The position numbers were made by a program, and so were the translations under genes. Below, piece by piece: positions 1-64,000 of a DNA stretch of 64,000 nucleotides. The notes below the pieces were generated by a model that did not search any database, was not told where the DNA came from, and saw nothing but the letters and a program-made list of their open reading frames with translations. Position 1 is the stretch's first letter; each line of letters opens with the position of its first letter. Origin of the DNA: Ignavibacteriaceae bacterium (GTDB lineage Bacteria; Bacteroidota; Ignavibacteria; Ignavibacteriales; Ignavibacteriaceae); the NCBI GenBank assembly GCA_013360295.1, contig JABWCL010000027.1, forward strand, positions 1-64,000. The letters run 5' to 3'.

Positions 1-140
1 ATTACACATAACACATACCCCGGGATTAATTCAACAATCAATTCTTAATTCTTAATTTTTAATTCTTAATTGTAAACGATCTCCTGCTATTTTTCGACTT
101 TTAAGTTTTCCTGCCCATATATTTATTTTCACCCTCCAAT

Positions 141-190
141 ACCGCGAGCCTCACGCAAAGACGCAAAGTTAACGCAGAGACCGCAAAGAA
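141..190. repeat. CGCAAAGACGCAAAG-type dispersed element
   Basis: The element CACGCAAAGACGCAAAGTTA with CGCAGAGACCGCAAAG is the reverse-complement style of the TCTCTGCG...CGTCTCTGCG units at 28664-28700 and 32643-32890. Confidence 0.65.
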
Positions 191-273
191 AAACTATTGC
201 ACATAGAATATACCCCGGGATTAATTCAATAATCAAGCTTTAATTTCTTGTCCCGCCCCGCTAAGGGGAAGGG

Positions 274-311
274 ATTAATTCTTAATTTTTAATTCTTAAT
301 TTTTAATTCTC
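274..311. repeat. AT-rich dispersed repeat (AATTCTTAATTTTT family)
   Basis: One of five blocks built from TTAATTCTTAATTTTTAATT: 41-72, 274-311, 26133-26160 (reverse orientation), 26384-26422 and 49343-49377 (reverse orientation). Three of them touch the start or stop of a gene. Confidence 0.85.
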
Positions 312-420
312 TAGGTGCCAGCCCCTATACACCCGGGAAAAATGAGTATCAGCCCCCATTGTACTCCCAGCACCCAAAAACTAACTTTGCCCCGTGTTTT
401 TCAGCAACTATCCCAATCAA

Positions 421-759
421 ATGACCATTTTAATCGTCGATGACAACAGAAATATGAGGGCTTTTATCAGGGAGATCATCCAGTCTCCCGATAATACCGT
501 TATAGAAGCCTCGAACGGGCTTATGGCGGTGGAGATGTACCTTATACATCAGCCTGATATCGTTTTTATGGACATTCAGATGGATCAGATGGACGGGATA
601 GAAGCTACCGGACTAATACGCCGGTACTCCAAAACGGTGAAAATAGTGATGGTTACGGATTTCAAGGAAGAGATTCTAAGAGAAAAGGCACGGGCAGCCG
701 GCGCTAATCATTACCTGCACAAAAGCAACCTTTTGGAAATCAAAAACTTTTTTTCTTAA
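421..759 (+). CDS. Single-domain response regulator (CheY-like receiver)
   Basis: A 112-residue stand-alone phosphoacceptor domain, cytoplasmic, with no output domain. The receiver signature is complete: acidic pair D7-D8 in 'LIVDDN', phosphoacceptor D51 in 'VFMDIQMD', T79 in 'VMVTD' and K101 in 'YLHKS'. The ATG at 421 is preferred because the receiver fold starts at once with MTILIVDD; a GTG at 394 would add nine residues outside the domain. No obvious ribosome binding site is seen. It lies alone before the cohesin-type secreted proteins, with no kinase next to it (the nearest is at 6851), so its partner is unknown. It could pass a signal by protein-protein contact or phosphorelay. Confidence 0.9.
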   Translation: MTILIVDDNRNMRAFIREIIQSPDNTVIEASNGLMAVEMYLIHQPDIVFMDIQMDQMDGIEATGLIRRYSKTVKIVMVTDFKEEILREKARAAGANHYLHKSNLLEIKNFFS

Positions 760-794
760 TCAATTCATTTTAACTATAAGAAAGGTAACATTCA

Positions 795-2639
795 ATGTTT
801 CGTGCTTTTTCTTTTTTGCTCCTCACTTTTTTCTTTGGGACTCTGTTCGCGCAGACTCCTGAAACGGAACCCAACAGTACCTGCGGGGATCCCGGCATTA
901 TTACCATCTCTTCCAACACATCCTTTTCCGGAAGTGTTTCAGGGGATTTCGGTTCAGACAGGTATGATTATTATTATATCGCTCTGGGAACTACGGGTAC
1001 AATCACTGTGTCTATCTCTAACTTGTTTTTTGAAGTCTTTGCATATGACGATGCTTACTGCGGCTCAGCAGGATACCTGAGAGAGGGAGACGGGTCTCCC
1101 AGTACGCCGTTTGTTAAAACTCTGAACGGCTCAAGATATTATCAGCTGATCGTCTCAAATTTCGGGCCAGTAACAGCATCTTACACTATTACTGTCAGCG
1201 GCGCGACTTTCCCTTCAACCGCTACCGATGTTTACTTAACTGAAAACAGCGCTGATTTTAATGCTAATATTGCTTACCCAAAAGTTGGATTCGGATCACC
1301 TATAACCACTCCGTTCAGCTGGACACCAACCAGCCCTGACTGGACTTACAACGCTCCGAAATGTACTTTGTACGTTGTACCTTCCGGCGATGAGGGTCTT
1401 GTTGCTACAAGTTTTGTTGTAAATTTTGACGCGACAAAAGCATCCCTTTCTGCTTCTGCAGGCAGCAATAACATCTTCTCCAGCGGTATCTTCCAGACCC
1501 AGGCTACGGCTGCGGGAAGGCTGAAGATCAACGCCGCGAACATTTCTTCTTCTATCAACGTTACCCCTGGTTCTGATAAATATCTTGCTATGCTTGTGTT
1601 TACAATGCTGAAACCCGGCCATATGGAAGTCACAATTGACTCCCTCGACTTCAGACAGTATGACACAGAAAACAACGAACAGGTAGATATCGCAACCGAG
1701 GCACACGAAGCTGATGTAAAATTCTATCTTGGTGACTTTGCTAATTCATCCGTTCAGACAACCGGTGATGGCTTGATCAACATAAACGACCTTAGCCCTT
1801 TTGCCACCGCTTACTGGAGCAACTACGCTCAGTCAAGCACGCTTTATAAATCTAAGTTCGATATCGGGCCTACTTCTGCTTCTGGTAACTATTTCGCGCT
1901 CCCGACTCCCGATGGTAACATCAACTTTGAAGACTTAATCATCTTCGCTATCGGTTATGGCAAATCAGCGGGCAGCCAGCTACCTAAACTTAACCCTGCT
2001 CCCCTTAATATCGCATTCGGAGAGCAGATCGCTGGTGACCTCGTCAGAGTTCCGGTTCTTCTTTCCGGTAACGTTGCGGATGTTAGAGGTTTAAGCTTCT
2101 CTCTGAACACCTCTATGAAACTTGTTGCTGTTGAAAAAGCCGGCGCTCTCGGAACCGAAAACGGTTTTGTCATCTTCAGGCAGGATGGCAACAGTGTTAT
2201 GATTGACGCGGCTGTTATTGGCGGTGAAAGCATTTCCAATGAAGGCGTTATCGCTTACCTCGTTTTCGAAAACAAAGCTGACCTTGCCGTTGATAACATC
2301 ATCGCAAGAAACAGCTGGAACCAGAACCTCAACACAGCTCTCGTAAGCAACAGCCTCGGCAGCGCGGTTCCTGTATCCTTCAGCCTCAGCCAGAACTATC
2401 CTAACCCTTTCAATCCTTCCACCGTTATCTCTTTCGGGCTCCCTGTTGCTTCGAAAGTAACACTGAAGATATATAACTCACTCGGTCAGGAAGTCGCCAC
2501 TCTGGTTAACGGCGAGATGCTTGAAGCGGGCGCTTACTCAAAATCATTTGACGCGAGCAAGCTTACCAGCGGCGTTTATATGTATAAAATAACCACGGAT
2601 AATTTTTCAGCGGTTAAAAAAATGTTATTAACCAAATAG
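795..2639 (+). CDS. T9SS-exported protein with PPC-like, cohesin-like and dockerin-like modules
   Basis: A 614-residue secreted protein. The signal peptide ends at 'FGTLFAQ' (residues 1-19). Residues about 20-125 look like a bacterial pre-peptidase C-terminal (PPC) beta domain ('ETEPNSTCGDPG', 'DYYYIAL'). A cohesin-like beta domain follows (about 145-300). Next comes a dockerin-like pair of calcium-loop repeats: 'GDGLININDLSPFATAYW' near 323 and 'PDGNINFEDLIIFAIGYG' near 372. A second cohesin-like segment (about 395-500) precedes a T9SS type A sorting domain ('NYPNPFNPST', 'LGQEVATLVNGE', 'SGVYMYKI') at about 525-614. The gene is 16 bp before its paralog at 2656 and probably cotranscribed. 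No catalytic domain is visible; a structural, binding or scaffold role on the cell surface is inferred. Confidence 0.85.
   Translation: MFRAFSFLLLTFFFGTLFAQTPETEPNSTCGDPGIITISSNTSFSGSVSGDFGSDRYDYYYIALGTTGTITVSISNLFFEVFAYDDAYCGSAGYLREGDGSPSTPFVKTLNGSRYYQLIVSNFGPVTASYTITVSGATFPSTATDVYLTENSADFNANIAYPKVGFGSPITTPFSWTPTSPDWTYNAPKCTLYVVPSGDEGLVATSFVVNFDATKASLSASAGSNNIFSSGIFQTQATAAGRLKINAANISSSINVTPGSDKYLAMLVFTMLKPGHMEVTIDSLDFRQYDTENNEQVDIATEAHEADVKFYLGDFANSSVQTTGDGLININDLSPFATAYWSNYAQSSTLYKSKFDIGPTSASGNYFALPTPDGNINFEDLIIFAIGYGKSAGSQLPKLNPAPLNIAFGEQIAGDLVRVPVLLSGNVADVRGLSFSLNTSMKLVAVEKAGALGTENGFVIFRQDGNSVMIDAAVIGGESISNEGVIAYLVFENKADLAVDNIIARNSWNQNLNTALVSNSLGSAVPVSFSLSQNYPNPFNPSTVISFGLPVASKVTLKIYNSLGQEVATLVNGEMLEAGAYSKSFDASKLTSGVYMYKITTDNFSAVKKMLLTK
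1231..2639 (+). repeat. Duplicated cohesin-dockerin-CTD cassette, copy 1
   Basis: The 3' 1.4 kb of this gene matches 4481-5889 (offset about 3250). Identity is uneven. Near the 5' end many synonymous sites differ; from about 2100 onward the copies are almost the same letter for letter. This suggests gene conversion of the last ~550 bp. Confidence 0.85.
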
Positions 2640-2655
2640 GAAAGAATAAAACTTA

Positions 2656-5600
2656 ATGAACGTTTTATCATTATTCAAAAAAACAACAGTTGTCATTCTC
2701 CTGGTCTTCAGCTCCTTTTTAATGGCGCAGAATTACCTGGTCTCCGGAGCCGGCACCAGCGATGCCAACGGTATCTATGTAAATGATGGTTCATATAACG
2801 GACAGCCGCACTATACAAAGAGCGGCTCTCCGAACTATTATATGTATTTTGATTCAGAGGTAGAGCGGTGGCTTATCTCAGCGGTAAACAATTCTGACTT
2901 TGGGAACTCGCTTTACTGGGCATTTCCCTCAGGCGGATCGCTGCCATTGACCGGCTGGAACAGACTTATGGGTGCTCATCCGGCTCCGTCAGTTGCAATA
3001 GCTGCTCCCACTCTAACTTACAGCGGCAGTGGATTCGTTGAGTCGATCTCTAATGATGGTTCGATCGAGAATACTCTGGCCATAAGCCACAATAATTACG
3101 AGGGCTCCACTTTTACCGGAGCAAACGGTGACAACTTTGTTGCCGCAGGTAAAGTTGTTGTTACAAATCTTCCTGCCGGTTTGAGCGCGGTAGTTACGAG
3201 AACATCGTCAACCGCTCTTTCCGTTTCTCTCACCGGAAATGCAGGAAGCCACGCTCACGCAAACGATGTAAGCAACCTTACTTTCACATTCCAGAATTCA
3301 GCGTTTTCCGGCGGCGATGCTTCTGCCGTGGTAAATTACGCGAAAAATGACCTCTATGTCAATTTCTCAAGCCAGCTTGAAGTGGGCGCCGCGCAGACAT
3401 ACACAACCCTCGCCGCGGCCATTGCCGCCGCAAATGACGGCGACATACTTAATCTCGCGGCCCAGACCTTCACCGAGAATGGATTAACCTTATCCAATAA
3501 ATCATTACGCTTTAAGGGACAGGGAGCAGCATCTACAATTATTCAGGGTGCCGCTGCCTTCAACACCGCTTCAGACCGTATTCTTACCAGCACGTTTTCT
3601 TCTTACTCCGCGGTAAATACTCTTTACTTCCAGGATCTGACTTTACGTTACGGGAAAAAAGCTCAGCCTTATGAAGTATCCGGCTCCCGGGGCGGCGCTG
3701 TCGCAGTTGAAAACCTCACCTTAACCTTGAAAAACTGTGAGGTTTACGGAAATGTTGTTTCCGTTGAGCCTCCCCACGGATGGTACGGTGAGGGCGGCGG
3801 AGCCATCAGTATGTTCTCATCAAACCTCATTGCTGAAAACACAACCTTCGCTGATAATGTTTTCTCCTCTGCCTGGAGGCCGGGTGACTGGATGGGCGGC
3901 GGAGCGATCTTGTTTATGCAGGATAACTCACACACTTTCACAATGAACATTACTAACTGTACTTTTTCCAATAACTCTTCTACAGTTTATGGAGGAGCGA
4001 TTTTTGCCAGGCCTTCAAACATTGCATCATCCGTAATTACTAACTGTACGTTTGCTGACAATGCCGGGGGCAATGGCGGAGCATTTTCCTCGGACAACTC
4101 CTCCGGAAACCCGCAGCCGCTTACTTTCAGGAATACTATTTTCCACGGGAACACGGCTACGAATCAGGGCAATCAGGCTTGGGCAGGCAACTCTACTGCA
4201 TTCATATTTGAAAACTGTATGAACCAGAGCAGCGGTTTCCATAACATTACTGGAAATTTTACAAGTTGTTTGACCGGACAGAACCCACTCTTATCATCAC
4301 TCGCAAATAACGGTGGTGCAACCAGGACCAGGGCTCTCCAGACCGGTAGTCCTGCAATTAACGCAGGAACTTCCGCCGGCGCTCCCGAAACGGATCAGAG
4401 AGGTTACTACCGGAACGGGGCTACTGATATCGGCTCTTTTGAATTCGACGGGTTAACTTCACTTTTGCCGGATGTTTCTGTTTACCTCACTTCAGACAAT
4501 ACTGACGTTGAAGAGAATGTTCTCTATCCAAGTGTAGGATTCGGTTCACCGATCACTTCTCCTTTCAGCTGGACGCCTACAAGCCCTGACTGGACTTATA
4601 ACGCACCTAAGTGCACAGTTTATGTTGTACCATCGGGCAGTGAAGGTATCGTCGCTTCCGGTTTTGTTGTTGATTTTGATCCGACACTGGCTTCAATTTC
4701 AGCTTCTGCGGGAAGTAATAATCTATTTACGGGTGGTATTTTTTACACACAAGCTTCATCTTCCGGAAGACTGAAAGTTAACGCGGCAAATATTTCCTCC
4801 GCGATTAACGTAACCCCGGGATCAGACAAATATCTTGCTATGCTTGTTTTCACTATGCTGAAGCCGGGGAATTTTGTAATTACGATTGATTCTCTTGACT
4901 TCAGACAATATGACACACAGAATAACGAACAGGTTGCATTATCAACCGGCGCGTATGAAGCAACCGTTAAATTCTACCTCGGTGATTTTGCAAGTTCATC
5001 CGTTCAAACTACCGGCGATGGTTTAATTAACATTAACGACCTTAGCATTTTCTCTACTGCTTACTGGAGCAATTATGCTCAGCCAAGCACGCTTTATAAA
5101 TCAAAGTTCGATATCGGGCCTACATCTGCTTCGGGTAACTATTTCGCGCTCCCGACTCCTGATGGTAACATAAACTTCGAAGACCTCATCATTTTCGCTA
5201 TTGGTTATGGTAAATCAGCGGGCAGCCAGTTGCCTAAACTTAATCCTGCTCCCCTCAATATCGCTTTGGGAGAGCAGACCGCAGGCGACCTCGTTAGAGT
5301 TCCAGTGCTTCTCTCAGGCAATGTTGAGGATGTTAGAGGTTTAAGCTTCTCCCTGAGCACCTCTATGAAACTTCTTGCTGTGGAAAAAGCAGGCGCTCTC
5401 GGAACCGAAAACGGTTTTGTCATCTTCAGGCAGGATGGCAACAGTGTTATGATTGACGCGGCTGTTATCGGCGGTGAAAGCATTTCAAACGAAGGCGTTA
5501 TCGCTTACCTCGTTTTTGAAAACAAAGCTGACCTTGCCGTTGATAACATCATCGCTAGGAACAGCTGGAATCAGAACCTCAACACAGCTCTCGTAAGCAA

Positions 5601-5889
5601 CAGCCTCGGCAGCGCGGTTCCTGTATCCTTCAGCCTCAGCCAGAACTACCCTAACCCGTTCAATCCTTCCACCGTTATCTCTTTCGGGCTCCCTGTTGCT
5701 TCGAAGGTAACACTGAAGGTATATAACTCACTCGGTCAGGAAGTTGCCACTCTGGTTAACGGCGAGATGCTGGAAGCGGGAGCTTACTCAAAGTCATTTG
5801 ACGCGAGCAAGCTTACCAGCGGCGTTTATATGTATAAAATAACCACGGATAACTTTTCCGCGGTTAAAAAAATGTTATTAACAAAGTAA
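2656..5889 (+). CDS. T9SS-exported beta-helix protein with cohesin-like and dockerin-like modules
   Basis: A 1077-residue secreted protein; the signal peptide ends near 'SSFLMAQ' (residue 25). Residues about 260-590 form a right-handed parallel beta-helix with polymorphic-outer-membrane-type repeats ('GGAI', 'NCTF', 'FADN', 'GGAF'), ending in the usual 'ALQTGSPAINAG ... TDQRGYYRNG... DIGSFEFD' motif. From about 610 to the end it is a copy of the neighbouring 795-2639 product: cohesin-like domain, the paired dockerin-like loops, a second cohesin-like segment and a T9SS sorting domain. The nucleotide offset between copies is about 3250. Beta-helix domains of this kind often bind or cleave polysaccharides, but no active site could be identified. 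A terminator-like hairpin follows at 5904. Confidence 0.85.
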   Translation: MNVLSLFKKTTVVILLVFSSFLMAQNYLVSGAGTSDANGIYVNDGSYNGQPHYTKSGSPNYYMYFDSEVERWLISAVNNSDFGNSLYWAFPSGGSLPLTGWNRLMGAHPAPSVAIAAPTLTYSGSGFVESISNDGSIENTLAISHNNYEGSTFTGANGDNFVAAGKVVVTNLPAGLSAVVTRTSSTALSVSLTGNAGSHAHANDVSNLTFTFQNSAFSGGDASAVVNYAKNDLYVNFSSQLEVGAAQTYTTLAAAIAAANDGDILNLAAQTFTENGLTLSNKSLRFKGQGAASTIIQGAAAFNTASDRILTSTFSSYSAVNTLYFQDLTLRYGKKAQPYEVSGSRGGAVAVENLTLTLKNCEVYGNVVSVEPPHGWYGEGGGAISMFSSNLIAENTTFADNVFSSAWRPGDWMGGGAILFMQDNSHTFTMNITNCTFSNNSSTVYGGAIFARPSNIASSVITNCTFADNAGGNGGAFSSDNSSGNPQPLTFRNTIFHGNTATNQGNQAWAGNSTAFIFENCMNQSSGFHNITGNFTSCLTGQNPLLSSLANNGGATRTRALQTGSPAINAGTSAGAPETDQRGYYRNGATDIGSFEFDGLTSLLPDVSVYLTSDNTDVEENVLYPSVGFGSPITSPFSWTPTSPDWTYNAPKCTVYVVPSGSEGIVASGFVVDFDPTLASISASAGSNNLFTGGIFYTQASSSGRLKVNAANISSAINVTPGSDKYLAMLVFTMLKPGNFVITIDSLDFRQYDTQNNEQVALSTGAYEATVKFYLGDFASSSVQTTGDGLININDLSIFSTAYWSNYAQPSTLYKSKFDIGPTSASGNYFALPTPDGNINFEDLIIFAIGYGKSAGSQLPKLNPAPLNIALGEQTAGDLVRVPVLLSGNVEDVRGLSFSLSTSMKLLAVEKAGALGTENGFVIFRQDGNSVMIDAAVIGGESISNEGVIAYLVFENKADLAVDNIIARNSWNQNLNTALVSNSLGSAVPVSFSLSQNYPNPFNPSTVISFGLPVASKVTLKVYNSLGQEVATLVNGEMLEAGAYSKSFDASKLTSGVYMYKITTDNFSAVKKMLLTK
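4481..5889 (+). repeat. Duplicated cohesin-dockerin-CTD cassette, copy 2
   Basis: Second copy of the cassette at 1231-2639, fused here behind a beta-helix instead of a PPC-like domain. The last ~550 bp are nearly identical to copy 1. Confidence 0.85.
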
Positions 5890-5903
5890 TTTTTTAGTAA
5901 CTT

Positions 5904-5940
5904 AGGAGAGTGATTCAAAATCACTCTCCTATACTTTTTA
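5904..5940 (+). terminator. Likely intrinsic terminator
   Basis: A perfect 10-bp inverted repeat, AGGAGAGTGA (5904-5913) and TCACTCTCCT (5921-5930), has a 7-nt loop and is followed by ATACTTTTTA. It lies 14 bp after the stop of the beta-helix gene. It also argues against a GTG start at 5910 for the next gene, because that codon is inside the stem. Confidence 0.75.
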
Positions 5941-5948
5941 TTAATATT

Positions 5949-6731
5949 ATGTTCAGACGGTCTTACTTCACAACACAATTTATACTTGCGATTGCGCTTT
6001 TCCAGGCATTTTCCGCCAACGTTCAGGGACAGGTGGTACTCGTGTCACCGGCCTCCCAGAGCGTCAGGGTCGAAGAGACCGTTACCGTGCAGATCCGTGT
6101 CGAGAATATTACCGCGCTGAAAGTTTATTCGATTAAAGTCAGTTACGATAAGAATCTTCTTCACTGCACCAGCATAAGCAAACTGGATTTCCTCAGCGGT
6201 CCGTTTTCCACTTTTTTCTTTCAGATGGTTGATTCCGCAAACGGTATCGCGCAATGTGATGAGGCTATTCTCGGAACCGGAAGCAATTCCGGCAGCGGCG
6301 GATTATTCGAAATTAAATTCAGGGCAAAAAGCGCCGGAGTTTCTCCTATCCCCTTTTTCAGCCTTGATTTGCGAAACATCGATAACCAGCAATTAACTTA
6401 TACCAGCACCGGCGGCAGCATAACCGTTCAGAACGCTACCGCAGTTGAAGGTGATGACCCTGACAGGATCAATTTTAATTTATATCCAAACTTCCCCAAT
6501 CCTTTTAATCCGTCAACAAACATAACTTTCAGCCTTTCCTCGGGAGAGTTTGTTCAGCTGGAAGTATTTAGCATTACCGGCGAAAGAGCAGCAGTGCTTC
6601 TTAGCGAAGAGATGCCCGCCGGAAACCATTACGTTAAATTTGAGAGCGGAAACCTGCCGGGAGGAATATACATTTGCAGGCTTACTGCCGGCAACAACAC
6701 CAGGTCGGTTAAAATGAATTTGTTGAAATAA
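5949..6731 (+). CDS. Small T9SS-exported cohesin-like protein
   Basis: A 260-residue secreted protein starting at the ATG at 5949 (MFRRSYF); an in-frame GTG at 5910 sits inside a terminator hairpin and is rejected. The signal peptide ends at about 'SANVQGQ'. Residues about 30-160 are a single cohesin-like beta-sandwich ('VLVSPASQSVRVEETVTVQI', 'YSIKVSYDKNLLHC', 'GLFEIKFRAK'). A T9SS sorting domain covers the end ('NFPNPFNPSTNITF', 'PGGIYICRLTAG'). It has cohesin without dockerin, whereas the two upstream proteins carry both, so it could be a partner or docking site for them. That pairing is inference. No enzyme motif is visible. Confidence 0.82.
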   Translation: MFRRSYFTTQFILAIALFQAFSANVQGQVVLVSPASQSVRVEETVTVQIRVENITALKVYSIKVSYDKNLLHCTSISKLDFLSGPFSTFFFQMVDSANGIAQCDEAILGTGSNSGSGGLFEIKFRAKSAGVSPIPFFSLDLRNIDNQQLTYTSTGGSITVQNATAVEGDDPDRINFNLYPNFPNPFNPSTNITFSLSSGEFVQLEVFSITGERAAVLLSEEMPAGNHYVKFESGNLPGGIYICRLTAGNNTRSVKMNLLK

Positions 6732-6850
6732 GCAGGAGACGGCAGTTTAATCTGAAGATATTTGTTTTTTATTAATCAGCCCCGCAGCAGTTAAATGCCC
6801 TTTTAATGTAACAAAAGCTCTTTAGTTTTAGTGTTAATCCATAAAAATTA

Positions 6851-9112
6851 ATGAAATTCCTTCTTTTCTTAAATCCAGCCCGGGTCCCCACATTTATAAT
6901 TTCCCTTGTCATCCTTTTATCCGGATTACTTTTCCCGCAATCCGCGGTTGACAGCCTGGAAATATATGACCCGTTCAGTCAGACTAATGAGGTGAGAAGG
7001 ATCATTAAGGCTGAATTCACAATATTTGGCAAAGAATTTTCGCGAGAAATCAGATTACACGAATTCACGATAAAAAAATACACGGGAGTCAACAATGATT
7101 CCGCCGGCAATGCGCATATCAGCCTTGGGGATATCTATTTCAAATCCGCGTTTTACAAAAAAGCCCTGGAATCATATTTCGAAGCATTAAAAGCATTTGA
7201 GTCAGCGCGGGACTCCGAGAAGATCGCGCTCGTGAACCTGAAGCTAGGGCGGGCCTACTACTTCGCAGATATGAACGAGCACAGCACTCATTTCCACACG
7301 GCACGGGATATTTACAAAAAGCTTAACAACGAAGCCTCTTCCGCGATGTTTTATTACATCTCCGCGTTTTTGGAGGCAGATCCCGCGCGGAAAAAGCAAT
7401 ACAATGAGAAAGCTCTGGAGATACAGCAGGCCTTAGTGAAAAAACATCCGGGCAAAAACGAATATCTGGAGAGGTACGGAACTTTCCTGAACGCCCTCGG
7501 AAGGTATGAAGAAGCCATCAGCATAGCCGCGAAAATCAATAACACGTGGCTCGAAGTTCTATATTTAAACAATTACGGGCACCTGCTTGCCGGTGAAGGA
7601 AACCATAAAAAGGCTCTCGAAATTTTTAAGCTTTCTCTTGTGCTCAGCAAAGAAGGGCGCTATAAAACACTCTTGCGGAACGCGTACGAAAACATCGCCC
7701 GTGTCTACCGTTTGAGCGGAGACTGGGTTAACTCTAATTACTACATTCAGCAGATGAACCTTGTTTCGGAAAGCTTATACCTGGAACAGCTCGCCACACA
7801 GGCTTCTGAAATGGAAATAAAGTACGAGAGCGCGAAAAAAGATCTTGAGAATATGTCCCTCCGCAGGGAGAAGAAAACATATTCCGATAATTTTTACATA
7901 CAAAGAAATATAAATATTCTCCTTTTCTTTTCCGTGTTTGCCGTCAGCGCCGTTCTGCTTCTGGTTTATATCGGGAACCGGAAGCTAAAAAAGATAAACA
8001 ATGAACTGGACAAGAGTAACGCGGAAATACTCGCCCAGCAAAGCGAACTAAAAAGGCTCTATAACGAATTGCTGGAAAGCGAACAGAAATTAAAGTACGC
8101 GCAGGCAACCGCTCACCTGGCAAACTGGGAGTATGATTATTCCACAAAGGAACTTAAATTCTCAGATGAGTTCCCCGTTATTTTTGATCTCCCGAAAGAA
8201 AATCTCTTCTCGAACGGTTTCGATCTTATCTCCAGGACAATATGTTTTAAATCGGACAGTATCCGGCTAAATTCATTTGTGGGTTTATACGGCCAGCCTG
8301 ATAAGGAAACCGTTACGGAGTTCAGGATCATTTCGGAAAGCGGAGCGAAATGGATAAAAATCAACAAATCCGTGACGAAAAACGAGGCGGGCACCGCGGT
8401 CAAATCAGCGGGAACTGTTCAGGATATAACGGAATTAAAGCTTGAAGAAGAAAATAAAATTAAAATAGCGGAACAAAAATCCTATACAAATGAGTTAATA
8501 AAGTACCAGGAAGAAGAGCGGAAGAGGCTCGCGGGAGAACTTCACGACGGCTTAGGGCAGGACCTGCTGCTCATTAAGAACAGGGCGCTCCTCGCGCTTC
8601 AGAATAAGGGAGTGGACGAATCATCAAGGAACCAACTCGAGGAGATAAACAACTCGGTTTCGGATATACTTGACTCGGTAAGGGCGCTCACTTTTAACCT
8701 TCGTCCTCTGCATATTGAACGGCTGGGACTGGCAAGCGTAGTCGGAACGGCAATTGAAAAATTATCCGGCGTTTCTTCCATCAGGTTCACTTGCGATATT
8801 GATAACGTTGAAGGTGTATTCGGTGCCGAGGAGGAGATTACGATCTACAGGATAATACAGGAAGCGCTGAATAATATCATCAAACATTCGGGGGCAGAGA
8901 GCGCTGAAATACGTTTACAAAACGAAAAGCAGATGATAACTTTATATATTACCGATAACGGCAGGGGGTTTGATCTGGAAAAGACTCTTCATTCGTCAGG
9001 CGGGTTTGGTTTAAGAAATATTATCAGCCGTGTTGAAATGCTCCGGGGTTCAATTAATATAGTTACAGAATTTAACAAAGGTACATCCTTAAATATATCG
9101 ATACCATCATAA
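6851..9112 (+). CDS. TPR-PAS sensor histidine kinase (NarX/HisKA_3 type)
   Basis: A 753-residue membrane kinase. A hydrophobic N-terminus (about 10-33, signal or anchor) is followed by TPR-like helical repeats outside the cytoplasm (about 80-310), a transmembrane helix ('NILLFFSVFAVSAVLLLVYI', about 352-375), a coiled coil (about 380-415) and a PAS domain (about 415-535). The HisKA_3 dimerisation helix carries phosphoacceptor H565 in 'LAGELHDGLGQ'. The HATPase domain (about 650-753) shows the N box 'EALNNIIKHS', G1 'DNGRGFD' and G2 'GGFGLRNI'. The extracytoplasmic TPR sensor suggests peptide or protein sensing. The response regulator gene starts 4 bp after the stop, so the two form one operon and a cognate pair. 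Confidence 0.92.
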   Translation: MKFLLFLNPARVPTFIISLVILLSGLLFPQSAVDSLEIYDPFSQTNEVRRIIKAEFTIFGKEFSREIRLHEFTIKKYTGVNNDSAGNAHISLGDIYFKSAFYKKALESYFEALKAFESARDSEKIALVNLKLGRAYYFADMNEHSTHFHTARDIYKKLNNEASSAMFYYISAFLEADPARKKQYNEKALEIQQALVKKHPGKNEYLERYGTFLNALGRYEEAISIAAKINNTWLEVLYLNNYGHLLAGEGNHKKALEIFKLSLVLSKEGRYKTLLRNAYENIARVYRLSGDWVNSNYYIQQMNLVSESLYLEQLATQASEMEIKYESAKKDLENMSLRREKKTYSDNFYIQRNINILLFFSVFAVSAVLLLVYIGNRKLKKINNELDKSNAEILAQQSELKRLYNELLESEQKLKYAQATAHLANWEYDYSTKELKFSDEFPVIFDLPKENLFSNGFDLISRTICFKSDSIRLNSFVGLYGQPDKETVTEFRIISESGAKWIKINKSVTKNEAGTAVKSAGTVQDITELKLEEENKIKIAEQKSYTNELIKYQEEERKRLAGELHDGLGQDLLLIKNRALLALQNKGVDESSRNQLEEINNSVSDILDSVRALTFNLRPLHIERLGLASVVGTAIEKLSGVSSIRFTCDIDNVEGVFGAEEEITIYRIIQEALNNIIKHSGAESAEIRLQNEKQMITLYITDNGRGFDLEKTLHSSGGFGLRNIISRVEMLRGSINIVTEFNKGTSLNISIPS

Positions 9113-9116
9113 CATA

Positions 9117-9752
9117 ATGAATAATGAAATCTCCGTCATAGTTGCAGACGACCACCCGATAATAAGGCAGGCAGTCTGCATGGTACTTAACAATACGGCC
9201 AATATTAAAGTGGTCGGCGAAGCAGACAACGGCAGGCAGGCAATTGATCTGGTTAGCAGGTTTAGTCCTTCCATCGCGATTATTGATATGCAAATGCCGG
9301 AAGTTGATGGTTTTGAAGCGGCGAAAATAATTTTACGCCGGAACCCGGAGACAAGCATCATATTCCTTACTATGTTCAAAGAACCCGACCTGATCAGAAA
9401 AGTATTCGATCTTGGCGTTAAGGGGTACATCCTGAAGGAGAGCGCGGTTCTGGATATCGTAAAATGCGTTGAAGAAGTCGCTGAAGGAAACCTCTATTTC
9501 AGCCCGCAGGTCTCGCAGGTGCTCCTGCAGGGAAAAAGCAAGGAGCGGGAAGACAGTACGCTCACGCCCGCCGAGAGAAATATTCTCGTTATGATCGGCA
9601 AAGGAAAAAGCAGCGATGATATTGCGAAAGAAATGTTCATTGCAAGAAAAACTGTTGAAAATCACAGAAGCAATATTTGCAAGAAACTTGGCATCACGGG
9701 CAACAACGCACTTGTGAAATACGCCCTCCGCTTATCCGCGGAAGGTAATTGA
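9117..9752 (+). CDS. NarL/FixJ-family response regulator
   Basis: A 211-residue DNA-binding regulator paired with the kinase just upstream (4-bp gap). The receiver domain has D11-D12 ('VADDHP'), phosphoacceptor D57 ('AIIDMQMPEVDG'), a T in 'FLTMF' and a K in 'GYILKES'. The C-terminal LuxR-type helix-turn-helix starts at about 148 ('LTPAERNILVMIGKGKSSDD') and includes the recognition helix 'ARKTVENHRSNICKKLG'. Its targets are unknown. The giant-protein operon begins 610 bp downstream on the same strand and is a natural candidate, but no operator could be shown. Confidence 0.93.
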   Translation: MNNEISVIVADDHPIIRQAVCMVLNNTANIKVVGEADNGRQAIDLVSRFSPSIAIIDMQMPEVDGFEAAKIILRRNPETSIIFLTMFKEPDLIRKVFDLGVKGYILKESAVLDIVKCVEEVAEGNLYFSPQVSQVLLQGKSKEREDSTLTPAERNILVMIGKGKSSDDIAKEMFIARKTVENHRSNICKKLGITGNNALVKYALRLSAEGN

Positions 9753-10361
9753 ATTTCTGAATGAGTAAATTTGGCTGCTGAAGGTTTAATGCGGCACTCT
9801 CGGCATAACCGTGATTTATGCCGTCGTTCCGGTAAAGGCACCCGATAGCTGCGCGGCTTATTGCCCCTGCTTCTTCCCATTTATTCCTTTAACCCCTTAA
9901 AATCGCAGAAAAATGCGTGATGTGCGTCACTCTGCCCTGGATTTTGGCGGGAAATAACAGGCTCCGTTACAACACGACGGTAAATCGTTAATTTATAAGG
10001 GGTTACGGGCGCGGATTTAATTTAAAAAATCACAAAAAAGTAGTCAAAATCACAGATATAATTTGCATCGGTCAAAAAAATTACTTACTCTATGCCCGGT
10101 TTATAAGAATTTCAGAAAAGAACCGACCTGAATGGCTGTGCTTTTTTCTCAATTATTAATTATCCCTGCTCTTCTTCCCTCCGGTTTTTGCTCCGTGAGA
10201 AGGACCGGGATAGGTACTATTTGAATTGTTATTCTTGTATAGTATCCAATCCATAAGTGTTACTTTAACCGCTCTCCGCATTTTGTTTTAATTCTGCCCC
10301 CCGCAGGGAGCCGGTTAGTATTTTTAATTACAAACATTAAACTAAATATATACAAAGATCT
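9753..10361. other. Intergenic region with a hairpin
   Basis: About 600 bp without a credible gene. A perfect 8-bp inverted repeat CGGCATAA/TTATGCCG (9801-9808, 9816-9823) follows the regulator gene. It lacks a T-run, so a terminator role is uncertain. The remainder presumably holds the promoter of the giant-protein operon; TATAAT occurs at 10057-10062 but without a convincing partner element. Confidence 0.5.
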
Positions 10362-13300
10362 ATGAGAAAAAGCATTCTTTTCTTCCTGGTATTGCTGTAT
10401 CTGCCCGTATTCGCGCAGAGCCCTTCCTGGAATATTATGATGGTCGTTGAGCCTTACCCGACTTCTTTCTACTCGGTTTGGCAAAACAACCAGTCAAACT
10501 CCTATGTGATGGTGAATTACACCGGAACCCCCAGGGCTGAGTACAAAGTGAGATTTGTGCTCAGAAACTCCAGCGGCAAGGAGCTGGCAAGGCTTACCAG
10601 TCCGTTAGAGGTTTTTGAAGCAGGGCCTTCTTCAAAGACTTATTTTGCTTCCGACTTTCTTGGCTGGAGCGACTCTAAGTATGATAACGCCACTCTTCAG
10701 AAAATCATCAGGACAAACAGGTTCCCCGAAGGTTTCTACGAGCAGGATATTACTGTTCTGGCATCCAACGGCTCAACTGTTCTGGCTGAGGGATCAGGTA
10801 ACTTTACCATTATTTACCCCGATGCTCCGGTACTCCTTGATCCGACTAACGGTACCACGGAAGAGAGAACCAGCCCAATTTTTACCTGGACCCAGGTGAA
10901 TCTGCCGCCGACAATTTCTTCAAAATACAACCTGAAAATTGTTAAACGTTTTCCGGGGCAGAGCATAACTCAGGCGCTCAACGCAAACCCGGTTCATCAC
11001 GAAGCAGATATTGTTAACAATATATCTTATGTCTATCCGCTTGATGCTCTTCAGTTTGAAAACGGGCAGGAGTATGTATGGAGGGTAAGAGTTATTGATG
11101 ACGAAGGCAATCCGCTGACATCAAATGACGGTAACAGCGAGTTCTGGACGTTTAACTATTTCAGCCCCGGCTCTCCCGGCGCGCAGCTGCCCTTCAGTTC
11201 CGTTGAACTGGAACGCAACGTCGCCTGGTTCACCGACTTTTCTCAGTTGCAGATCACTACCGACGAAGGCAACTACAAGATGAACGGCACCACAACCCTC
11301 AACCTCCGCCTTTCTGACGGTGAGTTGAGAGAGTTTCCCGCCACAGTTGAGAACCTTGCTTTCCGAAAGAATAAATACAATCCGTACATCTTTACTTCCG
11401 GGCGTGTTTACGCGAATCTCCCTCCGGGTTCTTTACCGACGGAATTACTCACTCAGCACTTTACGCCTCTCTCCGTTGAATACAGTACTGATGAGAAACT
11501 TTTCCTTAGGGGAGAAGCAGAGATACCGGGAGGAAGAAAACCGCTGAAGATACCCGGGATAGTATCAATTAAACCGGGCGGAGTACTGGAAGCAACGATT
11601 AAATATAAGAGCGGCGGCAGCGGCGGCAGTTCCGGATATGATCCGTTCATCCGCTTAAGCGATCCCGCGTTTCATTATGGCGGATTTGCCGGGGTCGGCG
11701 CTTCACTCTCCACATCTGCCATCCCCGCAGGGCATTTGGGTATTCTTGCCGGACCGGTTCTGCAGAACAACTTAAGCGCTGATCCTATCTACACTTTCGG
11801 AAATTCTGCGGTCAGGATAAACATCACAGGTTATGAACTTATCTATCCTGAGGCGATCGCGCAGTTTTCGGGCGAGGTAAGGATATTTAATGATTATGTC
11901 GTCGCCACGATAAGAAATATAAGGTTTAATGAGTCCGGCGAACTTACCGGCACAATAGATACCAACTTTACGCTTGATGTTAATTTTCTTCCGGCATCAC
12001 CGGGCCGATACGCTTTGAAGATACAGGGAGTAAACGGAACGTTCAGTTTTGAGCCTACAACAGAAACCTCTTCCATTGATCTATCGTTAAAAAATCCAAA
12101 ATTTGCCATTAAGGCTTCCGGTTTATTCAGCCAGCCGTTTAACGGATCAGCATCGCTGACCGCGAACCTGACACACTCCTCAGCATCACCGGCCGGAAAC
12201 GGATTTAATGTTGTGAGCCTCTCTGAGTTTATCACGGAGGGTACTGCTCTTGCTCAGAACCCAATCAAATTCGGGAACTCCGTGAGTCTGCTGGTGAATT
12301 CGTTAACTTTAGATTCACTAACATACACCAATACAGGCTTTGATTTTAAGATAAGCCTCGACTTAAAATATTCATTCCCGGGGTTGGGCCTTAATGCAGG
12401 TAACTTTTCCGGTATTCCATTTACAAAAAGAGGGATAGCGCTTCCGGGGCTCTATTCCAAAGAGCTCTCATCTGACTCCACCAGCGGGAACGTAAGAAAT
12501 ATCAGCGGGTTTCAGTTTGAATTCACGACTGCAACAACAAGCGCGATCACCTGGAACGGGGGCAATACGGGAATTGATCCTCAGTTAAGCGCGAACCTTC
12601 GCTTCTCAAATTTTCCGGTTGGTTCGAGCGAGGACATTTTCACACTGTCGTTGCCTGTCACCGCAGAGCTAAACAGCACCGGAATGAGTATTACCCTTCC
12701 GGTTAAAGAATTCACATCTTCATTCATCGCTTTACCCGGCGGCCTTAAATACCTTATCAAAGAATTAAGAGGAACGATTAACGGTGCACTGGCAAACAAT
12801 GTTTACCAGTTTTCACCGACGCTGAGAGTTAAGGGTAATGTTGAGTATCCGGAAGGAGTATTCGGAGCAGCGAGCGCGCAGGAGATTACTGCTTCCACAA
12901 CAGAGCTCAGTATGAGCGGTTTCGGAATAATAACCGGAACGATATCGGGAGTGCGCCCGTCCGGATCACTTAGCAAAGGCATATTTGCGCTTACAATTCC
13001 TGAATACGGTATAAGATTCGCGGAAAGCGACAGCGCCCAGACAGTCGAAGCGGCGGGAAGCGGAAAGATTGATCTCTCCCCTCTTACCGGCACGACTAAC
13101 AGCGCGGATATAAATTTCCAGTATGACCTCGCGGCGAAAAGCTGGAAAAGTTTAACCGGAACATATGGCACCGCGTTTACAGCCGGGCTTCCGAGGCAGG
13201 ATCCGCAATTCCGTTTACAGGCAAGTTCACTTTCAATTACGAAAGACGGATTAAAAATAAACGGGCGCCACACGGTTTCAATCGGCAGCGATTTCAGCAC

Positions 13301-16300
13301 CGCGGTTACGGTAAATAACCTGATCTTCGGTTATGAAAACGCGGCTATTGTTTCGGGCGAGGTCGTTATGGATAAGGGCTTCGGGATGTTTGTTGGCTCC
13401 TCTTCCGGAAGCGGCGCTCCCGCACTATCCTTTGGCAATAAAGCTTCTTCATTTCCATCGCAGAATGGCGTTGTGATAAACACGCCGAACAGCGCTGTTT
13501 ATAACAGGGAAGGGCTTGTGATCGCTGCGGGTTCCGACTCGGCGTATCTTACGCACAGGGGCCTTACCTACAAGACCTCAGCGGTTTACGATAACTTTAA
13601 AGCCGGCGGCTCTCCTTTCGTGGTTAAATCAGGAAGGGTTGACCTTGTTTTTGGCGGCAGGACTGTTGCCAGCCTTACCGCTCAGGGATTCACCGTGGAC
13701 GAATCGGCGCTCCCCTCACTGCCGGAAAACATCGCTTTGCTGAACAGCGCCGTGGCTTTCCTGAAAGTAAAAGAAGGAAGCACAGAATTAGTAGACTGGT
13801 CGGTGGAAGGCAACAACATCCGGGTTACTACGCGGCAGTCCAGTCCTGTGACGGCATACTTCCCGGGACTAAAACTCGGATCGGGAATCACGCCTGAGAT
13901 GCCTGTCTCATTCAACGTTCTCGTTGATAAAACAAATTACGATATCGTTGATGGAAGCATCCAGCTGAATATCCCATCTGAGAAACTTTCACAGTTCGAT
14001 TTAACCGGCAGAGGTATGCCGGTTAAGTTTAAATCAATGAACTTTGCAAAAAACTCTTCCGGAATTTACGAGCTGACCTTCGGATCAGTCATTGCTTTGT
14101 TCGGAGAAGAATTAAACACTCAGAACACTAACCTGAAAATCAACGGCGCCGGGCTTCTGAGCGGAGACGTAAACTTTACAAACGCAAAAACGATCAATCT
14201 GAGAAGCGGCGCTGACTCGGATAAACTCGTGCTGCAGGTAAGTTCGGTGGCGGGCAGCTTCACCACGGAACTTCTTCCATATACAAATCCGAATTACCAG
14301 CTTGACCTTAGCGGCGGCGTAAAGCTCAGGGTAATGAACAATGCATACTCCGGAGCAAATGCCGTATTCCGCGTAACACAAAGCGGCATTGAGGTAAGGA
14401 ACTATCAGGCAGATGACTTTACTTCCCCCGTTAAGTTCGATCTGGGGAAATTGAACCTGGAACTGAAAGGTTTCCGCTTACCTGAAATTGCTTTCTCACA
14501 GACAACCGGCTGGAGCTATACAATAAAGCTTGACGCGATAATGAACTTCACCGTACCGGGTATGGATTTCAGCGTTCCGCAGTTGAATAACATAAGTATC
14601 ACACGTAGCGGGATCACATTCCCTGTTACACAGATGAATAATGTGGTTGCTATATCGAGAACTTTTGTGATAGATGGTTTCCCGATGCGCGTGAGAAATT
14701 TCCGCACCGAGGAATATACGGCTGCGTCTCTGGATCCCGCGTCATTCAATATAAATAACACACCTTTCAGATTTGATTTCACGGGGCTGCTGTCCGGATT
14801 CCCGACAACTTATCCTGCCGCGCTCAGAAACACACAATTATATATTCAGAATGCCGGCTTTGTTAACGGTTTCCTTAGCGGCGGAGCGGACAGCATCCGT
14901 TATAATCCTGTTCAGAATATTCCTTTTGGAAATTCCGGGAGAATCGCCGTTATGGAACTGGATGCTGACTTTGCAGTTAAAAATAATCAGCAAACTTTAA
15001 AAGTTGAGGTAGAAAGTTATGCCGGATTGCCGACAAACCTCCGGGCGCCGGGATGGATTGTTTTTGGCGCCGCACCGGATAATCGCCAGTCTATCTCTTC
15101 AAGAGGAATAGTGAACGGTACTTTCACCACGATTAACCTTGTAACCGTCAGGCACGGAAATACTAATCTGGAAGTTTCGCCGGGGGCAACAGTGATTCTG
15201 GGTGACAGCAACGGTGTTCAGACTATGGCGGTAGAATCAAGTAATATGAAAGCATCGGTGAACTTTCAAACCGCAAACAGGGCAACCGGTACCGGGTATT
15301 TAAGATTTGATATTAAAAACGCAGCTATCACCGCCGGGAATATTGAACTGAGGCCAACTTTTAAGGCTGTCCTTCCGTTCTATAATTTTGTATTCAATTT
15401 TGAGTTCAGTCAGGCCAACATAAATGAAGCCGGCATAATTATAAACGGCAGCCATACTCTTCTCGCCGGACAGGAGAGGATAAACACGGCATTCTCAAAC
15501 TTCACGCTTGATATTTTCAATCTTGCTCATAAGAGCGGCTCGTTCAACATTACTCAGCCGTTTAGTTTTTATGTATCAGTATACAATACCGGACTCTGGT
15601 GGCAGGCTGTAAATTCCGGTTTTGTACCCGCCGCTAATCCGTCAATGTTATTCCGTGTACCAAGCCTGACTGTAAGTAATAATAAATATTCCTTCTCGGG
15701 CGAAAGCAGCGGAGCCATAAGATTTAACAACGAATTAGTTACTGATTTCCGTGTAGTATTTGAGAATAATCCGGAAGTTGAATATTCTTCATCACGTGTA
15801 AGACAAGGCAGTATTTCGTTTTATAAAGGAACAACAAAAGCCGCGTTTATTGACGCGAACGGAGCGAACCTTACCAATATGGGTTCAGTAACTCTTCCGG
15901 AAAATCTTGTTCTGGGGGATATGAACACTGCATATATAAAAATGCGACAGGGAGAAACAAAATATGTAACGACGGAAAATGTTTCCAACGGAATAAGAAT
16001 CAGGAACATAGCGAACCAGACTGTCCAGATGTTTGTTCCGGGCATTAAATATACAGCAGCAACCGCGCCTGTATATAACGTGACTTTTGACGTGGTTGTA
16101 AATCCTTCCACTTACAGTGTGATATCGGGGACGATAACACATAACGCTCAGACGGGACAGAGTCTTGCAGATCTTTCAAGTTACGGAATACCACTCCGGG
16201 TAACCGGCTTAAGATATGCTTCGGGCGACGCGGGATATATATTCACGGTTAGCGGTGTTACTGCCCTCCCTCAGCTGCTGCGCGGACTGGAAACAGAGCT

Positions 16301-19300
16301 CTCAAATATCTCCGTTACCAACGGAAGGCTCAGCGGTTTCTCAAGCAACGGTGCTGTCACCGACCATTACAATCCTTCTGCCGGCTATAAAAAAATACTC
16401 AGAGTGGGCACAATGGCAGAATTTAAACTCCAGGGTGTTGAATATAATTTTGGACAAACACCGTCATATAAAATAAGCGGAGACATAAAATCCAAGTTCT
16501 TTAAACACGGAACGAATGATACCTCTGCGGTTCACTTCACCGCGACGTTCAGCGGCGGGCAGTTTGTATTTACACCGACTTCGGCTTCTTCAGACGGTCT
16601 GAATATAGGCAAATTTAGACTGGTTCCGGGCGCGATACAAAATAACCCGCAAATGGCGCTGAGTTTTACAAACGATAACTTTAATCTCGCGTTCAACGGA
16701 ACATTACGGGCTCCGGATTTATCACCGGGATTTGAAACAACCATAAGGAATCTCAGAATAAACAAAGACGCAATCGCGGCTGATCCGGTTAACATTACCA
16801 CCACGGCACAGGAGCAGACTTTCACGATATTCGCGAACGAAGTGAAACTAAAGAACGTTCAGAATAACCCGGCCATTACGTTCACTTATGCGTCGGATGT
16901 ATTCACGCTTAACCTTAACGGGCAGATCTCGTTACTTGGAAACAACAATGTTGTCCTCAGGGATTTCCGCATAACCAGCGCGGGCGCGATCAGCTTTGGC
17001 CAGGGAAGCCCGGTTACAGCCGCCGCTCCGCTGGCGATTATTCAGGACCGCTTATGGGTTACTAATCTTTCCGTGGTAACCGAGCAAAATAAATACCTGC
17101 TAAAAGTTGACGGACAATACTTATTACCGTCCCCCGCGGTTCAGACAAAACAGAATTATTCCTTTAAAATAGAATCCGATCAGCTTTCTACTGAGTCCGT
17201 TCACTACCAGGTTCTGAATGAGGCGCCGGGCCTTGGCAACGACCAGACCGAACCAAAATTCTGGGCCGGAAAATTCGACCTCCAGTATGTGGGTCTCGAG
17301 ATTGACTACTCCGATTATTCCGCTTCTCAGTTACAGACTGTTTCCACATTTTATGTTGACAGTGTAAACACACACAGATACATAAAGTTCGGCGGAGTAT
17401 CCGGAGGTGAAGTTGAGCCGGGAATGTCAGTTACTTTTGAAAGAAAGTACGAGTGGGTTGAAGAGCTTGATTTCGCGGATGAAGTTAAGTTCACCTTCCG
17501 CAATCTTAAATATGATCTAGACGGCGATGATGTTGAATTTGAGCCCGATACATCCAACGGCAGTTTCCTTATGAGGATTGGCGGCACGGTTGAACTCGGC
17601 GTTACAGGATTCAGCGGTACTCTCGCCTTCAGCGGACTTGAAGTACTATCAAGCAACGAGGTAAGAAGGTTCAAGGAAAGTATTACCGGAGGAACCGTAA
17701 CTATCGCGCCTCTCATAACGGCGGAAATTACACGCATTGCCTTTAGTTCCACGCCGACAGACATTTATATGCCGGATCCAAACGGGACGAAAGTGCAGTC
17801 AGGACCCGATAAAGGGAAAGTCGTAACCATCAAAGTTCCCGTGAAATTTTATCTTGCTCTCGGCGGAACGGTTCAGCTTGGTTTATTTGCAGAGGGCGGA
17901 GTTGATTCCCTTCTTATTTTCCAGAGAACGGACGGAACGGTAAACTTTGTACTGCAAAACTTCAACTTCAGGAAGAAAGATAAAATTGAATTCAGATTAT
18001 CCCTTCAGATGTTAACGGGCACGGGATCTGATTTCGTTCTTTCAATGGCGGGTTTCTGTGATTTTAACGGAAAGGTTCTTGCAGCAGTTGGTAAAGTAGC
18101 AAAATGGCAGGGAAAATTTTCCGCGGGGCTTTATGTGGCGGCCTTGGAAGGTGTCGAGATAAGTTTCTTCGGCCTTGTTGATCTTGCCGGTGTGGGAGGA
18201 GGGTTCTTCTTCAACCCGACGGAAAATGATATCAATACCGTAAGGGATATGAGCGGTTTTGTGGATGAATACACATCATCAATAAAGGCGAAAATAAAGG
18301 GCACGCCGGTAACAGGTACTCCGCTCTTTAGTATCTTCTTGTATGCACGTATCGAATTTGGCCAGCCCGTTCCGCCTTCAACTGAAGCTCCGCTCGCGGG
18401 TAGTTGCCTTCTGACAATTGCCAACGACAGGCTAATCATTGACGCGAAAGTTGAAGCGCTCGGTCGCAGGCACGAACTATATGGTTTAGCAAACGTTGAA
18501 GTATCTTTCACCCAAAGGTACGTTGAGGGGACAATCGCTATGACGGTTGACTTACGCTATCTTATTACGGCAAACGCTACGATGCAGTTTTTCTATTATA
18601 GTCAGCAAAACTGGGGTATAATTGGAACAGCTGAATATAAAGTGCTGATCAACCTGTTATCAGGTAATGGTGATTTCTACGCGGGAAGCAAAGGATTTTA
18701 TGCTGCCGCGAACTTCAATCAGGGATTTGACGTCTGGATTCTTACCGTGGAAAGCGGAATATCCCTGAAAGCGTGGTACAAGCCGGACGTTTCTTGGGGC
18801 GCGTATTTCAGGTTATATCTTGAAGCCTCGGTACTCGGAGGTGTCGCTAGCGCGCGCGGAGAAATAAAAGGTGTGCTTATCGGCGCTCCTGAGTTTGCTC
18901 TTGCCGGCGGCGCTTCGCTTCGCGTAAGGCTTCTCTTCATCAGCTGGAACGGGGATGTATGGCTGAGGATAAAGAAGGAAGGTATTAAAGCCGGATTTGG
19001 TAAAGACGATGCTGTCCAGAGGCTGATCGCGCAGGCGGAAGGAATGAGTAATGATTTCCTCGCCGCGGTTAATGCCGCTAAAGCGGATATCCAAAATAAC
19101 AAACCGATTCCTTCGCTGAACATAGATTCAACGGTAATCAGAGCCGCAAGCGCGGAACTTGTTAAGAGAATGCTGAAGGCCCGAAGCTTACTTGCAGGAG
19201 AACAAATCACCCAGGCAGAGAAAGACAGTCTTGCCACATATCTCGCTTCGGAACTCGCGAGCGGTGATAACGCAAAGATTCGCGAGTATCTTACAAAGCT

Positions 19301-22300
19301 TAAGGACAACATACTCGCGGCAGGAACTGACGCGGCAAGGACAGAATTAACCAATCTTCTGAATCAGCTTAACACCGCGATCAACGATTACAGAACATCT
19401 ATATCAAATGTATCGCAGGCCGTAAGCAACCTTGCAATGACAATAGAAGTACCCGCGGCAGCTTCTCCTGAAGGGGTGGCCGACCCTGTTGAAACCACGC
19501 GTTTCACCTGGCCTACATCGCGGAATGAAACTCCGCAGGCTACTGACCCGGGATTTTCGCTTAATAACGTGACTGCCCAGAACAACGCGAGCGTCGTGAA
19601 TTCGTTTATGACAACCGCGGAGGGATATCACGATATGCTGAAACGCAATATCGAAAAAATTGAAGGCACTATCTGGAAATTTGACCAGATATTTGCAAAC
19701 CCAAATAACATTTATCTTTCTATTACATTCAAGTATGTAACTGTTGTCGCCCAGATCCAGAACTACCTGAAAAAACTCGCTCAGTATCATTATAATGATA
19801 TTACTACGGCGAATACATTCAGAACATATATGATCAGTGACAGCGCCGCGTTCTTCGGACAGATCAGGAGCAAAGACATCTCTGATGGCGCCGGAAGGAT
19901 GAAGGTAAAAACTTATCAACGCTGGGCAAGGATCAGAGGGCTTGCAGCTACAAACCAGACTCCGTGGGATCACAGTGAGTTCGAAACTGTATGGGGCCGT
20001 TTCAGCAGCACACAGAGAAATGCTGAAGCCGCTGCGATGGCGAAAAACCTCTACTATGTTATTCCGGATCAGGCGTTCTTCGGTTTAATGAACGATAAGA
20101 AAGACGCGCTTGCCAGGCTTAGCGGTGAATTTGCCGCCAAGATGCGGAATGTTGAAGAGCACGCCGGCGCTTACACCAGGATGCTTGATGAATTATTCGC
20201 AAAACGCCGCAAAATGTCAGAAAATCTTTTTGAAGTAGTGGAAAGATTCATTTACTGGAAGGACAAACCTCAGCGGGGCGCGAATGATAAAACCATTGAC
20301 TTTAAAAACGTTGCGCCTACGCTTGCCACGCTTCAGGCCAAGAGGACATACTTGGTGGCCAGTAATACCGCGCCTAACATTACAATTAACGCGGCTAACC
20401 AGACAAACTTCAAGTCCCACACCGAAATGAGTTTAGGATGGTCCGGCTCACACGTTAACGGTGTTGTTGAGTATTCACTTGAAACAAGCGGTCTTCCGGG
20501 CGGATTTAAAACAGTCGGCAAGTTTACAAACTGGTATCCGTATCATTTCCCGAGCCGGAAGGGTGAGCACGATCATTATGTTACCTACAAAGTAAGGGCG
20601 AGGTCTGCTTCAGGATTTACCAAAACCGCGGTACTTTACAGTGGCGTTGTAAAAATGGGTTTTACCGATAATAATATCGGCGCCCCCGCTCAGACTGTTA
20701 CCGCAGCCGCACCGGTGGATAACTCCGAGCCGTCGCAGTCAAACCCGACAATTGATGATCTTCATCGATTACGTACAAATAGAGTGTATTATCCCGGGCG
20801 AAGTTCGTTTTCAGATGCCTACTTCGGCTATTATACAAATAAAGCGACTGATTTCAGGATAAGGATTACTGCGAACGATCCGGAGTCGGGAATATCCTAC
20901 TTCCGTTATAAAATTGAGAGATATAATAGTCAGGGTAATTATGTTACTGTAAGGGACTGGCAGAATATCGGCGCCATTAATGAATATTTAATCCAAGGGT
21001 TAAATTTGACGCACTGTGCGACCCAGCGGGATATTAAGATGTCCAACTATCCTAAAAATGATTGGGACGCTATGGCCTCGGTTCCAAGATATGTTATTTC
21101 AGTCGAAGCAACAAACGGTGCAGGACTTACAAATACAAGATATGTATGTATTGTTGTGGATACCACAACACCGCCCGCGCTTACAGAATCAACCCCGCGT
21201 CCTCCGACGACTATACGCGCCATTACGGGCTACCATCAGGGTACTGTCGTGAATTATAAGTTTGATACGACCTCCAACAGGTCGATCAGGCCGGTACGTG
21301 AAGCCAGAAAAATTGTATTCCCTGTGACATATTCAATGCAGCCGGATATTCAGTATTACTATAATGTCTATGCGATGCCGGATGGTATAAGAATAAATTC
21401 AGACTATCTTGTTGATAATGAAATATATAGTGAGGCGTGGGCTTCCGGGTCTGCTAATATCGGTCTGGGAAAAATAGCTACTATTCCGGCTCAGTATGAT
21501 CAGTATGATCAGTTTAAGATCGAACTGATGTACAAAACAAAAAGCGGCGCATTCAGCCCGGTATTTACAACTACTGACTGGTATTATCCGTACAGGAAAA
21601 ATCCCCCGACATATACCTGGAACACCGGACGCGGCTGGGCAACCATTGACGCGTTCCCAAAGCCGCCTGAAGTTTACTGGTTTAATGACAGGTCGCCTGG
21701 TCAGCCGAACAACCTGAAGCTTTATTTCAGGAATTTCGGCGAATCGTTAGACGGCACAGGAATAAACAGATTCTATTACAGTGTCGGAACTGTACATACA
21801 CTTACGGATCATTACTCCGTTAATTATTCGACGTGGAAAGAACTGCCTCCGGTATCTGATGAAGGCATTGTATCGATGGATGCCTCATTTTTCTCGACCT
21901 GGAGCAGCCAGTCTTGGTTTACTCCCGGAAACCAGATTTATATTTATATCAAGGGAGTTAACAATTCATTCTGGGCCGGACGCAACGTAACTGTTGTCGG
22001 CCCCATAACACTTGCTCCGCCGACCGTTGCGAGTGTTGCGCTTGACATAGTAAGAGATAACACGGTTACTCCGAACAAATTTGTTGCCGAACTGACTATC
22101 GGCGGCGAAAGGGAGGCCACAACCAAAACATATCTCGTCCGTACTCTGGTATTCAGGAACGGAAGCTGGGTCGCTCCTGCTGCACCGCTCTCAGGCGCGT
22201 GGACAGAGGTCAGGAATATATTCGGAGTTTTTAACTGGCACCTGACAACGAAATATAAATTAAACACACTTAATATGATGCCGGCAAGAAACCTGAATGC

Positions 22301-22409
22301 CGCGGGAACCGGCTTCCAGAATATGAATGAACGCTGGAAGGTTGAGGTTAAATCAAGGGATAACGGCGGAAATGAAAGTGATATTGTAAGCAAGGAAATT
22401 ATATGGTAA
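10362..22409 (+). CDS. Giant secreted repeat protein (4015 residues)
   Basis: I do not recognise this family. The signal peptide is 'MRKSILFFLVLLYLPVFAQ'. A fibronectin/Ig-like region (about 150-280, 'APVLLDPTNGTT', 'QEYVWRVRVID') is followed by about 2500 residues of beta-rich sequence. That part contains an internal duplication with a period of about 725 residues: 'RGIALPG' at 691 against 'SGITFPV' at 1417, and 'LPENIAL' at 1120 against 'LPENLVL' at 1845. Residues about 2590-2870 are glycine- and aromatic-rich strands resembling a membrane barrel or AsmA-like sheet. A long helical segment lies at about 2875-3300. Fibronectin/Ig-like domains fill the end. There is no T9SS sorting domain and no catalytic motif was seen. 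It overlaps the next gene by 7 bp. A structural, adhesive or envelope-spanning role is speculation. Confidence 0.85.
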   Translation: MRKSILFFLVLLYLPVFAQSPSWNIMMVVEPYPTSFYSVWQNNQSNSYVMVNYTGTPRAEYKVRFVLRNSSGKELARLTSPLEVFEAGPSSKTYFASDFLGWSDSKYDNATLQKIIRTNRFPEGFYEQDITVLASNGSTVLAEGSGNFTIIYPDAPVLLDPTNGTTEERTSPIFTWTQVNLPPTISSKYNLKIVKRFPGQSITQALNANPVHHEADIVNNISYVYPLDALQFENGQEYVWRVRVIDDEGNPLTSNDGNSEFWTFNYFSPGSPGAQLPFSSVELERNVAWFTDFSQLQITTDEGNYKMNGTTTLNLRLSDGELREFPATVENLAFRKNKYNPYIFTSGRVYANLPPGSLPTELLTQHFTPLSVEYSTDEKLFLRGEAEIPGGRKPLKIPGIVSIKPGGVLEATIKYKSGGSGGSSGYDPFIRLSDPAFHYGGFAGVGASLSTSAIPAGHLGILAGPVLQNNLSADPIYTFGNSAVRINITGYELIYPEAIAQFSGEVRIFNDYVVATIRNIRFNESGELTGTIDTNFTLDVNFLPASPGRYALKIQGVNGTFSFEPTTETSSIDLSLKNPKFAIKASGLFSQPFNGSASLTANLTHSSASPAGNGFNVVSLSEFITEGTALAQNPIKFGNSVSLLVNSLTLDSLTYTNTGFDFKISLDLKYSFPGLGLNAGNFSGIPFTKRGIALPGLYSKELSSDSTSGNVRNISGFQFEFTTATTSAITWNGGNTGIDPQLSANLRFSNFPVGSSEDIFTLSLPVTAELNSTGMSITLPVKEFTSSFIALPGGLKYLIKELRGTINGALANNVYQFSPTLRVKGNVEYPEGVFGAASAQEITASTTELSMSGFGIITGTISGVRPSGSLSKGIFALTIPEYGIRFAESDSAQTVEAAGSGKIDLSPLTGTTNSADINFQYDLAAKSWKSLTGTYGTAFTAGLPRQDPQFRLQASSLSITKDGLKINGRHTVSIGSDFSTAVTVNNLIFGYENAAIVSGEVVMDKGFGMFVGSSSGSGAPALSFGNKASSFPSQNGVVINTPNSAVYNREGLVIAAGSDSAYLTHRGLTYKTSAVYDNFKAGGSPFVVKSGRVDLVFGGRTVASLTAQGFTVDESALPSLPENIALLNSAVAFLKVKEGSTELVDWSVEGNNIRVTTRQSSPVTAYFPGLKLGSGITPEMPVSFNVLVDKTNYDIVDGSIQLNIPSEKLSQFDLTGRGMPVKFKSMNFAKNSSGIYELTFGSVIALFGEELNTQNTNLKINGAGLLSGDVNFTNAKTINLRSGADSDKLVLQVSSVAGSFTTELLPYTNPNYQLDLSGGVKLRVMNNAYSGANAVFRVTQSGIEVRNYQADDFTSPVKFDLGKLNLELKGFRLPEIAFSQTTGWSYTIKLDAIMNFTVPGMDFSVPQLNNISITRSGITFPVTQMNNVVAISRTFVIDGFPMRVRNFRTEEYTAASLDPASFNINNTPFRFDFTGLLSGFPTTYPAALRNTQLYIQNAGFVNGFLSGGADSIRYNPVQNIPFGNSGRIAVMELDADFAVKNNQQTLKVEVESYAGLPTNLRAPGWIVFGAAPDNRQSISSRGIVNGTFTTINLVTVRHGNTNLEVSPGATVILGDSNGVQTMAVESSNMKASVNFQTANRATGTGYLRFDIKNAAITAGNIELRPTFKAVLPFYNFVFNFEFSQANINEAGIIINGSHTLLAGQERINTAFSNFTLDIFNLAHKSGSFNITQPFSFYVSVYNTGLWWQAVNSGFVPAANPSMLFRVPSLTVSNNKYSFSGESSGAIRFNNELVTDFRVVFENNPEVEYSSSRVRQGSISFYKGTTKAAFIDANGANLTNMGSVTLPENLVLGDMNTAYIKMRQGETKYVTTENVSNGIRIRNIANQTVQMFVPGIKYTAATAPVYNVTFDVVVNPSTYSVISGTITHNAQTGQSLADLSSYGIPLRVTGLRYASGDAGYIFTVSGVTALPQLLRGLETELSNISVTNGRLSGFSSNGAVTDHYNPSAGYKKILRVGTMAEFKLQGVEYNFGQTPSYKISGDIKSKFFKHGTNDTSAVHFTATFSGGQFVFTPTSASSDGLNIGKFRLVPGAIQNNPQMALSFTNDNFNLAFNGTLRAPDLSPGFETTIRNLRINKDAIAADPVNITTTAQEQTFTIFANEVKLKNVQNNPAITFTYASDVFTLNLNGQISLLGNNNVVLRDFRITSAGAISFGQGSPVTAAAPLAIIQDRLWVTNLSVVTEQNKYLLKVDGQYLLPSPAVQTKQNYSFKIESDQLSTESVHYQVLNEAPGLGNDQTEPKFWAGKFDLQYVGLEIDYSDYSASQLQTVSTFYVDSVNTHRYIKFGGVSGGEVEPGMSVTFERKYEWVEELDFADEVKFTFRNLKYDLDGDDVEFEPDTSNGSFLMRIGGTVELGVTGFSGTLAFSGLEVLSSNEVRRFKESITGGTVTIAPLITAEITRIAFSSTPTDIYMPDPNGTKVQSGPDKGKVVTIKVPVKFYLALGGTVQLGLFAEGGVDSLLIFQRTDGTVNFVLQNFNFRKKDKIEFRLSLQMLTGTGSDFVLSMAGFCDFNGKVLAAVGKVAKWQGKFSAGLYVAALEGVEISFFGLVDLAGVGGGFFFNPTENDINTVRDMSGFVDEYTSSIKAKIKGTPVTGTPLFSIFLYARIEFGQPVPPSTEAPLAGSCLLTIANDRLIIDAKVEALGRRHELYGLANVEVSFTQRYVEGTIAMTVDLRYLITANATMQFFYYSQQNWGIIGTAEYKVLINLLSGNGDFYAGSKGFYAAANFNQGFDVWILTVESGISLKAWYKPDVSWGAYFRLYLEASVLGGVASARGEIKGVLIGAPEFALAGGASLRVRLLFISWNGDVWLRIKKEGIKAGFGKDDAVQRLIAQAEGMSNDFLAAVNAAKADIQNNKPIPSLNIDSTVIRAASAELVKRMLKARSLLAGEQITQAEKDSLATYLASELASGDNAKIREYLTKLKDNILAAGTDAARTELTNLLNQLNTAINDYRTSISNVSQAVSNLAMTIEVPAAASPEGVADPVETTRFTWPTSRNETPQATDPGFSLNNVTAQNNASVVNSFMTTAEGYHDMLKRNIEKIEGTIWKFDQIFANPNNIYLSITFKYVTVVAQIQNYLKKLAQYHYNDITTANTFRTYMISDSAAFFGQIRSKDISDGAGRMKVKTYQRWARIRGLAATNQTPWDHSEFETVWGRFSSTQRNAEAAAMAKNLYYVIPDQAFFGLMNDKKDALARLSGEFAAKMRNVEEHAGAYTRMLDELFAKRRKMSENLFEVVERFIYWKDKPQRGANDKTIDFKNVAPTLATLQAKRTYLVASNTAPNITINAANQTNFKSHTEMSLGWSGSHVNGVVEYSLETSGLPGGFKTVGKFTNWYPYHFPSRKGEHDHYVTYKVRARSASGFTKTAVLYSGVVKMGFTDNNIGAPAQTVTAAAPVDNSEPSQSNPTIDDLHRLRTNRVYYPGRSSFSDAYFGYYTNKATDFRIRITANDPESGISYFRYKIERYNSQGNYVTVRDWQNIGAINEYLIQGLNLTHCATQRDIKMSNYPKNDWDAMASVPRYVISVEATNGAGLTNTRYVCIVVDTTTPPALTESTPRPPTTIRAITGYHQGTVVNYKFDTTSNRSIRPVREARKIVFPVTYSMQPDIQYYYNVYAMPDGIRINSDYLVDNEIYSEAWASGSANIGLGKIATIPAQYDQYDQFKIELMYKTKSGAFSPVFTTTDWYYPYRKNPPTYTWNTGRGWATIDAFPKPPEVYWFNDRSPGQPNNLKLYFRNFGESLDGTGINRFYYSVGTVHTLTDHYSVNYSTWKELPPVSDEGIVSMDASFFSTWSSQSWFTPGNQIYIYIKGVNNSFWAGRNVTVVGPITLAPPTVASVALDIVRDNTVTPNKFVAELTIGGEREATTKTYLVRTLVFRNGSWVAPAAPLSGAWTEVRNIFGVFNWHLTTKYKLNTLNMMPARNLNAAGTGFQNMNERWKVEVKSRDNGGNESDIVSKEIIW
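12385..14170 (+). repeat. Internal duplication of giant protein, unit A
   Basis: Residues about 675-1270. Landmarks are 'FTKRGIALPG' (G at 691), 'LPENIAL' (L1120), then 'FPGLKL', 'VDGSIQLNIP' and 'GAGLLSGDVN'. They recur in the same order in unit B about 725 residues later. The similarity is at the protein level only and is diverged. Confidence 0.6.
14562..16345 (+). repeat. Internal duplication of giant protein, unit B
   Basis: Residues about 1401-1995. Landmarks are 'ITRSGITFPV' (G at 1417), 'LPENLVL' (L1845), then 'VPGIKY', 'ISGTITHNA' and 'VTNGRLSGFS'. Spacing matches unit A within one residue (offsets 726 and 725). Confidence 0.6.
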
Positions 22410-24406
22410 AGAAAATGTTTTTATTTTTAATTGTATTATTATCGGGCGGATTGTTCGCTCAGCAGTATGATCTGCTCTACACCTTCAACGGCAAACAGGC
22501 GGCTCTGTTTCTTACTATCGCGCCTGACTTTGACCAGCAGGTGGTCGTGTTTAGAAAAGCAGCGGGGGGCGATTTCACTCCGCTGAATAAGGAAACACCG
22601 TTAAAAGCGACGGAAGAGATCAGTGAAATTGAATCTCTTCTCGGCGAAGAGCTGATTCTGGCAATGGATTACACCGGCGCCGAGGATATTGACGCTCTTG
22701 GCAGGGTTATACGCGGTAACGGTTACCAGGCAGCTCTTACGACGCTTCTTTTCCCCGGTGCCGCGCGCGCCGCGGGAAGGTTGTATATAGACAGTTCCGC
22801 TGTTCAGGGAACCGACTATGAGTATAAAATAGTTTACTACAATCTGCTGGATCAGCCCGTTGAGGAATTCACTAAAAGCGTGAAGGCTGTATCCGTACCG
22901 CCGGTTCCTCCGCTTAATCTCCGTTCAGAACTGAAGGGCGCAATGCTGAATCTTGAATGGGAATACCCTAAATGGGAAAGCGATCCGACGAATCTTACCA
23001 TAAAGTATAATGTTTACCGGAAGAGCGGCAGGGAAAACTTTACCAGGGTAAATGAAAAAGTTCTGCTCAGAAACGACGCTGTCAATGGCTTTTTTACTGA
23101 ACTTGTGAAAGGCGATATAAAAGAAGCGGAATACTATGTAACCGCGGTTGACCTCGCCGGCGTTGAGAGCAAGCCCTCAAAAAGCATTAAGGTTAAACTC
23201 GTTTCTGATCAGCAGCCGCAGCCGCCAACCGGAATTAATTCGGTTGTAGACAGGGATAGAATTAATCTTGTATGGGATGTTTCGGCCGAACCAAATGTTA
23301 CCGGATACAATATTTACCGGAAGGAAAAATCCGTTCAGGATTCCGTTAAGCTGAATAAAAGACCCGTACCGCTCAGTCAGCCAATGTTTACTGACAGTTT
23401 GGCGAAATCAGCAGTAATATATTACTACTATGTAACCGCTCTCTCAGCTAACGGAAAAGAGAGCCGCCTGAGCAGTATGGCCGTCGGTGAAATTCTTGAT
23501 ACCATTCCTCCGGTGCCTCCGACAGGAATAAAAGCATCCATACTCGGCGATTTTGTAAAACTTGAATGGAAAGCTTCAAGGTCGAACGATGTTAAACACT
23601 ATAATATTTACCGCGGCGATGACAGGAATATCCTCGCCAAAACAGGAATGACAACAACCACCACTTTTGTGGATAGCGGTTTTGATGGAACAAATCTTGT
23701 CGCGGGACAGGTGTATTTTTATTCTGTGAGCGCGGTTGATCTGGTGGAGATTGAGGGGGCGCAGAGCGATACAATTCAATTCAAATACATTGATAAAATG
23801 GCCCCGCCTGCTCCTCAGCCGTTCACCGCAAAACCTGTTCATAAAAATGGAATTGAAGTCCGCGTCGGTATGACGATGGTTGCGGATCTCGCGAAAGTAA
23901 ATCTTTACAGAAAAGCAGTCGGTTCAACTCAAAAAGAGCAGGTTATAAAAACTTTCAACAGGCTTCCGGTAGTTTTCACGGATACCACCGGTAAGTTAAA
24001 TGAAAGATACATTTATTACGCTGAGTCCATAGACAGCGCGGGAAATAAAAGCCAGATGTCCGTTAGCAACGAAGTCGAAGTGAAAGACCTGCTCGTTCCT
24101 GCCGCGGTTCCTCAGGTAAATGCAGTTATGAGAAAGGATAAAAAACTTGAAGTCAGCTGGGTCGCGGTTTTCGAAAAGGACCTGGCCGGTTATAATGTTT
24201 ACTGGTCAGAGCTTCCGAACGGAAATTATACGCTGATAAACCCTAAGCCTGTAAAAGAAACTAAGTTCATTGATCCTAACGGAAAAACCGATAACTTTTA
24301 TAAAGTACGCGCGGTGGATACCTCCGGCAATGAAAGTGAGTGGAGTGACGCTGCGCCTGTGGTGAACGAAGAGAGTGATCTGGAGGAGTATCAGGAAAAT
24401 GAATAA
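22403..24406 (+). CDS. Secreted fibronectin type III repeat protein
   Basis: A 667-residue protein with signal peptide 'MVKKMFLFLIVLLSGGLFAQ'. Residues about 20-160 are a unique N-terminal domain. Five fibronectin-III-like repeats follow (about 165-650), each with strands such as 'LNLEWEYPKW', 'YNVYRKSGR', 'YNIYRKEKS', 'YYYYVTALSANGKES' and 'YNIYRGDD'. The tail is acidic ('EESDLEEYQENE'). No catalytic residues are visible; such repeats usually serve as binding or spacer modules. The start overlaps the stop of the giant gene (ATGGTAA, 7 bp) and the end overlaps the barrel gene by 8 bp, so the three are very likely made together. It lacks a T9SS sorting domain, so it is probably periplasmic or held in the complex. 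Confidence 0.85.
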   Translation: MVKKMFLFLIVLLSGGLFAQQYDLLYTFNGKQAALFLTIAPDFDQQVVVFRKAAGGDFTPLNKETPLKATEEISEIESLLGEELILAMDYTGAEDIDALGRVIRGNGYQAALTTLLFPGAARAAGRLYIDSSAVQGTDYEYKIVYYNLLDQPVEEFTKSVKAVSVPPVPPLNLRSELKGAMLNLEWEYPKWESDPTNLTIKYNVYRKSGRENFTRVNEKVLLRNDAVNGFFTELVKGDIKEAEYYVTAVDLAGVESKPSKSIKVKLVSDQQPQPPTGINSVVDRDRINLVWDVSAEPNVTGYNIYRKEKSVQDSVKLNKRPVPLSQPMFTDSLAKSAVIYYYYVTALSANGKESRLSSMAVGEILDTIPPVPPTGIKASILGDFVKLEWKASRSNDVKHYNIYRGDDRNILAKTGMTTTTTFVDSGFDGTNLVAGQVYFYSVSAVDLVEIEGAQSDTIQFKYIDKMAPPAPQPFTAKPVHKNGIEVRVGMTMVADLAKVNLYRKAVGSTQKEQVIKTFNRLPVVFTDTTGKLNERYIYYAESIDSAGNKSQMSVSNEVEVKDLLVPAAVPQVNAVMRKDKKLEVSWVAVFEKDLAGYNVYWSELPNGNYTLINPKPVKETKFIDPNGKTDNFYKVRAVDTSGNESEWSDAAPVVNEESDLEEYQENE

Positions 24407-26126
24407 ATTTAATTTATTGTTAATTACAATATTTATATTTTCCGGCTATACTCTTTTTGCCCAGTTCCCCGATAAATCATCTATCCCGGGAATGGATACG
24501 TCGGGGTTTTCCTTTAAGAAACTTGCAACCGACGCGGTCAAGATTAGCGGCGATATTGGTACGAATGGTGAACTCTACAGCGTTTCCGGGAAGAAAAGCC
24601 AGAGACCAGGCAGTTCAGGAAGGCTCTTCCTGCGGCCATCTATAAGCCTGTTTGATAAGGTGACTATTAACTTCGACCTCTTCCTCTCAAGCGAAGGAAG
24701 CGGAGCAAGACAGGATATTAATACTGTAAAGTTCAATCCCGAGTGGAGTTGGGGTAAACTTTATTACGGTGATTTCAATATGGAGATGTCTAAATTTACC
24801 CTTACCGACGTGCTCATCAGCGGTTATGGAATTGACCTCTATCCGGGTATTTTTAAGTTACAGGGATTCTCCGGAAAATCACAAAAAGCCATTGCTCTCG
24901 ACGCGGCAGGCTCGATGTATGAGCGGACAATCTACGGAGGCAAGATAGGACTCGGTGAAGAAGCAGGGAGCCACCTGCACATCAACTTCCTCCGCTCCTA
25001 TGATAATATGAAATCCCTCTCCCGTGATATCTTCCGGCAGATTGATACAGTAAATACTGCAAGCGGCACAAGGGTGGATACCAACTACACGGGCGTTACT
25101 CCGCAAGAGAACCTAATCGCCGGCATTAACTGGGGACTGAACCTCTTCAACAACACCTTCAAAATGAAGAGTGAAATTGCAATGAGCCTCTTCACACAGG
25201 ACCTTTACAGCGCCGCGGTGGAGAATAAAGACCTTCCGGAAGATATAAACCAATACTACACACCAAGGCTTACTACGAGCGGCGACGTGGCGTTTAACGG
25301 TGAAATGTCTATAAATACGAGGCCTGTTCAGATAAAGAGCGGGTATACGCTTGTGGGTCCGGGTTATACTTCCCTCGGTATGGGTACACTTATTAACGAC
25401 AGGCAGATCATTACCGGAGGATTAGGGTTCAATCTCTTCTCAGGCAACCTTGCGATTCAGACAAACTTCCAGCGTCAGAACGACAATACGGCTAATCAGA
25501 AGCTGTTCACCACTGAAAGAAATAATATCGCCGTGATGGTATCTGCAAGGCCGATAAAACCGCTCTCTGTTTCGGTGGTTACTAATATGAACAATATGGG
25601 CAATGACGCTAATAACGATACATTGAAAATTGATAACACTACCGCTTCTTACGGCATAAATACAAATTATATGTTCGAAGCGTTTAAGTATCAGAACTCA
25701 GTAACATTTGGGTACAGCACACAGAACGCGGAATCGAAAAGCAAGATACGCGGTGATAACAAGGTAACTTCACAGAACATCAATCTCGGTTTGAATACTA
25801 CCATAAGCAAACAACTGAACGCCGCGGTGGTAATGACTTTCAGCAATGTAGACCTTGGCCCCCGTGGGCAGAACAGCACGCAGTCATTCACCGGAAAAGT
25901 TAACCACAAAATGTTTGATAATAAGCTGTCGAATGTAGTGGCATACACGTTAGTCACAGCGGACGCAAGCACTTCCAACGTGCTGACCTACAGGGCGGGA
26001 TATGAAATCTTCCAGTCAAGCACAATCTCACTTAACACCCGCGCCACTTTCTTTAAGGGAAAAGGCGCCAACCCGATTAAGTTCAGCGAGTATATGACGA
26101 CGTTTGACTGGAGTTACAGGTTTTAG
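24399..26126 (+). CDS. Outer-membrane beta-barrel protein of unknown family
   Basis: A 575-residue protein. The ATG at 24399 gives signal peptide 'MNKFNLLLITIFIFSG' ending '...LFAQ'; GGAGGAG lies 10 bp upstream, while an in-frame start at 24375 would add eight residues before the signal. After a short linker, residues about 45-575 are alternating amphipathic strands of barrel type ('RLFLRPSISLFDKVTINFDL', 'LYYGDFNMEM', 'LINDRQIITGGLGFNLF', 'MVSARPIKPLSVSVVTNM'), and the protein ends in an aromatic ('DWSYRF'). The C-terminal F fits recognition by the BAM machinery. It is the last gene of the giant-protein operon and could anchor or export the giant protein. That role is inference from position. 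Confidence 0.8.
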   Translation: MNKFNLLLITIFIFSGYTLFAQFPDKSSIPGMDTSGFSFKKLATDAVKISGDIGTNGELYSVSGKKSQRPGSSGRLFLRPSISLFDKVTINFDLFLSSEGSGARQDINTVKFNPEWSWGKLYYGDFNMEMSKFTLTDVLISGYGIDLYPGIFKLQGFSGKSQKAIALDAAGSMYERTIYGGKIGLGEEAGSHLHINFLRSYDNMKSLSRDIFRQIDTVNTASGTRVDTNYTGVTPQENLIAGINWGLNLFNNTFKMKSEIAMSLFTQDLYSAAVENKDLPEDINQYYTPRLTTSGDVAFNGEMSINTRPVQIKSGYTLVGPGYTSLGMGTLINDRQIITGGLGFNLFSGNLAIQTNFQRQNDNTANQKLFTTERNNIAVMVSARPIKPLSVSVVTNMNNMGNDANNDTLKIDNTTASYGINTNYMFEAFKYQNSVTFGYSTQNAESKSKIRGDNKVTSQNINLGLNTTISKQLNAAVVMTFSNVDLGPRGQNSTQSFTGKVNHKMFDNKLSNVVAYTLVTADASTSNVLTYRAGYEIFQSSTISLNTRATFFKGKGANPIKFSEYMTTFDWSYRF

Positions 26127-26132
26127 GAATTA

Positions 26133-26160
26133 TGAATTAAGAATTAAAAATTAAGAATTC
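26133..26160. repeat. AT-rich dispersed repeat copy after the barrel gene
   Basis: GAATTAAGAATTAAAAATTA begins 8 bp after the stop of the barrel gene and is the reverse complement of the 41-72 and 274-311 blocks. Confidence 0.8.
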
Positions 26161-26180
26161 ATCGGGGGTTAAAAGGAATA

Positions 26181-26220
26181 TTAAAAGTGGAAGGCTTAAG
26201 CGGCTTTTCACTTTTTTATT
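26181..26220 (+). terminator. Probable terminator of the giant-protein operon
   Basis: AAAAGTGGAA (26183) pairs with TTTTCACTTTT (26205 onward), with one G-T wobble, around the loop GGCTTAAGCGGC, and is followed by a T-rich run. It lies about 55 bp after the stop of the barrel gene. Confidence 0.6.
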
Positions 26221-26383
26221 TTTAAGGAAAGCTATTTATTAAAACAAATGTTCTGAAACTTTAATTCGGCAGGTCAATTAAGCTGGCGCAATGGCCGGAA
26301 AAAATAATTATCCGTTTAGAATATGTACCGTTACTTGCATTGAATTTATTTTTAGCTTTCTCGCCCCTCCCTCTCGACAGATG

Positions 26384-26422
26384 GAATTAATTCTAAATTC
26401 ATAATTTTTAATTCTTAATTGT
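26384..26422. repeat. AT-rich dispersed repeat copy at the TPR gene stop
   Basis: AATTAATTCTAAATTCATAA followed by TTTTTAATTCTTAATTG runs into the last codons of the TPR gene (stop at 26415), the mirror situation to the block at 26133. Confidence 0.7.
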
Positions 26423-28412
26423 TTATGATTCTATTCGCCTCCTCTATCCTTCCGGATTTGTGAAGCGCTTCGATCAGGTGTTCGCGTAAAATGGAGTTTT
26501 TGCTGTCGGTTTCGTATAGTTTAAGCCAGTAGTCGCAGACATCATTCAGCGTTCCGAGTTTTTGCGCGAGGTCAATTACTTTGCGGTAATGGGAAGCTGA
26601 TTTTTTATTCAGCGAAGATGCTTTCCTGAAAGCCAGTAATGCTTTTTCATTTTCTCCCCGCGATTCATAAAAATCCCCGGCGGCGCTTTGCACTTCATCA
26701 GAGGATGGAGAAAGTAATAGCGCGGTTTCAAAGTCGGCGCGGGCTTCTTCTGCCTGCCCGGTTTCAAAGAGGTAAAGTCCCCGCTGCATATATAGCAGAG
26801 CTGCCTGAGGTAAGTCGGCAATCATCTTCTTAAGGGCAGCGAGGTATTCCGCGGGACCCATAAGCGACCTGAGCTTTTTGAAACTATCTTTTAAGACAGA
26901 GGAAACGGTATCAAGTTCTTCCCCGCTTACCTTTGCGCGGCCAATACTGTCAGGATTATTTATATTACCGCCTGAAACGGAGGCGAGGATTTCAGTCTGG
27001 AGCTGCTGAGAGCGCTCAAGGAGATACCTGACCGCCCTGTTAAAATGAAAAACCGAACGAGCCGTATCATTGCGGTCGGCATATATTCTCGCTGTGTAGT
27101 ATGAGATTTCCGGATGATCGATATAATTCTGTTTAACCTTCTCAAGCCATATCATCGAAGAATCCTTCTTTCCGTCATAGTAATACTGCTTTGCAAGGCT
27201 TAAAACAAAATCCGTTTTTCCGGGATGAACATTGATCGCGGTCAATAAGAACACTTTTGCTCTTTCCGTGTCACCCGCGGCACGAAGCAACGCTGTAATT
27301 CTTTCAAACGACGCAGGATTTTTCCCTCCGGATAAAATATATTTTTCCAGCACCTGTATTGCATCTTCATTACGGCCTTCCTTCACATAACTTTCCGCGA
27401 TAAGCAATTGAGCATCACGATAAAGATCCTTAGCAACGAGTTCTGAATATATTGTTCTGGCGGTATCATATGATTTTTTGTTTTCGTATGTCCGTCCCAG
27501 CCCGAGCAGCATATCCACATCATCCGGGGTGAGTGAAAGGAATTCCCTGTAGCGGTCAATTATTATGTCATATCGTTTATTTAATTCAAGGAAATCTATC
27601 TCCGCCAGGTATACTTCTTTCGCCCTTGGAAACTTTTTTCGCAGTTCTGCATAGCGGGCGTACGCGTTTTCTCCGTCCTGATTATACCTGTAAAGCATTG
27701 CGTTATTAAGCCCTGCCTGCATATCATCGGGTGAACTTTTAACTATCTGCTCGGAAACCTTCAGGGCTTCGTCGTATTTTTCATTCCCGATGAGAGCTTC
27801 GAAATACAACTGCCGTGAGGTTTTATCACCGGGCTGGAACTTATATGCTTCCGTGGCGTACGGCAGCGCTTCCTTATATTTCTTCTGCTTAAGATAAATC
27901 ACCACCAGATTTTTTCTCGCGTCGTGGTTGCGTGTATTATATCTAAGCGCCGCTATCATTGCATCGGCAGCCTCCGTCAGTTTTCCTTTGTTATAATGTT
28001 CCCCTCCCCTCATAAGATGCAGATCGGAGAGAGCACTTTTCAGTGAAGTAGAATCGGGATACCTTTTAATAAGCTTTTCCAGGGAACTCATTGCTTTCTG
28101 ATTATTCCCCGTCTGGCTGTATAATTGCACAGTGAGAAGTTCGAGATCATAATCGGAACCGAGTTTGGCGACTGCCATTTCAGCGAGTGAGAGCGCTTTA
28201 TTTGTCTGGTTTAATTTAAGCGCGCAGTCAATGGCCCCGCTGAAAATATCCCTGGACTGGAATCCCTTGTCAATAAGCGACTCAAATATCTTACCCGCTT
28301 CTTCATATTTCCCGGAAGAATACAATGAGGCAGCACGCTGCAAATCCGCTTGCTGCGAGTGAATAAAGATTGATAAACCAAATATTAGAAAAAGGACTAA
28401 CCTTAAAAACAT
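26415..28412 (-). CDS. Secreted tetratricopeptide repeat protein
   Basis: A 665-residue protein with signal peptide 'MFLRLVLFLIFGLSIFIHSQ' and TPR repeats along nearly the whole length. Clear units include 'AASLYSSGKYEEAGKIFESL', 'SLYSQTG'-type helices, 'LVVIYLKQKKYKEALPYATE', 'LLGLGRTYENKKSYDTART' and 'AAGDFYESRGENEKALLAFR'. TPR arrays are protein-binding scaffolds; here it would act in the periplasm or at the outer membrane. No enzyme domain is visible. The gene is convergent with the barrel gene on its left and divergent from the receptor gene on its right, so it is probably transcribed alone. The partner is unknown. Confidence 0.88.
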   Translation of the reverse strand: MFLRLVLFLIFGLSIFIHSQQADLQRAASLYSSGKYEEAGKIFESLIDKGFQSRDIFSGAIDCALKLNQTNKALSLAEMAVAKLGSDYDLELLTVQLYSQTGNNQKAMSSLEKLIKRYPDSTSLKSALSDLHLMRGGEHYNKGKLTEAADAMIAALRYNTRNHDARKNLVVIYLKQKKYKEALPYATEAYKFQPGDKTSRQLYFEALIGNEKYDEALKVSEQIVKSSPDDMQAGLNNAMLYRYNQDGENAYARYAELRKKFPRAKEVYLAEIDFLELNKRYDIIIDRYREFLSLTPDDVDMLLGLGRTYENKKSYDTARTIYSELVAKDLYRDAQLLIAESYVKEGRNEDAIQVLEKYILSGGKNPASFERITALLRAAGDTERAKVFLLTAINVHPGKTDFVLSLAKQYYYDGKKDSSMIWLEKVKQNYIDHPEISYYTARIYADRNDTARSVFHFNRAVRYLLERSQQLQTEILASVSGGNINNPDSIGRAKVSGEELDTVSSVLKDSFKKLRSLMGPAEYLAALKKMIADLPQAALLYMQRGLYLFETGQAEEARADFETALLLSPSSDEVQSAAGDFYESRGENEKALLAFRKASSLNKKSASHYRKVIDLAQKLGTLNDVCDYWLKLYETDSKNSILREHLIEALHKSGRIEEANRIINN

Positions 28413-28917
28413 ACTTTTCTTTTACGATGATTAAATAACTTGCGAGGGCCTTGTGGAAATGGTGAATAAAAGCGCTCCTCTTCCAAGCGGGGGAAACCGC
28501 CCGGAAAAATAAGGGGGATTAGGTTCTTTTCCAAATATAAACAAAATACTAAAACCACTTATTTGAGTACTTTCTTTCCGGGAGTAAACCTATGCAATAA
28601 AAGCAAGTCTAAAAACCGCGTAAATCCATAAACAACCATGTCATCCTTGGACCCAACAGTGGTCTCTCCGCGCCTTCGCGTCTCTGCGAGAAACACAGGT
28701 TGTTCCCATCTCAGTGGATTATCTCCTGGCAATGGGTTATCTTATTCGCTCCTTCCGGCAGTCGTTATTTTGTTAAAAGCTTTTCGCTTCCATCCCCTGA
28801 CATATACAGATAATTACACTGTTATTTCCCCGTGCATTTTTCTATTTTAACCTGTTAAAACGAAGGTTTTGACTGCATTCTTCGTCTAATTTATTATTTG
28901 CGCCTGATGTTTATACA
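28413..28917. other. Divergent intergenic region with one CGCGTCTCTGCG element
   Basis: About 500 bp between divergent genes; it must hold promoters for both, though none was recognised. One element at about 28664-28700 (CGCGCCTTCGCGTCTCTGCG) belongs to the same family as the tandem repeat at 32643-32890. A forward reading frame at 28638-28850 runs through this repeat and is not regarded as a gene. Confidence 0.55.
28664..28700. repeat. TCTCTGCG-type dispersed element
   Basis: GCGCCTTCGCGTCTCTGCGA followed by GAAACACAGG matches the core of the 97-98 bp tandem units at 32643-32890, about 4 kb away. Confidence 0.75.
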
Positions 28918-31647
28918 ATGAAATATATTTTAACGCTTGTTATAACCGCTTCCCAGTTATTCGCGCAGGGATTACAACTCTCCGGCAAAATAACTGACGC
29001 GGAAACCAAAGCCCCTCTTGCTTCAGCAAATATTCTCCTTAACAATCCCGACAGCGCTCTTGTTAAAGGCACAACATCTTCGAAAACAGGAACATTTCAC
29101 CTAACTGAATTACGTGCCGGGGTGTATACTCTTCTGATAAAATATATCGGTTACAAGGATTTTACACAGGAAATTGTTTTAAAAAATAATTCAATTGACC
29201 TCGGTACTATCGCGCTTATACCCGGAGTGGTTTCTACTGATGAGGTGACGGTTACAGGAAAGCTTCCGATCGCAACTCAAAGCGGCGATACAACCATCTT
29301 TGACGCGAGATCGTTTAAGGTGAACAAAGACGCGGTTGCGGAAGACCTGCTGAAAAAGATCCCCGGGATACAGGTAGAAGATGGTAAACTGAAAGCACAG
29401 GGGGAAGAGGTGAAGAAAGTTTATGTGGACGGGAAAAACTTTATGGGCGATGACCCGAAGATTGCGGTTAAAAATCTCCCCGCCGACATAATAGACAAAA
29501 TTCAGGTGTTCGATCAGCAGAGCGAGCAGTCTCAGTTTACCGGCTTTAACGACGGGAACACTACAAAAGCCATTAACCTGCAGACGACCTTGCAGGAACA
29601 CAAGGGTATCTTCGGTAAGTTCTTCGCGGGGGGCGGGACAAACGAACGATTTTCTGCCGGCGGAAACTATAACCGCTTTGTTCAGGATCAGAGGCTCAGC
29701 ATTCTGGGACAACTAAACAATACAAATGAACAAAATTTCACCCCAATTGATATGGTTGGAGCTATGGGGATACCGAGTGAGGGGGGAATGAGGGTGGCGA
29801 ATGCGCTAAGTGATTTCTTTCAGGGCGCGCGTACGGGCGATGTAACCACTCAGTCTGCGGGAGTGAACTATAACGACCTCTTCTTTGACGTTATGGAGAC
29901 TGGTGGCAGTTACTTTTTCAATAACACAAAGAGCGATCTTTCATCGTCGCTAAGAAGAAATTTTCTTAATACACTCGAGGGAGTAATATACGATGAAAGC
30001 GGGAACTCTCTTTCCAAAAACCGTAATCACCGAGTAAACGCAACAATAAACTTAAAAACAGACTCCATTAATCAGCTTCGGTTTATTCCCTCTTTTTCTA
30101 CTCAGGAGAACAGCTCTTCTTCGGCCACACGCGGCACTACATACTCCGCCGCAGGGCCGCTGAACTATACAAACAATTCAAGCTCTTCAAATCTGTCTGC
30201 CGCAGGTTTTAACGGCTTACTTCTGTATCGCCGTAAATTTAATACCGCCGGAAGAACTTTCTCATTTTCTCTGAACGGCTCTACGCGTACCAACGGCGGC
30301 ACCAGAAAAAATTATTCTGAATCGGTTTATTATACCACCGTTAGCAGATCTGATACGATTAATCAGTCTGCGGATATTGATAATAAGAGCAACTCCTTGC
30401 AGGGTGATTTGAACTATACCGATCGCTTAGGGAAATCCGTATTTCTGATGGTGACCGGCTCCGCTCTTATTTCGAATGAGAGGAATGATAGAGAGACATT
30501 TAACTACGATCCCTCCTCCGGTTCATTCGCGCTCTTTGATACGCTACTCAGTAATGTTTATGAGAGGAAATATACCAACTACAGCGCGGGTGCTTCCGTA
30601 AACCATCAGACCAGGGATTTTGGAGTTATGGGGAGGCTCACATATAACTATGCAACACTTCTCGGAGGAGGCGTATTCCCTCTTTCATTCAGCGTAAAAA
30701 AGAATTTCTTTTCATTTCAGCCTTCGCTCAATATTAACTTTCGTATCGCGTTTGATAAAAACCTCTCTGTTTCATACCGAACATCCGCAAACGCCCCTTC
30801 GGTAACTCAGCTTCAGAACGTAATTGACAACAGCAATCCGTTGCAGCTCACTACCGGTAACCCCTCATTAAAGCAGGAGTACACCCACAACCTGAGCCTC
30901 CGGTTTTTATCTACAAATTACATCGATGCAAGCTCTTTCTTTTTTATGCTCGGGGCTTCCGCAAGGGAAAACAGGATCGGTACCTCAACAATATTCGCGG
31001 AAAGAGACACATTACTTCCGGACGGGATATTCCTCAACGCAGGCAGCAGGCTTAGCTATCCCGAAAACTATAACGGCTTTCTCTCCCTTATCTCCTTTGC
31101 CAATTACGGAATACCTGTTGACCTGATCAGCTCAACAGTTAATTTCAGCCTTAGAGGAAACTATTCTAACATTCCAGGTACGCTAAACGGGATTTATAAC
31201 ATAGCCAAATCATATAATTACGGCGCCGGTTTATCGCTGAACAGTAATATCAGCCAGGAAATTGACTTCTCTGTATCTACCACAAGCTTTTTCAATTCTA
31301 TCAGGAACAGCACGGGGAACACAAGTAACAGCGATTATTTCTCTCAGAGCACATCGTTCCGATTCTACTGGCTCGCCTTTGAAAGAATTACATTGAGTGC
31401 CGATTTAACACACCGGTACGAGGAGAAACTCGACAAGCCTTCTTCCCTGCTTCTGAACTTCAATGTCGGGGTAAAACTTTTTGAAAACAGGAAGGGTGAA
31501 CTTAAATTTTCGGTTTTTGACGCACTAAATCAAAACAACAATAACAGTAAAACGATTACTGAATCATACGTGCAGGAGTACAGCACGAACCTTATCGGCC
31601 GGTACTACCTTGCAACGTTTGTGTATAACCTTAGTATATTTATGTGA
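28918..31647 (+). CDS. Outer-membrane receptor-like beta-barrel with carboxypeptidase-regulatory domain
   Basis: A 909-residue outer-membrane protein. Signal peptide 'MKYILTLVITASQLFAQ' is followed by a carboxypeptidase-D regulatory-like domain (about 20-95, 'LSGKITDAETKAPLASANI', 'LRAGVYTLLIKYIGY'), a TonB plug-like domain (about 105-220, 'DAVAEDLLKKIPGIQVEDGK', 'KKVYVDGKNFMGDDPK') and a large beta-barrel of the 'outer membrane protein beta-barrel family 3' style up to the end. No TonB box could be pinned down. Members import or export large ligands, or act as non-TonB surface barrels; the substrate is unknown. The lipoprotein gene that follows starts 11 bp after the stop and is likely cotranscribed. 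Confidence 0.85.
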   Translation: MKYILTLVITASQLFAQGLQLSGKITDAETKAPLASANILLNNPDSALVKGTTSSKTGTFHLTELRAGVYTLLIKYIGYKDFTQEIVLKNNSIDLGTIALIPGVVSTDEVTVTGKLPIATQSGDTTIFDARSFKVNKDAVAEDLLKKIPGIQVEDGKLKAQGEEVKKVYVDGKNFMGDDPKIAVKNLPADIIDKIQVFDQQSEQSQFTGFNDGNTTKAINLQTTLQEHKGIFGKFFAGGGTNERFSAGGNYNRFVQDQRLSILGQLNNTNEQNFTPIDMVGAMGIPSEGGMRVANALSDFFQGARTGDVTTQSAGVNYNDLFFDVMETGGSYFFNNTKSDLSSSLRRNFLNTLEGVIYDESGNSLSKNRNHRVNATINLKTDSINQLRFIPSFSTQENSSSSATRGTTYSAAGPLNYTNNSSSSNLSAAGFNGLLLYRRKFNTAGRTFSFSLNGSTRTNGGTRKNYSESVYYTTVSRSDTINQSADIDNKSNSLQGDLNYTDRLGKSVFLMVTGSALISNERNDRETFNYDPSSGSFALFDTLLSNVYERKYTNYSAGASVNHQTRDFGVMGRLTYNYATLLGGGVFPLSFSVKKNFFSFQPSLNINFRIAFDKNLSVSYRTSANAPSVTQLQNVIDNSNPLQLTTGNPSLKQEYTHNLSLRFLSTNYIDASSFFFMLGASARENRIGTSTIFAERDTLLPDGIFLNAGSRLSYPENYNGFLSLISFANYGIPVDLISSTVNFSLRGNYSNIPGTLNGIYNIAKSYNYGAGLSLNSNISQEIDFSVSTTSFFNSIRNSTGNTSNSDYFSQSTSFRFYWLAFERITLSADLTHRYEEKLDKPSSLLLNFNVGVKLFENRKGELKFSVFDALNQNNNNSKTITESYVQEYSTNLIGRYYLATFVYNLSIFM

Positions 31648-31657
31648 AAGCGTAATA

Positions 31658-32431
31658 ATGAATAAATATTTTTTACTGATACTGGCTGCCTCTTTTATTG
31701 TGGCTGGATGTTCATCCGGAATAAAAATAACTTCTCAGCCGCCGGCCGCCGCCGCGGTTATTGACGGGGATGTTTCCGAATGGAGCAATATGACCCAGAT
31801 TAAAAATGAGAACCTCGCGTTTTCATTCAGCAATGATGATAAATTTTTGTACGTAGCAATGGTTACCGGTGACAGGAGAAAAATGATGAGAATAATGGCG
31901 GGGGGCCTGCAGGTATGGCTGGAACCGGATAACACAGCGGAGAAATTTGGAGTACTGTATCCTGAACCGCCTGATCCCGCCGAAATAAGAAAGCAGTTAG
32001 AAGAACGGATGGCACGGGGTGAAGAGCGACGCCCTGACCCGCAGCGATTCAGAAGAGCGCACAACAAGCTGTTTATATTAAATTCCGAGGAAGCGAGGCT
32101 CGAAGAGTTTCCTTCTGATGGCGCCACCTACCAGGCAAGGCTCGAAGCCGACCGCGACCGTCTGGCATACGAGTTGAGGATACCCATCGGAGCGGATATA
32201 AATCCTCCTGCGGGACTCCAAGTAAAACCGGGAGAAAGCATTAAAGTAAGGTTTATTACGGGTGAAATTATGCCCTTTGGCCCCGGCGGAGATATGCCGC
32301 AAATGAGCGGAGGCGAAGGACCTCCAATGGGAGGAGGCCGGCCCGGAATGGGCGGACGCGGCGGTATGGGCGGCAGGCCGGAGATGGAATTCAAACCATT
32401 TGACTTTGAGTTTAATGTAAAACTTAATTAA
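31658..32431 (+). CDS. CBM9-like lipoprotein with glycine/methionine-rich tail
   Basis: A 257-residue lipoprotein. The ATG at 31658 gives a clean lipoprotein signal 'MNKYFLLILAASFIVAGCSS' with lipobox VAGC (C18); an upstream start at 31610 would lie inside the receptor gene. Residues about 25-110 resemble a carbohydrate-binding module family 9 type domain ('AVIDGDVSEWSNM', 'FSNDDKFLYVAMV', 'GLQVWLEPDN'). The stretch about 120-145 is rich in charged residues. The tail (about 215-245) is a run of GGG, PGMGG and GGMGG motifs. The neighbour suggests a surface lipoprotein that works with the barrel just upstream. The ligand is unknown. Confidence 0.78.
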   Translation: MNKYFLLILAASFIVAGCSSGIKITSQPPAAAAVIDGDVSEWSNMTQIKNENLAFSFSNDDKFLYVAMVTGDRRKMMRIMAGGLQVWLEPDNTAEKFGVLYPEPPDPAEIRKQLEERMARGEERRPDPQRFRRAHNKLFILNSEEARLEEFPSDGATYQARLEADRDRLAYELRIPIGADINPPAGLQVKPGESIKVRFITGEIMPFGPGGDMPQMSGGEGPPMGGGRPGMGGRGGMGGRPEMEFKPFDFEFNVKLN

Positions 32432-32890
32432 AATTTTTTAGTTAAGAGTGAAGAGTTAAAAGTTAATACAGAAGTTCTCCTCCCATTTTTATACTTGTCC
32501 CATAGGGGAAAGGCGTTGCACTGTCCCGATGCATCGGGACGAAGTGGGAGGCTGGGCGCCGCGCTGAGTGCCGGAGGATATCGAAGCGAGGGGTTATCGC
32601 AACTAATATTTTCAAATCATCTCTTCCGGTGCCGGCCGTGTTTTCTCTGCGCCTCCGCGTCTCTGCGAGAAACAAGGAGCGTTAGTATCTCATATAATAT
32701 TCAATCCACAAAAAATTAAATAGCCCCCTCATCAGTGCTATCTCTGCGCCTCCGCGTCTCTGCGAGAAACAAAGGGCATTAGTATCTCATATAATATTCA
32801 ATCCACAAAAAATTAAATAGCCCCCTCATCCGTGTTTTCTCTGCGCCTCCGCGTCTCTGCGAGAAACAAAGGGCGTTAGGGTCTCACATA
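32432..32890. other. Repeat-filled intergenic region
   Basis: No gene is credible here. From left to right it holds an AT-rich GTTAAGAG-type block (about 32440-32466), a nested palindrome (CCTCCCA 32479-32485 with TGGGAGG 32545-32551, enclosing the perfect palindrome GTCCCGATGCATCGGGAC at 32523-32540) and a 97-98 bp tandem repeat (32643-32890). Confidence 0.7.
32643..32890. repeat. 97-98 bp tandem repeat, 2.5 copies
   Basis: TCTCTGCGCCTCCGCGTCTC starts at 32643, 32741 and 32838, giving periods of 98 and 97 bp. Each unit continues with GCGAGAAACAA and, in the two full copies, ATTCAATCCACAAAAAATTA and TAGCCCCCTCAT. The third copy is cut short at the end of the deformylase gene. Confidence 0.9.
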
Positions 32891-33496
32891 CTATTTCAGC
32901 CGGTCCAAGTATAATATCCCGTTAATGTGATCTATCTCGTGCTGGAATATTATCGCCGTAAATCCCTCCACCATTTCGATATTCCGGGACTTATCAGGCT
33001 TATCATATTCAAGCAGAATCGCGTAAGAGCGGGTAGTAGTAGTATCCCGTCTGCCGGGAATGGAAAGGCACCCTTCCACCCAGTTAAGTTTTCGCTTTGT
33101 GTACTGTTTTATTTTCGGATTTAAATAAACCTCAAACGGCGTCCCCGGCTTATCATACCTCTGCACCCAGATAACATTTTTAATAACCCCTACCTGTGGC
33201 GCGGCGATACCAACCCCGTCATTAACACTATCCGTAACCGTTGCATACATCCTGTCAATAAGATTCTTCAATACCGGATCATTAGAATCAGGAACAACAT
33301 CACTGCACTGAGTACGGAGTATAAGCGAGTCCTCTGAATTATAAACACTCAGCACCCGCATCGGCGCATTCCCGCCGCCGGACATAATCAACCGCGTTTC
33401 AGATTCAGTAAAGCTACTCTTTTTTTCAATACTCCCCACCCCCGCACAACCGGCGAGGAAAAGAGAGAGAGCCGTGATTAGAAATAATTTTTTCAT
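32891..33496 (-). CDS. def: Peptide deformylase family protein with lipoprotein signal
   Basis: A 201-residue member of the peptide deformylase family, the metal enzymes that remove the formyl group from the starting methionine of new proteins. All three motifs are present: 'GVGIAAPQ' (94-101), 'EGCLS' (141-145; the Cys binds metal) and 'QHEIDH' (185-190; two His and the catalytic Glu). Unusually, the N-terminus 'MKKLFLITALSLFLAGC' is a lipoprotein signal with lipobox LAGC (C17). The enzyme would therefore sit in the periplasm or on a membrane instead of in the cytoplasm, where normal deformylase acts. It may process imported or exported formyl-peptides; this is inference. A housekeeping def gene is expected elsewhere. 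Confidence 0.88.
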   Translation of the reverse strand: MKKLFLITALSLFLAGCAGVGSIEKKSSFTESETRLIMSGGGNAPMRVLSVYNSEDSLILRTQCSDVVPDSNDPVLKNLIDRMYATVTDSVNDGVGIAAPQVGVIKNVIWVQRYDKPGTPFEVYLNPKIKQYTKRKLNWVEGCLSIPGRRDTTTTRSYAILLEYDKPDKSRNIEMVEGFTAIIFQHEIDHINGILYLDRLK

Positions 33497-33522
33497 ACTC
33501 TACACGTTTGAAAATGACATAA

Positions 33523-35046
33523 TCAATTCAAATGCAGCGGGCCATCCGGTCCCAGGGGTATGCCGATGAACATCCAGACTATTAAAAGCGCAAGCCAGAA
33601 CAGACCGAAAATAATTGAGTACGGAAGCATCGTTGAGATGATTGTTCCGATACCAAACTTATCGCTGTATCTCTGCGCGAATGTTACGATCAGCGCGAAG
33701 TAACTCATCATCGGCGTTATCGGGTTGGTAATCGAGTCGCCTATCCGGAATGCCGCTTGCGTGAGAGCGGGGTGATAATCAAGAAGCATAAACATAGGGA
33801 CAAACACCGGCGCCATTATCGCCCACTTCGCTGAAGCGCTTCCCATAAACATATTAATGAAAGCAGAGAGTAATACAAATCCCGCTATAAGAGGTATGCC
33901 CGTCAGTCCGATGCTCTTCAGCCCCAGCGCCCCTTTTACCGCGACAATAATTCCGAGATTACTGTAGTTAAAAAAGTAAACAAACTGCGCCGCGAAGAAC
34001 ACAAGCACTATATATCCGCCAAGCCCGCTCATTGATTTGGTTATGTGGTTAATCAGATCCTTATCGTTCTTTATTGTTTTGACAATGATTCCGTAAACAA
34101 GTCCCGGCACGAGGAAGAAGAGGAGGATCCCGATCACTATTCCTTCAAAGAAAGGGGAATGAAGCACCGACTGATCTTTCGGATTACGGAGAATGCCGTT
34201 CTCGGGAATTATGGTAAGCGCGAGGAGAATAACCACGGCAAACATAGAAACCGCCGCCCACTTAAGGCCTTTCTTTTCGAGCGGTTTAAGTTCTTCGATA
34301 ACAAGCCGTTCAGCGTTCCCTTCATATTTACCCAGCCTCGGTTCAACTATTCTGTCGGTAACGAATGTTCCCAGTATTACAATAAGGATTCCGGATACAA
34401 ACATAAAGTAATAATTCACAACAGGACTAACCACCATATCAGGTATAATTATCTGCGCCGCCGAAGTTGAAAGCCCGGCGAGTATAGGATCCACGGACCC
34501 GATAAGAAAGTTCGATCCAAAACCGCCGCTTACACCGGAGAAGGCAGCGGCAAGCCCGGCGATGGGATGCCTCCCCAGCGCGTGAAATACCATAGCGCCA
34601 AGCGGCACAAGGATAACATAACCGGCTTCGGAAGCTACGTGAGAAAGAACACCCGCGAATACAAGCGACGCGGTTATCAGGCTTTTCGGAGCGCTTAATA
34701 CGAGCGACCTGATCAGTACCCCGAACATTCCGGAACCTTCCGCGACTCCAAGCCCTACCATCACCACAAGCACCAGGCCAAGCGGCGGAAAGCTGATGAA
34801 GTTCTTTACAATATTTGTGTAGATCCACCTGACCCCTTCAAAGCTCAGAAGGTTTCTCGGATGGATTGTTTCATTGGTTATTGGATGGAGTGCGGTGTAA
34901 TCAAAATAATGCGCTATGAAAGAAAGCGCCATTACAAATAGTGCGAGTAAAAGGAATAATATGGCGGGATGCGGCAGCTTGTTCCCGATGATTTCGACCT
35001 GATCCAGCGATCTGGCGAATAAACTTTTCTGGGGCTTTTCTTTCAT
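33523..35046 (-). CDS. AbgT-family transporter
   Basis: A 507-residue inner-membrane protein of the AbgT/MtrF family (p-aminobenzoyl-glutamate transporters, some of which export sulfonamides). The N-terminal motif 'QVEIIGNKLPHPAILFLLLA', a first large periplasmic loop, and the segments 'FISFPPLGLVLVVMVGLGVA' and 'HVASEAGYVILVPLGAMVF' fit the family. A dozen or so hydrophobic stretches are spread over the length, and the family signature 'GSASAKWAIMAPVFVPMFM' is near residue 395. Length matches the family. It lies 26 bp upstream of the deformylase-like gene on the same strand, so the two may be cotranscribed; a link with peptide or folate breakdown products is possible but unproven. Confidence 0.9.
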   Translation of the reverse strand: MKEKPQKSLFARSLDQVEIIGNKLPHPAILFLLLALFVMALSFIAHYFDYTALHPITNETIHPRNLLSFEGVRWIYTNIVKNFISFPPLGLVLVVMVGLGVAEGSGMFGVLIRSLVLSAPKSLITASLVFAGVLSHVASEAGYVILVPLGAMVFHALGRHPIAGLAAAFSGVSGGFGSNFLIGSVDPILAGLSTSAAQIIIPDMVVSPVVNYYFMFVSGILIVILGTFVTDRIVEPRLGKYEGNAERLVIEELKPLEKKGLKWAAVSMFAVVILLALTIIPENGILRNPKDQSVLHSPFFEGIVIGILLFFLVPGLVYGIIVKTIKNDKDLINHITKSMSGLGGYIVLVFFAAQFVYFFNYSNLGIIVAVKGALGLKSIGLTGIPLIAGFVLLSAFINMFMGSASAKWAIMAPVFVPMFMLLDYHPALTQAAFRIGDSITNPITPMMSYFALIVTFAQRYSDKFGIGTIISTMLPYSIIFGLFWLALLIVWMFIGIPLGPDGPLHLN

Positions 35047-35329
35047 ATAGTATTAAGTATGTTGATAATAAAGTGAATTTGCGGCGGGTGAGTTTTACCG
35101 CTTTTAGGTTAATCCTGTCTGTAATTTAATATTTTTTTTCCTGTCTGCCACTATCCTTCCCCGGTATTCCGGCGTTATACATCACAATTAGGCTAATCCG
35201 CCGGCATACGGCCGTAAATCCCCCGTTATAAATCATTCGACTGTTTCTGGATAGCCAAAAGAAAATCAACCGGTAATTTTTATATTAACCGGTCTCAATT
35301 TTTATATTCACAATACCGGAAAAACTATA

Positions 35330-35752
35330 ATGTTAAAATTCATTTTCCTCCTCCTTCTAACCGTATCGGTATCCGGGCAGGAATTATCCTCGGAGAAGGA
35401 GGCGATAAAAAGCGTTCTTTTCAGGCAACTTGAGGATTGGAATAACGGAAATATCGGGGCGTATATGGAGGGTTACTGGCAGAGTGATTCGCTTACTTTC
35501 GTCGGCGGAAAGAACGTCACTTACGGCTGGAAGAATACTCTCGAAAAATATCAGAAAGCTTATCCGGATAAAGAGAAGATGGGAAAACTATCATTCGAAA
35601 TCGTAAGCCTTGAGATCCTTCCCGGCGGATATGCGTATATGATCGGTAAGTGGGCGATAGAAAGAGGAGAGTCCCCGGTATCAGGGTCTTTTACGCTGCT
35701 CTGGAAGAAATTCAGCTCCGGTTGGTTGATAGTATCGGACCATTCTTCGTGA
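35330..35752 (+). CDS. Small secreted SnoaL/DUF4440-like protein
   Basis: A 140-residue protein with signal peptide 'MLKFIFLLLLTVSVSGQ'. The mature part (about 20-140) looks like one NTF2/SnoaL-type domain of the DUF4440 group: 'AIKSVLFRQLEDWNNGNIGA', 'YMEGYWQSDSLTFV', 'YAYMIGKWAI', 'FTLLWKKFSSGWLIVSDHSS'. Proteins of this group are often annotated as ketosteroid-isomerase-like, but the reaction is generally unknown. It stands alone between the AbgT gene (divergent) and a repeat-rich spacer. Confidence 0.78.
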   Translation: MLKFIFLLLLTVSVSGQELSSEKEAIKSVLFRQLEDWNNGNIGAYMEGYWQSDSLTFVGGKNVTYGWKNTLEKYQKAYPDKEKMGKLSFEIVSLEILPGGYAYMIGKWAIERGESPVSGSFTLLWKKFSSGWLIVSDHSS

Positions 35753-35782
35753 GAATAAAAGATTTTTTTGAATTGTAAGTTA

Positions 35783-35905
35783 GAAGGATATCTCAAAGAA
35801 CTTTGAGAAACCTGTTAATGTAGCCTGCATAATTTGCTGTGATGGAACGCAGATTACACAGATGCAACGGATGACCGCAGTTTTGCAAATGTAGGGGAGG
35901 GGAAA
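35783..35905. repeat. Dispersed copy of the 219-bp repeat (partial)
   Basis: AAACCTGT at 35808 followed by CAGATTACACAGATGCAACG and GATGACCGCAGTTTTGCAAA matches the first half of the units at 46405-46850, in the same orientation, about 10.6 kb away. A shorter trace (GAAAAACCTGTAAAAATAG) follows near 36007. Confidence 0.85.
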
Positions 35906-36086
35906 GAAGGGATGACCGCAAATGGTTGAAACCATTCTGCTGCTTTGAGGGGTAAATAAAGTTATGGAGTTATAAATCGCCGGAAAACAAGCCATAGAGA
36001 GTTTTGAAAAACCTGTAAAAATAGTCTTAAAATGAGGGTAAAATTACTGCTGTATTAGCAGTTATTGCAGAGGTTCTACTCTCATC

Positions 36087-36118
36087 TATACTCTTGTCCC
36101 GCAGGGGACAAGAGTATA
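36087..36118. repeat. Perfect 14-bp inverted repeat (CTTGTCCC palindrome)
   Basis: TATACTCTTGTCCC (36087-36100) pairs exactly with GGGACAAGAGTATA (36105-36118) around a 4-nt loop GCAG. A related CTTGTCCC...GGGGA core is found near 248, 32495, 49730 and 49928. It could be a terminator or a REP-like element; no T-run follows. Confidence 0.8.
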
Positions 36119-36176
36119 ATGGGAGGTAAGAAGAGAGACGCATACGAGTCGCCTTTACAAATCTTATTTACTGCAT

Positions 36177-36641
36177 TTATTTTGTGAGATATTCCTTGTA
36201 GGTGTCGAGAGCGTGGAAGTATGCTAATGTTTTGTCTTGAGATATAAGTAATATTTTAGCCTCGTGCTCGTCACCGCGGGAGTGAACATCATATATACTA
36301 TAGATTGGCCAATAATGCTGCGATTTGGTTTTGTCTCTTCTGAATTTAATTGGCTTGCCTGTAAATGTTTTCATTCCTGTATAACCAAGCAGTTCAAAAA
36401 ATTTGTATAACTTGTCATAGTCCTGGTCAATTACATCGAATCCTTCTTTGGGATGAAGACCGTGTAATGCATAACGCGGATTTGTATCAAGTGGATCCTT
36501 GGTCGCGGGCTTCCCTTCTATTTCGAGTTCATAGGGGAAATCTTCGAGAGTGTAGAACAATCGCAGTTCAAAAATCACGCGGTTGACGGATTGTTTGCAA
36601 TTTCTGATGGGGTCATCTTCAAAACTGATTTTACGGTCCAT
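36177..36641 (-). CDS. Hypothetical protein at the end of the restriction island
   Basis: A 154-residue, highly charged, soluble protein that I do not recognise. Notable stretches are 'FEDDPIRNCKQSVNRVIFEL', 'YALHGLHPKEGFDVIDQDYD' and 'HYWPIYSIYDVHSRGDEHEA'. No signal peptide, membrane segment or catalytic motif is visible. It is 168 bp downstream of the KAP NTPase gene on the same strand, so it may belong to the restriction island or have its own promoter. Base composition is similar to the island genes. Confidence 0.65.
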   Translation of the reverse strand: MDRKISFEDDPIRNCKQSVNRVIFELRLFYTLEDFPYELEIEGKPATKDPLDTNPRYALHGLHPKEGFDVIDQDYDKLYKFFELLGYTGMKTFTGKPIKFRRDKTKSQHYWPIYSIYDVHSRGDEHEAKILLISQDKTLAYFHALDTYKEYLTK

Positions 36642-36809
36642 AATGTTTAGCTCCAGTTAATTGTTTTTGAATTATGTTAGAATGAAATTATACATCTAAT
36701 CTATATCACAAAAATAAAGAATATGCCGTCCCGATGGGACTGTTTAAAACATAGCGCATTTGTGTTACTATAATATTGACCTGCTGAAACTTTTATTCTC
36801 AAACAGATA

Positions 36810-38183
36810 TTATATTTTGGGAAACATTGTATAAGAATTATACAGCATACGAAATTGGTATTCGTTAAATATTAAAGAGCCAGATTTCGCATAATTCTCC
36901 CACTCTTTCATAAAGCTATTAATCCATAAATAGTTCTTGATTTCACTCTCGAGTATTGTATTAATATCGAACGAAGGTATAATTGCGAAGAAAGGGAATA
37001 AACTGTGCTGATATAGATCTTGTACATAGTCTGTTTCCTTAACATTAGCCAGAGCCTTGTGGATATAGCTTACCATATTCGCTGAAATAACCACGATATT
37101 TAAATTTTTAGGTTCTATTAATTCGAATAACTCCGGATTTTTGAGTTGGATTATTCCTACAAAATAGGTATAAATAAAGAGTTTACGTTCTTTCAATAGT
37201 ATAGGTATGGTTTTGAAAGTACTAAGCATAGATTGGATTATATGTTGTTGATCACGATATGAGAGATTAAAAGAAGTGATTAATATTTCAAAATGTTTTT
37301 CCCAATATTGCATCTCTCCAATGGCAGATATTGATTTACCGTCAAATATGTCGATAAGATTAAATATCGTTTTAAAGTATGCCCCCGCATTTTCGCTCCG
37401 GATTTGAAATTCATAGTCAATAATACGGAGAAGGTATTCATCCGCATTAAGCTCGGGGCCATAGAGATAGCGCATGGAACTTCTGAGTTGGCGCTTATCG
37501 TAAGATATTAAGAATATGATGTTTTCAACTGAAAGAATGTGCTTTATTCTTTCGAGGTATGCGAGCGAATAAGATGGTAAGCAGCGATCTAATTCATCAA
37601 TAATAAACAAGAGTGGAGATTTTTGAGACTCAGCGATCTTTTTTGCCAGCTGACCGAGTATAAGCTGAAATTTGTCTAAAAGATTTTCGTAAGTTTTGTA
37701 GTCGGCAATAAGAGGTAATATTTTATCACTACTATCTTTATTGATTTTTTCTAATTCATCTTCAACCGCCTTCAAATCCACGATACCAGAGGTAACATAA
37801 GAAGCCGCATTATAAACGACATTTTTTAACAGTATTGCTGAAGTTTGTTTGAAACTTTCTAAAGTTGGTTCACCAAGCGATTCAAGCTGGGGGTGTTGCA
37901 ATAATTGTGCTAAGAGAGGTATAAGGGGATCCTTGTAAAAATCATTTTTCCATGCATTCACATAGATCACTGATTTTTCTTTTGTTTCAAGATAATTCTT
38001 TAACATTAAAAGAAATGTTGTTTTCCCAGTACCCCAATTTCCTGCCAAACCAAGCGTAATTGGACGACTAATATTCTTTGATATAAATGTATCGTAAAAT
38101 TTTACACAATCCTCTCCGAATTTGAGAGCATCATACTGAAAAGGATTATCTCTGGGAATTGTTATATCTTTTATAAAAGACAT
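36810..38183 (-). CDS. KAP-family P-loop NTPase
   Basis: A 457-residue NTPase. The Walker A motif 'GNWGTGKTT' (G48, G53, K54, T55) and Walker B 'LLFIIDELDR' (D196, E197) match the KAP family (named after Kidins220/ARMS and PifA), which in bacteria is repeatedly linked with phage exclusion and defence islands. A weakly hydrophobic stretch lies near 120-140 between the Walker motifs, where KAP proteins often have membrane helices; here it does not look like a strong membrane segment. The gene is 17 bp downstream of a 58-residue ORF and follows hsdR and the DUF45 protease in the same direction. An accessory defence role is inferred from this context. Confidence 0.85.
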   Translation of the reverse strand: MSFIKDITIPRDNPFQYDALKFGEDCVKFYDTFISKNISRPITLGLAGNWGTGKTTFLLMLKNYLETKEKSVIYVNAWKNDFYKDPLIPLLAQLLQHPQLESLGEPTLESFKQTSAILLKNVVYNAASYVTSGIVDLKAVEDELEKINKDSSDKILPLIADYKTYENLLDKFQLILGQLAKKIAESQKSPLLFIIDELDRCLPSYSLAYLERIKHILSVENIIFLISYDKRQLRSSMRYLYGPELNADEYLLRIIDYEFQIRSENAGAYFKTIFNLIDIFDGKSISAIGEMQYWEKHFEILITSFNLSYRDQQHIIQSMLSTFKTIPILLKERKLFIYTYFVGIIQLKNPELFELIEPKNLNIVVISANMVSYIHKALANVKETDYVQDLYQHSLFPFFAIIPSFDINTILESEIKNYLWINSFMKEWENYAKSGSLIFNEYQFRMLYNSYTMFPKI

Positions 38184-38200
38184 GATTTTACTTTTCTATC

Positions 38201-38377
38201 TTAATTATTGTCATCGAGGTTGAGTTCTTTTAGGGCGGATTTGGCGTCCTGGAGTTTTGGGGCGTCTTCGACGGGGTCGAGGTCTCGGCAGTTCCATCCC
38301 TTGATCTCTAACGGTTCCGGTACTTTGATGGCCAACAGAGCTAATGCTTCTTCTGATGCTATAAAATCATTTTCCAT
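38201..38377 (-). CDS. Small acidic ORF (58 residues) in the hsd operon
   Basis: ATG at 38375-38377 and TAA at 38201-38203 enclose 58 codons. The sequence begins MENDFIASEEALALLAIKVP and ends with an acidic 'LKELNLDDNN' helix. It fills the space between the DUF45 gene (14-bp gap) and the KAP gene (17-bp gap), in the same strand, as expected for an operon gene. No family was recognised. It could be a small regulator or subunit. Confidence rests on position and coding-like composition only. Confidence 0.6.
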   Translation of the reverse strand: MENDFIASEEALALLAIKVPEPLEIKGWNCRDLDPVEDAPKLQDAKSALKELNLDDNN

Positions 38378-38391
38378 ATTGCAGCTAAGTA

Positions 38392-38709
38392 TTATTGTTT
38401 TCGGGGTTTTTGTTTTAGTCTGGATTCGAGTTTCTGGTAGTCGCCGAGGTATGCCATCATCAGGGATTTCCAGAGACGGCCGTGGTTTGGAACACGGAAG
38501 TGAAGCAGTTCGTGTACGATGATGTACTCCCCTAACTTCTTGTCTATGTTGAGAATGTCCTTACTGAAATTTAAGTTACCATCGGTGGAGCAAGAAGCCC
38601 ATTTCCTGCTCATTGGCCGAACATAAAGAGATTTAATATTTATGTTCATCTTTTGGGCGTAAAGACGAACTGCTGATTTGAATTCGATTTTGTCTTTCCA
38701 CTTCTTCAT
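38392..38709 (-). CDS. DUF45/YgjP-type zinc metallopeptidase
   Basis: A short (105 residue) member of the YgjP/DUF45 (M48-like, WLM clan) family. The conserved 'MSRKWASCSTDGNLNFS' segment (33-49) is followed by the zinc site 'HELLH' (66-70) and a further 'NHG' (H76). It is about half the length of full YgjP proteins, as is usual for copies carried next to hsdR. The ATG overlaps the hsdR stop by 4 bp (ATGA), so the two are translationally coupled. Such small proteases commonly accompany type I restriction genes; their role there, perhaps control of HsdR, is not established. Confidence 0.87.
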   Translation of the reverse strand: MKKWKDKIEFKSAVRLYAQKMNINIKSLYVRPMSRKWASCSTDGNLNFSKDILNIDKKLGEYIIVHELLHFRVPNHGRLWKSLMMAYLGDYQKLESRLKQKPRKQ

Positions 38710-41633
38710 ATTTGCCGGCTCTGCGCATTAAATAATTGTGAAAATATATATTCTACGAAGGAAGCTATTTTTTTAATATCATCTTCCTCCTGAAGGAGAA
38801 TAATATATAAAGCCTGACTTAGATCACGATAATCTTTTTCAACCGTGAGGAAATTGGGATACAGTTGGAATTCTTTTTGAATTTGGAGGGCAAGCTGTTC
38901 AGCATTATTAAAACTCTTTGCCTGAAGAGAAGTATATATAAAATATATTATACTGCTAAATCCTTTTGCCTTCTTTTCTTTTTCACGGTTTAGATAGGTT
39001 TCAATATCTGATGTCAATAAAGCTAAGGCTTCCTGAGTTGAGTGCTGCTTGTTTTCATAATTTTCCTGTACTGCTTCTGCCCTCTCCTTCATTCCGATGA
39101 GGTATGGATCAGAAGTATTATCGCCCGCAAATTTCTCAATGCTTTTTACAAGGTTAATAACTCTTATGTTGTCATCCTGATGAATGGATTTAATATAGGC
39201 AAGAGTTTCCTCATTAATAAGCATTAATTTGCCGCTTTCAAAAGGAGTAGTACCTCCAACGTTTTTCTGAACAAGGTCATTTGTTTTTCGGAGAAGTTCG
39301 CGGTCAACCATAATCCGACGGGAATAAGCATTGCGGACTATCTTGTAAATACTAACGAATTTAGTATAATCGTCCATATATGGGCGAAGGAACTTATCGG
39401 GAGAGATAATCTCGTAGAGCATTTCAACTTCTTTGAAGAGCCGGAAGAGTTCTTTGCGGAGTGATTTATCGCGGAAGTAATCAATAAGATTATCGGTGTC
39501 CTTATTGTTGAACCCGTGTGAGATAAGTTTCAGATAAGGCGGAACATCTTTTTCCATCTTGGACTGGAAAAGATTTTTGAGTAATTGAATATCCTTAATT
39601 ATGGAGTCTATCTCATCGCTATCGAAGGCAAGGGCTTTTTCGAGGTTTTCAAAAATACCGACGAAATCGAGCACAAAACCGTGGGGTTTGAGCATACCCT
39701 TTTCCTCGTTCTCATAGGGGCGGTTTACGCGAGCGATTGCCTGGAGGAGAGTGTGATCCTTCATCGGCTTATCGAGATACATTGCATAGAGTATCGGGGC
39801 ATCAAAACCAGTCAGTAATTTTTCTGTCACAATTAATATTTTGGGGAGAGTATCAACGCGCTTGAATGTCCTGCGGATTTGCTTCTCCTGCTGATGAGAG
39901 ATATGATATGCTTTAAGATCCTCGGTATCATTGTTACTACCGGTATAAACCACCTGAGAATATTCCGGAGGGAGATATTTATCGAGAGCTTTTTTATAGA
40001 GAGCGCAAGCGGGACGGTCAACAGCAACCATAAAAGCTTTATAGCCGAGAGGTTCAACATTATCCCGGTAATGTTTCGCAACGAAGGCAGCAACCTTATC
40101 AACACGTGAAGAAGCCTTTAAGAAGTTCTTCGTATTAACCGCACGGTCAAGTATTTTATTTAATTCTTCTATATCAGAGACGCCTTCTGCTTCAGCAAGT
40201 TCCATAAATTCTTTATCAAGGATCTCCTTAGGGACGAGCATTTCATTCGGCGCTATGCTATAATAAAGCGGAACCGTCGTGCCATCGGCGATACTATCTG
40301 ATATTGAATATTTATGCAGGTATCCTTCCGCATCATTGATGCCAAATGTTTTGAACGTGCCTCGGCCATAAACGGTTTTATCAATGGGTGTTCCTGTGAA
40401 ACCAATAAATGAAGCGTTAGGGATAGCAGCCATAAGGAAATTGCCGAGGTCGCCGCCGGTTGTGCGATGCGCTTCGTCAATAAGCACATAGATATTATGC
40501 CTCAAGTTTACATCCGCAGGCATATCCCTGAATTTATGAACCATACTAAGTATGATACCGCGGTAATCCCTTTTTAATAATCGCTGGAGCGTTTTAATGC
40601 TTCCTGCGTGTTCAACATTAGCTATACCAAGAGCGACAAGATTTTTTTTCATCTGGTCTTCGAGTTCATTCCTGTCTATCAGGATCAGCACAGTTGGTTT
40701 ATCAGCGGAGGGGGATTTCAGGAGAAGTTCCGCTGTTTTTATCATAGTGAATGTTTTCCCGCTGCCCTGGGTATGCCATACCAATCCTCTGTTCTTACCG
40801 GGATCGAGAGAGCGCTCAAACACTTTTTCAACCGCAGTGATCTGATGCTGGCGGAGAATGATTTTCTCAAGTTCGTCATTCTGTTCGGTAAAGAGGATAT
40901 ACTCGCGAAGGAGGCTGAGGATATGTTCAACGGAGCAGAATGATTTTATTTTTGCTTCAAGATTACCGATCTCATCGTTTTTCCAATTAAAGATATTACG
41001 GCGAACGGTGTTCCAGGTTACACCATAAGAAAAGCCGATGCTCTCGGTTGAAGTAAAAATCTGGGGCGGGACCATCATTTCGGGTGTTTCGTTATGATAG
41101 CGGCGAATCTGATCAATGCCTAAGGCGATTGCCTCATCCTTGGTGGCGTTCTTACATTCGATTACGAGGACGGGAATGCCGTTTATTAAAAATACGACGT
41201 CTTCCCTGTTGGCGTAACGGCCGTTGTAAAAATAGTATTCGGGAGTTACTTCGTAAGTATTATTCTTTGGGTTATCGTAATCTATAAGAATAAGATTCAG
41301 TTCACGGTTTTCGCTTTTACAGAACCAGGTTAATTTGCCTCGAAGGAGGTTAAGGAAGTCGCGGTTGCCCCGGATGTTGGGAAGCAGAGATTCGAGGAGA
41401 TGAAGAATATCATTATCCTTGCCGTCAAATTTGGGGTTGAGCTCATGTACTTTTTGAAAGAGAGTATCCGTAAAGAAGCGGCTGGCGTTAACAGCTTTAT
41501 CTCGCTCGGTGTAAGCGGAGAATTCAAAATTCCTACGGCGCTCCGCATCGGTGCGGGGGATGACAGACCAGCCGATCTGTTCAACATACTGGAGGATGGG
41601 AAACTGAACAGATGTTAATTCCGTAGGATTCAT
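38706..41633 (-). CDS. hsdR: Type I restriction enzyme R subunit
   Basis: The 975-residue motor and nuclease subunit. The PD-(D/E)XK nuclease site is D145...E159-C-K161 ('VLVIECKNA'). The SF2 translocase has Walker A 'TQGSGKT' (K293), DEAH box 'LIDEAHRTT' (386-389), motif III 'FIGFTGTPI', motif V 'KLLTGFDAP' and motif VI 'QAIARVNR'. A helical C-terminal part would bind the methyltransferase. Length and order are normal, and all catalytic residues are present, so it should be active. It lies 24 bp after the HEPN-like gene and overlaps the DUF45 gene. Confidence 0.97.
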   Translation of the reverse strand: MNPTELTSVQFPILQYVEQIGWSVIPRTDAERRRNFEFSAYTERDKAVNASRFFTDTLFQKVHELNPKFDGKDNDILHLLESLLPNIRGNRDFLNLLRGKLTWFCKSENRELNLILIDYDNPKNNTYEVTPEYYFYNGRYANREDVVFLINGIPVLVIECKNATKDEAIALGIDQIRRYHNETPEMMVPPQIFTSTESIGFSYGVTWNTVRRNIFNWKNDEIGNLEAKIKSFCSVEHILSLLREYILFTEQNDELEKIILRQHQITAVEKVFERSLDPGKNRGLVWHTQGSGKTFTMIKTAELLLKSPSADKPTVLILIDRNELEDQMKKNLVALGIANVEHAGSIKTLQRLLKRDYRGIILSMVHKFRDMPADVNLRHNIYVLIDEAHRTTGGDLGNFLMAAIPNASFIGFTGTPIDKTVYGRGTFKTFGINDAEGYLHKYSISDSIADGTTVPLYYSIAPNEMLVPKEILDKEFMELAEAEGVSDIEELNKILDRAVNTKNFLKASSRVDKVAAFVAKHYRDNVEPLGYKAFMVAVDRPACALYKKALDKYLPPEYSQVVYTGSNNDTEDLKAYHISHQQEKQIRRTFKRVDTLPKILIVTEKLLTGFDAPILYAMYLDKPMKDHTLLQAIARVNRPYENEEKGMLKPHGFVLDFVGIFENLEKALAFDSDEIDSIIKDIQLLKNLFQSKMEKDVPPYLKLISHGFNNKDTDNLIDYFRDKSLRKELFRLFKEVEMLYEIISPDKFLRPYMDDYTKFVSIYKIVRNAYSRRIMVDRELLRKTNDLVQKNVGGTTPFESGKLMLINEETLAYIKSIHQDDNIRVINLVKSIEKFAGDNTSDPYLIGMKERAEAVQENYENKQHSTQEALALLTSDIETYLNREKEKKAKGFSSIIYFIYTSLQAKSFNNAEQLALQIQKEFQLYPNFLTVEKDYRDLSQALYIILLQEEDDIKKIASFVEYIFSQLFNAQSRQI

Positions 41634-41657
41634 AGAGCAAAAAACAGAGAATGAGTT

Positions 41658-42149
41658 TTAAACAGGTTTATTTAATTTATTTAATTTTTTTATAATATTA
41701 CTCACTGCGCGAGCCAATTCAATACCTTCCTTGGCAATACTTTGGGACTCGGCATACTTATCATCCCAGGAAAGGGCATTGGAATCGGGAACTTTAACCA
41801 TTTCATGCAATGCTTCATTTCTTTTCTTTTTCCAGTCATCAACCTTGTTTAGCAAAGTGATTAGACCAGGATCAGTCTCTTTATTAAGGCGAGACTTTTT
41901 GTTCTTGCCAAGTAAAATCGAGACATTGTCACCAAGAGGCAAGAAACTGCGATGATTCTGATTATTCAGTATTGCAATTCTTGCTTCGAGCCGATCACTG
42001 ATAATACTTTCAATTAAGGTTATTGATTCGAGGAAGTAACCATCCTCTATAGATTCATTGATACGCTTCCAAGTTGATTTGTAGGCTTCGAATCTTTTTA
42101 CAGCAACAACTGATTTAGGACCTGTATTTATAGCTCTTTGTTTAGACAT
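41658..42149 (-). CDS. HEPN-like protein inside the hsd operon
   Basis: A 163-residue helical protein with no named family that I can assign for certain. The sequence 'KKKRNEALHEMV' contains R110-N111-x3-H115, the RNxxxH form of the HEPN RNase motif (Rx4-6H). It is followed by helices typical of HEPN and MAE_28990-like proteins ('AKEGIELARAVSNIIKKLNK'). The N-terminal helix 'GYFLESITLIESIISDRLEA' also fits. HEPN proteins are RNases or toxins in many defence and toxin-antitoxin systems. The gene lies 9 bp after hsdS and 24 bp before hsdR, so it is part of the operon. An abortive guard that acts if restriction fails, as for PrrC, is an inference. Confidence 0.7.
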   Translation of the reverse strand: MSKQRAINTGPKSVVAVKRFEAYKSTWKRINESIEDGYFLESITLIESIISDRLEARIAILNNQNHRSFLPLGDNVSILLGKNKKSRLNKETDPGLITLLNKVDDWKKKRNEALHEMVKVPDSNALSWDDKYAESQSIAKEGIELARAVSNIIKKLNKLNKPV

Positions 42150-42158
42150 AAAGTATAA

Positions 42159-43433
42159 TTAATTAATGTTGAAATTTAGATTATGAATTCTACGCTTGCC
42201 AGTCATTAGTTCGTGGAGAAGGGATTTGAAAAGAGCTGAAAGGATTCGCTTTTTCTTTTCGTAGAATGATATTTTGTTATCCAATGAGATAAATGCATTA
42301 GCGATTTCTTTTTGTTCTTGTAACGACGGCATAGGTATAAGTGTTTTTTCCAAAACGTTTTTGTTAAGACGTTGCCTACCTGTTGAACCTTCCATTTTAC
42401 CCGTTAGTTGATTTCTAATTTCAGTTTTGAGAAGGTAGTAATATAAATAATCAATATCACTTATATTTTCTTTAGATTTAATTGGAATTACTTCAGTTGT
42501 GGCATAGGCATACGGTTTATTAATTTTCACGAAACCTTGCTTTCCATTTTCAAATGAGGGAGTAATTTTAGCTAATAACAAATCACCTTCCTCCACATAA
42601 GTGCCACTTGATAATGAATCACGAAGTTCATAAGTTGTAATCAATCTTTCATTTAATGGAACCATTTCCATTGGAATGAATGGAACGGGTAAGTCAACTT
42701 TAAGTCCTCTTGGTTTTGAAGTGAAGTCATACAATTGGATTATTGTAGCAACTTCCCAACTAATAGGAAGTCGTCCAATTTCGGTTTGTTTTTGTTTCTC
42801 GCCTTTAGTGCCTTCGGTGAAGAGTTTTTGCATAAGGGCTTTTTTGAGCACGGTGGTGTGGCGGATAAGCTTATCCTGCTGCTCTATTGCTTTTTGAAGA
42901 GTGGATAAAATGTAGGCGATTTTGCGCTGTTCGGGGACAGGGGGTTTAGGTATTGTAAATTCAGAAAGACGTGATTTAGATAAGTTTGGTATTGTAGTAA
43001 TATTTGCTCTTCCAAAATACAATTTACCAAATTGAAAAGCGTACTGCATCCAATAAAGAATAAAAGCAGGGTCAATGTCATCGACTTTAGCTCTTACGCG
43101 ATGTAGATGGTTCTGATAATAAATATCATTCATCTCGTTTTTCCAAATTGCTGTCCGCCCAATATCACCACCTTCACACACTAATAAATCATTCAATGCA
43201 AGACTATATTTAATTTCCTCCTCTTGAGAGAAATGAAGAGTGTCCAATTCATCTAAAGTCACTTTCCCCCAAAGCAAATTTGAGGTTCTCAGAAAAGGTT
43301 TTTGATTATCGCCAATTCTATTTGCTTTTGATACGGATTTACCTTGCTGAATATTGAAATAATCGTCAATCCTTCCACATCCCCAATCTTCGGGGATTAA
43401 GCCAATGTCCGTGGATTGAAACCCTTTCATCAT
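42159..43433 (-). CDS. hsdS: Type I restriction enzyme specificity subunit
   Basis: A 424-residue DNA-recognition subunit with the usual two target-recognition domains (about 1-150 and 215-370). Each is followed by a conserved coiled-coil helix: 'EQRKIAYILSTLQKAIEQQD' with '...LKKALMQKLFTEG', and 'LQEQKEIANAFISLDNKISF' with 'FKSLLHELMTGKR'. The segments 'IPEDWG' and 'LPISWE' mark the start of each half. The gene begins at one of two neighbouring ATGs (43433 or 43430) that overlap the stop of the ORF6N gene. The recognised DNA site cannot be read from sequence. Confidence 0.95.
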   Translation of the reverse strand: MMKGFQSTDIGLIPEDWGCGRIDDYFNIQQGKSVSKANRIGDNQKPFLRTSNLLWGKVTLDELDTLHFSQEEEIKYSLALNDLLVCEGGDIGRTAIWKNEMNDIYYQNHLHRVRAKVDDIDPAFILYWMQYAFQFGKLYFGRANITTIPNLSKSRLSEFTIPKPPVPEQRKIAYILSTLQKAIEQQDKLIRHTTVLKKALMQKLFTEGTKGEKQKQTEIGRLPISWEVATIIQLYDFTSKPRGLKVDLPVPFIPMEMVPLNERLITTYELRDSLSSGTYVEEGDLLLAKITPSFENGKQGFVKINKPYAYATTEVIPIKSKENISDIDYLYYYLLKTEIRNQLTGKMEGSTGRQRLNKNVLEKTLIPMPSLQEQKEIANAFISLDNKISFYEKKKRILSALFKSLLHELMTGKRRIHNLNFNIN

Positions 43434-44347
43434 ATTTCCAACTTTTCAAAGATTACCAATGAATCCTTATCCATTTTCGAGAAGGCGAACCATTTTTTTC
43501 CGAGGTCTTTTAGAGAAGCGCCAATATGATAAACTACGGATTTATCAATGAGAAGGAAACGGTCGTGGGAGGAGCCGAACTTATGAAATGAAAGCCCGCC
43601 ATACTGAGAATTAAATTTAACGGCATCCTCCTGAAGCGCGCGGCTGATGTTTTTAGTATAAATATCAACTTTAACATTTTTACGTTTTTTTGTGAAAAGG
43701 GAGAGTACGGATTCATCAACATAATTGTCTATGAGAATAATAGAATCCTTAGCGCTCTTTATTAAACCGCTGATGAATACCCAGGCATCGAAAATCTGAC
43801 CGTCAAAGAAAATACCCTGTTGCGATTTTAATTTCTTTTCCTCAATTGCATCGAAGAGCATTTGCACTTTACCATCCGTTTCGATTTGCTTAAGTTCAAC
43901 TCCCCTGATACGGTCTAATAAACCGGCTTTTTCAAGTAAAAAATGCCTCATTTCCACAAACGCGGAAATTATCACTATACTTGTTTTAACTGCAGTTTCA
44001 GAATTAAGGACAGCAGACAGCATCGCCACCCCCTGTTCTGTAAAAACAAAAGGCAGGTATTTTCGATGCTTCCCCCTCCCTTCGTTTAAGGTGCCAAATT
44101 GGAACCTTAAAGAATCTTTTGAGGAGCCAAGATCGAACGACAGACTTTCAAATTCCTGCTTAGTAAGTTGGAACATAAAGGTGCCGGGGAATCTATCAGG
44201 ATTTCTCTTAACAGCGCGATTTAGAAACTTCGTTTCGATGCCGTAAAATTGAGCGAGATGCGAGTCAAGCATTACCTGTTTATCCCGGACTGTAAATATC
44301 CTGCCTGTGATATCGTGCTGAGTTATAGAAGCAGAGTTCAGAGCCAT
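43430..44347 (-). CDS. ORF6N-domain protein with PLD-like C-terminus
   Basis: A 305-residue protein. Residues about 10-95 are an ORF6N domain ('VMLDSHLAQFYGIETKFLNR', 'NPDRFPGTFMFQLT'), a phage-type domain related to KilA-N. A helical region follows (about 105-175). The C-terminal part (about 178-305) looks like a phospholipase-D-like domain: 'GQIFDAWVFISGLIKSAKDS', 'IILIDNYVD' and 'HDRFLLID' (H261-x-R263-x4-D268, a variant of HxKx4D with Arg for Lys). Such proteins are common beside type I hsd genes; function is not established. It sits between hsdM and hsdS, overlapping hsdS by 4 bp, and could regulate or protect the complex. Confidence 0.85.
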   Translation of the reverse strand: MALNSASITQHDITGRIFTVRDKQVMLDSHLAQFYGIETKFLNRAVKRNPDRFPGTFMFQLTKQEFESLSFDLGSSKDSLRFQFGTLNEGRGKHRKYLPFVFTEQGVAMLSAVLNSETAVKTSIVIISAFVEMRHFLLEKAGLLDRIRGVELKQIETDGKVQMLFDAIEEKKLKSQQGIFFDGQIFDAWVFISGLIKSAKDSIILIDNYVDESVLSLFTKKRKNVKVDIYTKNISRALQEDAVKFNSQYGGLSFHKFGSSHDRFLLIDKSVVYHIGASLKDLGKKWFAFSKMDKDSLVIFEKLEI

Positions 44348-44482
44348 AATGCCGGCTTCCTTGAAATTTTATTATTTATTGGAGGCGCCGCATTTTGCGA
44401 TACCACAGAATCAACAACTAAGGATATTAAGATAATGACGTAAAAAGATGAAATAAATTTCTTCGTCCTTAAACAATGGAAG

Positions 44483-46081
44483 TCAATCATTTAATCCCAT
44501 CCGTGAAAAAATAGATTTTAGTTCTTTATCAATAGCGGCGGATTCATCTTCGAGCGACTGGAGTTCTTCAATTATCTCCTCTACCGGGCGGTAGGTTTCG
44601 GCGTCGGTTACCTGGATGTAGCGGCTGGGGCTGATGTTGTAATCGTTTTTGATAATCTCCTCCCTGCTTACCAAGCGGGAGAACTTTTCTTTTTCTTTAA
44701 AAGCATTGTAAGTATTGGCGATGAGTTCAATACCATCTTCTGTAATGTAGTTTTTCGGGTCGCCTTTTTCAAATTCTTTTCCGGCGTGGAGGAGAAAAAT
44801 TTTCTCTTTATGCTTTTTATTTTTGTTCAAAAAGATAACGATGCCGGGTGCGGTTGTATTATAAAAGAGATTTTCAGGAAGGTAAATCACGCCTTCGAGA
44901 AGATCGTTATCCACAAACCACTTGCGGCAGTCTTTCTCTTTGTTGTTCCCCTGGTTACCACTGCCACGGCTGGCGGCGCCGGTATCGAGGACAATGGCTG
45001 CGCGTCCGGTATCATTCAAGCTGCTGTAAATATGCTGAACCCAGCCCCAGTCAATTTTGCCGCCACAGGGACCAGCGGGAAAACGAGTGTATTCATCTTC
45101 GGTAAAAAAATCATCGTTAATGTAGGGAAGACTATTCTTGCCCTGATTCCACATAGGATTGGCAACAACACGATCGAATTTACGGAGTTTATTACGATGG
45201 AGGAACTTGGGAGTTTTAAGGGTGTCACCTATTTCAATGTCCCCTTCCATATCGTGGATGATAACATTCATTTTACCCATAGCCCAGGTATCGGGAGTGA
45301 ACTCCTGACCGAAAAGTTTAAGGGGCGCAAATTTATCTTTTTGGGATTTCATTTTTTCGTTAAGGACGAGTTCGCATTTGATGAGTAAGCCGCCGCTGCC
45401 GCAAGTGGGATCGTATATTTCCATACCGGGAGAAGGGTCCATTATCTTAGCAATGATAATTCCAACTTCTGCGGGAGTGTAGAACTCGCCGGCACTCTGA
45501 CCGCCGTTCTCAGCAAATTTACGGATAAGGTATTCGTAACTTCTGCCGATGATGTCGGGTTCAACATCTTTAAGCCCAAGGCGTTTTTCTGAAACCTTCT
45601 CTATGAGGTGACTGAGGCGGTCGTCCTCAATCTCGCGAACACCGTGGGTGGTGGCGTTAAAATCAACACGGTCAATTATTCCGCTTAAGCTGGGATTCTC
45701 CTTAGCGATGGAGCGGAGCATAGCGGTAAGCTGTTCGCCGACATTACCGGTTAGTTTTCTGATTACATCCCAGACGGCGTCGGTCTCAGGATTAGCAGGT
45801 TTGAGCGGGAGGTAAAAACGGACGATGCGTTTCTTTTCGTCTCGGTTTGTTTCTTTATCGTGCTCAACTAATGAGAATGCCTTAGTGCGGGATTTAACTT
45901 TTTCGGCAAGGCGGTTGATTTCGTCGTCGAACACATCACAGAGGCGTTTGACGAAGATTAATGGCAATATAAAGTTCTTGTATTTGGGGGCGTCAATGTT
46001 GCCGTGAATGCTGCAGGCGGCATCCCAAATCCAGGATTCCATTGATTTAACTTTATCACCGTTGTTGTTTTTAGATGGCAT
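44483..46081 (-). CDS. hsdM: Type I restriction enzyme methyltransferase subunit
   Basis: The 532-residue N6-adenine methyltransferase. The N-terminal HsdM domain (about 10-150, 'LPLIFVKRLCDVFDDEINRL') precedes the catalytic part. The SAM-binding motif is 'DPTCGSGG' (224-231) after 'GEFYTPAEVG', and the catalytic motif IV is 'ANPMWNQ' (N308-P-M-W). The third residue of the usual NPP[FY] is M, a common variation in HsdM. A helical tail for HsdS binding ends the protein. It is the first gene of the island on the minus strand, followed by ORF6N, hsdS, HEPN, hsdR, DUF45, the small ORF and KAP. Confidence 0.96.
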   Translation of the reverse strand: MPSKNNNGDKVKSMESWIWDAACSIHGNIDAPKYKNFILPLIFVKRLCDVFDDEINRLAEKVKSRTKAFSLVEHDKETNRDEKKRIVRFYLPLKPANPETDAVWDVIRKLTGNVGEQLTAMLRSIAKENPSLSGIIDRVDFNATTHGVREIEDDRLSHLIEKVSEKRLGLKDVEPDIIGRSYEYLIRKFAENGGQSAGEFYTPAEVGIIIAKIMDPSPGMEIYDPTCGSGGLLIKCELVLNEKMKSQKDKFAPLKLFGQEFTPDTWAMGKMNVIIHDMEGDIEIGDTLKTPKFLHRNKLRKFDRVVANPMWNQGKNSLPYINDDFFTEDEYTRFPAGPCGGKIDWGWVQHIYSSLNDTGRAAIVLDTGAASRGSGNQGNNKEKDCRKWFVDNDLLEGVIYLPENLFYNTTAPGIVIFLNKNKKHKEKIFLLHAGKEFEKGDPKNYITEDGIELIANTYNAFKEKEKFSRLVSREEIIKNDYNISPSRYIQVTDAETYRPVEEIIEELQSLEDESAAIDKELKSIFSRMGLND

Positions 46082-46943
46082 TTTTGTTTTTTGAGTTTAT
46101 GATAGGGACGAGGGAATAGGGATTAGGGTTTTAGGGATTAGGGAAAAGGTATCAGGGATCAGGGATGCAGGAATTAGAGTGATTGAATTGGGCGTGGCTT
46201 TGGGAGTTCGGGATGAACCGAGTGGGCTGTTAGACGAATTCGCAAACCCCGATGGGTTATGGAGGAACCAGCTATTTATCACCTGAGGAAGTATCTCCAA
46301 ATTCCTGAATGTTGGTTTAAAATTAATGGAAAATTTTGGAAAAAACAAGTAAAACAGGGAGCAGAGAACAGGGAATAGAGATCAGGGATCAGGGGTTTTG
46401 AGTTAATAGGATATCTCAAAGGACTTTAAGAAACCTGTATATTTAGCCCGCATAATTTACTGTGATGGACCACAGATTACACAGATGCAATGGATGACCG
46501 CAGTTTTGGAAATGTAGGGGAGCGGGCTTGCCCCTCCCGACGGTGTTAATGAGGCGTATGATTGATTAACCACCGGAATTGTTGTTATAACCTAAAAGCC
46601 CGTTTTGGGTTTTGTGCTATATTAGCGGGATTGCAGAATGAACTTTGAGAAACCTGTAAATATAGCCCGCATAATTTGCCGTGATGGACCACAGATTACA
46701 CAGATGCAATGGATGACCGCAGTTTTGGAAATGTAGGGGAGCGGGCTTGCCCCTCCCGACGGTGTGCTGAGGCGTATGATCTATTAACCGCCGGAATTGA
46801 TGTTATAACGTAGAAACCCGCTTTCGGTTTCGTGCCAAATTAGTAGTTTAGAGGGGGTGGGCAGCAGGGTGGAGTTATTGAAATAGAATTCTGTCATACC
46901 AATAAACTATCGCGCTGGCTCTGCCGGCTTATGATTTATTAAT
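46082..46943. other. Repeat-rich spacer between hsdM and rpiB
   Basis: No credible gene in 860 bp. It holds AGGGATTAGGG and CAGGGATCAGGG-type low-complexity blocks (about 46097-46170 and 46350-46395; the reverse complement occurs at 49496-49535) and the 219-bp tandem repeat at 46405-46850. A reverse reading frame at 46097-46348 consists largely of this repetitive DNA and is rejected. Confidence 0.65.
46405..46850. repeat. 219-bp tandem repeat, two copies
   Basis: AAACCTGTA starts at 46431 and 46650. Both copies contain CACAGATTACACAGATGCAA, GGATGACCGCAGTTTTGGAA and GAGCGGGCTTGCCCCTCCCG, and each continues with an AACC(A/G)CCGGAATTG segment and an 'AA(A/G)CCCG(T/C)TTT' end. A third, partial copy lies at about 35783-35905. 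Confidence 0.9.
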
Positions 46944-47387
46944 TTATTTTTCCAGCGCCAATACTTTGTTCAGCCTTCTCGTGTGCCGTTCTTCGCCGGT
47001 GAACTTTGCATTTAGAAAGCTTTTGACCAGTTCGGCGGCGACTTCTATTCCCACTACTCTCGCGCCGAGGCAAAGGACGTTCATATTATCGTGCTCTACT
47101 CCCTGGCGCGCGGAATATGTATCGTGACACAAGCCAGCCCTGACTCCTTTAATTTTATTGGCGGCTATCGAGGCGCCTACGCCGCTACCGCAGATTATTA
47201 TTCCCCTTTCCGCTTTCCCCTCCGCGACGGTTTTCGCGGCGGCAATCGCGAAATCAGGATAATCGTCTTTCGCGTCATACACGTGATTGCCAGCGTCCGT
47301 TACTTCATAGCCCATTGCGGGGATAATTGTTTTAATGAACTCTTTCAGTTCAAAGCCTCCGTGATCGGCGCCTATCACAACTTTCAT
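46944..47387 (-). CDS. rpiB: Ribose-5-phosphate isomerase B
   Basis: A 147-residue LacAB/RpiB-family isomerase that interconverts ribose-5-phosphate and ribulose-5-phosphate in the pentose phosphate pathway. The sugar-phosphate site 'GADHGG' (6-11), catalytic C66 in 'IIICGSGVG', and the loop '[18 protein letters not shown]' with its conserved His are all present. Length and start are typical. The cytoplasmic enzyme could use ribose released by the glycohydrolases encoded 4 kb away, but the intervening genes and repeats mean there is no operon link. The receptor-like gene upstream ends into its promoter region (30-bp gap), so they may be cotranscribed. Confidence 0.95.
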
Positions 47388-47417
47388 TATTGTTCTTTCT
47401 GATTACAAATTCATTTT

Positions 47418-49343
47418 TTAGTTTAAAAACTCCCAGGCGAGGCCGAAACGGATACCGCGCCTGTACATCGGATAGTATTCCATAAGATAATACCTGCGGT
47501 CAAATATATTCTCCCACGCGAAGTATGCATAAGCGACTTCCTGTATTCTTCCGGCAGTGAAGAAATCAACCGTCAGTCCGGACGGTATCTCCCCAGCCGC
47601 CGGATATATTCTCTGATAAAAATGGTCGTATGATGTATTTAAAAACGATGAGAAACCGCGGATCTTAAGCCCGGTCTTAAGCGCGAGCGATGAATCGAAA
47701 AGTATATCGGTATAGTACACACCCAGCGAAGCGTTGTATTTCGGAACTATCCCCTTACTGAATCCGCTTTCGGGAGAATTGATAAGGCTGAATCCCGCCT
47801 CTGACGTTATGTACCTGTATTTAACCGACACATCCGCGGCAACACCATAATTCTCTTTTTCTTTATTGGCAATCGTGTATCCGGTATAACCTCCGTTTAA
47901 GAAAACAGGCATAACTACAGGAAGGGTGCCTACCCGTGTTTTGCTGCTTACAAAGAAAGTGGCTCCGGCTTTAATATTATCGGATAAATATTTCGCCGAG
48001 GTTTCAAAGTTGAAAACTTCATAATAAAGGGGATCGCGTTCTCCCGCGCGCTCAAAGTAGGAAGCTCCGGCATAGAACCTGTAATTACCGGACGCGAGAG
48101 ACAGATCAGCCCCTGCGCCGAAATATGAAGCGTTATCAATGTTATGCATCTTAACAAAAACAGCCGGGGTAACCGCTCCGGTAAACTTTCCTTTAACGGA
48201 AGCCTTAAAGTTAGAAATGTAATTATCATCCACGACGTTAAACCTTGTCATCACATTCTTCTCATACTGCAGTGATGCATAAACGTCAACAAATTTCATT
48301 ACGAGAGTATTGCTAGCTTCAAATCCGCCCGAGTGGTAACCGGAATTATCCGTCACCGCGTTAGAGGCTTTTTCATTCTGCCGGAACTCATCAAGCCCCC
48401 GCATAGAGTAAATGTTAAACTCCGCAAGGCTTCCGGAGCCATATCTGAACAATCCCTGGAAACGGAGCGCTTCGTTCATTTTCTTAACGTACCTGCTTCG
48501 GTACTTTACGGGCGCGGAGATGTTGTCATAAAGGACCTCGTCCCAGAAAGCAGGTGAATAAAGTGTTTTGATGCTGTCATAGTCAACTCCGCCGTTCAGT
48601 GACTGGTCAGCCTGCGAATAGTTATAACCGATAGCGAAGTTGATTTTGTCGCTCATATAATACTTAACCGAAACTCTTCCCGTCCACACTCCCCCTTCGG
48701 TAGCCTCGTAGCTGTTTTCCGCTTTGGAGTTCTTCAGGTCGAAGTTGATACCGAATTTTTTATACGCAAGCTGGGCAAACCGGAAATCCACAAGCGCTTC
48801 ATCAAACGGCCCTTCATAGTATTTAACCCTCGAATAAGGAACCGGTACCGCGTCTTCCCTCGCGATCAGGTTAACCGCGACTGGGTTATTCATTTCACTT
48901 TCAAAAAATCCCCTTACGATATTTGAAACCTGTATAGAGTCGGCGTCTTCGGTGAGAATATAGTTTATATCGTAAGTATTAAGCAGGCGGTTATTCATTT
49001 CGATACCGTTTTGCAGATACGAAACCGAGCCCAGGCCGTAACCGTAAAGATTTATTTCATCAGGCTGAGATGGAGTGCCGAGCCTTCTAATGAAGGAGAA
49101 GGGGGCGAGATTTAAGATGTCGCCGGCATCACGATAGTCGGTTGTTAAGATAGTACTGTTTGAAATTGTATATGCAGTGAAATCAGACGGGGAGTAATAA
49201 ATCGGTTTCAGTGTATCAGCGACGGCCTTTTTCTTTAACGCGCGGGAGGTATCCGCAAGCGTTGTATCGGAAACAACGGCGAGGGAGTCCTTTTGCGCGG
49301 GGAGGAGTATATTTAGAAATAGAATTAGAAAAAGAGCCTTCAT
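47418..49343 (-). CDS. TonB-dependent receptor-like outer-membrane protein
   Basis: A 641-residue outer-membrane barrel. A short signal ('MKALFLILFLNILLPAQ') precedes a plug-like domain (about 55-165: 'AGDILNLAPFSFIRRLG', 'GSVSYLQNGIEMNNRLL', 'DADSIQVSNIVRGFFE'). Barrel strands follow to the end, closing with 'RYYLMEYYPMYRRGIRFGLA' and a terminal '...WEFLN'. The plug and the final aromatic pattern fit TonB-dependent receptors of the BtuB/CirA type, but no carboxypeptidase-like or TonB box region was identified. Ligand unknown. It lies 30 bp upstream of rpiB on the same strand. Confidence 0.8.
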   Translation of the reverse strand: MKALFLILFLNILLPAQKDSLAVVSDTTLADTSRALKKKAVADTLKPIYYSPSDFTAYTISNSTILTTDYRDAGDILNLAPFSFIRRLGTPSQPDEINLYGYGLGSVSYLQNGIEMNNRLLNTYDINYILTEDADSIQVSNIVRGFFESEMNNPVAVNLIAREDAVPVPYSRVKYYEGPFDEALVDFRFAQLAYKKFGINFDLKNSKAENSYEATEGGVWTGRVSVKYYMSDKINFAIGYNYSQADQSLNGGVDYDSIKTLYSPAFWDEVLYDNISAPVKYRSRYVKKMNEALRFQGLFRYGSGSLAEFNIYSMRGLDEFRQNEKASNAVTDNSGYHSGGFEASNTLVMKFVDVYASLQYEKNVMTRFNVVDDNYISNFKASVKGKFTGAVTPAVFVKMHNIDNASYFGAGADLSLASGNYRFYAGASYFERAGERDPLYYEVFNFETSAKYLSDNIKAGATFFVSSKTRVGTLPVVMPVFLNGGYTGYTIANKEKENYGVAADVSVKYRYITSEAGFSLINSPESGFSKGIVPKYNASLGVYYTDILFDSSLALKTGLKIRGFSSFLNTSYDHFYQRIYPAAGEIPSGLTVDFFTAGRIQEVAYAYFAWENIFDRRYYLMEYYPMYRRGIRFGLAWEFLN

Positions 49344-49377
49344 TAAGAATTAAGAATTAAAAATTAAGAATTAAGAA
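49343..49377. repeat. AT-rich dispersed repeat copy upstream of the receptor-like gene
   Basis: TTAAGAATTAAGAATTAAAA and the following bases lie directly before the start codon of the 47418-49343 gene, so the repeat forms its 5' untranslated region or promoter. Confidence 0.8.
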
Positions 49378-49996
49378 TGCAATCCGGAAATCAACAATGC
49401 TTGTGCCGACTTTGCTCCCCGGTGAAGAGAATTAAAAGTTTATCCCTCAAGGGTCAAGAGTTAAAAGTTATGAGTTAAGAGTTAATAATCTAATCCCTGA
49501 TCTCTGTTCTCTGCTCTCTATTCTCTGTTCCCTGCCAAAAACCGGCGCAGGAAAGTATCCTGCGTTACATAATGCTTTGATCATTGATCATTGGTATTTG
49601 ACCATTGCCCCGGTTCTCTGATCTCTGTTCCCTGCCAAAAACCGGCGCAGGAAGATATCCTGCGTTACATAATGCTTTGATCATTGCCCCTGATCTCTGT
49701 TCCCTACCAAAAACCGGCGCAGGAAGATACCTGTCCCCCCGGGGATCCTGCGTTACATAATGCTTTGATCATTGCCCCTGGTCCCTGATCTCTGTTCCCT
49801 GCCAAAAACCGGCGCAGGAAGATATCCTGCGTTACATAAAACTTTGATCATTGATCATTGATCATTGCCCCTGTTCTCTGCTCTCTATTCTCTGTTCCCT
49901 GCCCCAAAACCACCGAGGGAAAGTACTTGTCCCCACCACGGGATCCTGCGTTACATAAAACTTTGATCATTGATCATTGGTCATTGATCATTGCCA
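49344..49996. other. Repeat-only spacer between barrel gene and yebC
   Basis: No gene. It starts with AATTAAGAATTAAAAATTAA blocks (49343-49377), continues with GAGTTAAAAGTTATGAGTTA-type sequence (49434-49487), and then holds the five-copy unit at 49490-49990. Confidence 0.7.
49490..49990. repeat. Five-copy ~72-100 bp tandem unit
   Basis: The core CCTGCCAAAAACCGGCGCAG starts at 49531, 49631, 49703 (variant CCTACC), 49798 and 49898 (degenerate). Units continue with GAAGATATCCTGCGTTACAT and a variable number of TGATCATT steps. Spacing is 100, 72, 95 and 100 bp; the last copy ends right at the yebC stop. Confidence 0.9.
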
Positions 49997-50707
49997 TCAG
50001 GCCATATTGTGATAAACCGACTGAACATCGTCATCCTCTTCAAGGGCTTCGACGAGTTCATTTAATTCGGTTTGCTGTTCTTCGTTCAGTTCTTTCAGAT
50101 TCGTTGGGAGGTACTGCAGTTCGGTGCTTGTTGGTTCTATTCCCTTCTCCTCAAGCGCTTTCTGCATTTGGCCAAAATCCTGGAAGGCGGTATATATATA
50201 GATAAAGTCATCTTCAGCCGTCATATCATCCAGCCCGGCATCTATCAGTTCCAGTTCAAAAGTATCAAGGTCTTCAACTTTAGATTTAGCAATTTTAAAA
50301 AGCCCCTTATGCTCAAACTGGAAAGCGATTGAACCGGCATTACCGAGAGTTCCGCCGTGTTTGGTAAAATGATGGCGGATATTAGCCACGGTACGGTTCG
50401 GGTTATCCGTCGCTGTTTCGATCATAAGAGCCACACCGTGCGGACCATACCCTTCATAGAGAATTTCAGAATAACCTGAAGTGTCTTTATTCGAGGCGCG
50501 CTTGATGGCGGCTTCAACCCTGTCCTTGGGCATATTAACGCTCTTCGCGTTTTGCATTGCGATACGCAGGCGGGGATTTCCTTTGGGGTCGGGACCCGCG
50601 GCTTTAACGGCAATTTCTATTTCCTTGCCGATGCGGTTAAATGCTTTAGACATCTTCGCAAACCTTGCGAACATCTTATATTTTCTTTTTTCGAAAATGC
50701 GGCCCAT
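49997..50707 (-). CDS. yebC: YebC/TACO1-family protein
   Basis: A 236-residue member of the YebC/PmpR family, recently linked to rescue of ribosomes stalled at proline-rich stretches as well as to transcription control. The N-terminus 'MGRIFEKRKYKMFARFAKMS' is the extended Bacteroidota form, followed by 'FNRIGKEIEIAVKAAGPDP', the family segment 'NVNMPKDRVEAAIKRA'-like 'SVNMPKDRVEAAIKRASNKD', and 'YEGYGPHGVALMIE'. The acidic C-terminus ('ALEEDDDVQSVYHNM') is typical. Complete and full length. It is flanked on both sides by intergenic repeats or spacers, so it is probably a single-gene unit. Confidence 0.95.
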   Translation of the reverse strand: MGRIFEKRKYKMFARFAKMSKAFNRIGKEIEIAVKAAGPDPKGNPRLRIAMQNAKSVNMPKDRVEAAIKRASNKDTSGYSEILYEGYGPHGVALMIETATDNPNRTVANIRHHFTKHGGTLGNAGSIAFQFEHKGLFKIAKSKVEDLDTFELELIDAGLDDMTAEDDFIYIYTAFQDFGQMQKALEEKGIEPTSTELQYLPTNLKELNEEQQTELNELVEALEEDDDVQSVYHNMA

Positions 50708-51145
50708 TCTGGTGACTTATAATTAGTTAATGATATAAAAATTAAAAATTTAATAGTCTTAAAGATAAGAAATTGGGGCAAAATACTGAATTTTCACGTT
50801 ATACTTATTTAACGGCTGACAGGATCCGAATCGGGGGTAATCCCAAAAAATGGGGTCAAAAGATTATGCGTTATTTATGGCTGCTTTATGGAGATTAATA
50901 ATTTTAAGTACGTTTTTCCGCCAAAAATTACTCTGATATCAATTGGCGGATTATCCGGCTGAGAGGATTCCCATAAAACGCGTATCCTTCAAGCTTGAGC
51001 AAGCCCGCAGTTAAAAGGAATGCTTAACAAGATATATGAATTCCCTTTTGCATTTTCATCTCTTTAGAAATTTGGAGCCGGCGATTTAATCACCACAAAA
51101 ATCATTAAATTTTCCGGCGGTAGTTACTCTCCTATGTAAGTCCGG
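50708..51145. other. Intergenic region with an inverted repeat
   Basis: No gene is visible. The region is upstream of yebC and downstream of the glycohydrolase operon (both minus strand). An 8-bp inverted repeat TCCGCCAA (50917-50924) and TTGGCGGA (50943-50950) could be an operator or weak hairpin; no T-run follows on the minus strand. Confidence 0.5.
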
Positions 51146-52141
51146 CTATTCCGGATCTGCGGCGGCAATATCCGCAAGCCCGCGCGCAATATTAATAAGA
51201 TCAAGGCCTTTTGTGAAAGGGAGGCAATTCCCTGTGGTAAAACGGATCTTTTCAACCCAGCTTTCCGGAATTGCTTTCATCCCGTTCATCGCGCCGCTGA
51301 TGGCTCCCAGAATAGCGCAGATCGTATCGGCGTCCCTGCCAAAATTACCGCTGTAAATAATGCCTTTTCTGAAGTCGCCGTTTGTAAGTTTAAGCATAGC
51401 CAGCGCTGAGGGGACGGCTTCAGGAGCGGCGGCTTTATATTCGGTCCAGAGCGCGTCGTGAAGCGGTTTCCAGGCGTCCTCCAGTACCGGTTTTTCCTCG
51501 ATGATTTTCCAGACAACATCAAACATAAACTTTATCCAGGAGTCCGGCGGAACAACAGAAGCCGCGGTTTTAAAAATCTCATCAACCTGCGCGCCCGCCA
51601 TTGCCGCCGACACAGCCGCGGCCACAGCCTGCGCGCCCCATATCCCTTCCCTGGCGTGACTGATTCTCGATTCAATATCCGCGAGTTTTGAGGCGCGTTC
51701 CGGATCGCCGGCGCATACTATCCCAATCGGAGTAACTCTCATTGCCGCGCCGTCACTAACATTATACGAGTTATAGGTGCCGGACAACGGAGGTAAAATA
51801 TTCCTTCTGATGTTCGCGGCTGCTTCTCTTTCACTGGCGCCGCCGCGCTTAAGTTCCGTAAGCGGTAAAACGTGTTTTTTCCAGTTTTCAAGCACGGCTT
51901 CATCAGTTATTTTTCCTTTGGTATCCAGAAGAGTCTGCGCGGTAAGAAGAGCAAACTCCGTATCATCTGTTCCCGGCGCGGCTTTATCCGTGAAATCCAT
52001 TGTTATACCGTACTGAAAATGATAATCCGCTGACCTTGCGATATCTCCGAATGAATCGCCGATCGCGTGCCCGAGCAGGCAGCCCGCGGCTCTCTCATAC
52101 AGAAGTTCTTTATTACCGATAAGCTCTTTTCTTGTCATCAT
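51146..52141 (-). CDS. ADP-ribosylglycohydrolase family protein (canonical, paralog A)
   Basis: A 331-residue DraG/ARH-family protein. All di-metal site motifs are present: 'GDSFGD' (29-33 region), 'GTDDTE' (T58-D59-D60-T61) and 'GRDADT' (D270, D272, T273), plus the family motifs 'DGAAMRVTPIGIV' and 'SHAREGIWGAQAV'. Family members remove ADP-ribose from proteins or cleave other ribosides and O-glycosidic bonds. It is cytoplasmic (no signal). It is the last gene of a long minus-strand operon, 17 bp after paralog B. In this setting a catabolic glycosidase role on an imported compound is more likely than protein de-ADP-ribosylation, but the substrate is unknown. Confidence 0.9.
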   Translation of the reverse strand: MMTRKELIGNKELLYERAAGCLLGHAIGDSFGDIARSADYHFQYGITMDFTDKAAPGTDDTEFALLTAQTLLDTKGKITDEAVLENWKKHVLPLTELKRGGASEREAAANIRRNILPPLSGTYNSYNVSDGAAMRVTPIGIVCAGDPERASKLADIESRISHAREGIWGAQAVAAAVSAAMAGAQVDEIFKTAASVVPPDSWIKFMFDVVWKIIEEKPVLEDAWKPLHDALWTEYKAAAPEAVPSALAMLKLTNGDFRKGIIYSGNFGRDADTICAILGAISGAMNGMKAIPESWVEKIRFTTGNCLPFTKGLDLINIARGLADIAAADPE

Positions 52142-52158
52142 ATTTATAACTGATATTC

Positions 52159-53487
52159 CTATGTTGTAATTGCAATGTTGAAAGTTCTTTTTGCCAGAAT
52201 GTCGAACGAAAGATTATCAAAACCCTTCATACTGCTCCTGATCCGGTTATTCAGGGGTTTAATCCATTTAGCGGGGAGACTGTCCGCCCCCAGCATTGTT
52301 CCCATTATGGAGCCGGTTGTCGCCCCGTTGCTGTCGGTATCCCATCCCCCCATAACAACGTTGCACACGGCTGTTTCGTAGTCTCCTTTTGCCGAAAGAA
52401 GCGCGGCAGAAACGAGCGCGGCGTTATTGATGGTATGGACCCAGTGATAATCGCCGAATTTTCCGTACAGCAGGTCAACGGTGCTGTCCCAGGCTTCGTT
52501 TTCAATTTCAAGCGAAAGGACATAATTGATGGCGGCGGCAAAACGCGAGTTTGCGGGAACGAAACGCAGCGCTTCGGTAATCAGACTTCTCATATCGTTG
52601 TAAGTAAAACTAAGCGCGAGCGCCGCGGCAAAGAAAACTTCGCCGTATATCCCGTTAGCGCTGTGGCTCAGCCTGGCATCGCGCCACGCAGAATCCGCGG
52701 CCGTGTGAGGGTCACCGGGCGCCGCCCACCCCCATAAGTCCGCGCGTATCTGCGCGCCGATCCATTCGCGGTACGGGTTTCTAACAGAGGATGCCTTTTC
52801 CGTTCCGAGACCGTTAAGCAGGTTAAGATAAGTAACCCGTTCCGCTGTAAACGTTGACAATACCGGCAGCAGTTCCATCCAGGTCTGCGCTACGCTGCTT
52901 GTTGAAAATGCTTTGCCATACTTTTCAAGAACAGAGAGGTTAAGCATCGGATAATTCATATCATCATCCTCGGTCATGCACTCAATATTCTCTTTGAGGC
53001 TCTCCTTACCGCTGTGTTTGTTCCACGGATACTTCTTTAATAATTCATCGGGTATTCCCTTCCCTGTGATATAATCCGTTATCGGCCAGGTGTTGTTTGA
53101 AGAGAGCAGTTCAATTATTCCATTCCTCGGTGTTTTCTCTATCGGCTTTCCGAGAAGGCATCCCGCGCTCCTCCCCAGCCATCCGCCGAGTATCCTGTTC
53201 TCAAGTTCAGCAGAGGAGAGATTATGCTTTGGGTATTTTGAAGCAGGGAACGCAACCCTGATCTCTTCCCAGCCGGATGGTTCCTTTCGACTGCCGGCTG
53301 CGGGAGTCAGTAGTGATAATTCTTTATAAAAATTTTCGACAATCTCTGTGGGAATTTCACCCAGACCGAATCCGGATTTTATGTGTTCCCATTTTTCATT
53401 CAAAGCAGAAACATCACATCCTTCTTCCTTAAGCTGGGTCAATTCATAGCCAACGCGGTCTTTCAGATCAAGCCACGATATTTTCAT
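52159..53487 (-). CDS. ADP-ribosylglycohydrolase family protein (variant subfamily, paralog B)
   Basis: A 442-residue DraG-family protein from a subfamily often found beside sugar uptake genes. It has an extra N-terminal domain (about 1-95). The usual GDA motif is 'GRSAGCLLGKP' (105-115), the TDDT motif reads 'MTEDDDM' (E173-D176), and the C-terminal metal motif is 'GGWDTDSNGAT' (D383, D385), followed by 'TGSIMGTMLGA'. Metal ligands are thus mostly kept but in altered form. The ATG shares one base with the stop of paralog C (TAATG). A different substrate from paralogs A and D is likely. Confidence 0.88.
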   Translation of the reverse strand: MKISWLDLKDRVGYELTQLKEEGCDVSALNEKWEHIKSGFGLGEIPTEIVENFYKELSLLTPAAGSRKEPSGWEEIRVAFPASKYPKHNLSSAELENRILGGWLGRSAGCLLGKPIEKTPRNGIIELLSSNNTWPITDYITGKGIPDELLKKYPWNKHSGKESLKENIECMTEDDDMNYPMLNLSVLEKYGKAFSTSSVAQTWMELLPVLSTFTAERVTYLNLLNGLGTEKASSVRNPYREWIGAQIRADLWGWAAPGDPHTAADSAWRDARLSHSANGIYGEVFFAAALALSFTYNDMRSLITEALRFVPANSRFAAAINYVLSLEIENEAWDSTVDLLYGKFGDYHWVHTINNAALVSAALLSAKGDYETAVCNVVMGGWDTDSNGATTGSIMGTMLGADSLPAKWIKPLNNRIRSSMKGFDNLSFDILAKRTFNIAITT

Positions 53488-54527
53488 TATAGATTTACCT
53501 TTCGCGGATTATCCGCAAGCATAAAAACAAATTTCTCAAAGTCAGTATCTTTCAGTCCGGGGATGCACACTCCCTGCAGGAATCTCACTGATCGGGTCCA
53601 TTCATCACTCATTACTTTTTTATCACTCAATGCTCCCGCGAAAGCCGCCGTGAGGGCGGGGAGCCTCTCCGCATTCCTTGGGAGAGCATTCGCCGTCAGC
53701 AGAGCGGTTTCGAAATCATCGCCGTGTTTTGCCGTTATCGCGAGCGCCAAAGCCAGTGTTTCCGGGGATGAAATTCCGTAACTGTATTCCTTGTTAACAA
53801 TTTCTTTCTGCAGACGCGGCAGGATTGAGAACACCGATTCATTGCCATCCGCCAGTGACATTGTGCTTTCTACTGTTCTTCTTATCCACGAACCATCAGG
53901 CAAATATTCAAGCGCGTTTTTATATGCAAATTTAAAATCAGAGCCAACTGACAGCAGGCTCACAAACGCGGCAGCAAATTTTGCGGCCCAGACACCGTCT
54001 TCATAATTTGTAACGCACGCGTCTGTTTCCGCGAGTTCGGCCGCGGCTTCAGGTTCGCCGGCGAGGATAAGTCCGACAGGCACCGAGCGTATCAAAGCGG
54101 AGTCATCAAAGTAGTGAGGATTCTCCATTCCGCTTTTAGGCGGCATTATTCCCCGCGCTATATTATTCAGCGCGCCGCGGATGCTTACGCTCCCCCTTAT
54201 ATCCTGCTGACTTTCCGCGAGTTTTACCCAGGCATTAAGCAATTCTTCCTTAAAGTTTTCTCTGCCGTGCGATAAAAGTATCTCCGCGGTGAAATAACTC
54301 CATTCAGTATTATCCGCCGGGAGAAAATTAAATGGCTCTGATGGGCGGTTAAGTGAAAAGGGGACAGGTACTGATGTTAAATTATTTCCTTCCGATGCCG
54401 CGTCCATTTCACGACGTATCCTTCTTGTCCAGACAGGCAGTAAATAACTCCTCTTATACATTGAAGTCCAGGAGACTGCGTCTCCGGCTGCCAGCCCCAT
54501 AAATGAATTATAAATTCTTATATTCAC
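53487..54527 (-). CDS. Degenerate ADP-ribosylglycohydrolase-like protein (paralog C)
   Basis: A 346-residue DraG-fold protein with a damaged active site. 'GLAAGDAV' (D16) is kept, TDDT has become 'ADNTEW' (D72-N73-T74), and the C-terminal D-x-D-T is replaced by N285-A-E287-R288 in 'PRNAERLPAL'. The 'SHxxEG' motif reads 'TNYEDGVW'. The reading frame is intact and full length, so it is not a pseudogene in the ordinary sense; it may be a pseudoenzyme or a partner for one of its neighbours. It overlaps paralog D by 4 bp (ATGA) and paralog B by one base. Confidence 0.85.
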   Translation of the reverse strand: MNIRIYNSFMGLAAGDAVSWTSMYKRSYLLPVWTRRIRREMDAASEGNNLTSVPVPFSLNRPSEPFNFLPADNTEWSYFTAEILLSHGRENFKEELLNAWVKLAESQQDIRGSVSIRGALNNIARGIMPPKSGMENPHYFDDSALIRSVPVGLILAGEPEAAAELAETDACVTNYEDGVWAAKFAAAFVSLLSVGSDFKFAYKNALEYLPDGSWIRRTVESTMSLADGNESVFSILPRLQKEIVNKEYSYGISSPETLALALAITAKHGDDFETALLTANALPRNAERLPALTAAFAGALSDKKVMSDEWTRSVRFLQGVCIPGLKDTDFEKFVFMLADNPRKVNL

Positions 54528-55525
54528 TTCATCCTCCTCTTTTGCGCGCGTGATTCATATAACGCGGCAAGAGCGTCCGCGACCGGTAAGATCTCCATAT
54601 CCTTTACCGATGCTATACAAATACCTTTAGCGGCAGTAATCCTGTTTCTCCATTCTTCCGGAATGCAGTCTATACCGTGAAGCGCCCCGATAATTGCACC
54701 TGCAATCGCGGCAATAGTGTCAGTATCCCTTCCGATATTTACCGCGCCGAGCACCGCGTCATCAAACTTCCCTTTTGACGCGGCGACCAATCCAAAGGCT
54801 ATGCCTACAGCCTCCGGCGCTACATCCGGCCAGTAATAATAAGGCACAGCAATGTTTCCGTAGAGCGGTTCAAGGGCATCCCAGACAGTCTCACACTCCG
54901 AACCAATCTTAATACCTCTTGATAACGCCGAACGTGTCCACGACTCCGCGGGCACAACTTTCATCGCTGAGTTAAAAACTTCATCCATATTTCCACCGCT
55001 CACAGCTGTTGCGACCGCTGCAGCGACAGCCTGTCCGCCGTATATTCCCTCTCCGCTGTGGCTGACTTCACCGTCTATTCTGACATAATCTGCCGCGAGA
55101 TCCGGTTCGCCGCAAAAAACAATTCCATAGGGCGCGGCTCTCATAGCAAGCCCGTCACTCCAGCTATGGAGATGCTGACCTGAATACGGAGGATTGACCC
55201 CCGCGCTGAGGTTTCTGATTGCAATTATCTCACTGAAGCCTGCTCCTTTATAAGCGTTAGCAGGATTAATTATATCGCGCCTCCATCCTTCGGCAACTAA
55301 CTCAGGGGTGAGCGATTCCGCATAACGCAGCAGAAGCTGAGCGCTGAAAAGTGCGTATTCCGTATCGTCGCTTCCGTGCTGTCCGGCATCAAGAAAGCCC
55401 GTTATCCTTCCCCACTTCTTTCTTATCGCTTCCGGTGAATGACCTTCAGTCGGGGCTCCCAGCGCATCGCCCACAGCAAGACCGGTAAGGACTCCGCGCG
55501 CTCTGTCTTTTAATGTGATTACCAT
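54524..55525 (-). CDS. ADP-ribosylglycohydrolase family protein (canonical, paralog D)
   Basis: A 333-residue DraG/ARH-family protein with all motifs: 'GLAVGDALGAPTEG' (D20), 'GSDDTEY' (S52-D53-D54-T55), 'SHSGEGIYGGQAVAAAV' and 'NIGRDTDTIAAIAG' (D267, D269, T270). It is predicted to be cytoplasmic and active. Closest in design to paralog A, so the two could be an old duplication. It overlaps the solute-binding protein gene by 7 bp and paralog C by 4 bp, which ties the glycohydrolases to the importer. Confidence 0.92.
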   Translation of the reverse strand: MVITLKDRARGVLTGLAVGDALGAPTEGHSPEAIRKKWGRITGFLDAGQHGSDDTEYALFSAQLLLRYAESLTPELVAEGWRRDIINPANAYKGAGFSEIIAIRNLSAGVNPPYSGQHLHSWSDGLAMRAAPYGIVFCGEPDLAADYVRIDGEVSHSGEGIYGGQAVAAAVATAVSGGNMDEVFNSAMKVVPAESWTRSALSRGIKIGSECETVWDALEPLYGNIAVPYYYWPDVAPEAVGIAFGLVAASKGKFDDAVLGAVNIGRDTDTIAAIAGAIIGALHGIDCIPEEWRNRITAAKGICIASVKDMEILPVADALAALYESRAQKRRMK

Positions 55526-56841
55526 ACTTCTCCCCGTTTTCTGTAACGGTTAAGAACAATTTTGCTTTCACGTTCTATTCTGTCCACAGCCTCTTTTACA
55601 TTCAGCCTTCCCGCAAACATCTCCTGCATAACAGGATTCATAACGCGGGTCTTCCACTCAACATAGCCCGGCATTCCAAGCCACGGCCCGACACCAAGAG
55701 TCTGTACCGAAGAGCACGTTATGTCCCATCCGCTTACGGAATCCTTAAACTCCGGCATCTCCAGACAAGATCTCCTCGCCGGAATCATCCAGTCGTTAAG
55801 CGCCAGCCGCGCGGTATTTTCGGAGGAAAGCATAAACTCAATAAACTTCACCGCTTCTTTGATATAAGGTGACTTTGCGGGTACGCTAAGCGTCTGTGTA
55901 CTCACACTGTAATTCTGGTTCTTCGCTTTCAGCGGGGGCATCACACCCCACCGGAAGCCTGCGGGAGCATTTTCCACAATTTGCTGCCGCGCCCACGAAC
56001 CGATAAGGACTATCATCGCGTACTTCCCGCTTAAAAATCCCGGTATCATTCCCGCGCCGCTTTCACCAATACTTGCAGGTGCAACTGATTTATCCTTATA
56101 GATCATATCAAGCAATCGCTGCAGCAGCTGTTTCGCTTCGACGTTAATTTTTGGCACGAACCAGTCGTTTTCTTTTTCAAAGAATGAGCCGCCGAAACTC
56201 AGCGATGTATTCATAATTATATTCGCTGAACTCCTCAACCCGATACCGGCACCGTACTGATCCGTTATCCCGTCACCATTATTATCTTTTGTAAGAGTTT
56301 CCGCCGCTGCTTTAAGATCATCCCAGCTCCAGGGATTTTCTACTGTAGGGGGAGTTATTCCCGCCTCATCAAACATATCACTGTTATATAGCACCACAAG
56401 GGATTCTATCAGGAAAGGGACTCCGTCAATTTCACCATTAGGCCGGCGGACGGTTGCCCACGCAACATCAAGAATATCCTTTTTTGTTTCCTCTGACAGA
56501 TAAGGGGCGAGGTCAGCAAGATAACCGCGCATTGAATAATCAACTATTACCGATGACTCGTAGTGAAAGATGTCGGGAACGTCGCCTGTTTCAAACGCGG
56601 TGATAAGATAGTCGTGCGCTGAATTCCAGGTTCCCTGCACATACTCAACTTTAAGTTCGGGATGAAGCCTGTTCCACTCATTGACTATCGCGAGATTTGT
56701 CGCAACTGTTGTTTCCTGCCAGGCGAGGCTGACAAAGCGCATATGGCTCCTCTTCTCAGCCTGCTTGTTGCAGGATGTATTCACCAGAAGAATCTGGAGC
56801 GCAAAAAGCAGAATAAATGAAATGCGAATCATCCGTTTCAT
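55519..56841 (-). CDS. Sugar-type ABC transporter solute-binding lipoprotein
   Basis: A 440-residue extracytoplasmic binding protein of the MalE-like family 1. The ATG at 56841 is chosen because it overlaps the stop of the upstream permease (ATGA) and gives a clean lipoprotein signal 'MKRMIRISFILLFALQILLV' with lipobox TSC (C24); a start at 56880 would add 13 residues. Family segments include 'YVQGTWNSAHDYLITAFETG', 'DVPDIFHYES', 'YGAGIGLRSS' and 'FLSGKYAMIVLIGSWA'. Binding proteins of this group carry oligosaccharides, glycerol phosphates or nucleosides. The glycohydrolase genes that follow suggest a ribosylated ligand, as an inference. Confidence 0.93.
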   Translation of the reverse strand: MKRMIRISFILLFALQILLVNTSCNKQAEKRSHMRFVSLAWQETTVATNLAIVNEWNRLHPELKVEYVQGTWNSAHDYLITAFETGDVPDIFHYESSVIVDYSMRGYLADLAPYLSEETKKDILDVAWATVRRPNGEIDGVPFLIESLVVLYNSDMFDEAGITPPTVENPWSWDDLKAAAETLTKDNNGDGITDQYGAGIGLRSSANIIMNTSLSFGGSFFEKENDWFVPKINVEAKQLLQRLLDMIYKDKSVAPASIGESGAGMIPGFLSGKYAMIVLIGSWARQQIVENAPAGFRWGVMPPLKAKNQNYSVSTQTLSVPAKSPYIKEAVKFIEFMLSSENTARLALNDWMIPARRSCLEMPEFKDSVSGWDITCSSVQTLGVGPWLGMPGYVEWKTRVMNPVMQEMFAGRLNVKEAVDRIERESKIVLNRYRKRGEVW

Positions 56842-57674
56842 CCCTTCAGCGCTCCGCTCACTAATCCGGTAGTCAACCACTTTCTCATAAAGACAAACAG
56901 AAGCAGCGACGGAAGAGTTGATATAACGCTTGCGGCGGCAAGCGGACCCGTTCTCGCCTGCCCTTCCATTCCGGTATACCGGGCAAGTTCAACCTGAAGG
57001 GTCGCGAGTGATGAACTTTTCATTAAGACAAAAGCAAAGAAGAACTCATTCCACGCGGAGATAAATGAGAATAACGCAGAAGCGCCTATCGCGGGCATAA
57101 GCAGGGGCATCAACACTTTAAATATAACCTGCAGCCTTCCCGCACCTTCAACCACGGCAGCCTCTTCGAGTTCGATGGGTATGCCCTTCAGGTAACCGTG
57201 CATCATCCATAAGACAAAGGGGAGCGACCATATAACATATACAAGCGTAAGTCCGGTGAGCGTGTCGGTTAATCCCATCGTGCGGAGTATTACATACAGA
57301 GGGATCATAACGAGAATGACCGGAAAAATTTGAGATACAAGTATCCAGCCAAGCATCATATTATTCGCGGCGGATTTAAATCGTACCATCGCGTACGCCG
57401 AGGGTATCGCGATAATAATAACGATTATGGTAGACACAATTCCCACAATGGTGCTGTTGAGCATACTTAAAAGCACTTTCTGCCCTTCGATAACCGAGCG
57501 GTAATGATCTAGCGTGAAAGTACGCGGCAGTATAGCCGGCTGACCCGAATAGATTTCTGGCGTCGGTTTGAGAGAAGTCGCCAGCACCCATATAAGAGGG
57601 AAAAGGAGGAACACAACAAAAAGAATAATAAGTATGTGGATAACTGAGCTGAAGAAAAAGTTATATTTTTTCAC
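56838..57674 (-). CDS. Sugar-type ABC transporter permease (MalG-like)
   Basis: A 278-residue inner-membrane permease with about six membrane helices. The coupling loop that contacts the ATPase is 'EEAAVVEGAGRLQVIFKVLM' (EAA motif), and the N-terminal 'ILATSLKPTPEIYSG'-like 'VLATSLKPTPEIYSGQPAIL' is a MalG-type signature. It overlaps the MalF-like gene upstream (4 bp) and the binding-protein gene downstream (4 bp). No ATPase gene is present in the cluster. Confidence 0.95.
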   Translation of the reverse strand: MKKYNFFFSSVIHILIILFVVFLLFPLIWVLATSLKPTPEIYSGQPAILPRTFTLDHYRSVIEGQKVLLSMLNSTIVGIVSTIIVIIIAIPSAYAMVRFKSAANNMMLGWILVSQIFPVILVMIPLYVILRTMGLTDTLTGLTLVYVIWSLPFVLWMMHGYLKGIPIELEEAAVVEGAGRLQVIFKVLMPLLMPAIGASALFSFISAWNEFFFAFVLMKSSSLATLQVELARYTGMEGQARTGPLAAASVISTLPSLLLFVFMRKWLTTGLVSGALKG

Positions 57675-58507
57675 GCTTCCTTCCTCTCTCTTAACTGAAC
57701 GCGGATATAAAAGAAAAGCATAAGTGAAAGGATCAGCACCATCACATTTCCTATGGCGGCGGCATATCCGATATAGCCGTATTTAAAACCTTCTTCATAC
57801 GCGGCAAGCATCGGCAGTCGTGTTAAACCTCCCGGGCCTCCCTGCGTAAGCACCCACACTATTCCGAACGTGTTGAAGTTCCACATAAACGTCAGTGAAA
57901 TTATTGAGGCAAGGATAGGACGCAGAACCGGCAATGTAATATTCCTGAACTGGCTCCACAGGCCAGCGCCGTCAATACGGGCGGCTTCGTAAAGGTCGTT
58001 TGAAATTGTCTGTAATCCTGCGAGAAGAAAGATAGCTGCTTTTGAGATCTCCCCCCATACTCCGGCTACAATCACCGCCGGGATAACATACTCAAAACTT
58101 GAGAGCCAGTTTATTGGCGCCGAAATAATTCCAAGATCACTAAGAACAATATTAACCGCACCGCTCGAAGGTTCATACATCTGGCGCCAAAGTATTCCGC
58201 GTATAATCGGCGGTGTTGCCCAGGGAATTAATATCAGAACGGTATATACAGCCGTGAATCTCACTCCGGTATTAAGAAGGAGCGCGAGTCCAAGGCCGAG
58301 GCCTACCTGAAGCGCCGTGACAATGAATGTCCAGATCATTCCTATCCTGAATGAGTTCCAGAAAAAATCATCCTGAAAAAGCTGAATGTAATTATCTATT
58401 CCGTTAAAGGATATCGGGTCGCCAAGGCGGTAATCAGTAAAGCCGAGCCATATGCCCCGAAGTAAAGGCATCAGCGAGAATAGTGTTACCAGTATAATAA
58501 CCGGCAT
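57671..58507 (-). CDS. Sugar-type ABC transporter permease (MalF-like)
   Basis: A 278-residue permease with MalF-type features: 'SLMPLLRGIWLGFTDYRLGD', the EAA loop 'YEAARIDGAGLWSQFRNITL', and about six helices. The first ATG in frame is at 58507, but the sequence just before it also reads like a permease N-terminus in the same frame ('LKKKKFSLYSKSEAGQIHLL') and has no start codon. An ATG at 58584 overlaps the upstream stop (ATGA), as at the other junctions of this operon, but is out of frame. A short indel or an unusual start is therefore possible. The protein body is intact. Confidence 0.9.
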   Translation of the reverse strand: MPVIILVTLFSLMPLLRGIWLGFTDYRLGDPISFNGIDNYIQLFQDDFFWNSFRIGMIWTFIVTALQVGLGLGLALLLNTGVRFTAVYTVLILIPWATPPIIRGILWRQMYEPSSGAVNIVLSDLGIISAPINWLSSFEYVIPAVIVAGVWGEISKAAIFLLAGLQTISNDLYEAARIDGAGLWSQFRNITLPVLRPILASIISLTFMWNFNTFGIVWVLTQGGPGGLTRLPMLAAYEEGFKYGYIGYAAAIGNVMVLILSLMLFFYIRVQLRERKEA

Positions 58508-58580
58508 AAGCAGGTGAATCTGCCCGGCCTCGCTTTTAGAGTAGAGAGAAAACTTTTTCTTTTTCAGATCTTCTCCGTCC

Positions 58581-61007
58581 TCATTTTGTTTTTATAAGTG
58601 AAACACATTTTTCTATCAGCAATTTTTCATATTCTGAATGATGTTCGCCGGGAGTGTTCCGCGCGGAGATGATAATAAGCTGATTTTCCGGATCAACACA
58701 AAACACCGATCCGCTCGCCGCGCCGTGCCCGAACGCGGAGTCGCTCAGTCCGTATTTCGCCATTGGCGAGGTGCCCACACCCCAGGACCTGTCTCCAAAA
58801 GGAAGCTTCAGGGGGAGCATCATCTGATAACTATTTTCAGAAAATAATTCAAAACCGTTATAACGGCCTTTATTCAATAACATCTGTCCGAGTTTCGCGA
58901 GATCGTAAGCAGTACAATATAACCCTCCGTAGGTATTATCGCAAAACGCGCTTGTCATACCCAGCGGTTCGAAGATATGATCCCGAAGAAGAAAAGGGAC
59001 TGCCTGCCCGGTCACCTTCTCAAGTATCTTTCCGGTCAGCGCGTAGCCTGCCCGGTTATAACCATACTCAGACCCGCTATTAATGTACGGGAGAATTTGC
59101 GCGGTCTGGTTATCAAGCGCCGGGTTCCAGTCTGAAGCCCATTCGCCCGCAAAGTGTAACCCGCTGGTATGGTTCATCAGCTGCCGGGTTGTAATTATGT
59201 TTTTACTCTGCTTCCCTGTTTCAGGAAGATACTCAAATATCGGTTTATCCAGATTAAGAAGCCCCTGATCAGCAAACTGCATTACTAAAACGCCTGTAAG
59301 CAGTTTCGTGATGGAAGCCATCCAGAGTTTTGATTCCTTTGTTACTTTTTCCCCGGCCGTTTTAGCGTTGAATGCCTCGTGGAAAATTATTTTTCCTTTA
59401 TGAGCGATCAGTGTAACGTGCGGAACACCCGACTTACCCGCCCACTCCGCACAGACGGATCTGAGTGCATCCATCCCGGTTTTCGCGTATGCAGAATCAG
59501 TATCTTTCAGAGCAGAAAGATTTTTTTCCGTGAATTTTTTATTTGTTTTCTTTTTCAGAGAGGCTGTAGAAGTATTCTTTTCGATCAGACTTCTTAGTTT
59601 TATCCAGTTTTGTCTGTCACGTATTCTGGGGGTCTCGTTCCACACTGTTCCCGGCTTCATTCCACTTAAACCGGAAAGAAAAACAGCAGCGTCGGGACTC
59701 GTTCTAAGATAAGATTTCAGGTCACCGAAAGAGTAATCTGCCATATTCGCGCGGTATGCATTCCATTTTAATGAATCAATTCCCCATTCACTCAAATAAT
59801 TTATTGCCATACTGACTGACCGGCTGTAATCATCAAAATCTACATCAGCGCAGTAAAGAGTCTGATACCGTTTAATCTCAAAACCGGATTTATCTTTCCC
59901 GCTAATGACCGCGTAATATGCACCGGGTTTATCCGCGCGGTCAACGGGCGCAAATGAACTATTATAATAGACAGCGGACAGTTCAGCACTTCCGATCCCT
60001 TCACGTACGGCGTCAGGATCTTTCCAGCCAAACTCAGGAAAATCACCGGACGGGAAGATATAACTCCTAAAGGTGAGTGGTTCGTTCATAAACTTAAAGA
60101 GGCGCTGTTTGTTAATCTCTTTCCAGTAAATTGTATCAACAACTTTACCGTCGAGGATCACATACGAAAGCGCATCGCCAAAAGGTTGCTCCTCCCTCGG
60201 AACCACGACCTTTGCCGAGGAAAATACGCCTGAAGGCTTCAATAAACCGGAGGTTATCAACCCGCCGGATGAATTAATTGTTATTCGCGGATCAGAATAG
60301 GAGCGGTTCAGGCAAAGGGTATAAATGACCTCACCTTTTGGCGCGGTTTCCAGGCCGGTAAAGATTCCTTTTTCCGCTTCATTTCTTATCCTCGTTACGA
60401 CATCAGTATAGGCAAAGAGGCGGTACCAGTTTTCTCTTTGCCCCGGCTTCCCCACAATGCGGATCTTAACCGGTATCAATGGCTGAAGAAGTGTTTTGGG
60501 AAGTGAAAGAGACATATAACCAAGGTTCGCGCCGTTTGCATTTTGCTCAACAGCGGTGAAAGACAAACTAACATCAGTCCCGACTGTCTGTACCCAGTTA
60601 AAATTTCTCTTCGTTGTGAAGCTGATTCGAACTGAATCGTTCACCTGAAGTTCGTATTCATTTTCACCCAGATTACTTCCGTAGCCGCAGGCCCACACAA
60701 AAGATAAGGATGAACCTCTGAAATTGGCAGGCACCGGAATGGTTTCCCATTCAATTGATGCTTCACTGACAAGTGTGCGGGCTACATAGGCCGAGTCCCT
60801 TTTTTCTCCGCCGAGATGAGACTGATAAGGAGCATAGGTACCGCCGATTATCTTACCGTAACCGTCCAGCCACCGCGTGTTATCACCCGCAGCAGTGAAG
60901 TGGAGTCTTGCCGACTCAAACACATTTATCTGCGGGTAAAGCGTGCAGGCACTAAAAAATAACACTGCGCACAGAAGCGATGCTGATTTAAACTTTATGG
61001 CTCTCAT
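58581..61007 (-). CDS. Lipoprotein serine hydrolase (beta-lactamase class C-like) with N-terminal beta domains
   Basis: An 808-residue predicted lipoprotein. The ATG at 61007 gives 'MRAIKFKSASLLCAVLFFSA' with lipobox FSAC; a longer version from 61097 would extend into the next gene. The first ~500 residues look like beta-sandwich or carbohydrate-binding modules. The C-terminal ~330 form a serine beta-lactamase-like/esterase domain with SxxK at S565-I-T-K568 and a 'GHGAASGS' third motif. The second motif reads 'EYGYNRAGYAL' in place of YxN, so the position of the usual tyrosine is G. This fold acts on peptides, esters or beta-lactams; an esterase for a surface substrate is inferred. The stop overlaps the ATG at 58584. 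Confidence 0.85.
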   Translation of the reverse strand: MRAIKFKSASLLCAVLFFSACTLYPQINVFESARLHFTAAGDNTRWLDGYGKIIGGTYAPYQSHLGGEKRDSAYVARTLVSEASIEWETIPVPANFRGSSLSFVWACGYGSNLGENEYELQVNDSVRISFTTKRNFNWVQTVGTDVSLSFTAVEQNANGANLGYMSLSLPKTLLQPLIPVKIRIVGKPGQRENWYRLFAYTDVVTRIRNEAEKGIFTGLETAPKGEVIYTLCLNRSYSDPRITINSSGGLITSGLLKPSGVFSSAKVVVPREEQPFGDALSYVILDGKVVDTIYWKEINKQRLFKFMNEPLTFRSYIFPSGDFPEFGWKDPDAVREGIGSAELSAVYYNSSFAPVDRADKPGAYYAVISGKDKSGFEIKRYQTLYCADVDFDDYSRSVSMAINYLSEWGIDSLKWNAYRANMADYSFGDLKSYLRTSPDAAVFLSGLSGMKPGTVWNETPRIRDRQNWIKLRSLIEKNTSTASLKKKTNKKFTEKNLSALKDTDSAYAKTGMDALRSVCAEWAGKSGVPHVTLIAHKGKIIFHEAFNAKTAGEKVTKESKLWMASITKLLTGVLVMQFADQGLLNLDKPIFEYLPETGKQSKNIITTRQLMNHTSGLHFAGEWASDWNPALDNQTAQILPYINSGSEYGYNRAGYALTGKILEKVTGQAVPFLLRDHIFEPLGMTSAFCDNTYGGLYCTAYDLAKLGQMLLNKGRYNGFELFSENSYQMMLPLKLPFGDRSWGVGTSPMAKYGLSDSAFGHGAASGSVFCVDPENQLIIISARNTPGEHHSEYEKLLIEKCVSLIKTK

Positions 61008-61026
61008 CTTACCGGTAAATATAAAA

Positions 61027-62745
61027 CTATTTTTTATTGCTTCTCGCAAGCAGCCACGTATAAACATCCGGATTATTATATGTGACCGTCCACGCATCGT
61101 GATATACTCCAGGGTATATCGTGAAATCCGGATGCCCTCCGCAGGTAATTAGAGTATTTATTACATTCTGCGCGAGTGAAACGGGAATTATCGGATCATT
61201 CTGGCCGTGGAATCCCCACAGCGGAATATGATCTATAGCGCAGAGATTCCAGCCGGTCTCTATCCTGAACGCGATCGGAAGGAGCGCGGCGAACCGGTTT
61301 GGGTATCTTATCGCGAGGTCAAGCGTACCAATCCCCCCCATACTGAAACCGGTGAGATAAATGCGGTTTGTATCCACCGGGTAGCGGCCGATCGCGCTGT
61401 CGATCATCGCGTCAACCTTCAGCTGGATCCCGTCGTTGTAATACCATTCAGTCGAAAGAGGACACTGCGGTGATATTACAATAAAAGGAAAAGAATTATT
61501 TCCGTCCAGTATTTTCGGCAGCCCGTCAAGCTTAACTCTCCACAAATCATTTCCCCTCTCACCTATTCCGTGAAGTGAAATGATCAGCGGGTACTTTCCG
61601 TTTATTACGGCGGAGGTATCCCGCGGCATAAATAACAGATAATTCAGAGTAGAGGGATCATATATTTCCTGCTGGATGATCGGGTCGCTTCCGAAGTCGG
61701 GTTGGCCGAGCACATAATCCGCGTATGGATTATTTGGCAGCTGTGCCGCGTGGTTAAACACAAGAACCCGGTGGTTTGATTCGTCAACTACATAGAGCCG
61801 CCCGGCTGCATCGCCGAATACACCGCGGATATTCCCCATACCGTTACGAGAGTTTTTCTTTGTGTTGGTTGTAAAATCCGGCTGACCAATCACTCCGTCG
61901 GCTTCGGCTCCGTTAGGTTTTAAAGATATTGAATCGAATCTTATCACACGGTTATTATCATCCTCGCACACCCACCCGTAATCAAGTGCGTCAACGTAGA
62001 TACCCATCGGGCGGTTCATTTTGGCGGCTGATAGCCCGTTGCCCCCGCTTGTAAAATCGGTCTGGCCTAACACACCGTCTGCCGGCGCGCCGTTGTTTTT
62101 CTGTGCGGGGTTATTATAACGGAGAACCCTGTGATTAAGCCTGTCCGTAACCCACAAAATTCCTTTTGTATCCACAAATACACCGACCGGCCCTCTCATT
62201 TTTGTGGAAGAGGTGCCTGCTGAGTTTGTTGTAAAATTCGGCTGCCCAAGCACGGCATCGGCCGCGGCGCCGGTTGCCTTATAAGACGCACTGTCAAACC
62301 TGAGGACGCGGTTGTTCAGGTAATCGCTGACCCAGAGCCGCCCTTCACTGTCAACAAAAACGCGCAGAGGGTCATTGAACTTAACCGCGGACAGACCGCT
62401 TGAAGACGTTGTAAAATCAGGCTGACCCAAAACACATTCAGCTTCAGAGCCGTTATTCATTTTCGAGGCTGAACTCCACCTTAATACACGGTTATTGTAC
62501 CGGTCGGCAACAAACAATTTTCCCGTAAGCGGATCAACAGCAACTCCCGAGGGGGAGTTAAGATTAACCGTTGAAGTACCCGATCCGCCGGTTTCGAAAT
62601 TCGGCTGACCAAGCACACCGTCCGCGGGCATATAGTTCCGGAGCGGTGACTGAGCCTGCAGGTTAAGAGCAAGAACAATTAAAAGAAAAAATATGCGGGG
62701 CAGTATCCCGGCTGAAGGCGGTTTTGATTTTATTTCATTAAACAT
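61027..62745 (-). CDS. NHL-repeat protein fused to an alpha/beta-hydrolase esterase
   Basis: A 572-residue secreted protein with signal peptide ending 'LVLALNLQAQ'. Residues about 45-330 hold five NHL-type blades of about 56 residues, each with 'VLGQPDFTT', 'VFVDSEGRLWVSDY' and 'LNNRVLRFD'-like segments. Residues about 345-572 are a PHB-depolymerase/feruloyl-esterase-like hydrolase: nucleophile S468 in 'GFSMGG', acid in 'GQNDPIIP' and His in 'YHDAW'. There is no T9SS sorting domain. NHL propellers bind proteins or glycans. It overlaps its upstream neighbour by 16 bp and precedes the serine hydrolase by 19 bp. Confidence 0.88.
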   Translation of the reverse strand: MFNEIKSKPPSAGILPRIFFLLIVLALNLQAQSPLRNYMPADGVLGQPNFETGGSGTSTVNLNSPSGVAVDPLTGKLFVADRYNNRVLRWSSASKMNNGSEAECVLGQPDFTTSSSGLSAVKFNDPLRVFVDSEGRLWVSDYLNNRVLRFDSASYKATGAAADAVLGQPNFTTNSAGTSSTKMRGPVGVFVDTKGILWVTDRLNHRVLRYNNPAQKNNGAPADGVLGQTDFTSGGNGLSAAKMNRPMGIYVDALDYGWVCEDDNNRVIRFDSISLKPNGAEADGVIGQPDFTTNTKKNSRNGMGNIRGVFGDAAGRLYVVDESNHRVLVFNHAAQLPNNPYADYVLGQPDFGSDPIIQQEIYDPSTLNYLLFMPRDTSAVINGKYPLIISLHGIGERGNDLWRVKLDGLPKILDGNNSFPFIVISPQCPLSTEWYYNDGIQLKVDAMIDSAIGRYPVDTNRIYLTGFSMGGIGTLDLAIRYPNRFAALLPIAFRIETGWNLCAIDHIPLWGFHGQNDPIIPVSLAQNVINTLITCGGHPDFTIYPGVYHDAWTVTYNNPDVYTWLLARSNKK

Positions 62746-63329
62746 ATCTTTTCCGCCTTAATTCCGTTTGGTGTTTTAAGAATGCACAAATATACTCCGC
62801 TCGCGAGATTGACGGGATTGTAACGAATATTGTACGTGGTATTTGCGTTGATATTTCCGTCAAAAAGTGAAGTGATCTTCCGTCCCAGCTGACTGTAAAT
62901 TTCCAGGCTTACCCTGCCGCCTGTCCCGCTTAAAAAAGAAATGGTTGAGGAAACGCTGAAAGGATTGGGATAGACGGAGATCATCGCCCGGTTTTGGCGG
63001 AGTTCTTCTTCACGGCCTGCTTTTATTCCCGAGAGCGTTGAGACATCAAACCGCAACACACGATTATTATCAAAATCCGTGAGCCAAATATTTTTTCCCT
63101 GCACGTCAATGAAGACTGACTGAGGATAAGTGAATGTGTTCGCCGTCGGAGGAAGAAATTGTGTGTTTATGGGGCTCTCCTGCGAAAAGGCTCGGACCGA
63201 AATGATCACCACCAGGGAAACAAACTTAATGAATCCGCCGTCAGATAGACCGCTGAATAAATTTAGTGATTTCAATATTTTATTTTTATTTAAGGAATCC
63301 GGAAGTTCCCGCAGTAATAACGGGAACAA
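62730..63329 (-). CDS. Small NHL-blade protein with T9SS sorting domain
   Basis: A 199-residue protein. The N-terminus holds a hydrophobic stretch ('FIKFVSLVVIISVRAFSQ', about 34-51), preceded by an unusually long polar region if the ATG at 63329 is used; no closer start codon was found. One NHL-like blade follows ('SVFIDVQGKNIWLTDFDNN'), then a T9SS sorting domain ('VYPNPFSVSSTISF', 'SQLGRKITSLFDG', 'LASGVYLCILKT'). It looks like a shortened relative of the gene to its right. Surface-located; no enzyme motif. Confidence 0.78.
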   Translation of the reverse strand: MFPLLLRELPDSLNKNKILKSLNLFSGLSDGGFIKFVSLVVIISVRAFSQESPINTQFLPPTANTFTYPQSVFIDVQGKNIWLTDFDNNRVLRFDVSTLSGIKAGREEELRQNRAMISVYPNPFSVSSTISFLSGTGGRVSLEIYSQLGRKITSLFDGNINANTTYNIRYNPVNLASGVYLCILKTPNGIKAEKICLMK

Positions 63330-63355
63330 CCGGATAAAAAAGTTCTGATTTACGA

Positions 63356-64000
63356 TTATTTCATCAGGATCATTTTCTTGGATTCAGAAAATTGTCCTGC
63401 CTGAAGTATACAGAAATAAACACCGCTGGGCAAGTTGGAAGCGTTGAACTCAAGGCTGTGCGAGCCGGCTTCGGTTTCGCCGTTCGCGAGTATTGCTACT
63501 TCATTGCCAAGGACATCGGTAACGGAAACCCTTACAAAGGATTTTTCCGGAACGACGAACTGAATTGTCGTTGAGGGGTTAAACGGATTCGGATAATTCT
63601 GATTCAGCGCGAAATCCATTTCAGCTATAATGTCAACTTCAACTTCGCTTGAATATTCGTATGCTCCGCCAAAATCAATTTGCTTCAGGCGGTAGGTGTA
63701 TTTGCCGGTCGAGGTTGCGTTATCGGTGAATGTATAACTGTTTGGAGCGGTGGATGTACCCGCGCCTTTTACAAAACCAACCGCTGTGTACTCAGCGCCA
63801 TTTTCACGTTTTTGAATTTCAAAGCCGTTGTTATTGGTTTCGCTGGCAGTTGACCAGTTGAGGGTAACTACGCCATTGGTAACGCTTGCTTTAAATGAAA
63901 CCAGTTCAACCGGAATCGGGGAAACGTCAAATCTGAGGATCCTGTGGCTGTAAGTATCGGGGACCCAGATGTGATTTGAAGGATTGTCAATGAATACGGT
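63356..64000 (-). CDS. T9SS-exported NHL/fibronectin-type protein (partial, start beyond window)
   Basis: The reading frame stays open from the stop at 63356 to the right edge (214 codons), so the gene starts outside the window; the ATG at 63619 is internal. In order the visible part shows an NHL-like blade ('TVFIDNPSNHIWVPDTYSHR'), a fibronectin-like domain ('VELVSFKASVTNGVVTLNWS', 'NNNGFEIQKREN', 'YTYRLKQIDFGGAYEYSSEV') and a T9SS type A sorting domain ('NYPNPFNPSTTIQF', 'VLGNEVAILANGE', 'SGVYFCILQAG'). This architecture is common in Ignavibacteria surface proteins. Confidence 0.9.
   Translation of the reverse strand, partial: TVFIDNPSNHIWVPDTYSHRILRFDVSPIPVELVSFKASVTNGVVTLNWSTASETNNNGFEIQKRENGAEYTAVGFVKGAGTSTAPNSYTFTDNATSTGKYTYRLKQIDFGGAYEYSSEVEVDIIAEMDFALNQNYPNPFNPSTTIQFVVPEKSFVRVSVTDVLGNEVAILANGETEAGSHSLEFNASNLPSGVYFCILQAGQFSESKKMILMK

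Follow-up and report, generated by a model that had tools for sequence, protein, structure and literature searches.

The rus loci of Bacteroidetes are among the closest described systems with which the locus analysed here can be compared: in B. thetaiotaomicron (BT2803-2809), uptake genes, ribose kinases and a regulator serve to scavenge ribose (PMC12596196, which cites Glowacki 2020). The function of a second candidate for comparison, E. coli yegTUV, is unknown; its repressor, GgaR, is linked to glycogen accumulation (PMC10819704). The characterised ARH enzymes, as reviewed, act on ADP-ribosyl groups (PMC7050489). Proteins of the PF03747 family are almost automatically annotated as ADP-ribosylglycohydrolases. 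Genes of this family also occur in some rus variants.

The present locus begins within a window of 64,000 nucleotides (the whole stretch of DNA that was analysed) and extends past it, covering ~24 kb in all (C43:51146-75369). It brings together four PF03747 paralogs, a sugar-type importer and a ribokinase, and is probably a device for ribose salvage: a ribose-containing glycoside would be imported and cleaved by the paralogs designated A, C and D, and the ribose would then be phosphorylated.

The operon and its surroundings

Seven genes follow one another on the minus strand in the order perm1, perm2, SBP, A, B, C, D. The first three place the importer in the CUT1 class: two BPD_transp_1 permeases (PF00528), perm1 (57671..58507; top NCBIfam matches UgpA and MalF) and perm2 (56838..57674; top NCBIfam matches GlcU and MalG), and a solute-binding protein, SBP, of the SBP_bac_1 family (55519..56880; PF01547). 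The other four match PF03747 far above its cut-off of 26.2 bits: A (54524..55525) at 199 bits, B (53487..54527) at 128, C (52159..53487; 442 aa) at 161 and D (51146..52141) at 178; the genome has six PF03747 matches in all, these four included. Perm1 and perm2 overlap by 4 bp, SBP and A by 7, A and B by 4, and B and C by 1, with a gap of 17 bp between C and D; the seven reading frames, and the 1-, 4-, 4-, 7- and 17-bp junctions that an earlier sequence-only reading of this DNA had described, are borne out by the sequence. The perm2 and SBP frames overlap by 43 bp, which shrinks to 4 bp if SBP starts at an internal ATG near 56841, its probable start.

The profiles nearest to SBP are those of Lmo0181, of an arabino-oligosaccharide binder and of maltose-type binders; together with the permease matches, they speak for an oligosaccharide or a glycoside, rather than a nucleotide, as the putative import substrate. 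A strong hydrophobic stretch marks the N-terminus of SBP (by crude hydropathy); the same measure detects no signal-peptide-like N-terminus in A-D (nor does inspection in D), so that these proteins are probably cytoplasmic. One ATPase can be shared among several importers of the CUT1 type. In the source genome the operon contains no ATPase gene, and the sole UgpC/MalK-type ATPase over cut-off is encoded on another contig (C20:25483-26577); in four relatives a UgpC-type ATPase gene directly follows D.

Upstream of perm1, and likewise on the minus strand, lie a serine hydrolase of the beta-lactamase/esterase fold (58581..61097; PF00144, 139 bits), with orthologs upstream of perm1 in relatives; an exported protein combining NHL repeats with an esterase-like alpha/beta-hydrolase (61027..62745; PF01436, PF02230), also with orthologs in relatives and, like the serine hydrolase, a member of the conserved locus; a small protein with a T9SS C-terminal sorting domain (62730..63329; PF18962, 37.5 bits); and the in-window part (63356..64000) of an NHL/T9SS protein that runs on to C43:65092. 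These agree with the surface esterase-like and NHL proteins that had been proposed for this flank. Past the window, away from D, the order (read from G000:C43:62001-75668, designated L016) is NHL/T9SS, LVIVD/T9SS, ribokinase, PorV, a ~640-aa protein, TonB receptor and LacI regulator. The ribokinase (C43:67440-68387, outside the window) scores 348.3 with TIGR02152, against an equivalog cut-off of 299.65, and is the only match detected: a second is absent from the genome at 1e-10. The best profile of the LacI-family regulator is RbsR, with a score under the RbsR cut-off. The TonB receptor matches a SusC-like profile weakly (90 vs 368 bits), no SusD match occurs among the locus proteins, and the ~640-aa protein beside the receptor has no family hit. 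Ribokinase, outer-membrane uptake and regulator, the rus combination, stand together in this one locus (L016). (RpiB, encoded at 46944-47387, was considered as a further pathway member; it is not seen in the relatives' loci that were read, and its membership is unsupported.)

Because the PF03747 paralogs share their locus with a sugar importer and with the sole detected ribokinase, they most likely cut ribose from an imported molecule, and so feed the cell. That molecule is presumably a glycoside or oligosaccharide of ribose; an ADP-ribosylated compound is less likely, given the oligosaccharide class of the importer.

The four PF03747 paralogs

The paralogs differ at the sites of the two metal motifs: A has SDDTE and GRDTDT, D has TDDTE and GRDADT, C has a variant form, EDDD and WDTDSNGA (and an additional ~90 aa at its N-terminus), and B has ADNTE and PRNAER. 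The motifs of A, C and D are kept across 17-20 orthologs with few single changes (18 orthologs for D, 20 for C). In B the second motif is lost in 20 of 20 sequences, Nonomuraea included; a loss common to all orthologs rules out local degeneration. The earlier description of two paralogs as intact and of one as an EDDD/WDTDSNGA variant holds; its "degenerate" paralog, B, needs a correction: by its sequence, B is a conserved pseudoenzyme, and so consistent a loss suggests that it serves as a partner or a regulator.

A tree of 51 sequences resolves each paralog as a clade of its own (bootstrap 99-100). The clades of A, B and D are neighbours, B being the long-branched sister of D; C is placed apart, among sequences from Actinomycetota, Deinococcota, Bacillota, haloarchaea and rhizobia (support 100/100). 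The A, B and C proteins of Nonomuraea fall in the matching clades; at least three types therefore predate this lineage or have moved together. Some branches of the tree are long.

Modelling, which had been suggested as a check, assigns A and C to the all-helical ARH fold: the predicted model of A (pLDDT 87.4) matches ARH3, MJ1187 and DraG with Z of 33-34 and rmsd of 2.5-2.6 over 284-299 residues, and that of C (pLDDT 78.7) has MJ1187 as its top match, with ARH3 and DraG also among the best. The DraG and Tri1 equivalog cut-offs are missed widely (best scores 60.8 vs 337 and 61.7 vs 490, respectively).

Could A-D be no more than ordinary ADP-ribosyl hydrolases, with ADP-ribosylated compounds (imported or internal), NAD breakdown products or proteins as their substrates? 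They share the fold and motifs of ARH3 and DraG, and it is on ADP-ribosyl groups that the characterised ARH enzymes act (PMC7050489). The ADP-contacting residues are also partly matched in A, whose positions aligned to ARH3 S148, Y149 and H182 are S, W and H; in ARH3 these residues are needed for ADP-ribose binding or activity, although Y149 was dispensable in one of two studies (PMC5727137, PMC8319183). By sequence, this partial match leaves room for an ADP-ribosyl substrate. Yet the CUT1 importer is nearest to oligosaccharide binders, free ribose is what the linked ribokinase uses, the locus shows no gene for an ADP-ribosyltransferase, a NUDIX protein or a nucleotidase, and an SDG in A and D replaces the NG of YegU and of the L. 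plantarum and haloarchaeal homologs. On balance, ordinary ADP-ribosyl hydrolysis strikes us as an unlikely function for A-D.

Conservation and spread of the gene set

The search for the same gene order in other genomes, also suggested earlier, drew on a GTDB contig scan and on broader searches: the paralogs stand side by side, always in the order A-B-C-D, in 19 loci of Ignavibacteria-type Bacteroidota and KSB1, some of which end at contig ends (the window; L013, L014, L020-L026, L028, L029; L118, L121, L125, L126, L129, L130, L131). SBP and the two permeases directly precede A in all 16 of the loci whose contigs reach that far, the window included, and this conservation disposes of chance adjacency of importer and hydrolases. 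Separation of the paralogs from the importer in relatives, which would have spoken against uptake, was not seen for the close paralogs; the stand-alone PF03747 loci (L127, L132, L133) hold distant C-type homologs only.

In 11 Ignavibacteria-type genomes the ribokinase gene is flanked by those for PorV and the LVIVD protein; in several drafts this stretch is on another contig than A-D and is linked to them solely through common flanking genes. It is absent at its usual place in one KSB1 genome (G661; L130/L157). A class sample of 391 genomes (orthologs called at at least 52% identity for C, 56% for the ribokinase and 60% for the ~640-aa protein) contains C in 14 genomes and the ribokinase in 12, all 12 within those 14 (Fisher 4e-21, a value that overstates independence, the genomes being related); the ~640-aa protein is found in 13, 12 of them within the 14. 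A itself was found in three of 247 genomes of the phylum. The patchy spread over families and into KSB1 suggests horizontal transfer of the cassette.

A scan of GTDB contigs with narrow peptide patterns returned close relatives alone; a wider view came from protein searches of plasmid records, with loci picked by hand and yielding no estimate of frequency. Nonomuraea gerenzanensis has a permease, SBP, A, B, C and a ribokinase in a row (the kinase scoring 311.8, over cut-off). Mycolicibacterium has LacI, a C-type gene, SBP, two permeases, ribokinase and UgpC; Deinococcus has LacI, importer, a C-type gene, ribokinase and a second C-type gene; Agrobacterium has LacI, importer, two PF03747 genes, UgpC and ribokinase, and Nitratireductor, Phyllobacterium, Ensifer and Sinorhizobium have Agrobacterium-like operons without the ribokinase. 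In Parabacteroides rbsK is found with a PF03747 gene (ADPRGH), a nucleoside hydrolase and a sugar transporter, and in Halostella and on a plasmid of Rhizobium ACO-34A a C-type gene stands beside a BMP-type importer. Some of the opened loci, those of distant, DraG-like members, have neither importer nor kinase beside the PF03747 gene. The pairing of PF03747 genes with a CUT1 importer is widespread and recurrent, not unique; its common theme is a sugar-bearing molecule that is imported, with a PfkB/ribokinase-type gene in most cases. A functional description of the layout was not found in the open-access papers searched. The sequence-only reading knew of no described pathway so arranged, but the layout itself recurs. 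Its idea of uptake followed by cleavage has gained strong support from the ribokinase in the loci of 11 genomes, from the conserved link to the importer and from the occurrence of the kit in Actinomycetota, Deinococcota and Proteobacteria; the ADP-ribosylated compound that it offered as one possible substrate is the less likely part.

Some of these loci raise the possibility of a more specific form of ribose salvage, with a nucleoside or N-riboside (a modified or alpha nucleoside, for example) rather than an O-glycoside as substrate. In Halostella, Rhizobium ACO-34A and Parabacteroides, C-type homologs have nucleoside hydrolases or BMP-type importers as neighbours, cytosine permeases also occur as partners, and E. 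coli YegU is accompanied by a putative nucleoside symporter and a kinase (PMC10819704). Those loci use other importers, however, and the one at hand is of the oligosaccharide type; we entertain a nucleoside substrate as a tentative possibility.

The far end of the operon offers a different hint. A CitD-CitE fusion is encoded directly after D in 12 of the 18 loci with visible downstream sequence, and CitF comes next where the contig continues. Of the remaining six loci, four have the ATPase after D and two have neither; in all six cases CitF is encoded elsewhere in the genome. CitF is common in this order regardless of the cassette: it is present in 99 of the 391 class genomes, namely in 12 of 14 cassette genomes vs 87 of 377 others (Fisher 2e-6, again among related genomes), and in the two cassette genomes without it the contig ends within the locus. 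(CitF of the source genome adjoins, by eye, aconitase-like, isocitrate-dehydrogenase-like and PrpD-like genes, and may serve central metabolism.) The tail of three Ensifer/Sinorhizobium operons instead pairs a CaiB-type CoA transferase with a CitE-like lyase; acid lyases are absent from the Agrobacterium and Nitratireductor operons. Two unrelated enzyme sets with similar chemistry in the same place suggest, speculatively, that the substrate gives rise not just to the sugar but to an acid resembling citrate, citramalate or malate.

This can be sharpened into another more specific form of ribose salvage, in which ribose, or some other pentose, is conjugated in the substrate to a citrate-like hydroxy acid: A-D would free sugar and acid, the ribokinase would take the sugar, and citrate/citramalate lyase, or CoA transferase with CitE-like lyase, would take the acid. 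The 12 of 18 loci with CitD-CitE after D (and CitF elsewhere for the other six), the excess of CitF among cassette genomes and the independent tails of the Ensifer/Sinorhizobium operons speak for it; the general prevalence of CitF in the order, its possible central-metabolic role in the source genome and the lyase-free operons of Agrobacterium and Nitratireductor speak against it. We know of no natural product of this kind, and consider this substrate rather unlikely. The full conjecture is that DraG-fold enzymes make up a catabolic class of O-ribosidases, represented here by a gene set with an obligate pseudoenzyme, which takes apart an undiscovered natural conjugate of ribose and a citrate-like acid; it is unlikely.

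Probable ribose salvage and the known systems

Ribose salvage, the reading that we prefer, can be laid out in steps: 1) Surface esterase-like proteins and the TonB receptor would process and take up a ribose-containing glycoside. 2) The CUT1 importer (SBP, perm1, perm2 and a shared UgpC-type ATPase), to judge from its family, would move the glycoside into the cytoplasm. 3) A, C and D would act as two-metal, DraG-fold ribosidases, each on a ribosyl linkage of its own; B would be their non-catalytic partner. 4) The linked ribokinase, which belongs to that kinase family by its profile, would phosphorylate the freed ribose. 5) A LacI/RbsR-like repressor, so classed by family, would control the locus, presumably in response to the ligand that its family suggests. 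In favour of this scheme one can cite the ribokinase linkage, the fixed A-B-C-D order, the adjacency of the importer and the same kit in other phyla, along with the ARH fold, the intact metal motifs, the lack of signal peptides in A-D and an SBP nearest to oligosaccharide binders. Against it count the absence of a ribokinase from one KSB1 locus and from the Ensifer/Sinorhizobium operons, and the retention in A of residues aligned with ARH3 S148 and H182 and of an aromatic residue at Y149. PfkB kinases can also have other sugars as substrates.

Why should the locus matter? In several bacterial phyla and some archaea, PF03747 members are encoded next to ribokinase-type genes in operons for the import of sugars or nucleosides, and these members are probably metabolic. 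The present operon is a dense test case, with three subfamilies that are likely active, a fourth that is inactive yet conserved, and a solute-binding protein whose ligand would name the substrate; the two independent acid-lyase tails hint at that substrate's other half. Once the locus is solved, many genes would be annotated anew, and a nutrient that contains ribose and has no name as yet may come to light.

How, then, does it stand with respect to known systems? It shares with DraG and ARH3 the fold (Z of 33-34 for A) and the two-metal motifs, and differs from them in sequence (~20-26% identity), in a gene context that is catabolic rather than concerned with signalling, in the SDG loop of A and D and in the variant motif of C. 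E. coli yegTUV has the same elements of transporter, PF03747 protein and PfkB kinase, but its transporter is an MFS symporter, its single hydrolase has the canonical TNGAAMR motif, and outer-membrane parts are missing. Closer in layout are the LacI-perm-perm-SBP-ARH-ARH-UgpC operons of Agrobacterium, Ensifer, Sinorhizobium, Phyllobacterium and Nitratireductor, of which the papers searched contain no description: in these, too, a CUT1 importer is followed by PF03747 genes, one of them C-type, with a ribokinase or CoA lyase nearby in some. They have two hydrolases instead of four, of other subfamilies, and no TonB/T9SS genes. With rus the locus has in common uptake genes, a ribose kinase and a regulator, and the Parabacteroides group of rbsK, ADPRGH, nucleoside hydrolase and sugar transporter is also comparable; unlike rus, it employs a CUT1 ABC importer and four PF03747 paralogs, a pseudoenzyme among them, and is often accompanied by citrate lyase. 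Taken as a whole, it reads as a variant, previously undescribed in the papers searched, of the ribose-utilisation loci.

Proteins around the proposed ribose-salvage locus

Between the TonB receptor gene and the PorV gene, in every locus read, lies a gene for a protein of about 640 residues (G000:C43:69459-71375 in the source genome, which is 7459-9375 of L016, the upstream end of the proposed salvage locus). The protein has no match in Pfam or NCBIfam; its identity is 77-80% among most carriers of the locus, and weaker relatives are also present elsewhere. A plus-strand reading frame of 4015 codons' length in amino acids (4015 aa; window 10362-22409) likewise lacks any Pfam match.

About 4 kb downstream of D, the last of the four PF03747 hydrolase genes, a ribose-5-phosphate isomerase B-like protein was assigned by eye at 46944-47387; none was seen in the relatives' loci that were read.

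Acid-lyase genes on rhizobial plasmids

Three PF03747/ABC importer operons on Ensifer and Sinorhizobium plasmids have CoA transferase and CitE-like lyase genes as their terminal genes (L143:10204-12263, L151:10163-12213 and L154:11207-13263).

PF03747 domains elsewhere in the source genome

At the end of one contig, a PF03747 fragment (G000:C21:25073-25222, the end of locus L044) adjoins, by eye, apparent CRISPR-Cas genes and repeats.

A separate contig, G000:C69 (L043:3068-10649, outside the window), encodes a 1411-aa protein whose N-terminal PF03747 domain is joined to a type I methyltransferase (HsdM); the genes beside it encode an ADP-ribosyltransferase (DarT), HsdS, HsdR and a helicase resembling UvrD. 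This gene set looks like a DarT toxin with its reversal enzyme in the form of a DraG-type domain that has been fused with HsdM. A type I restriction-modification system that contains a DarTG2 system is already known from PMC12255303, a text in which the words "glycohydrolase" and "fused" are absent.
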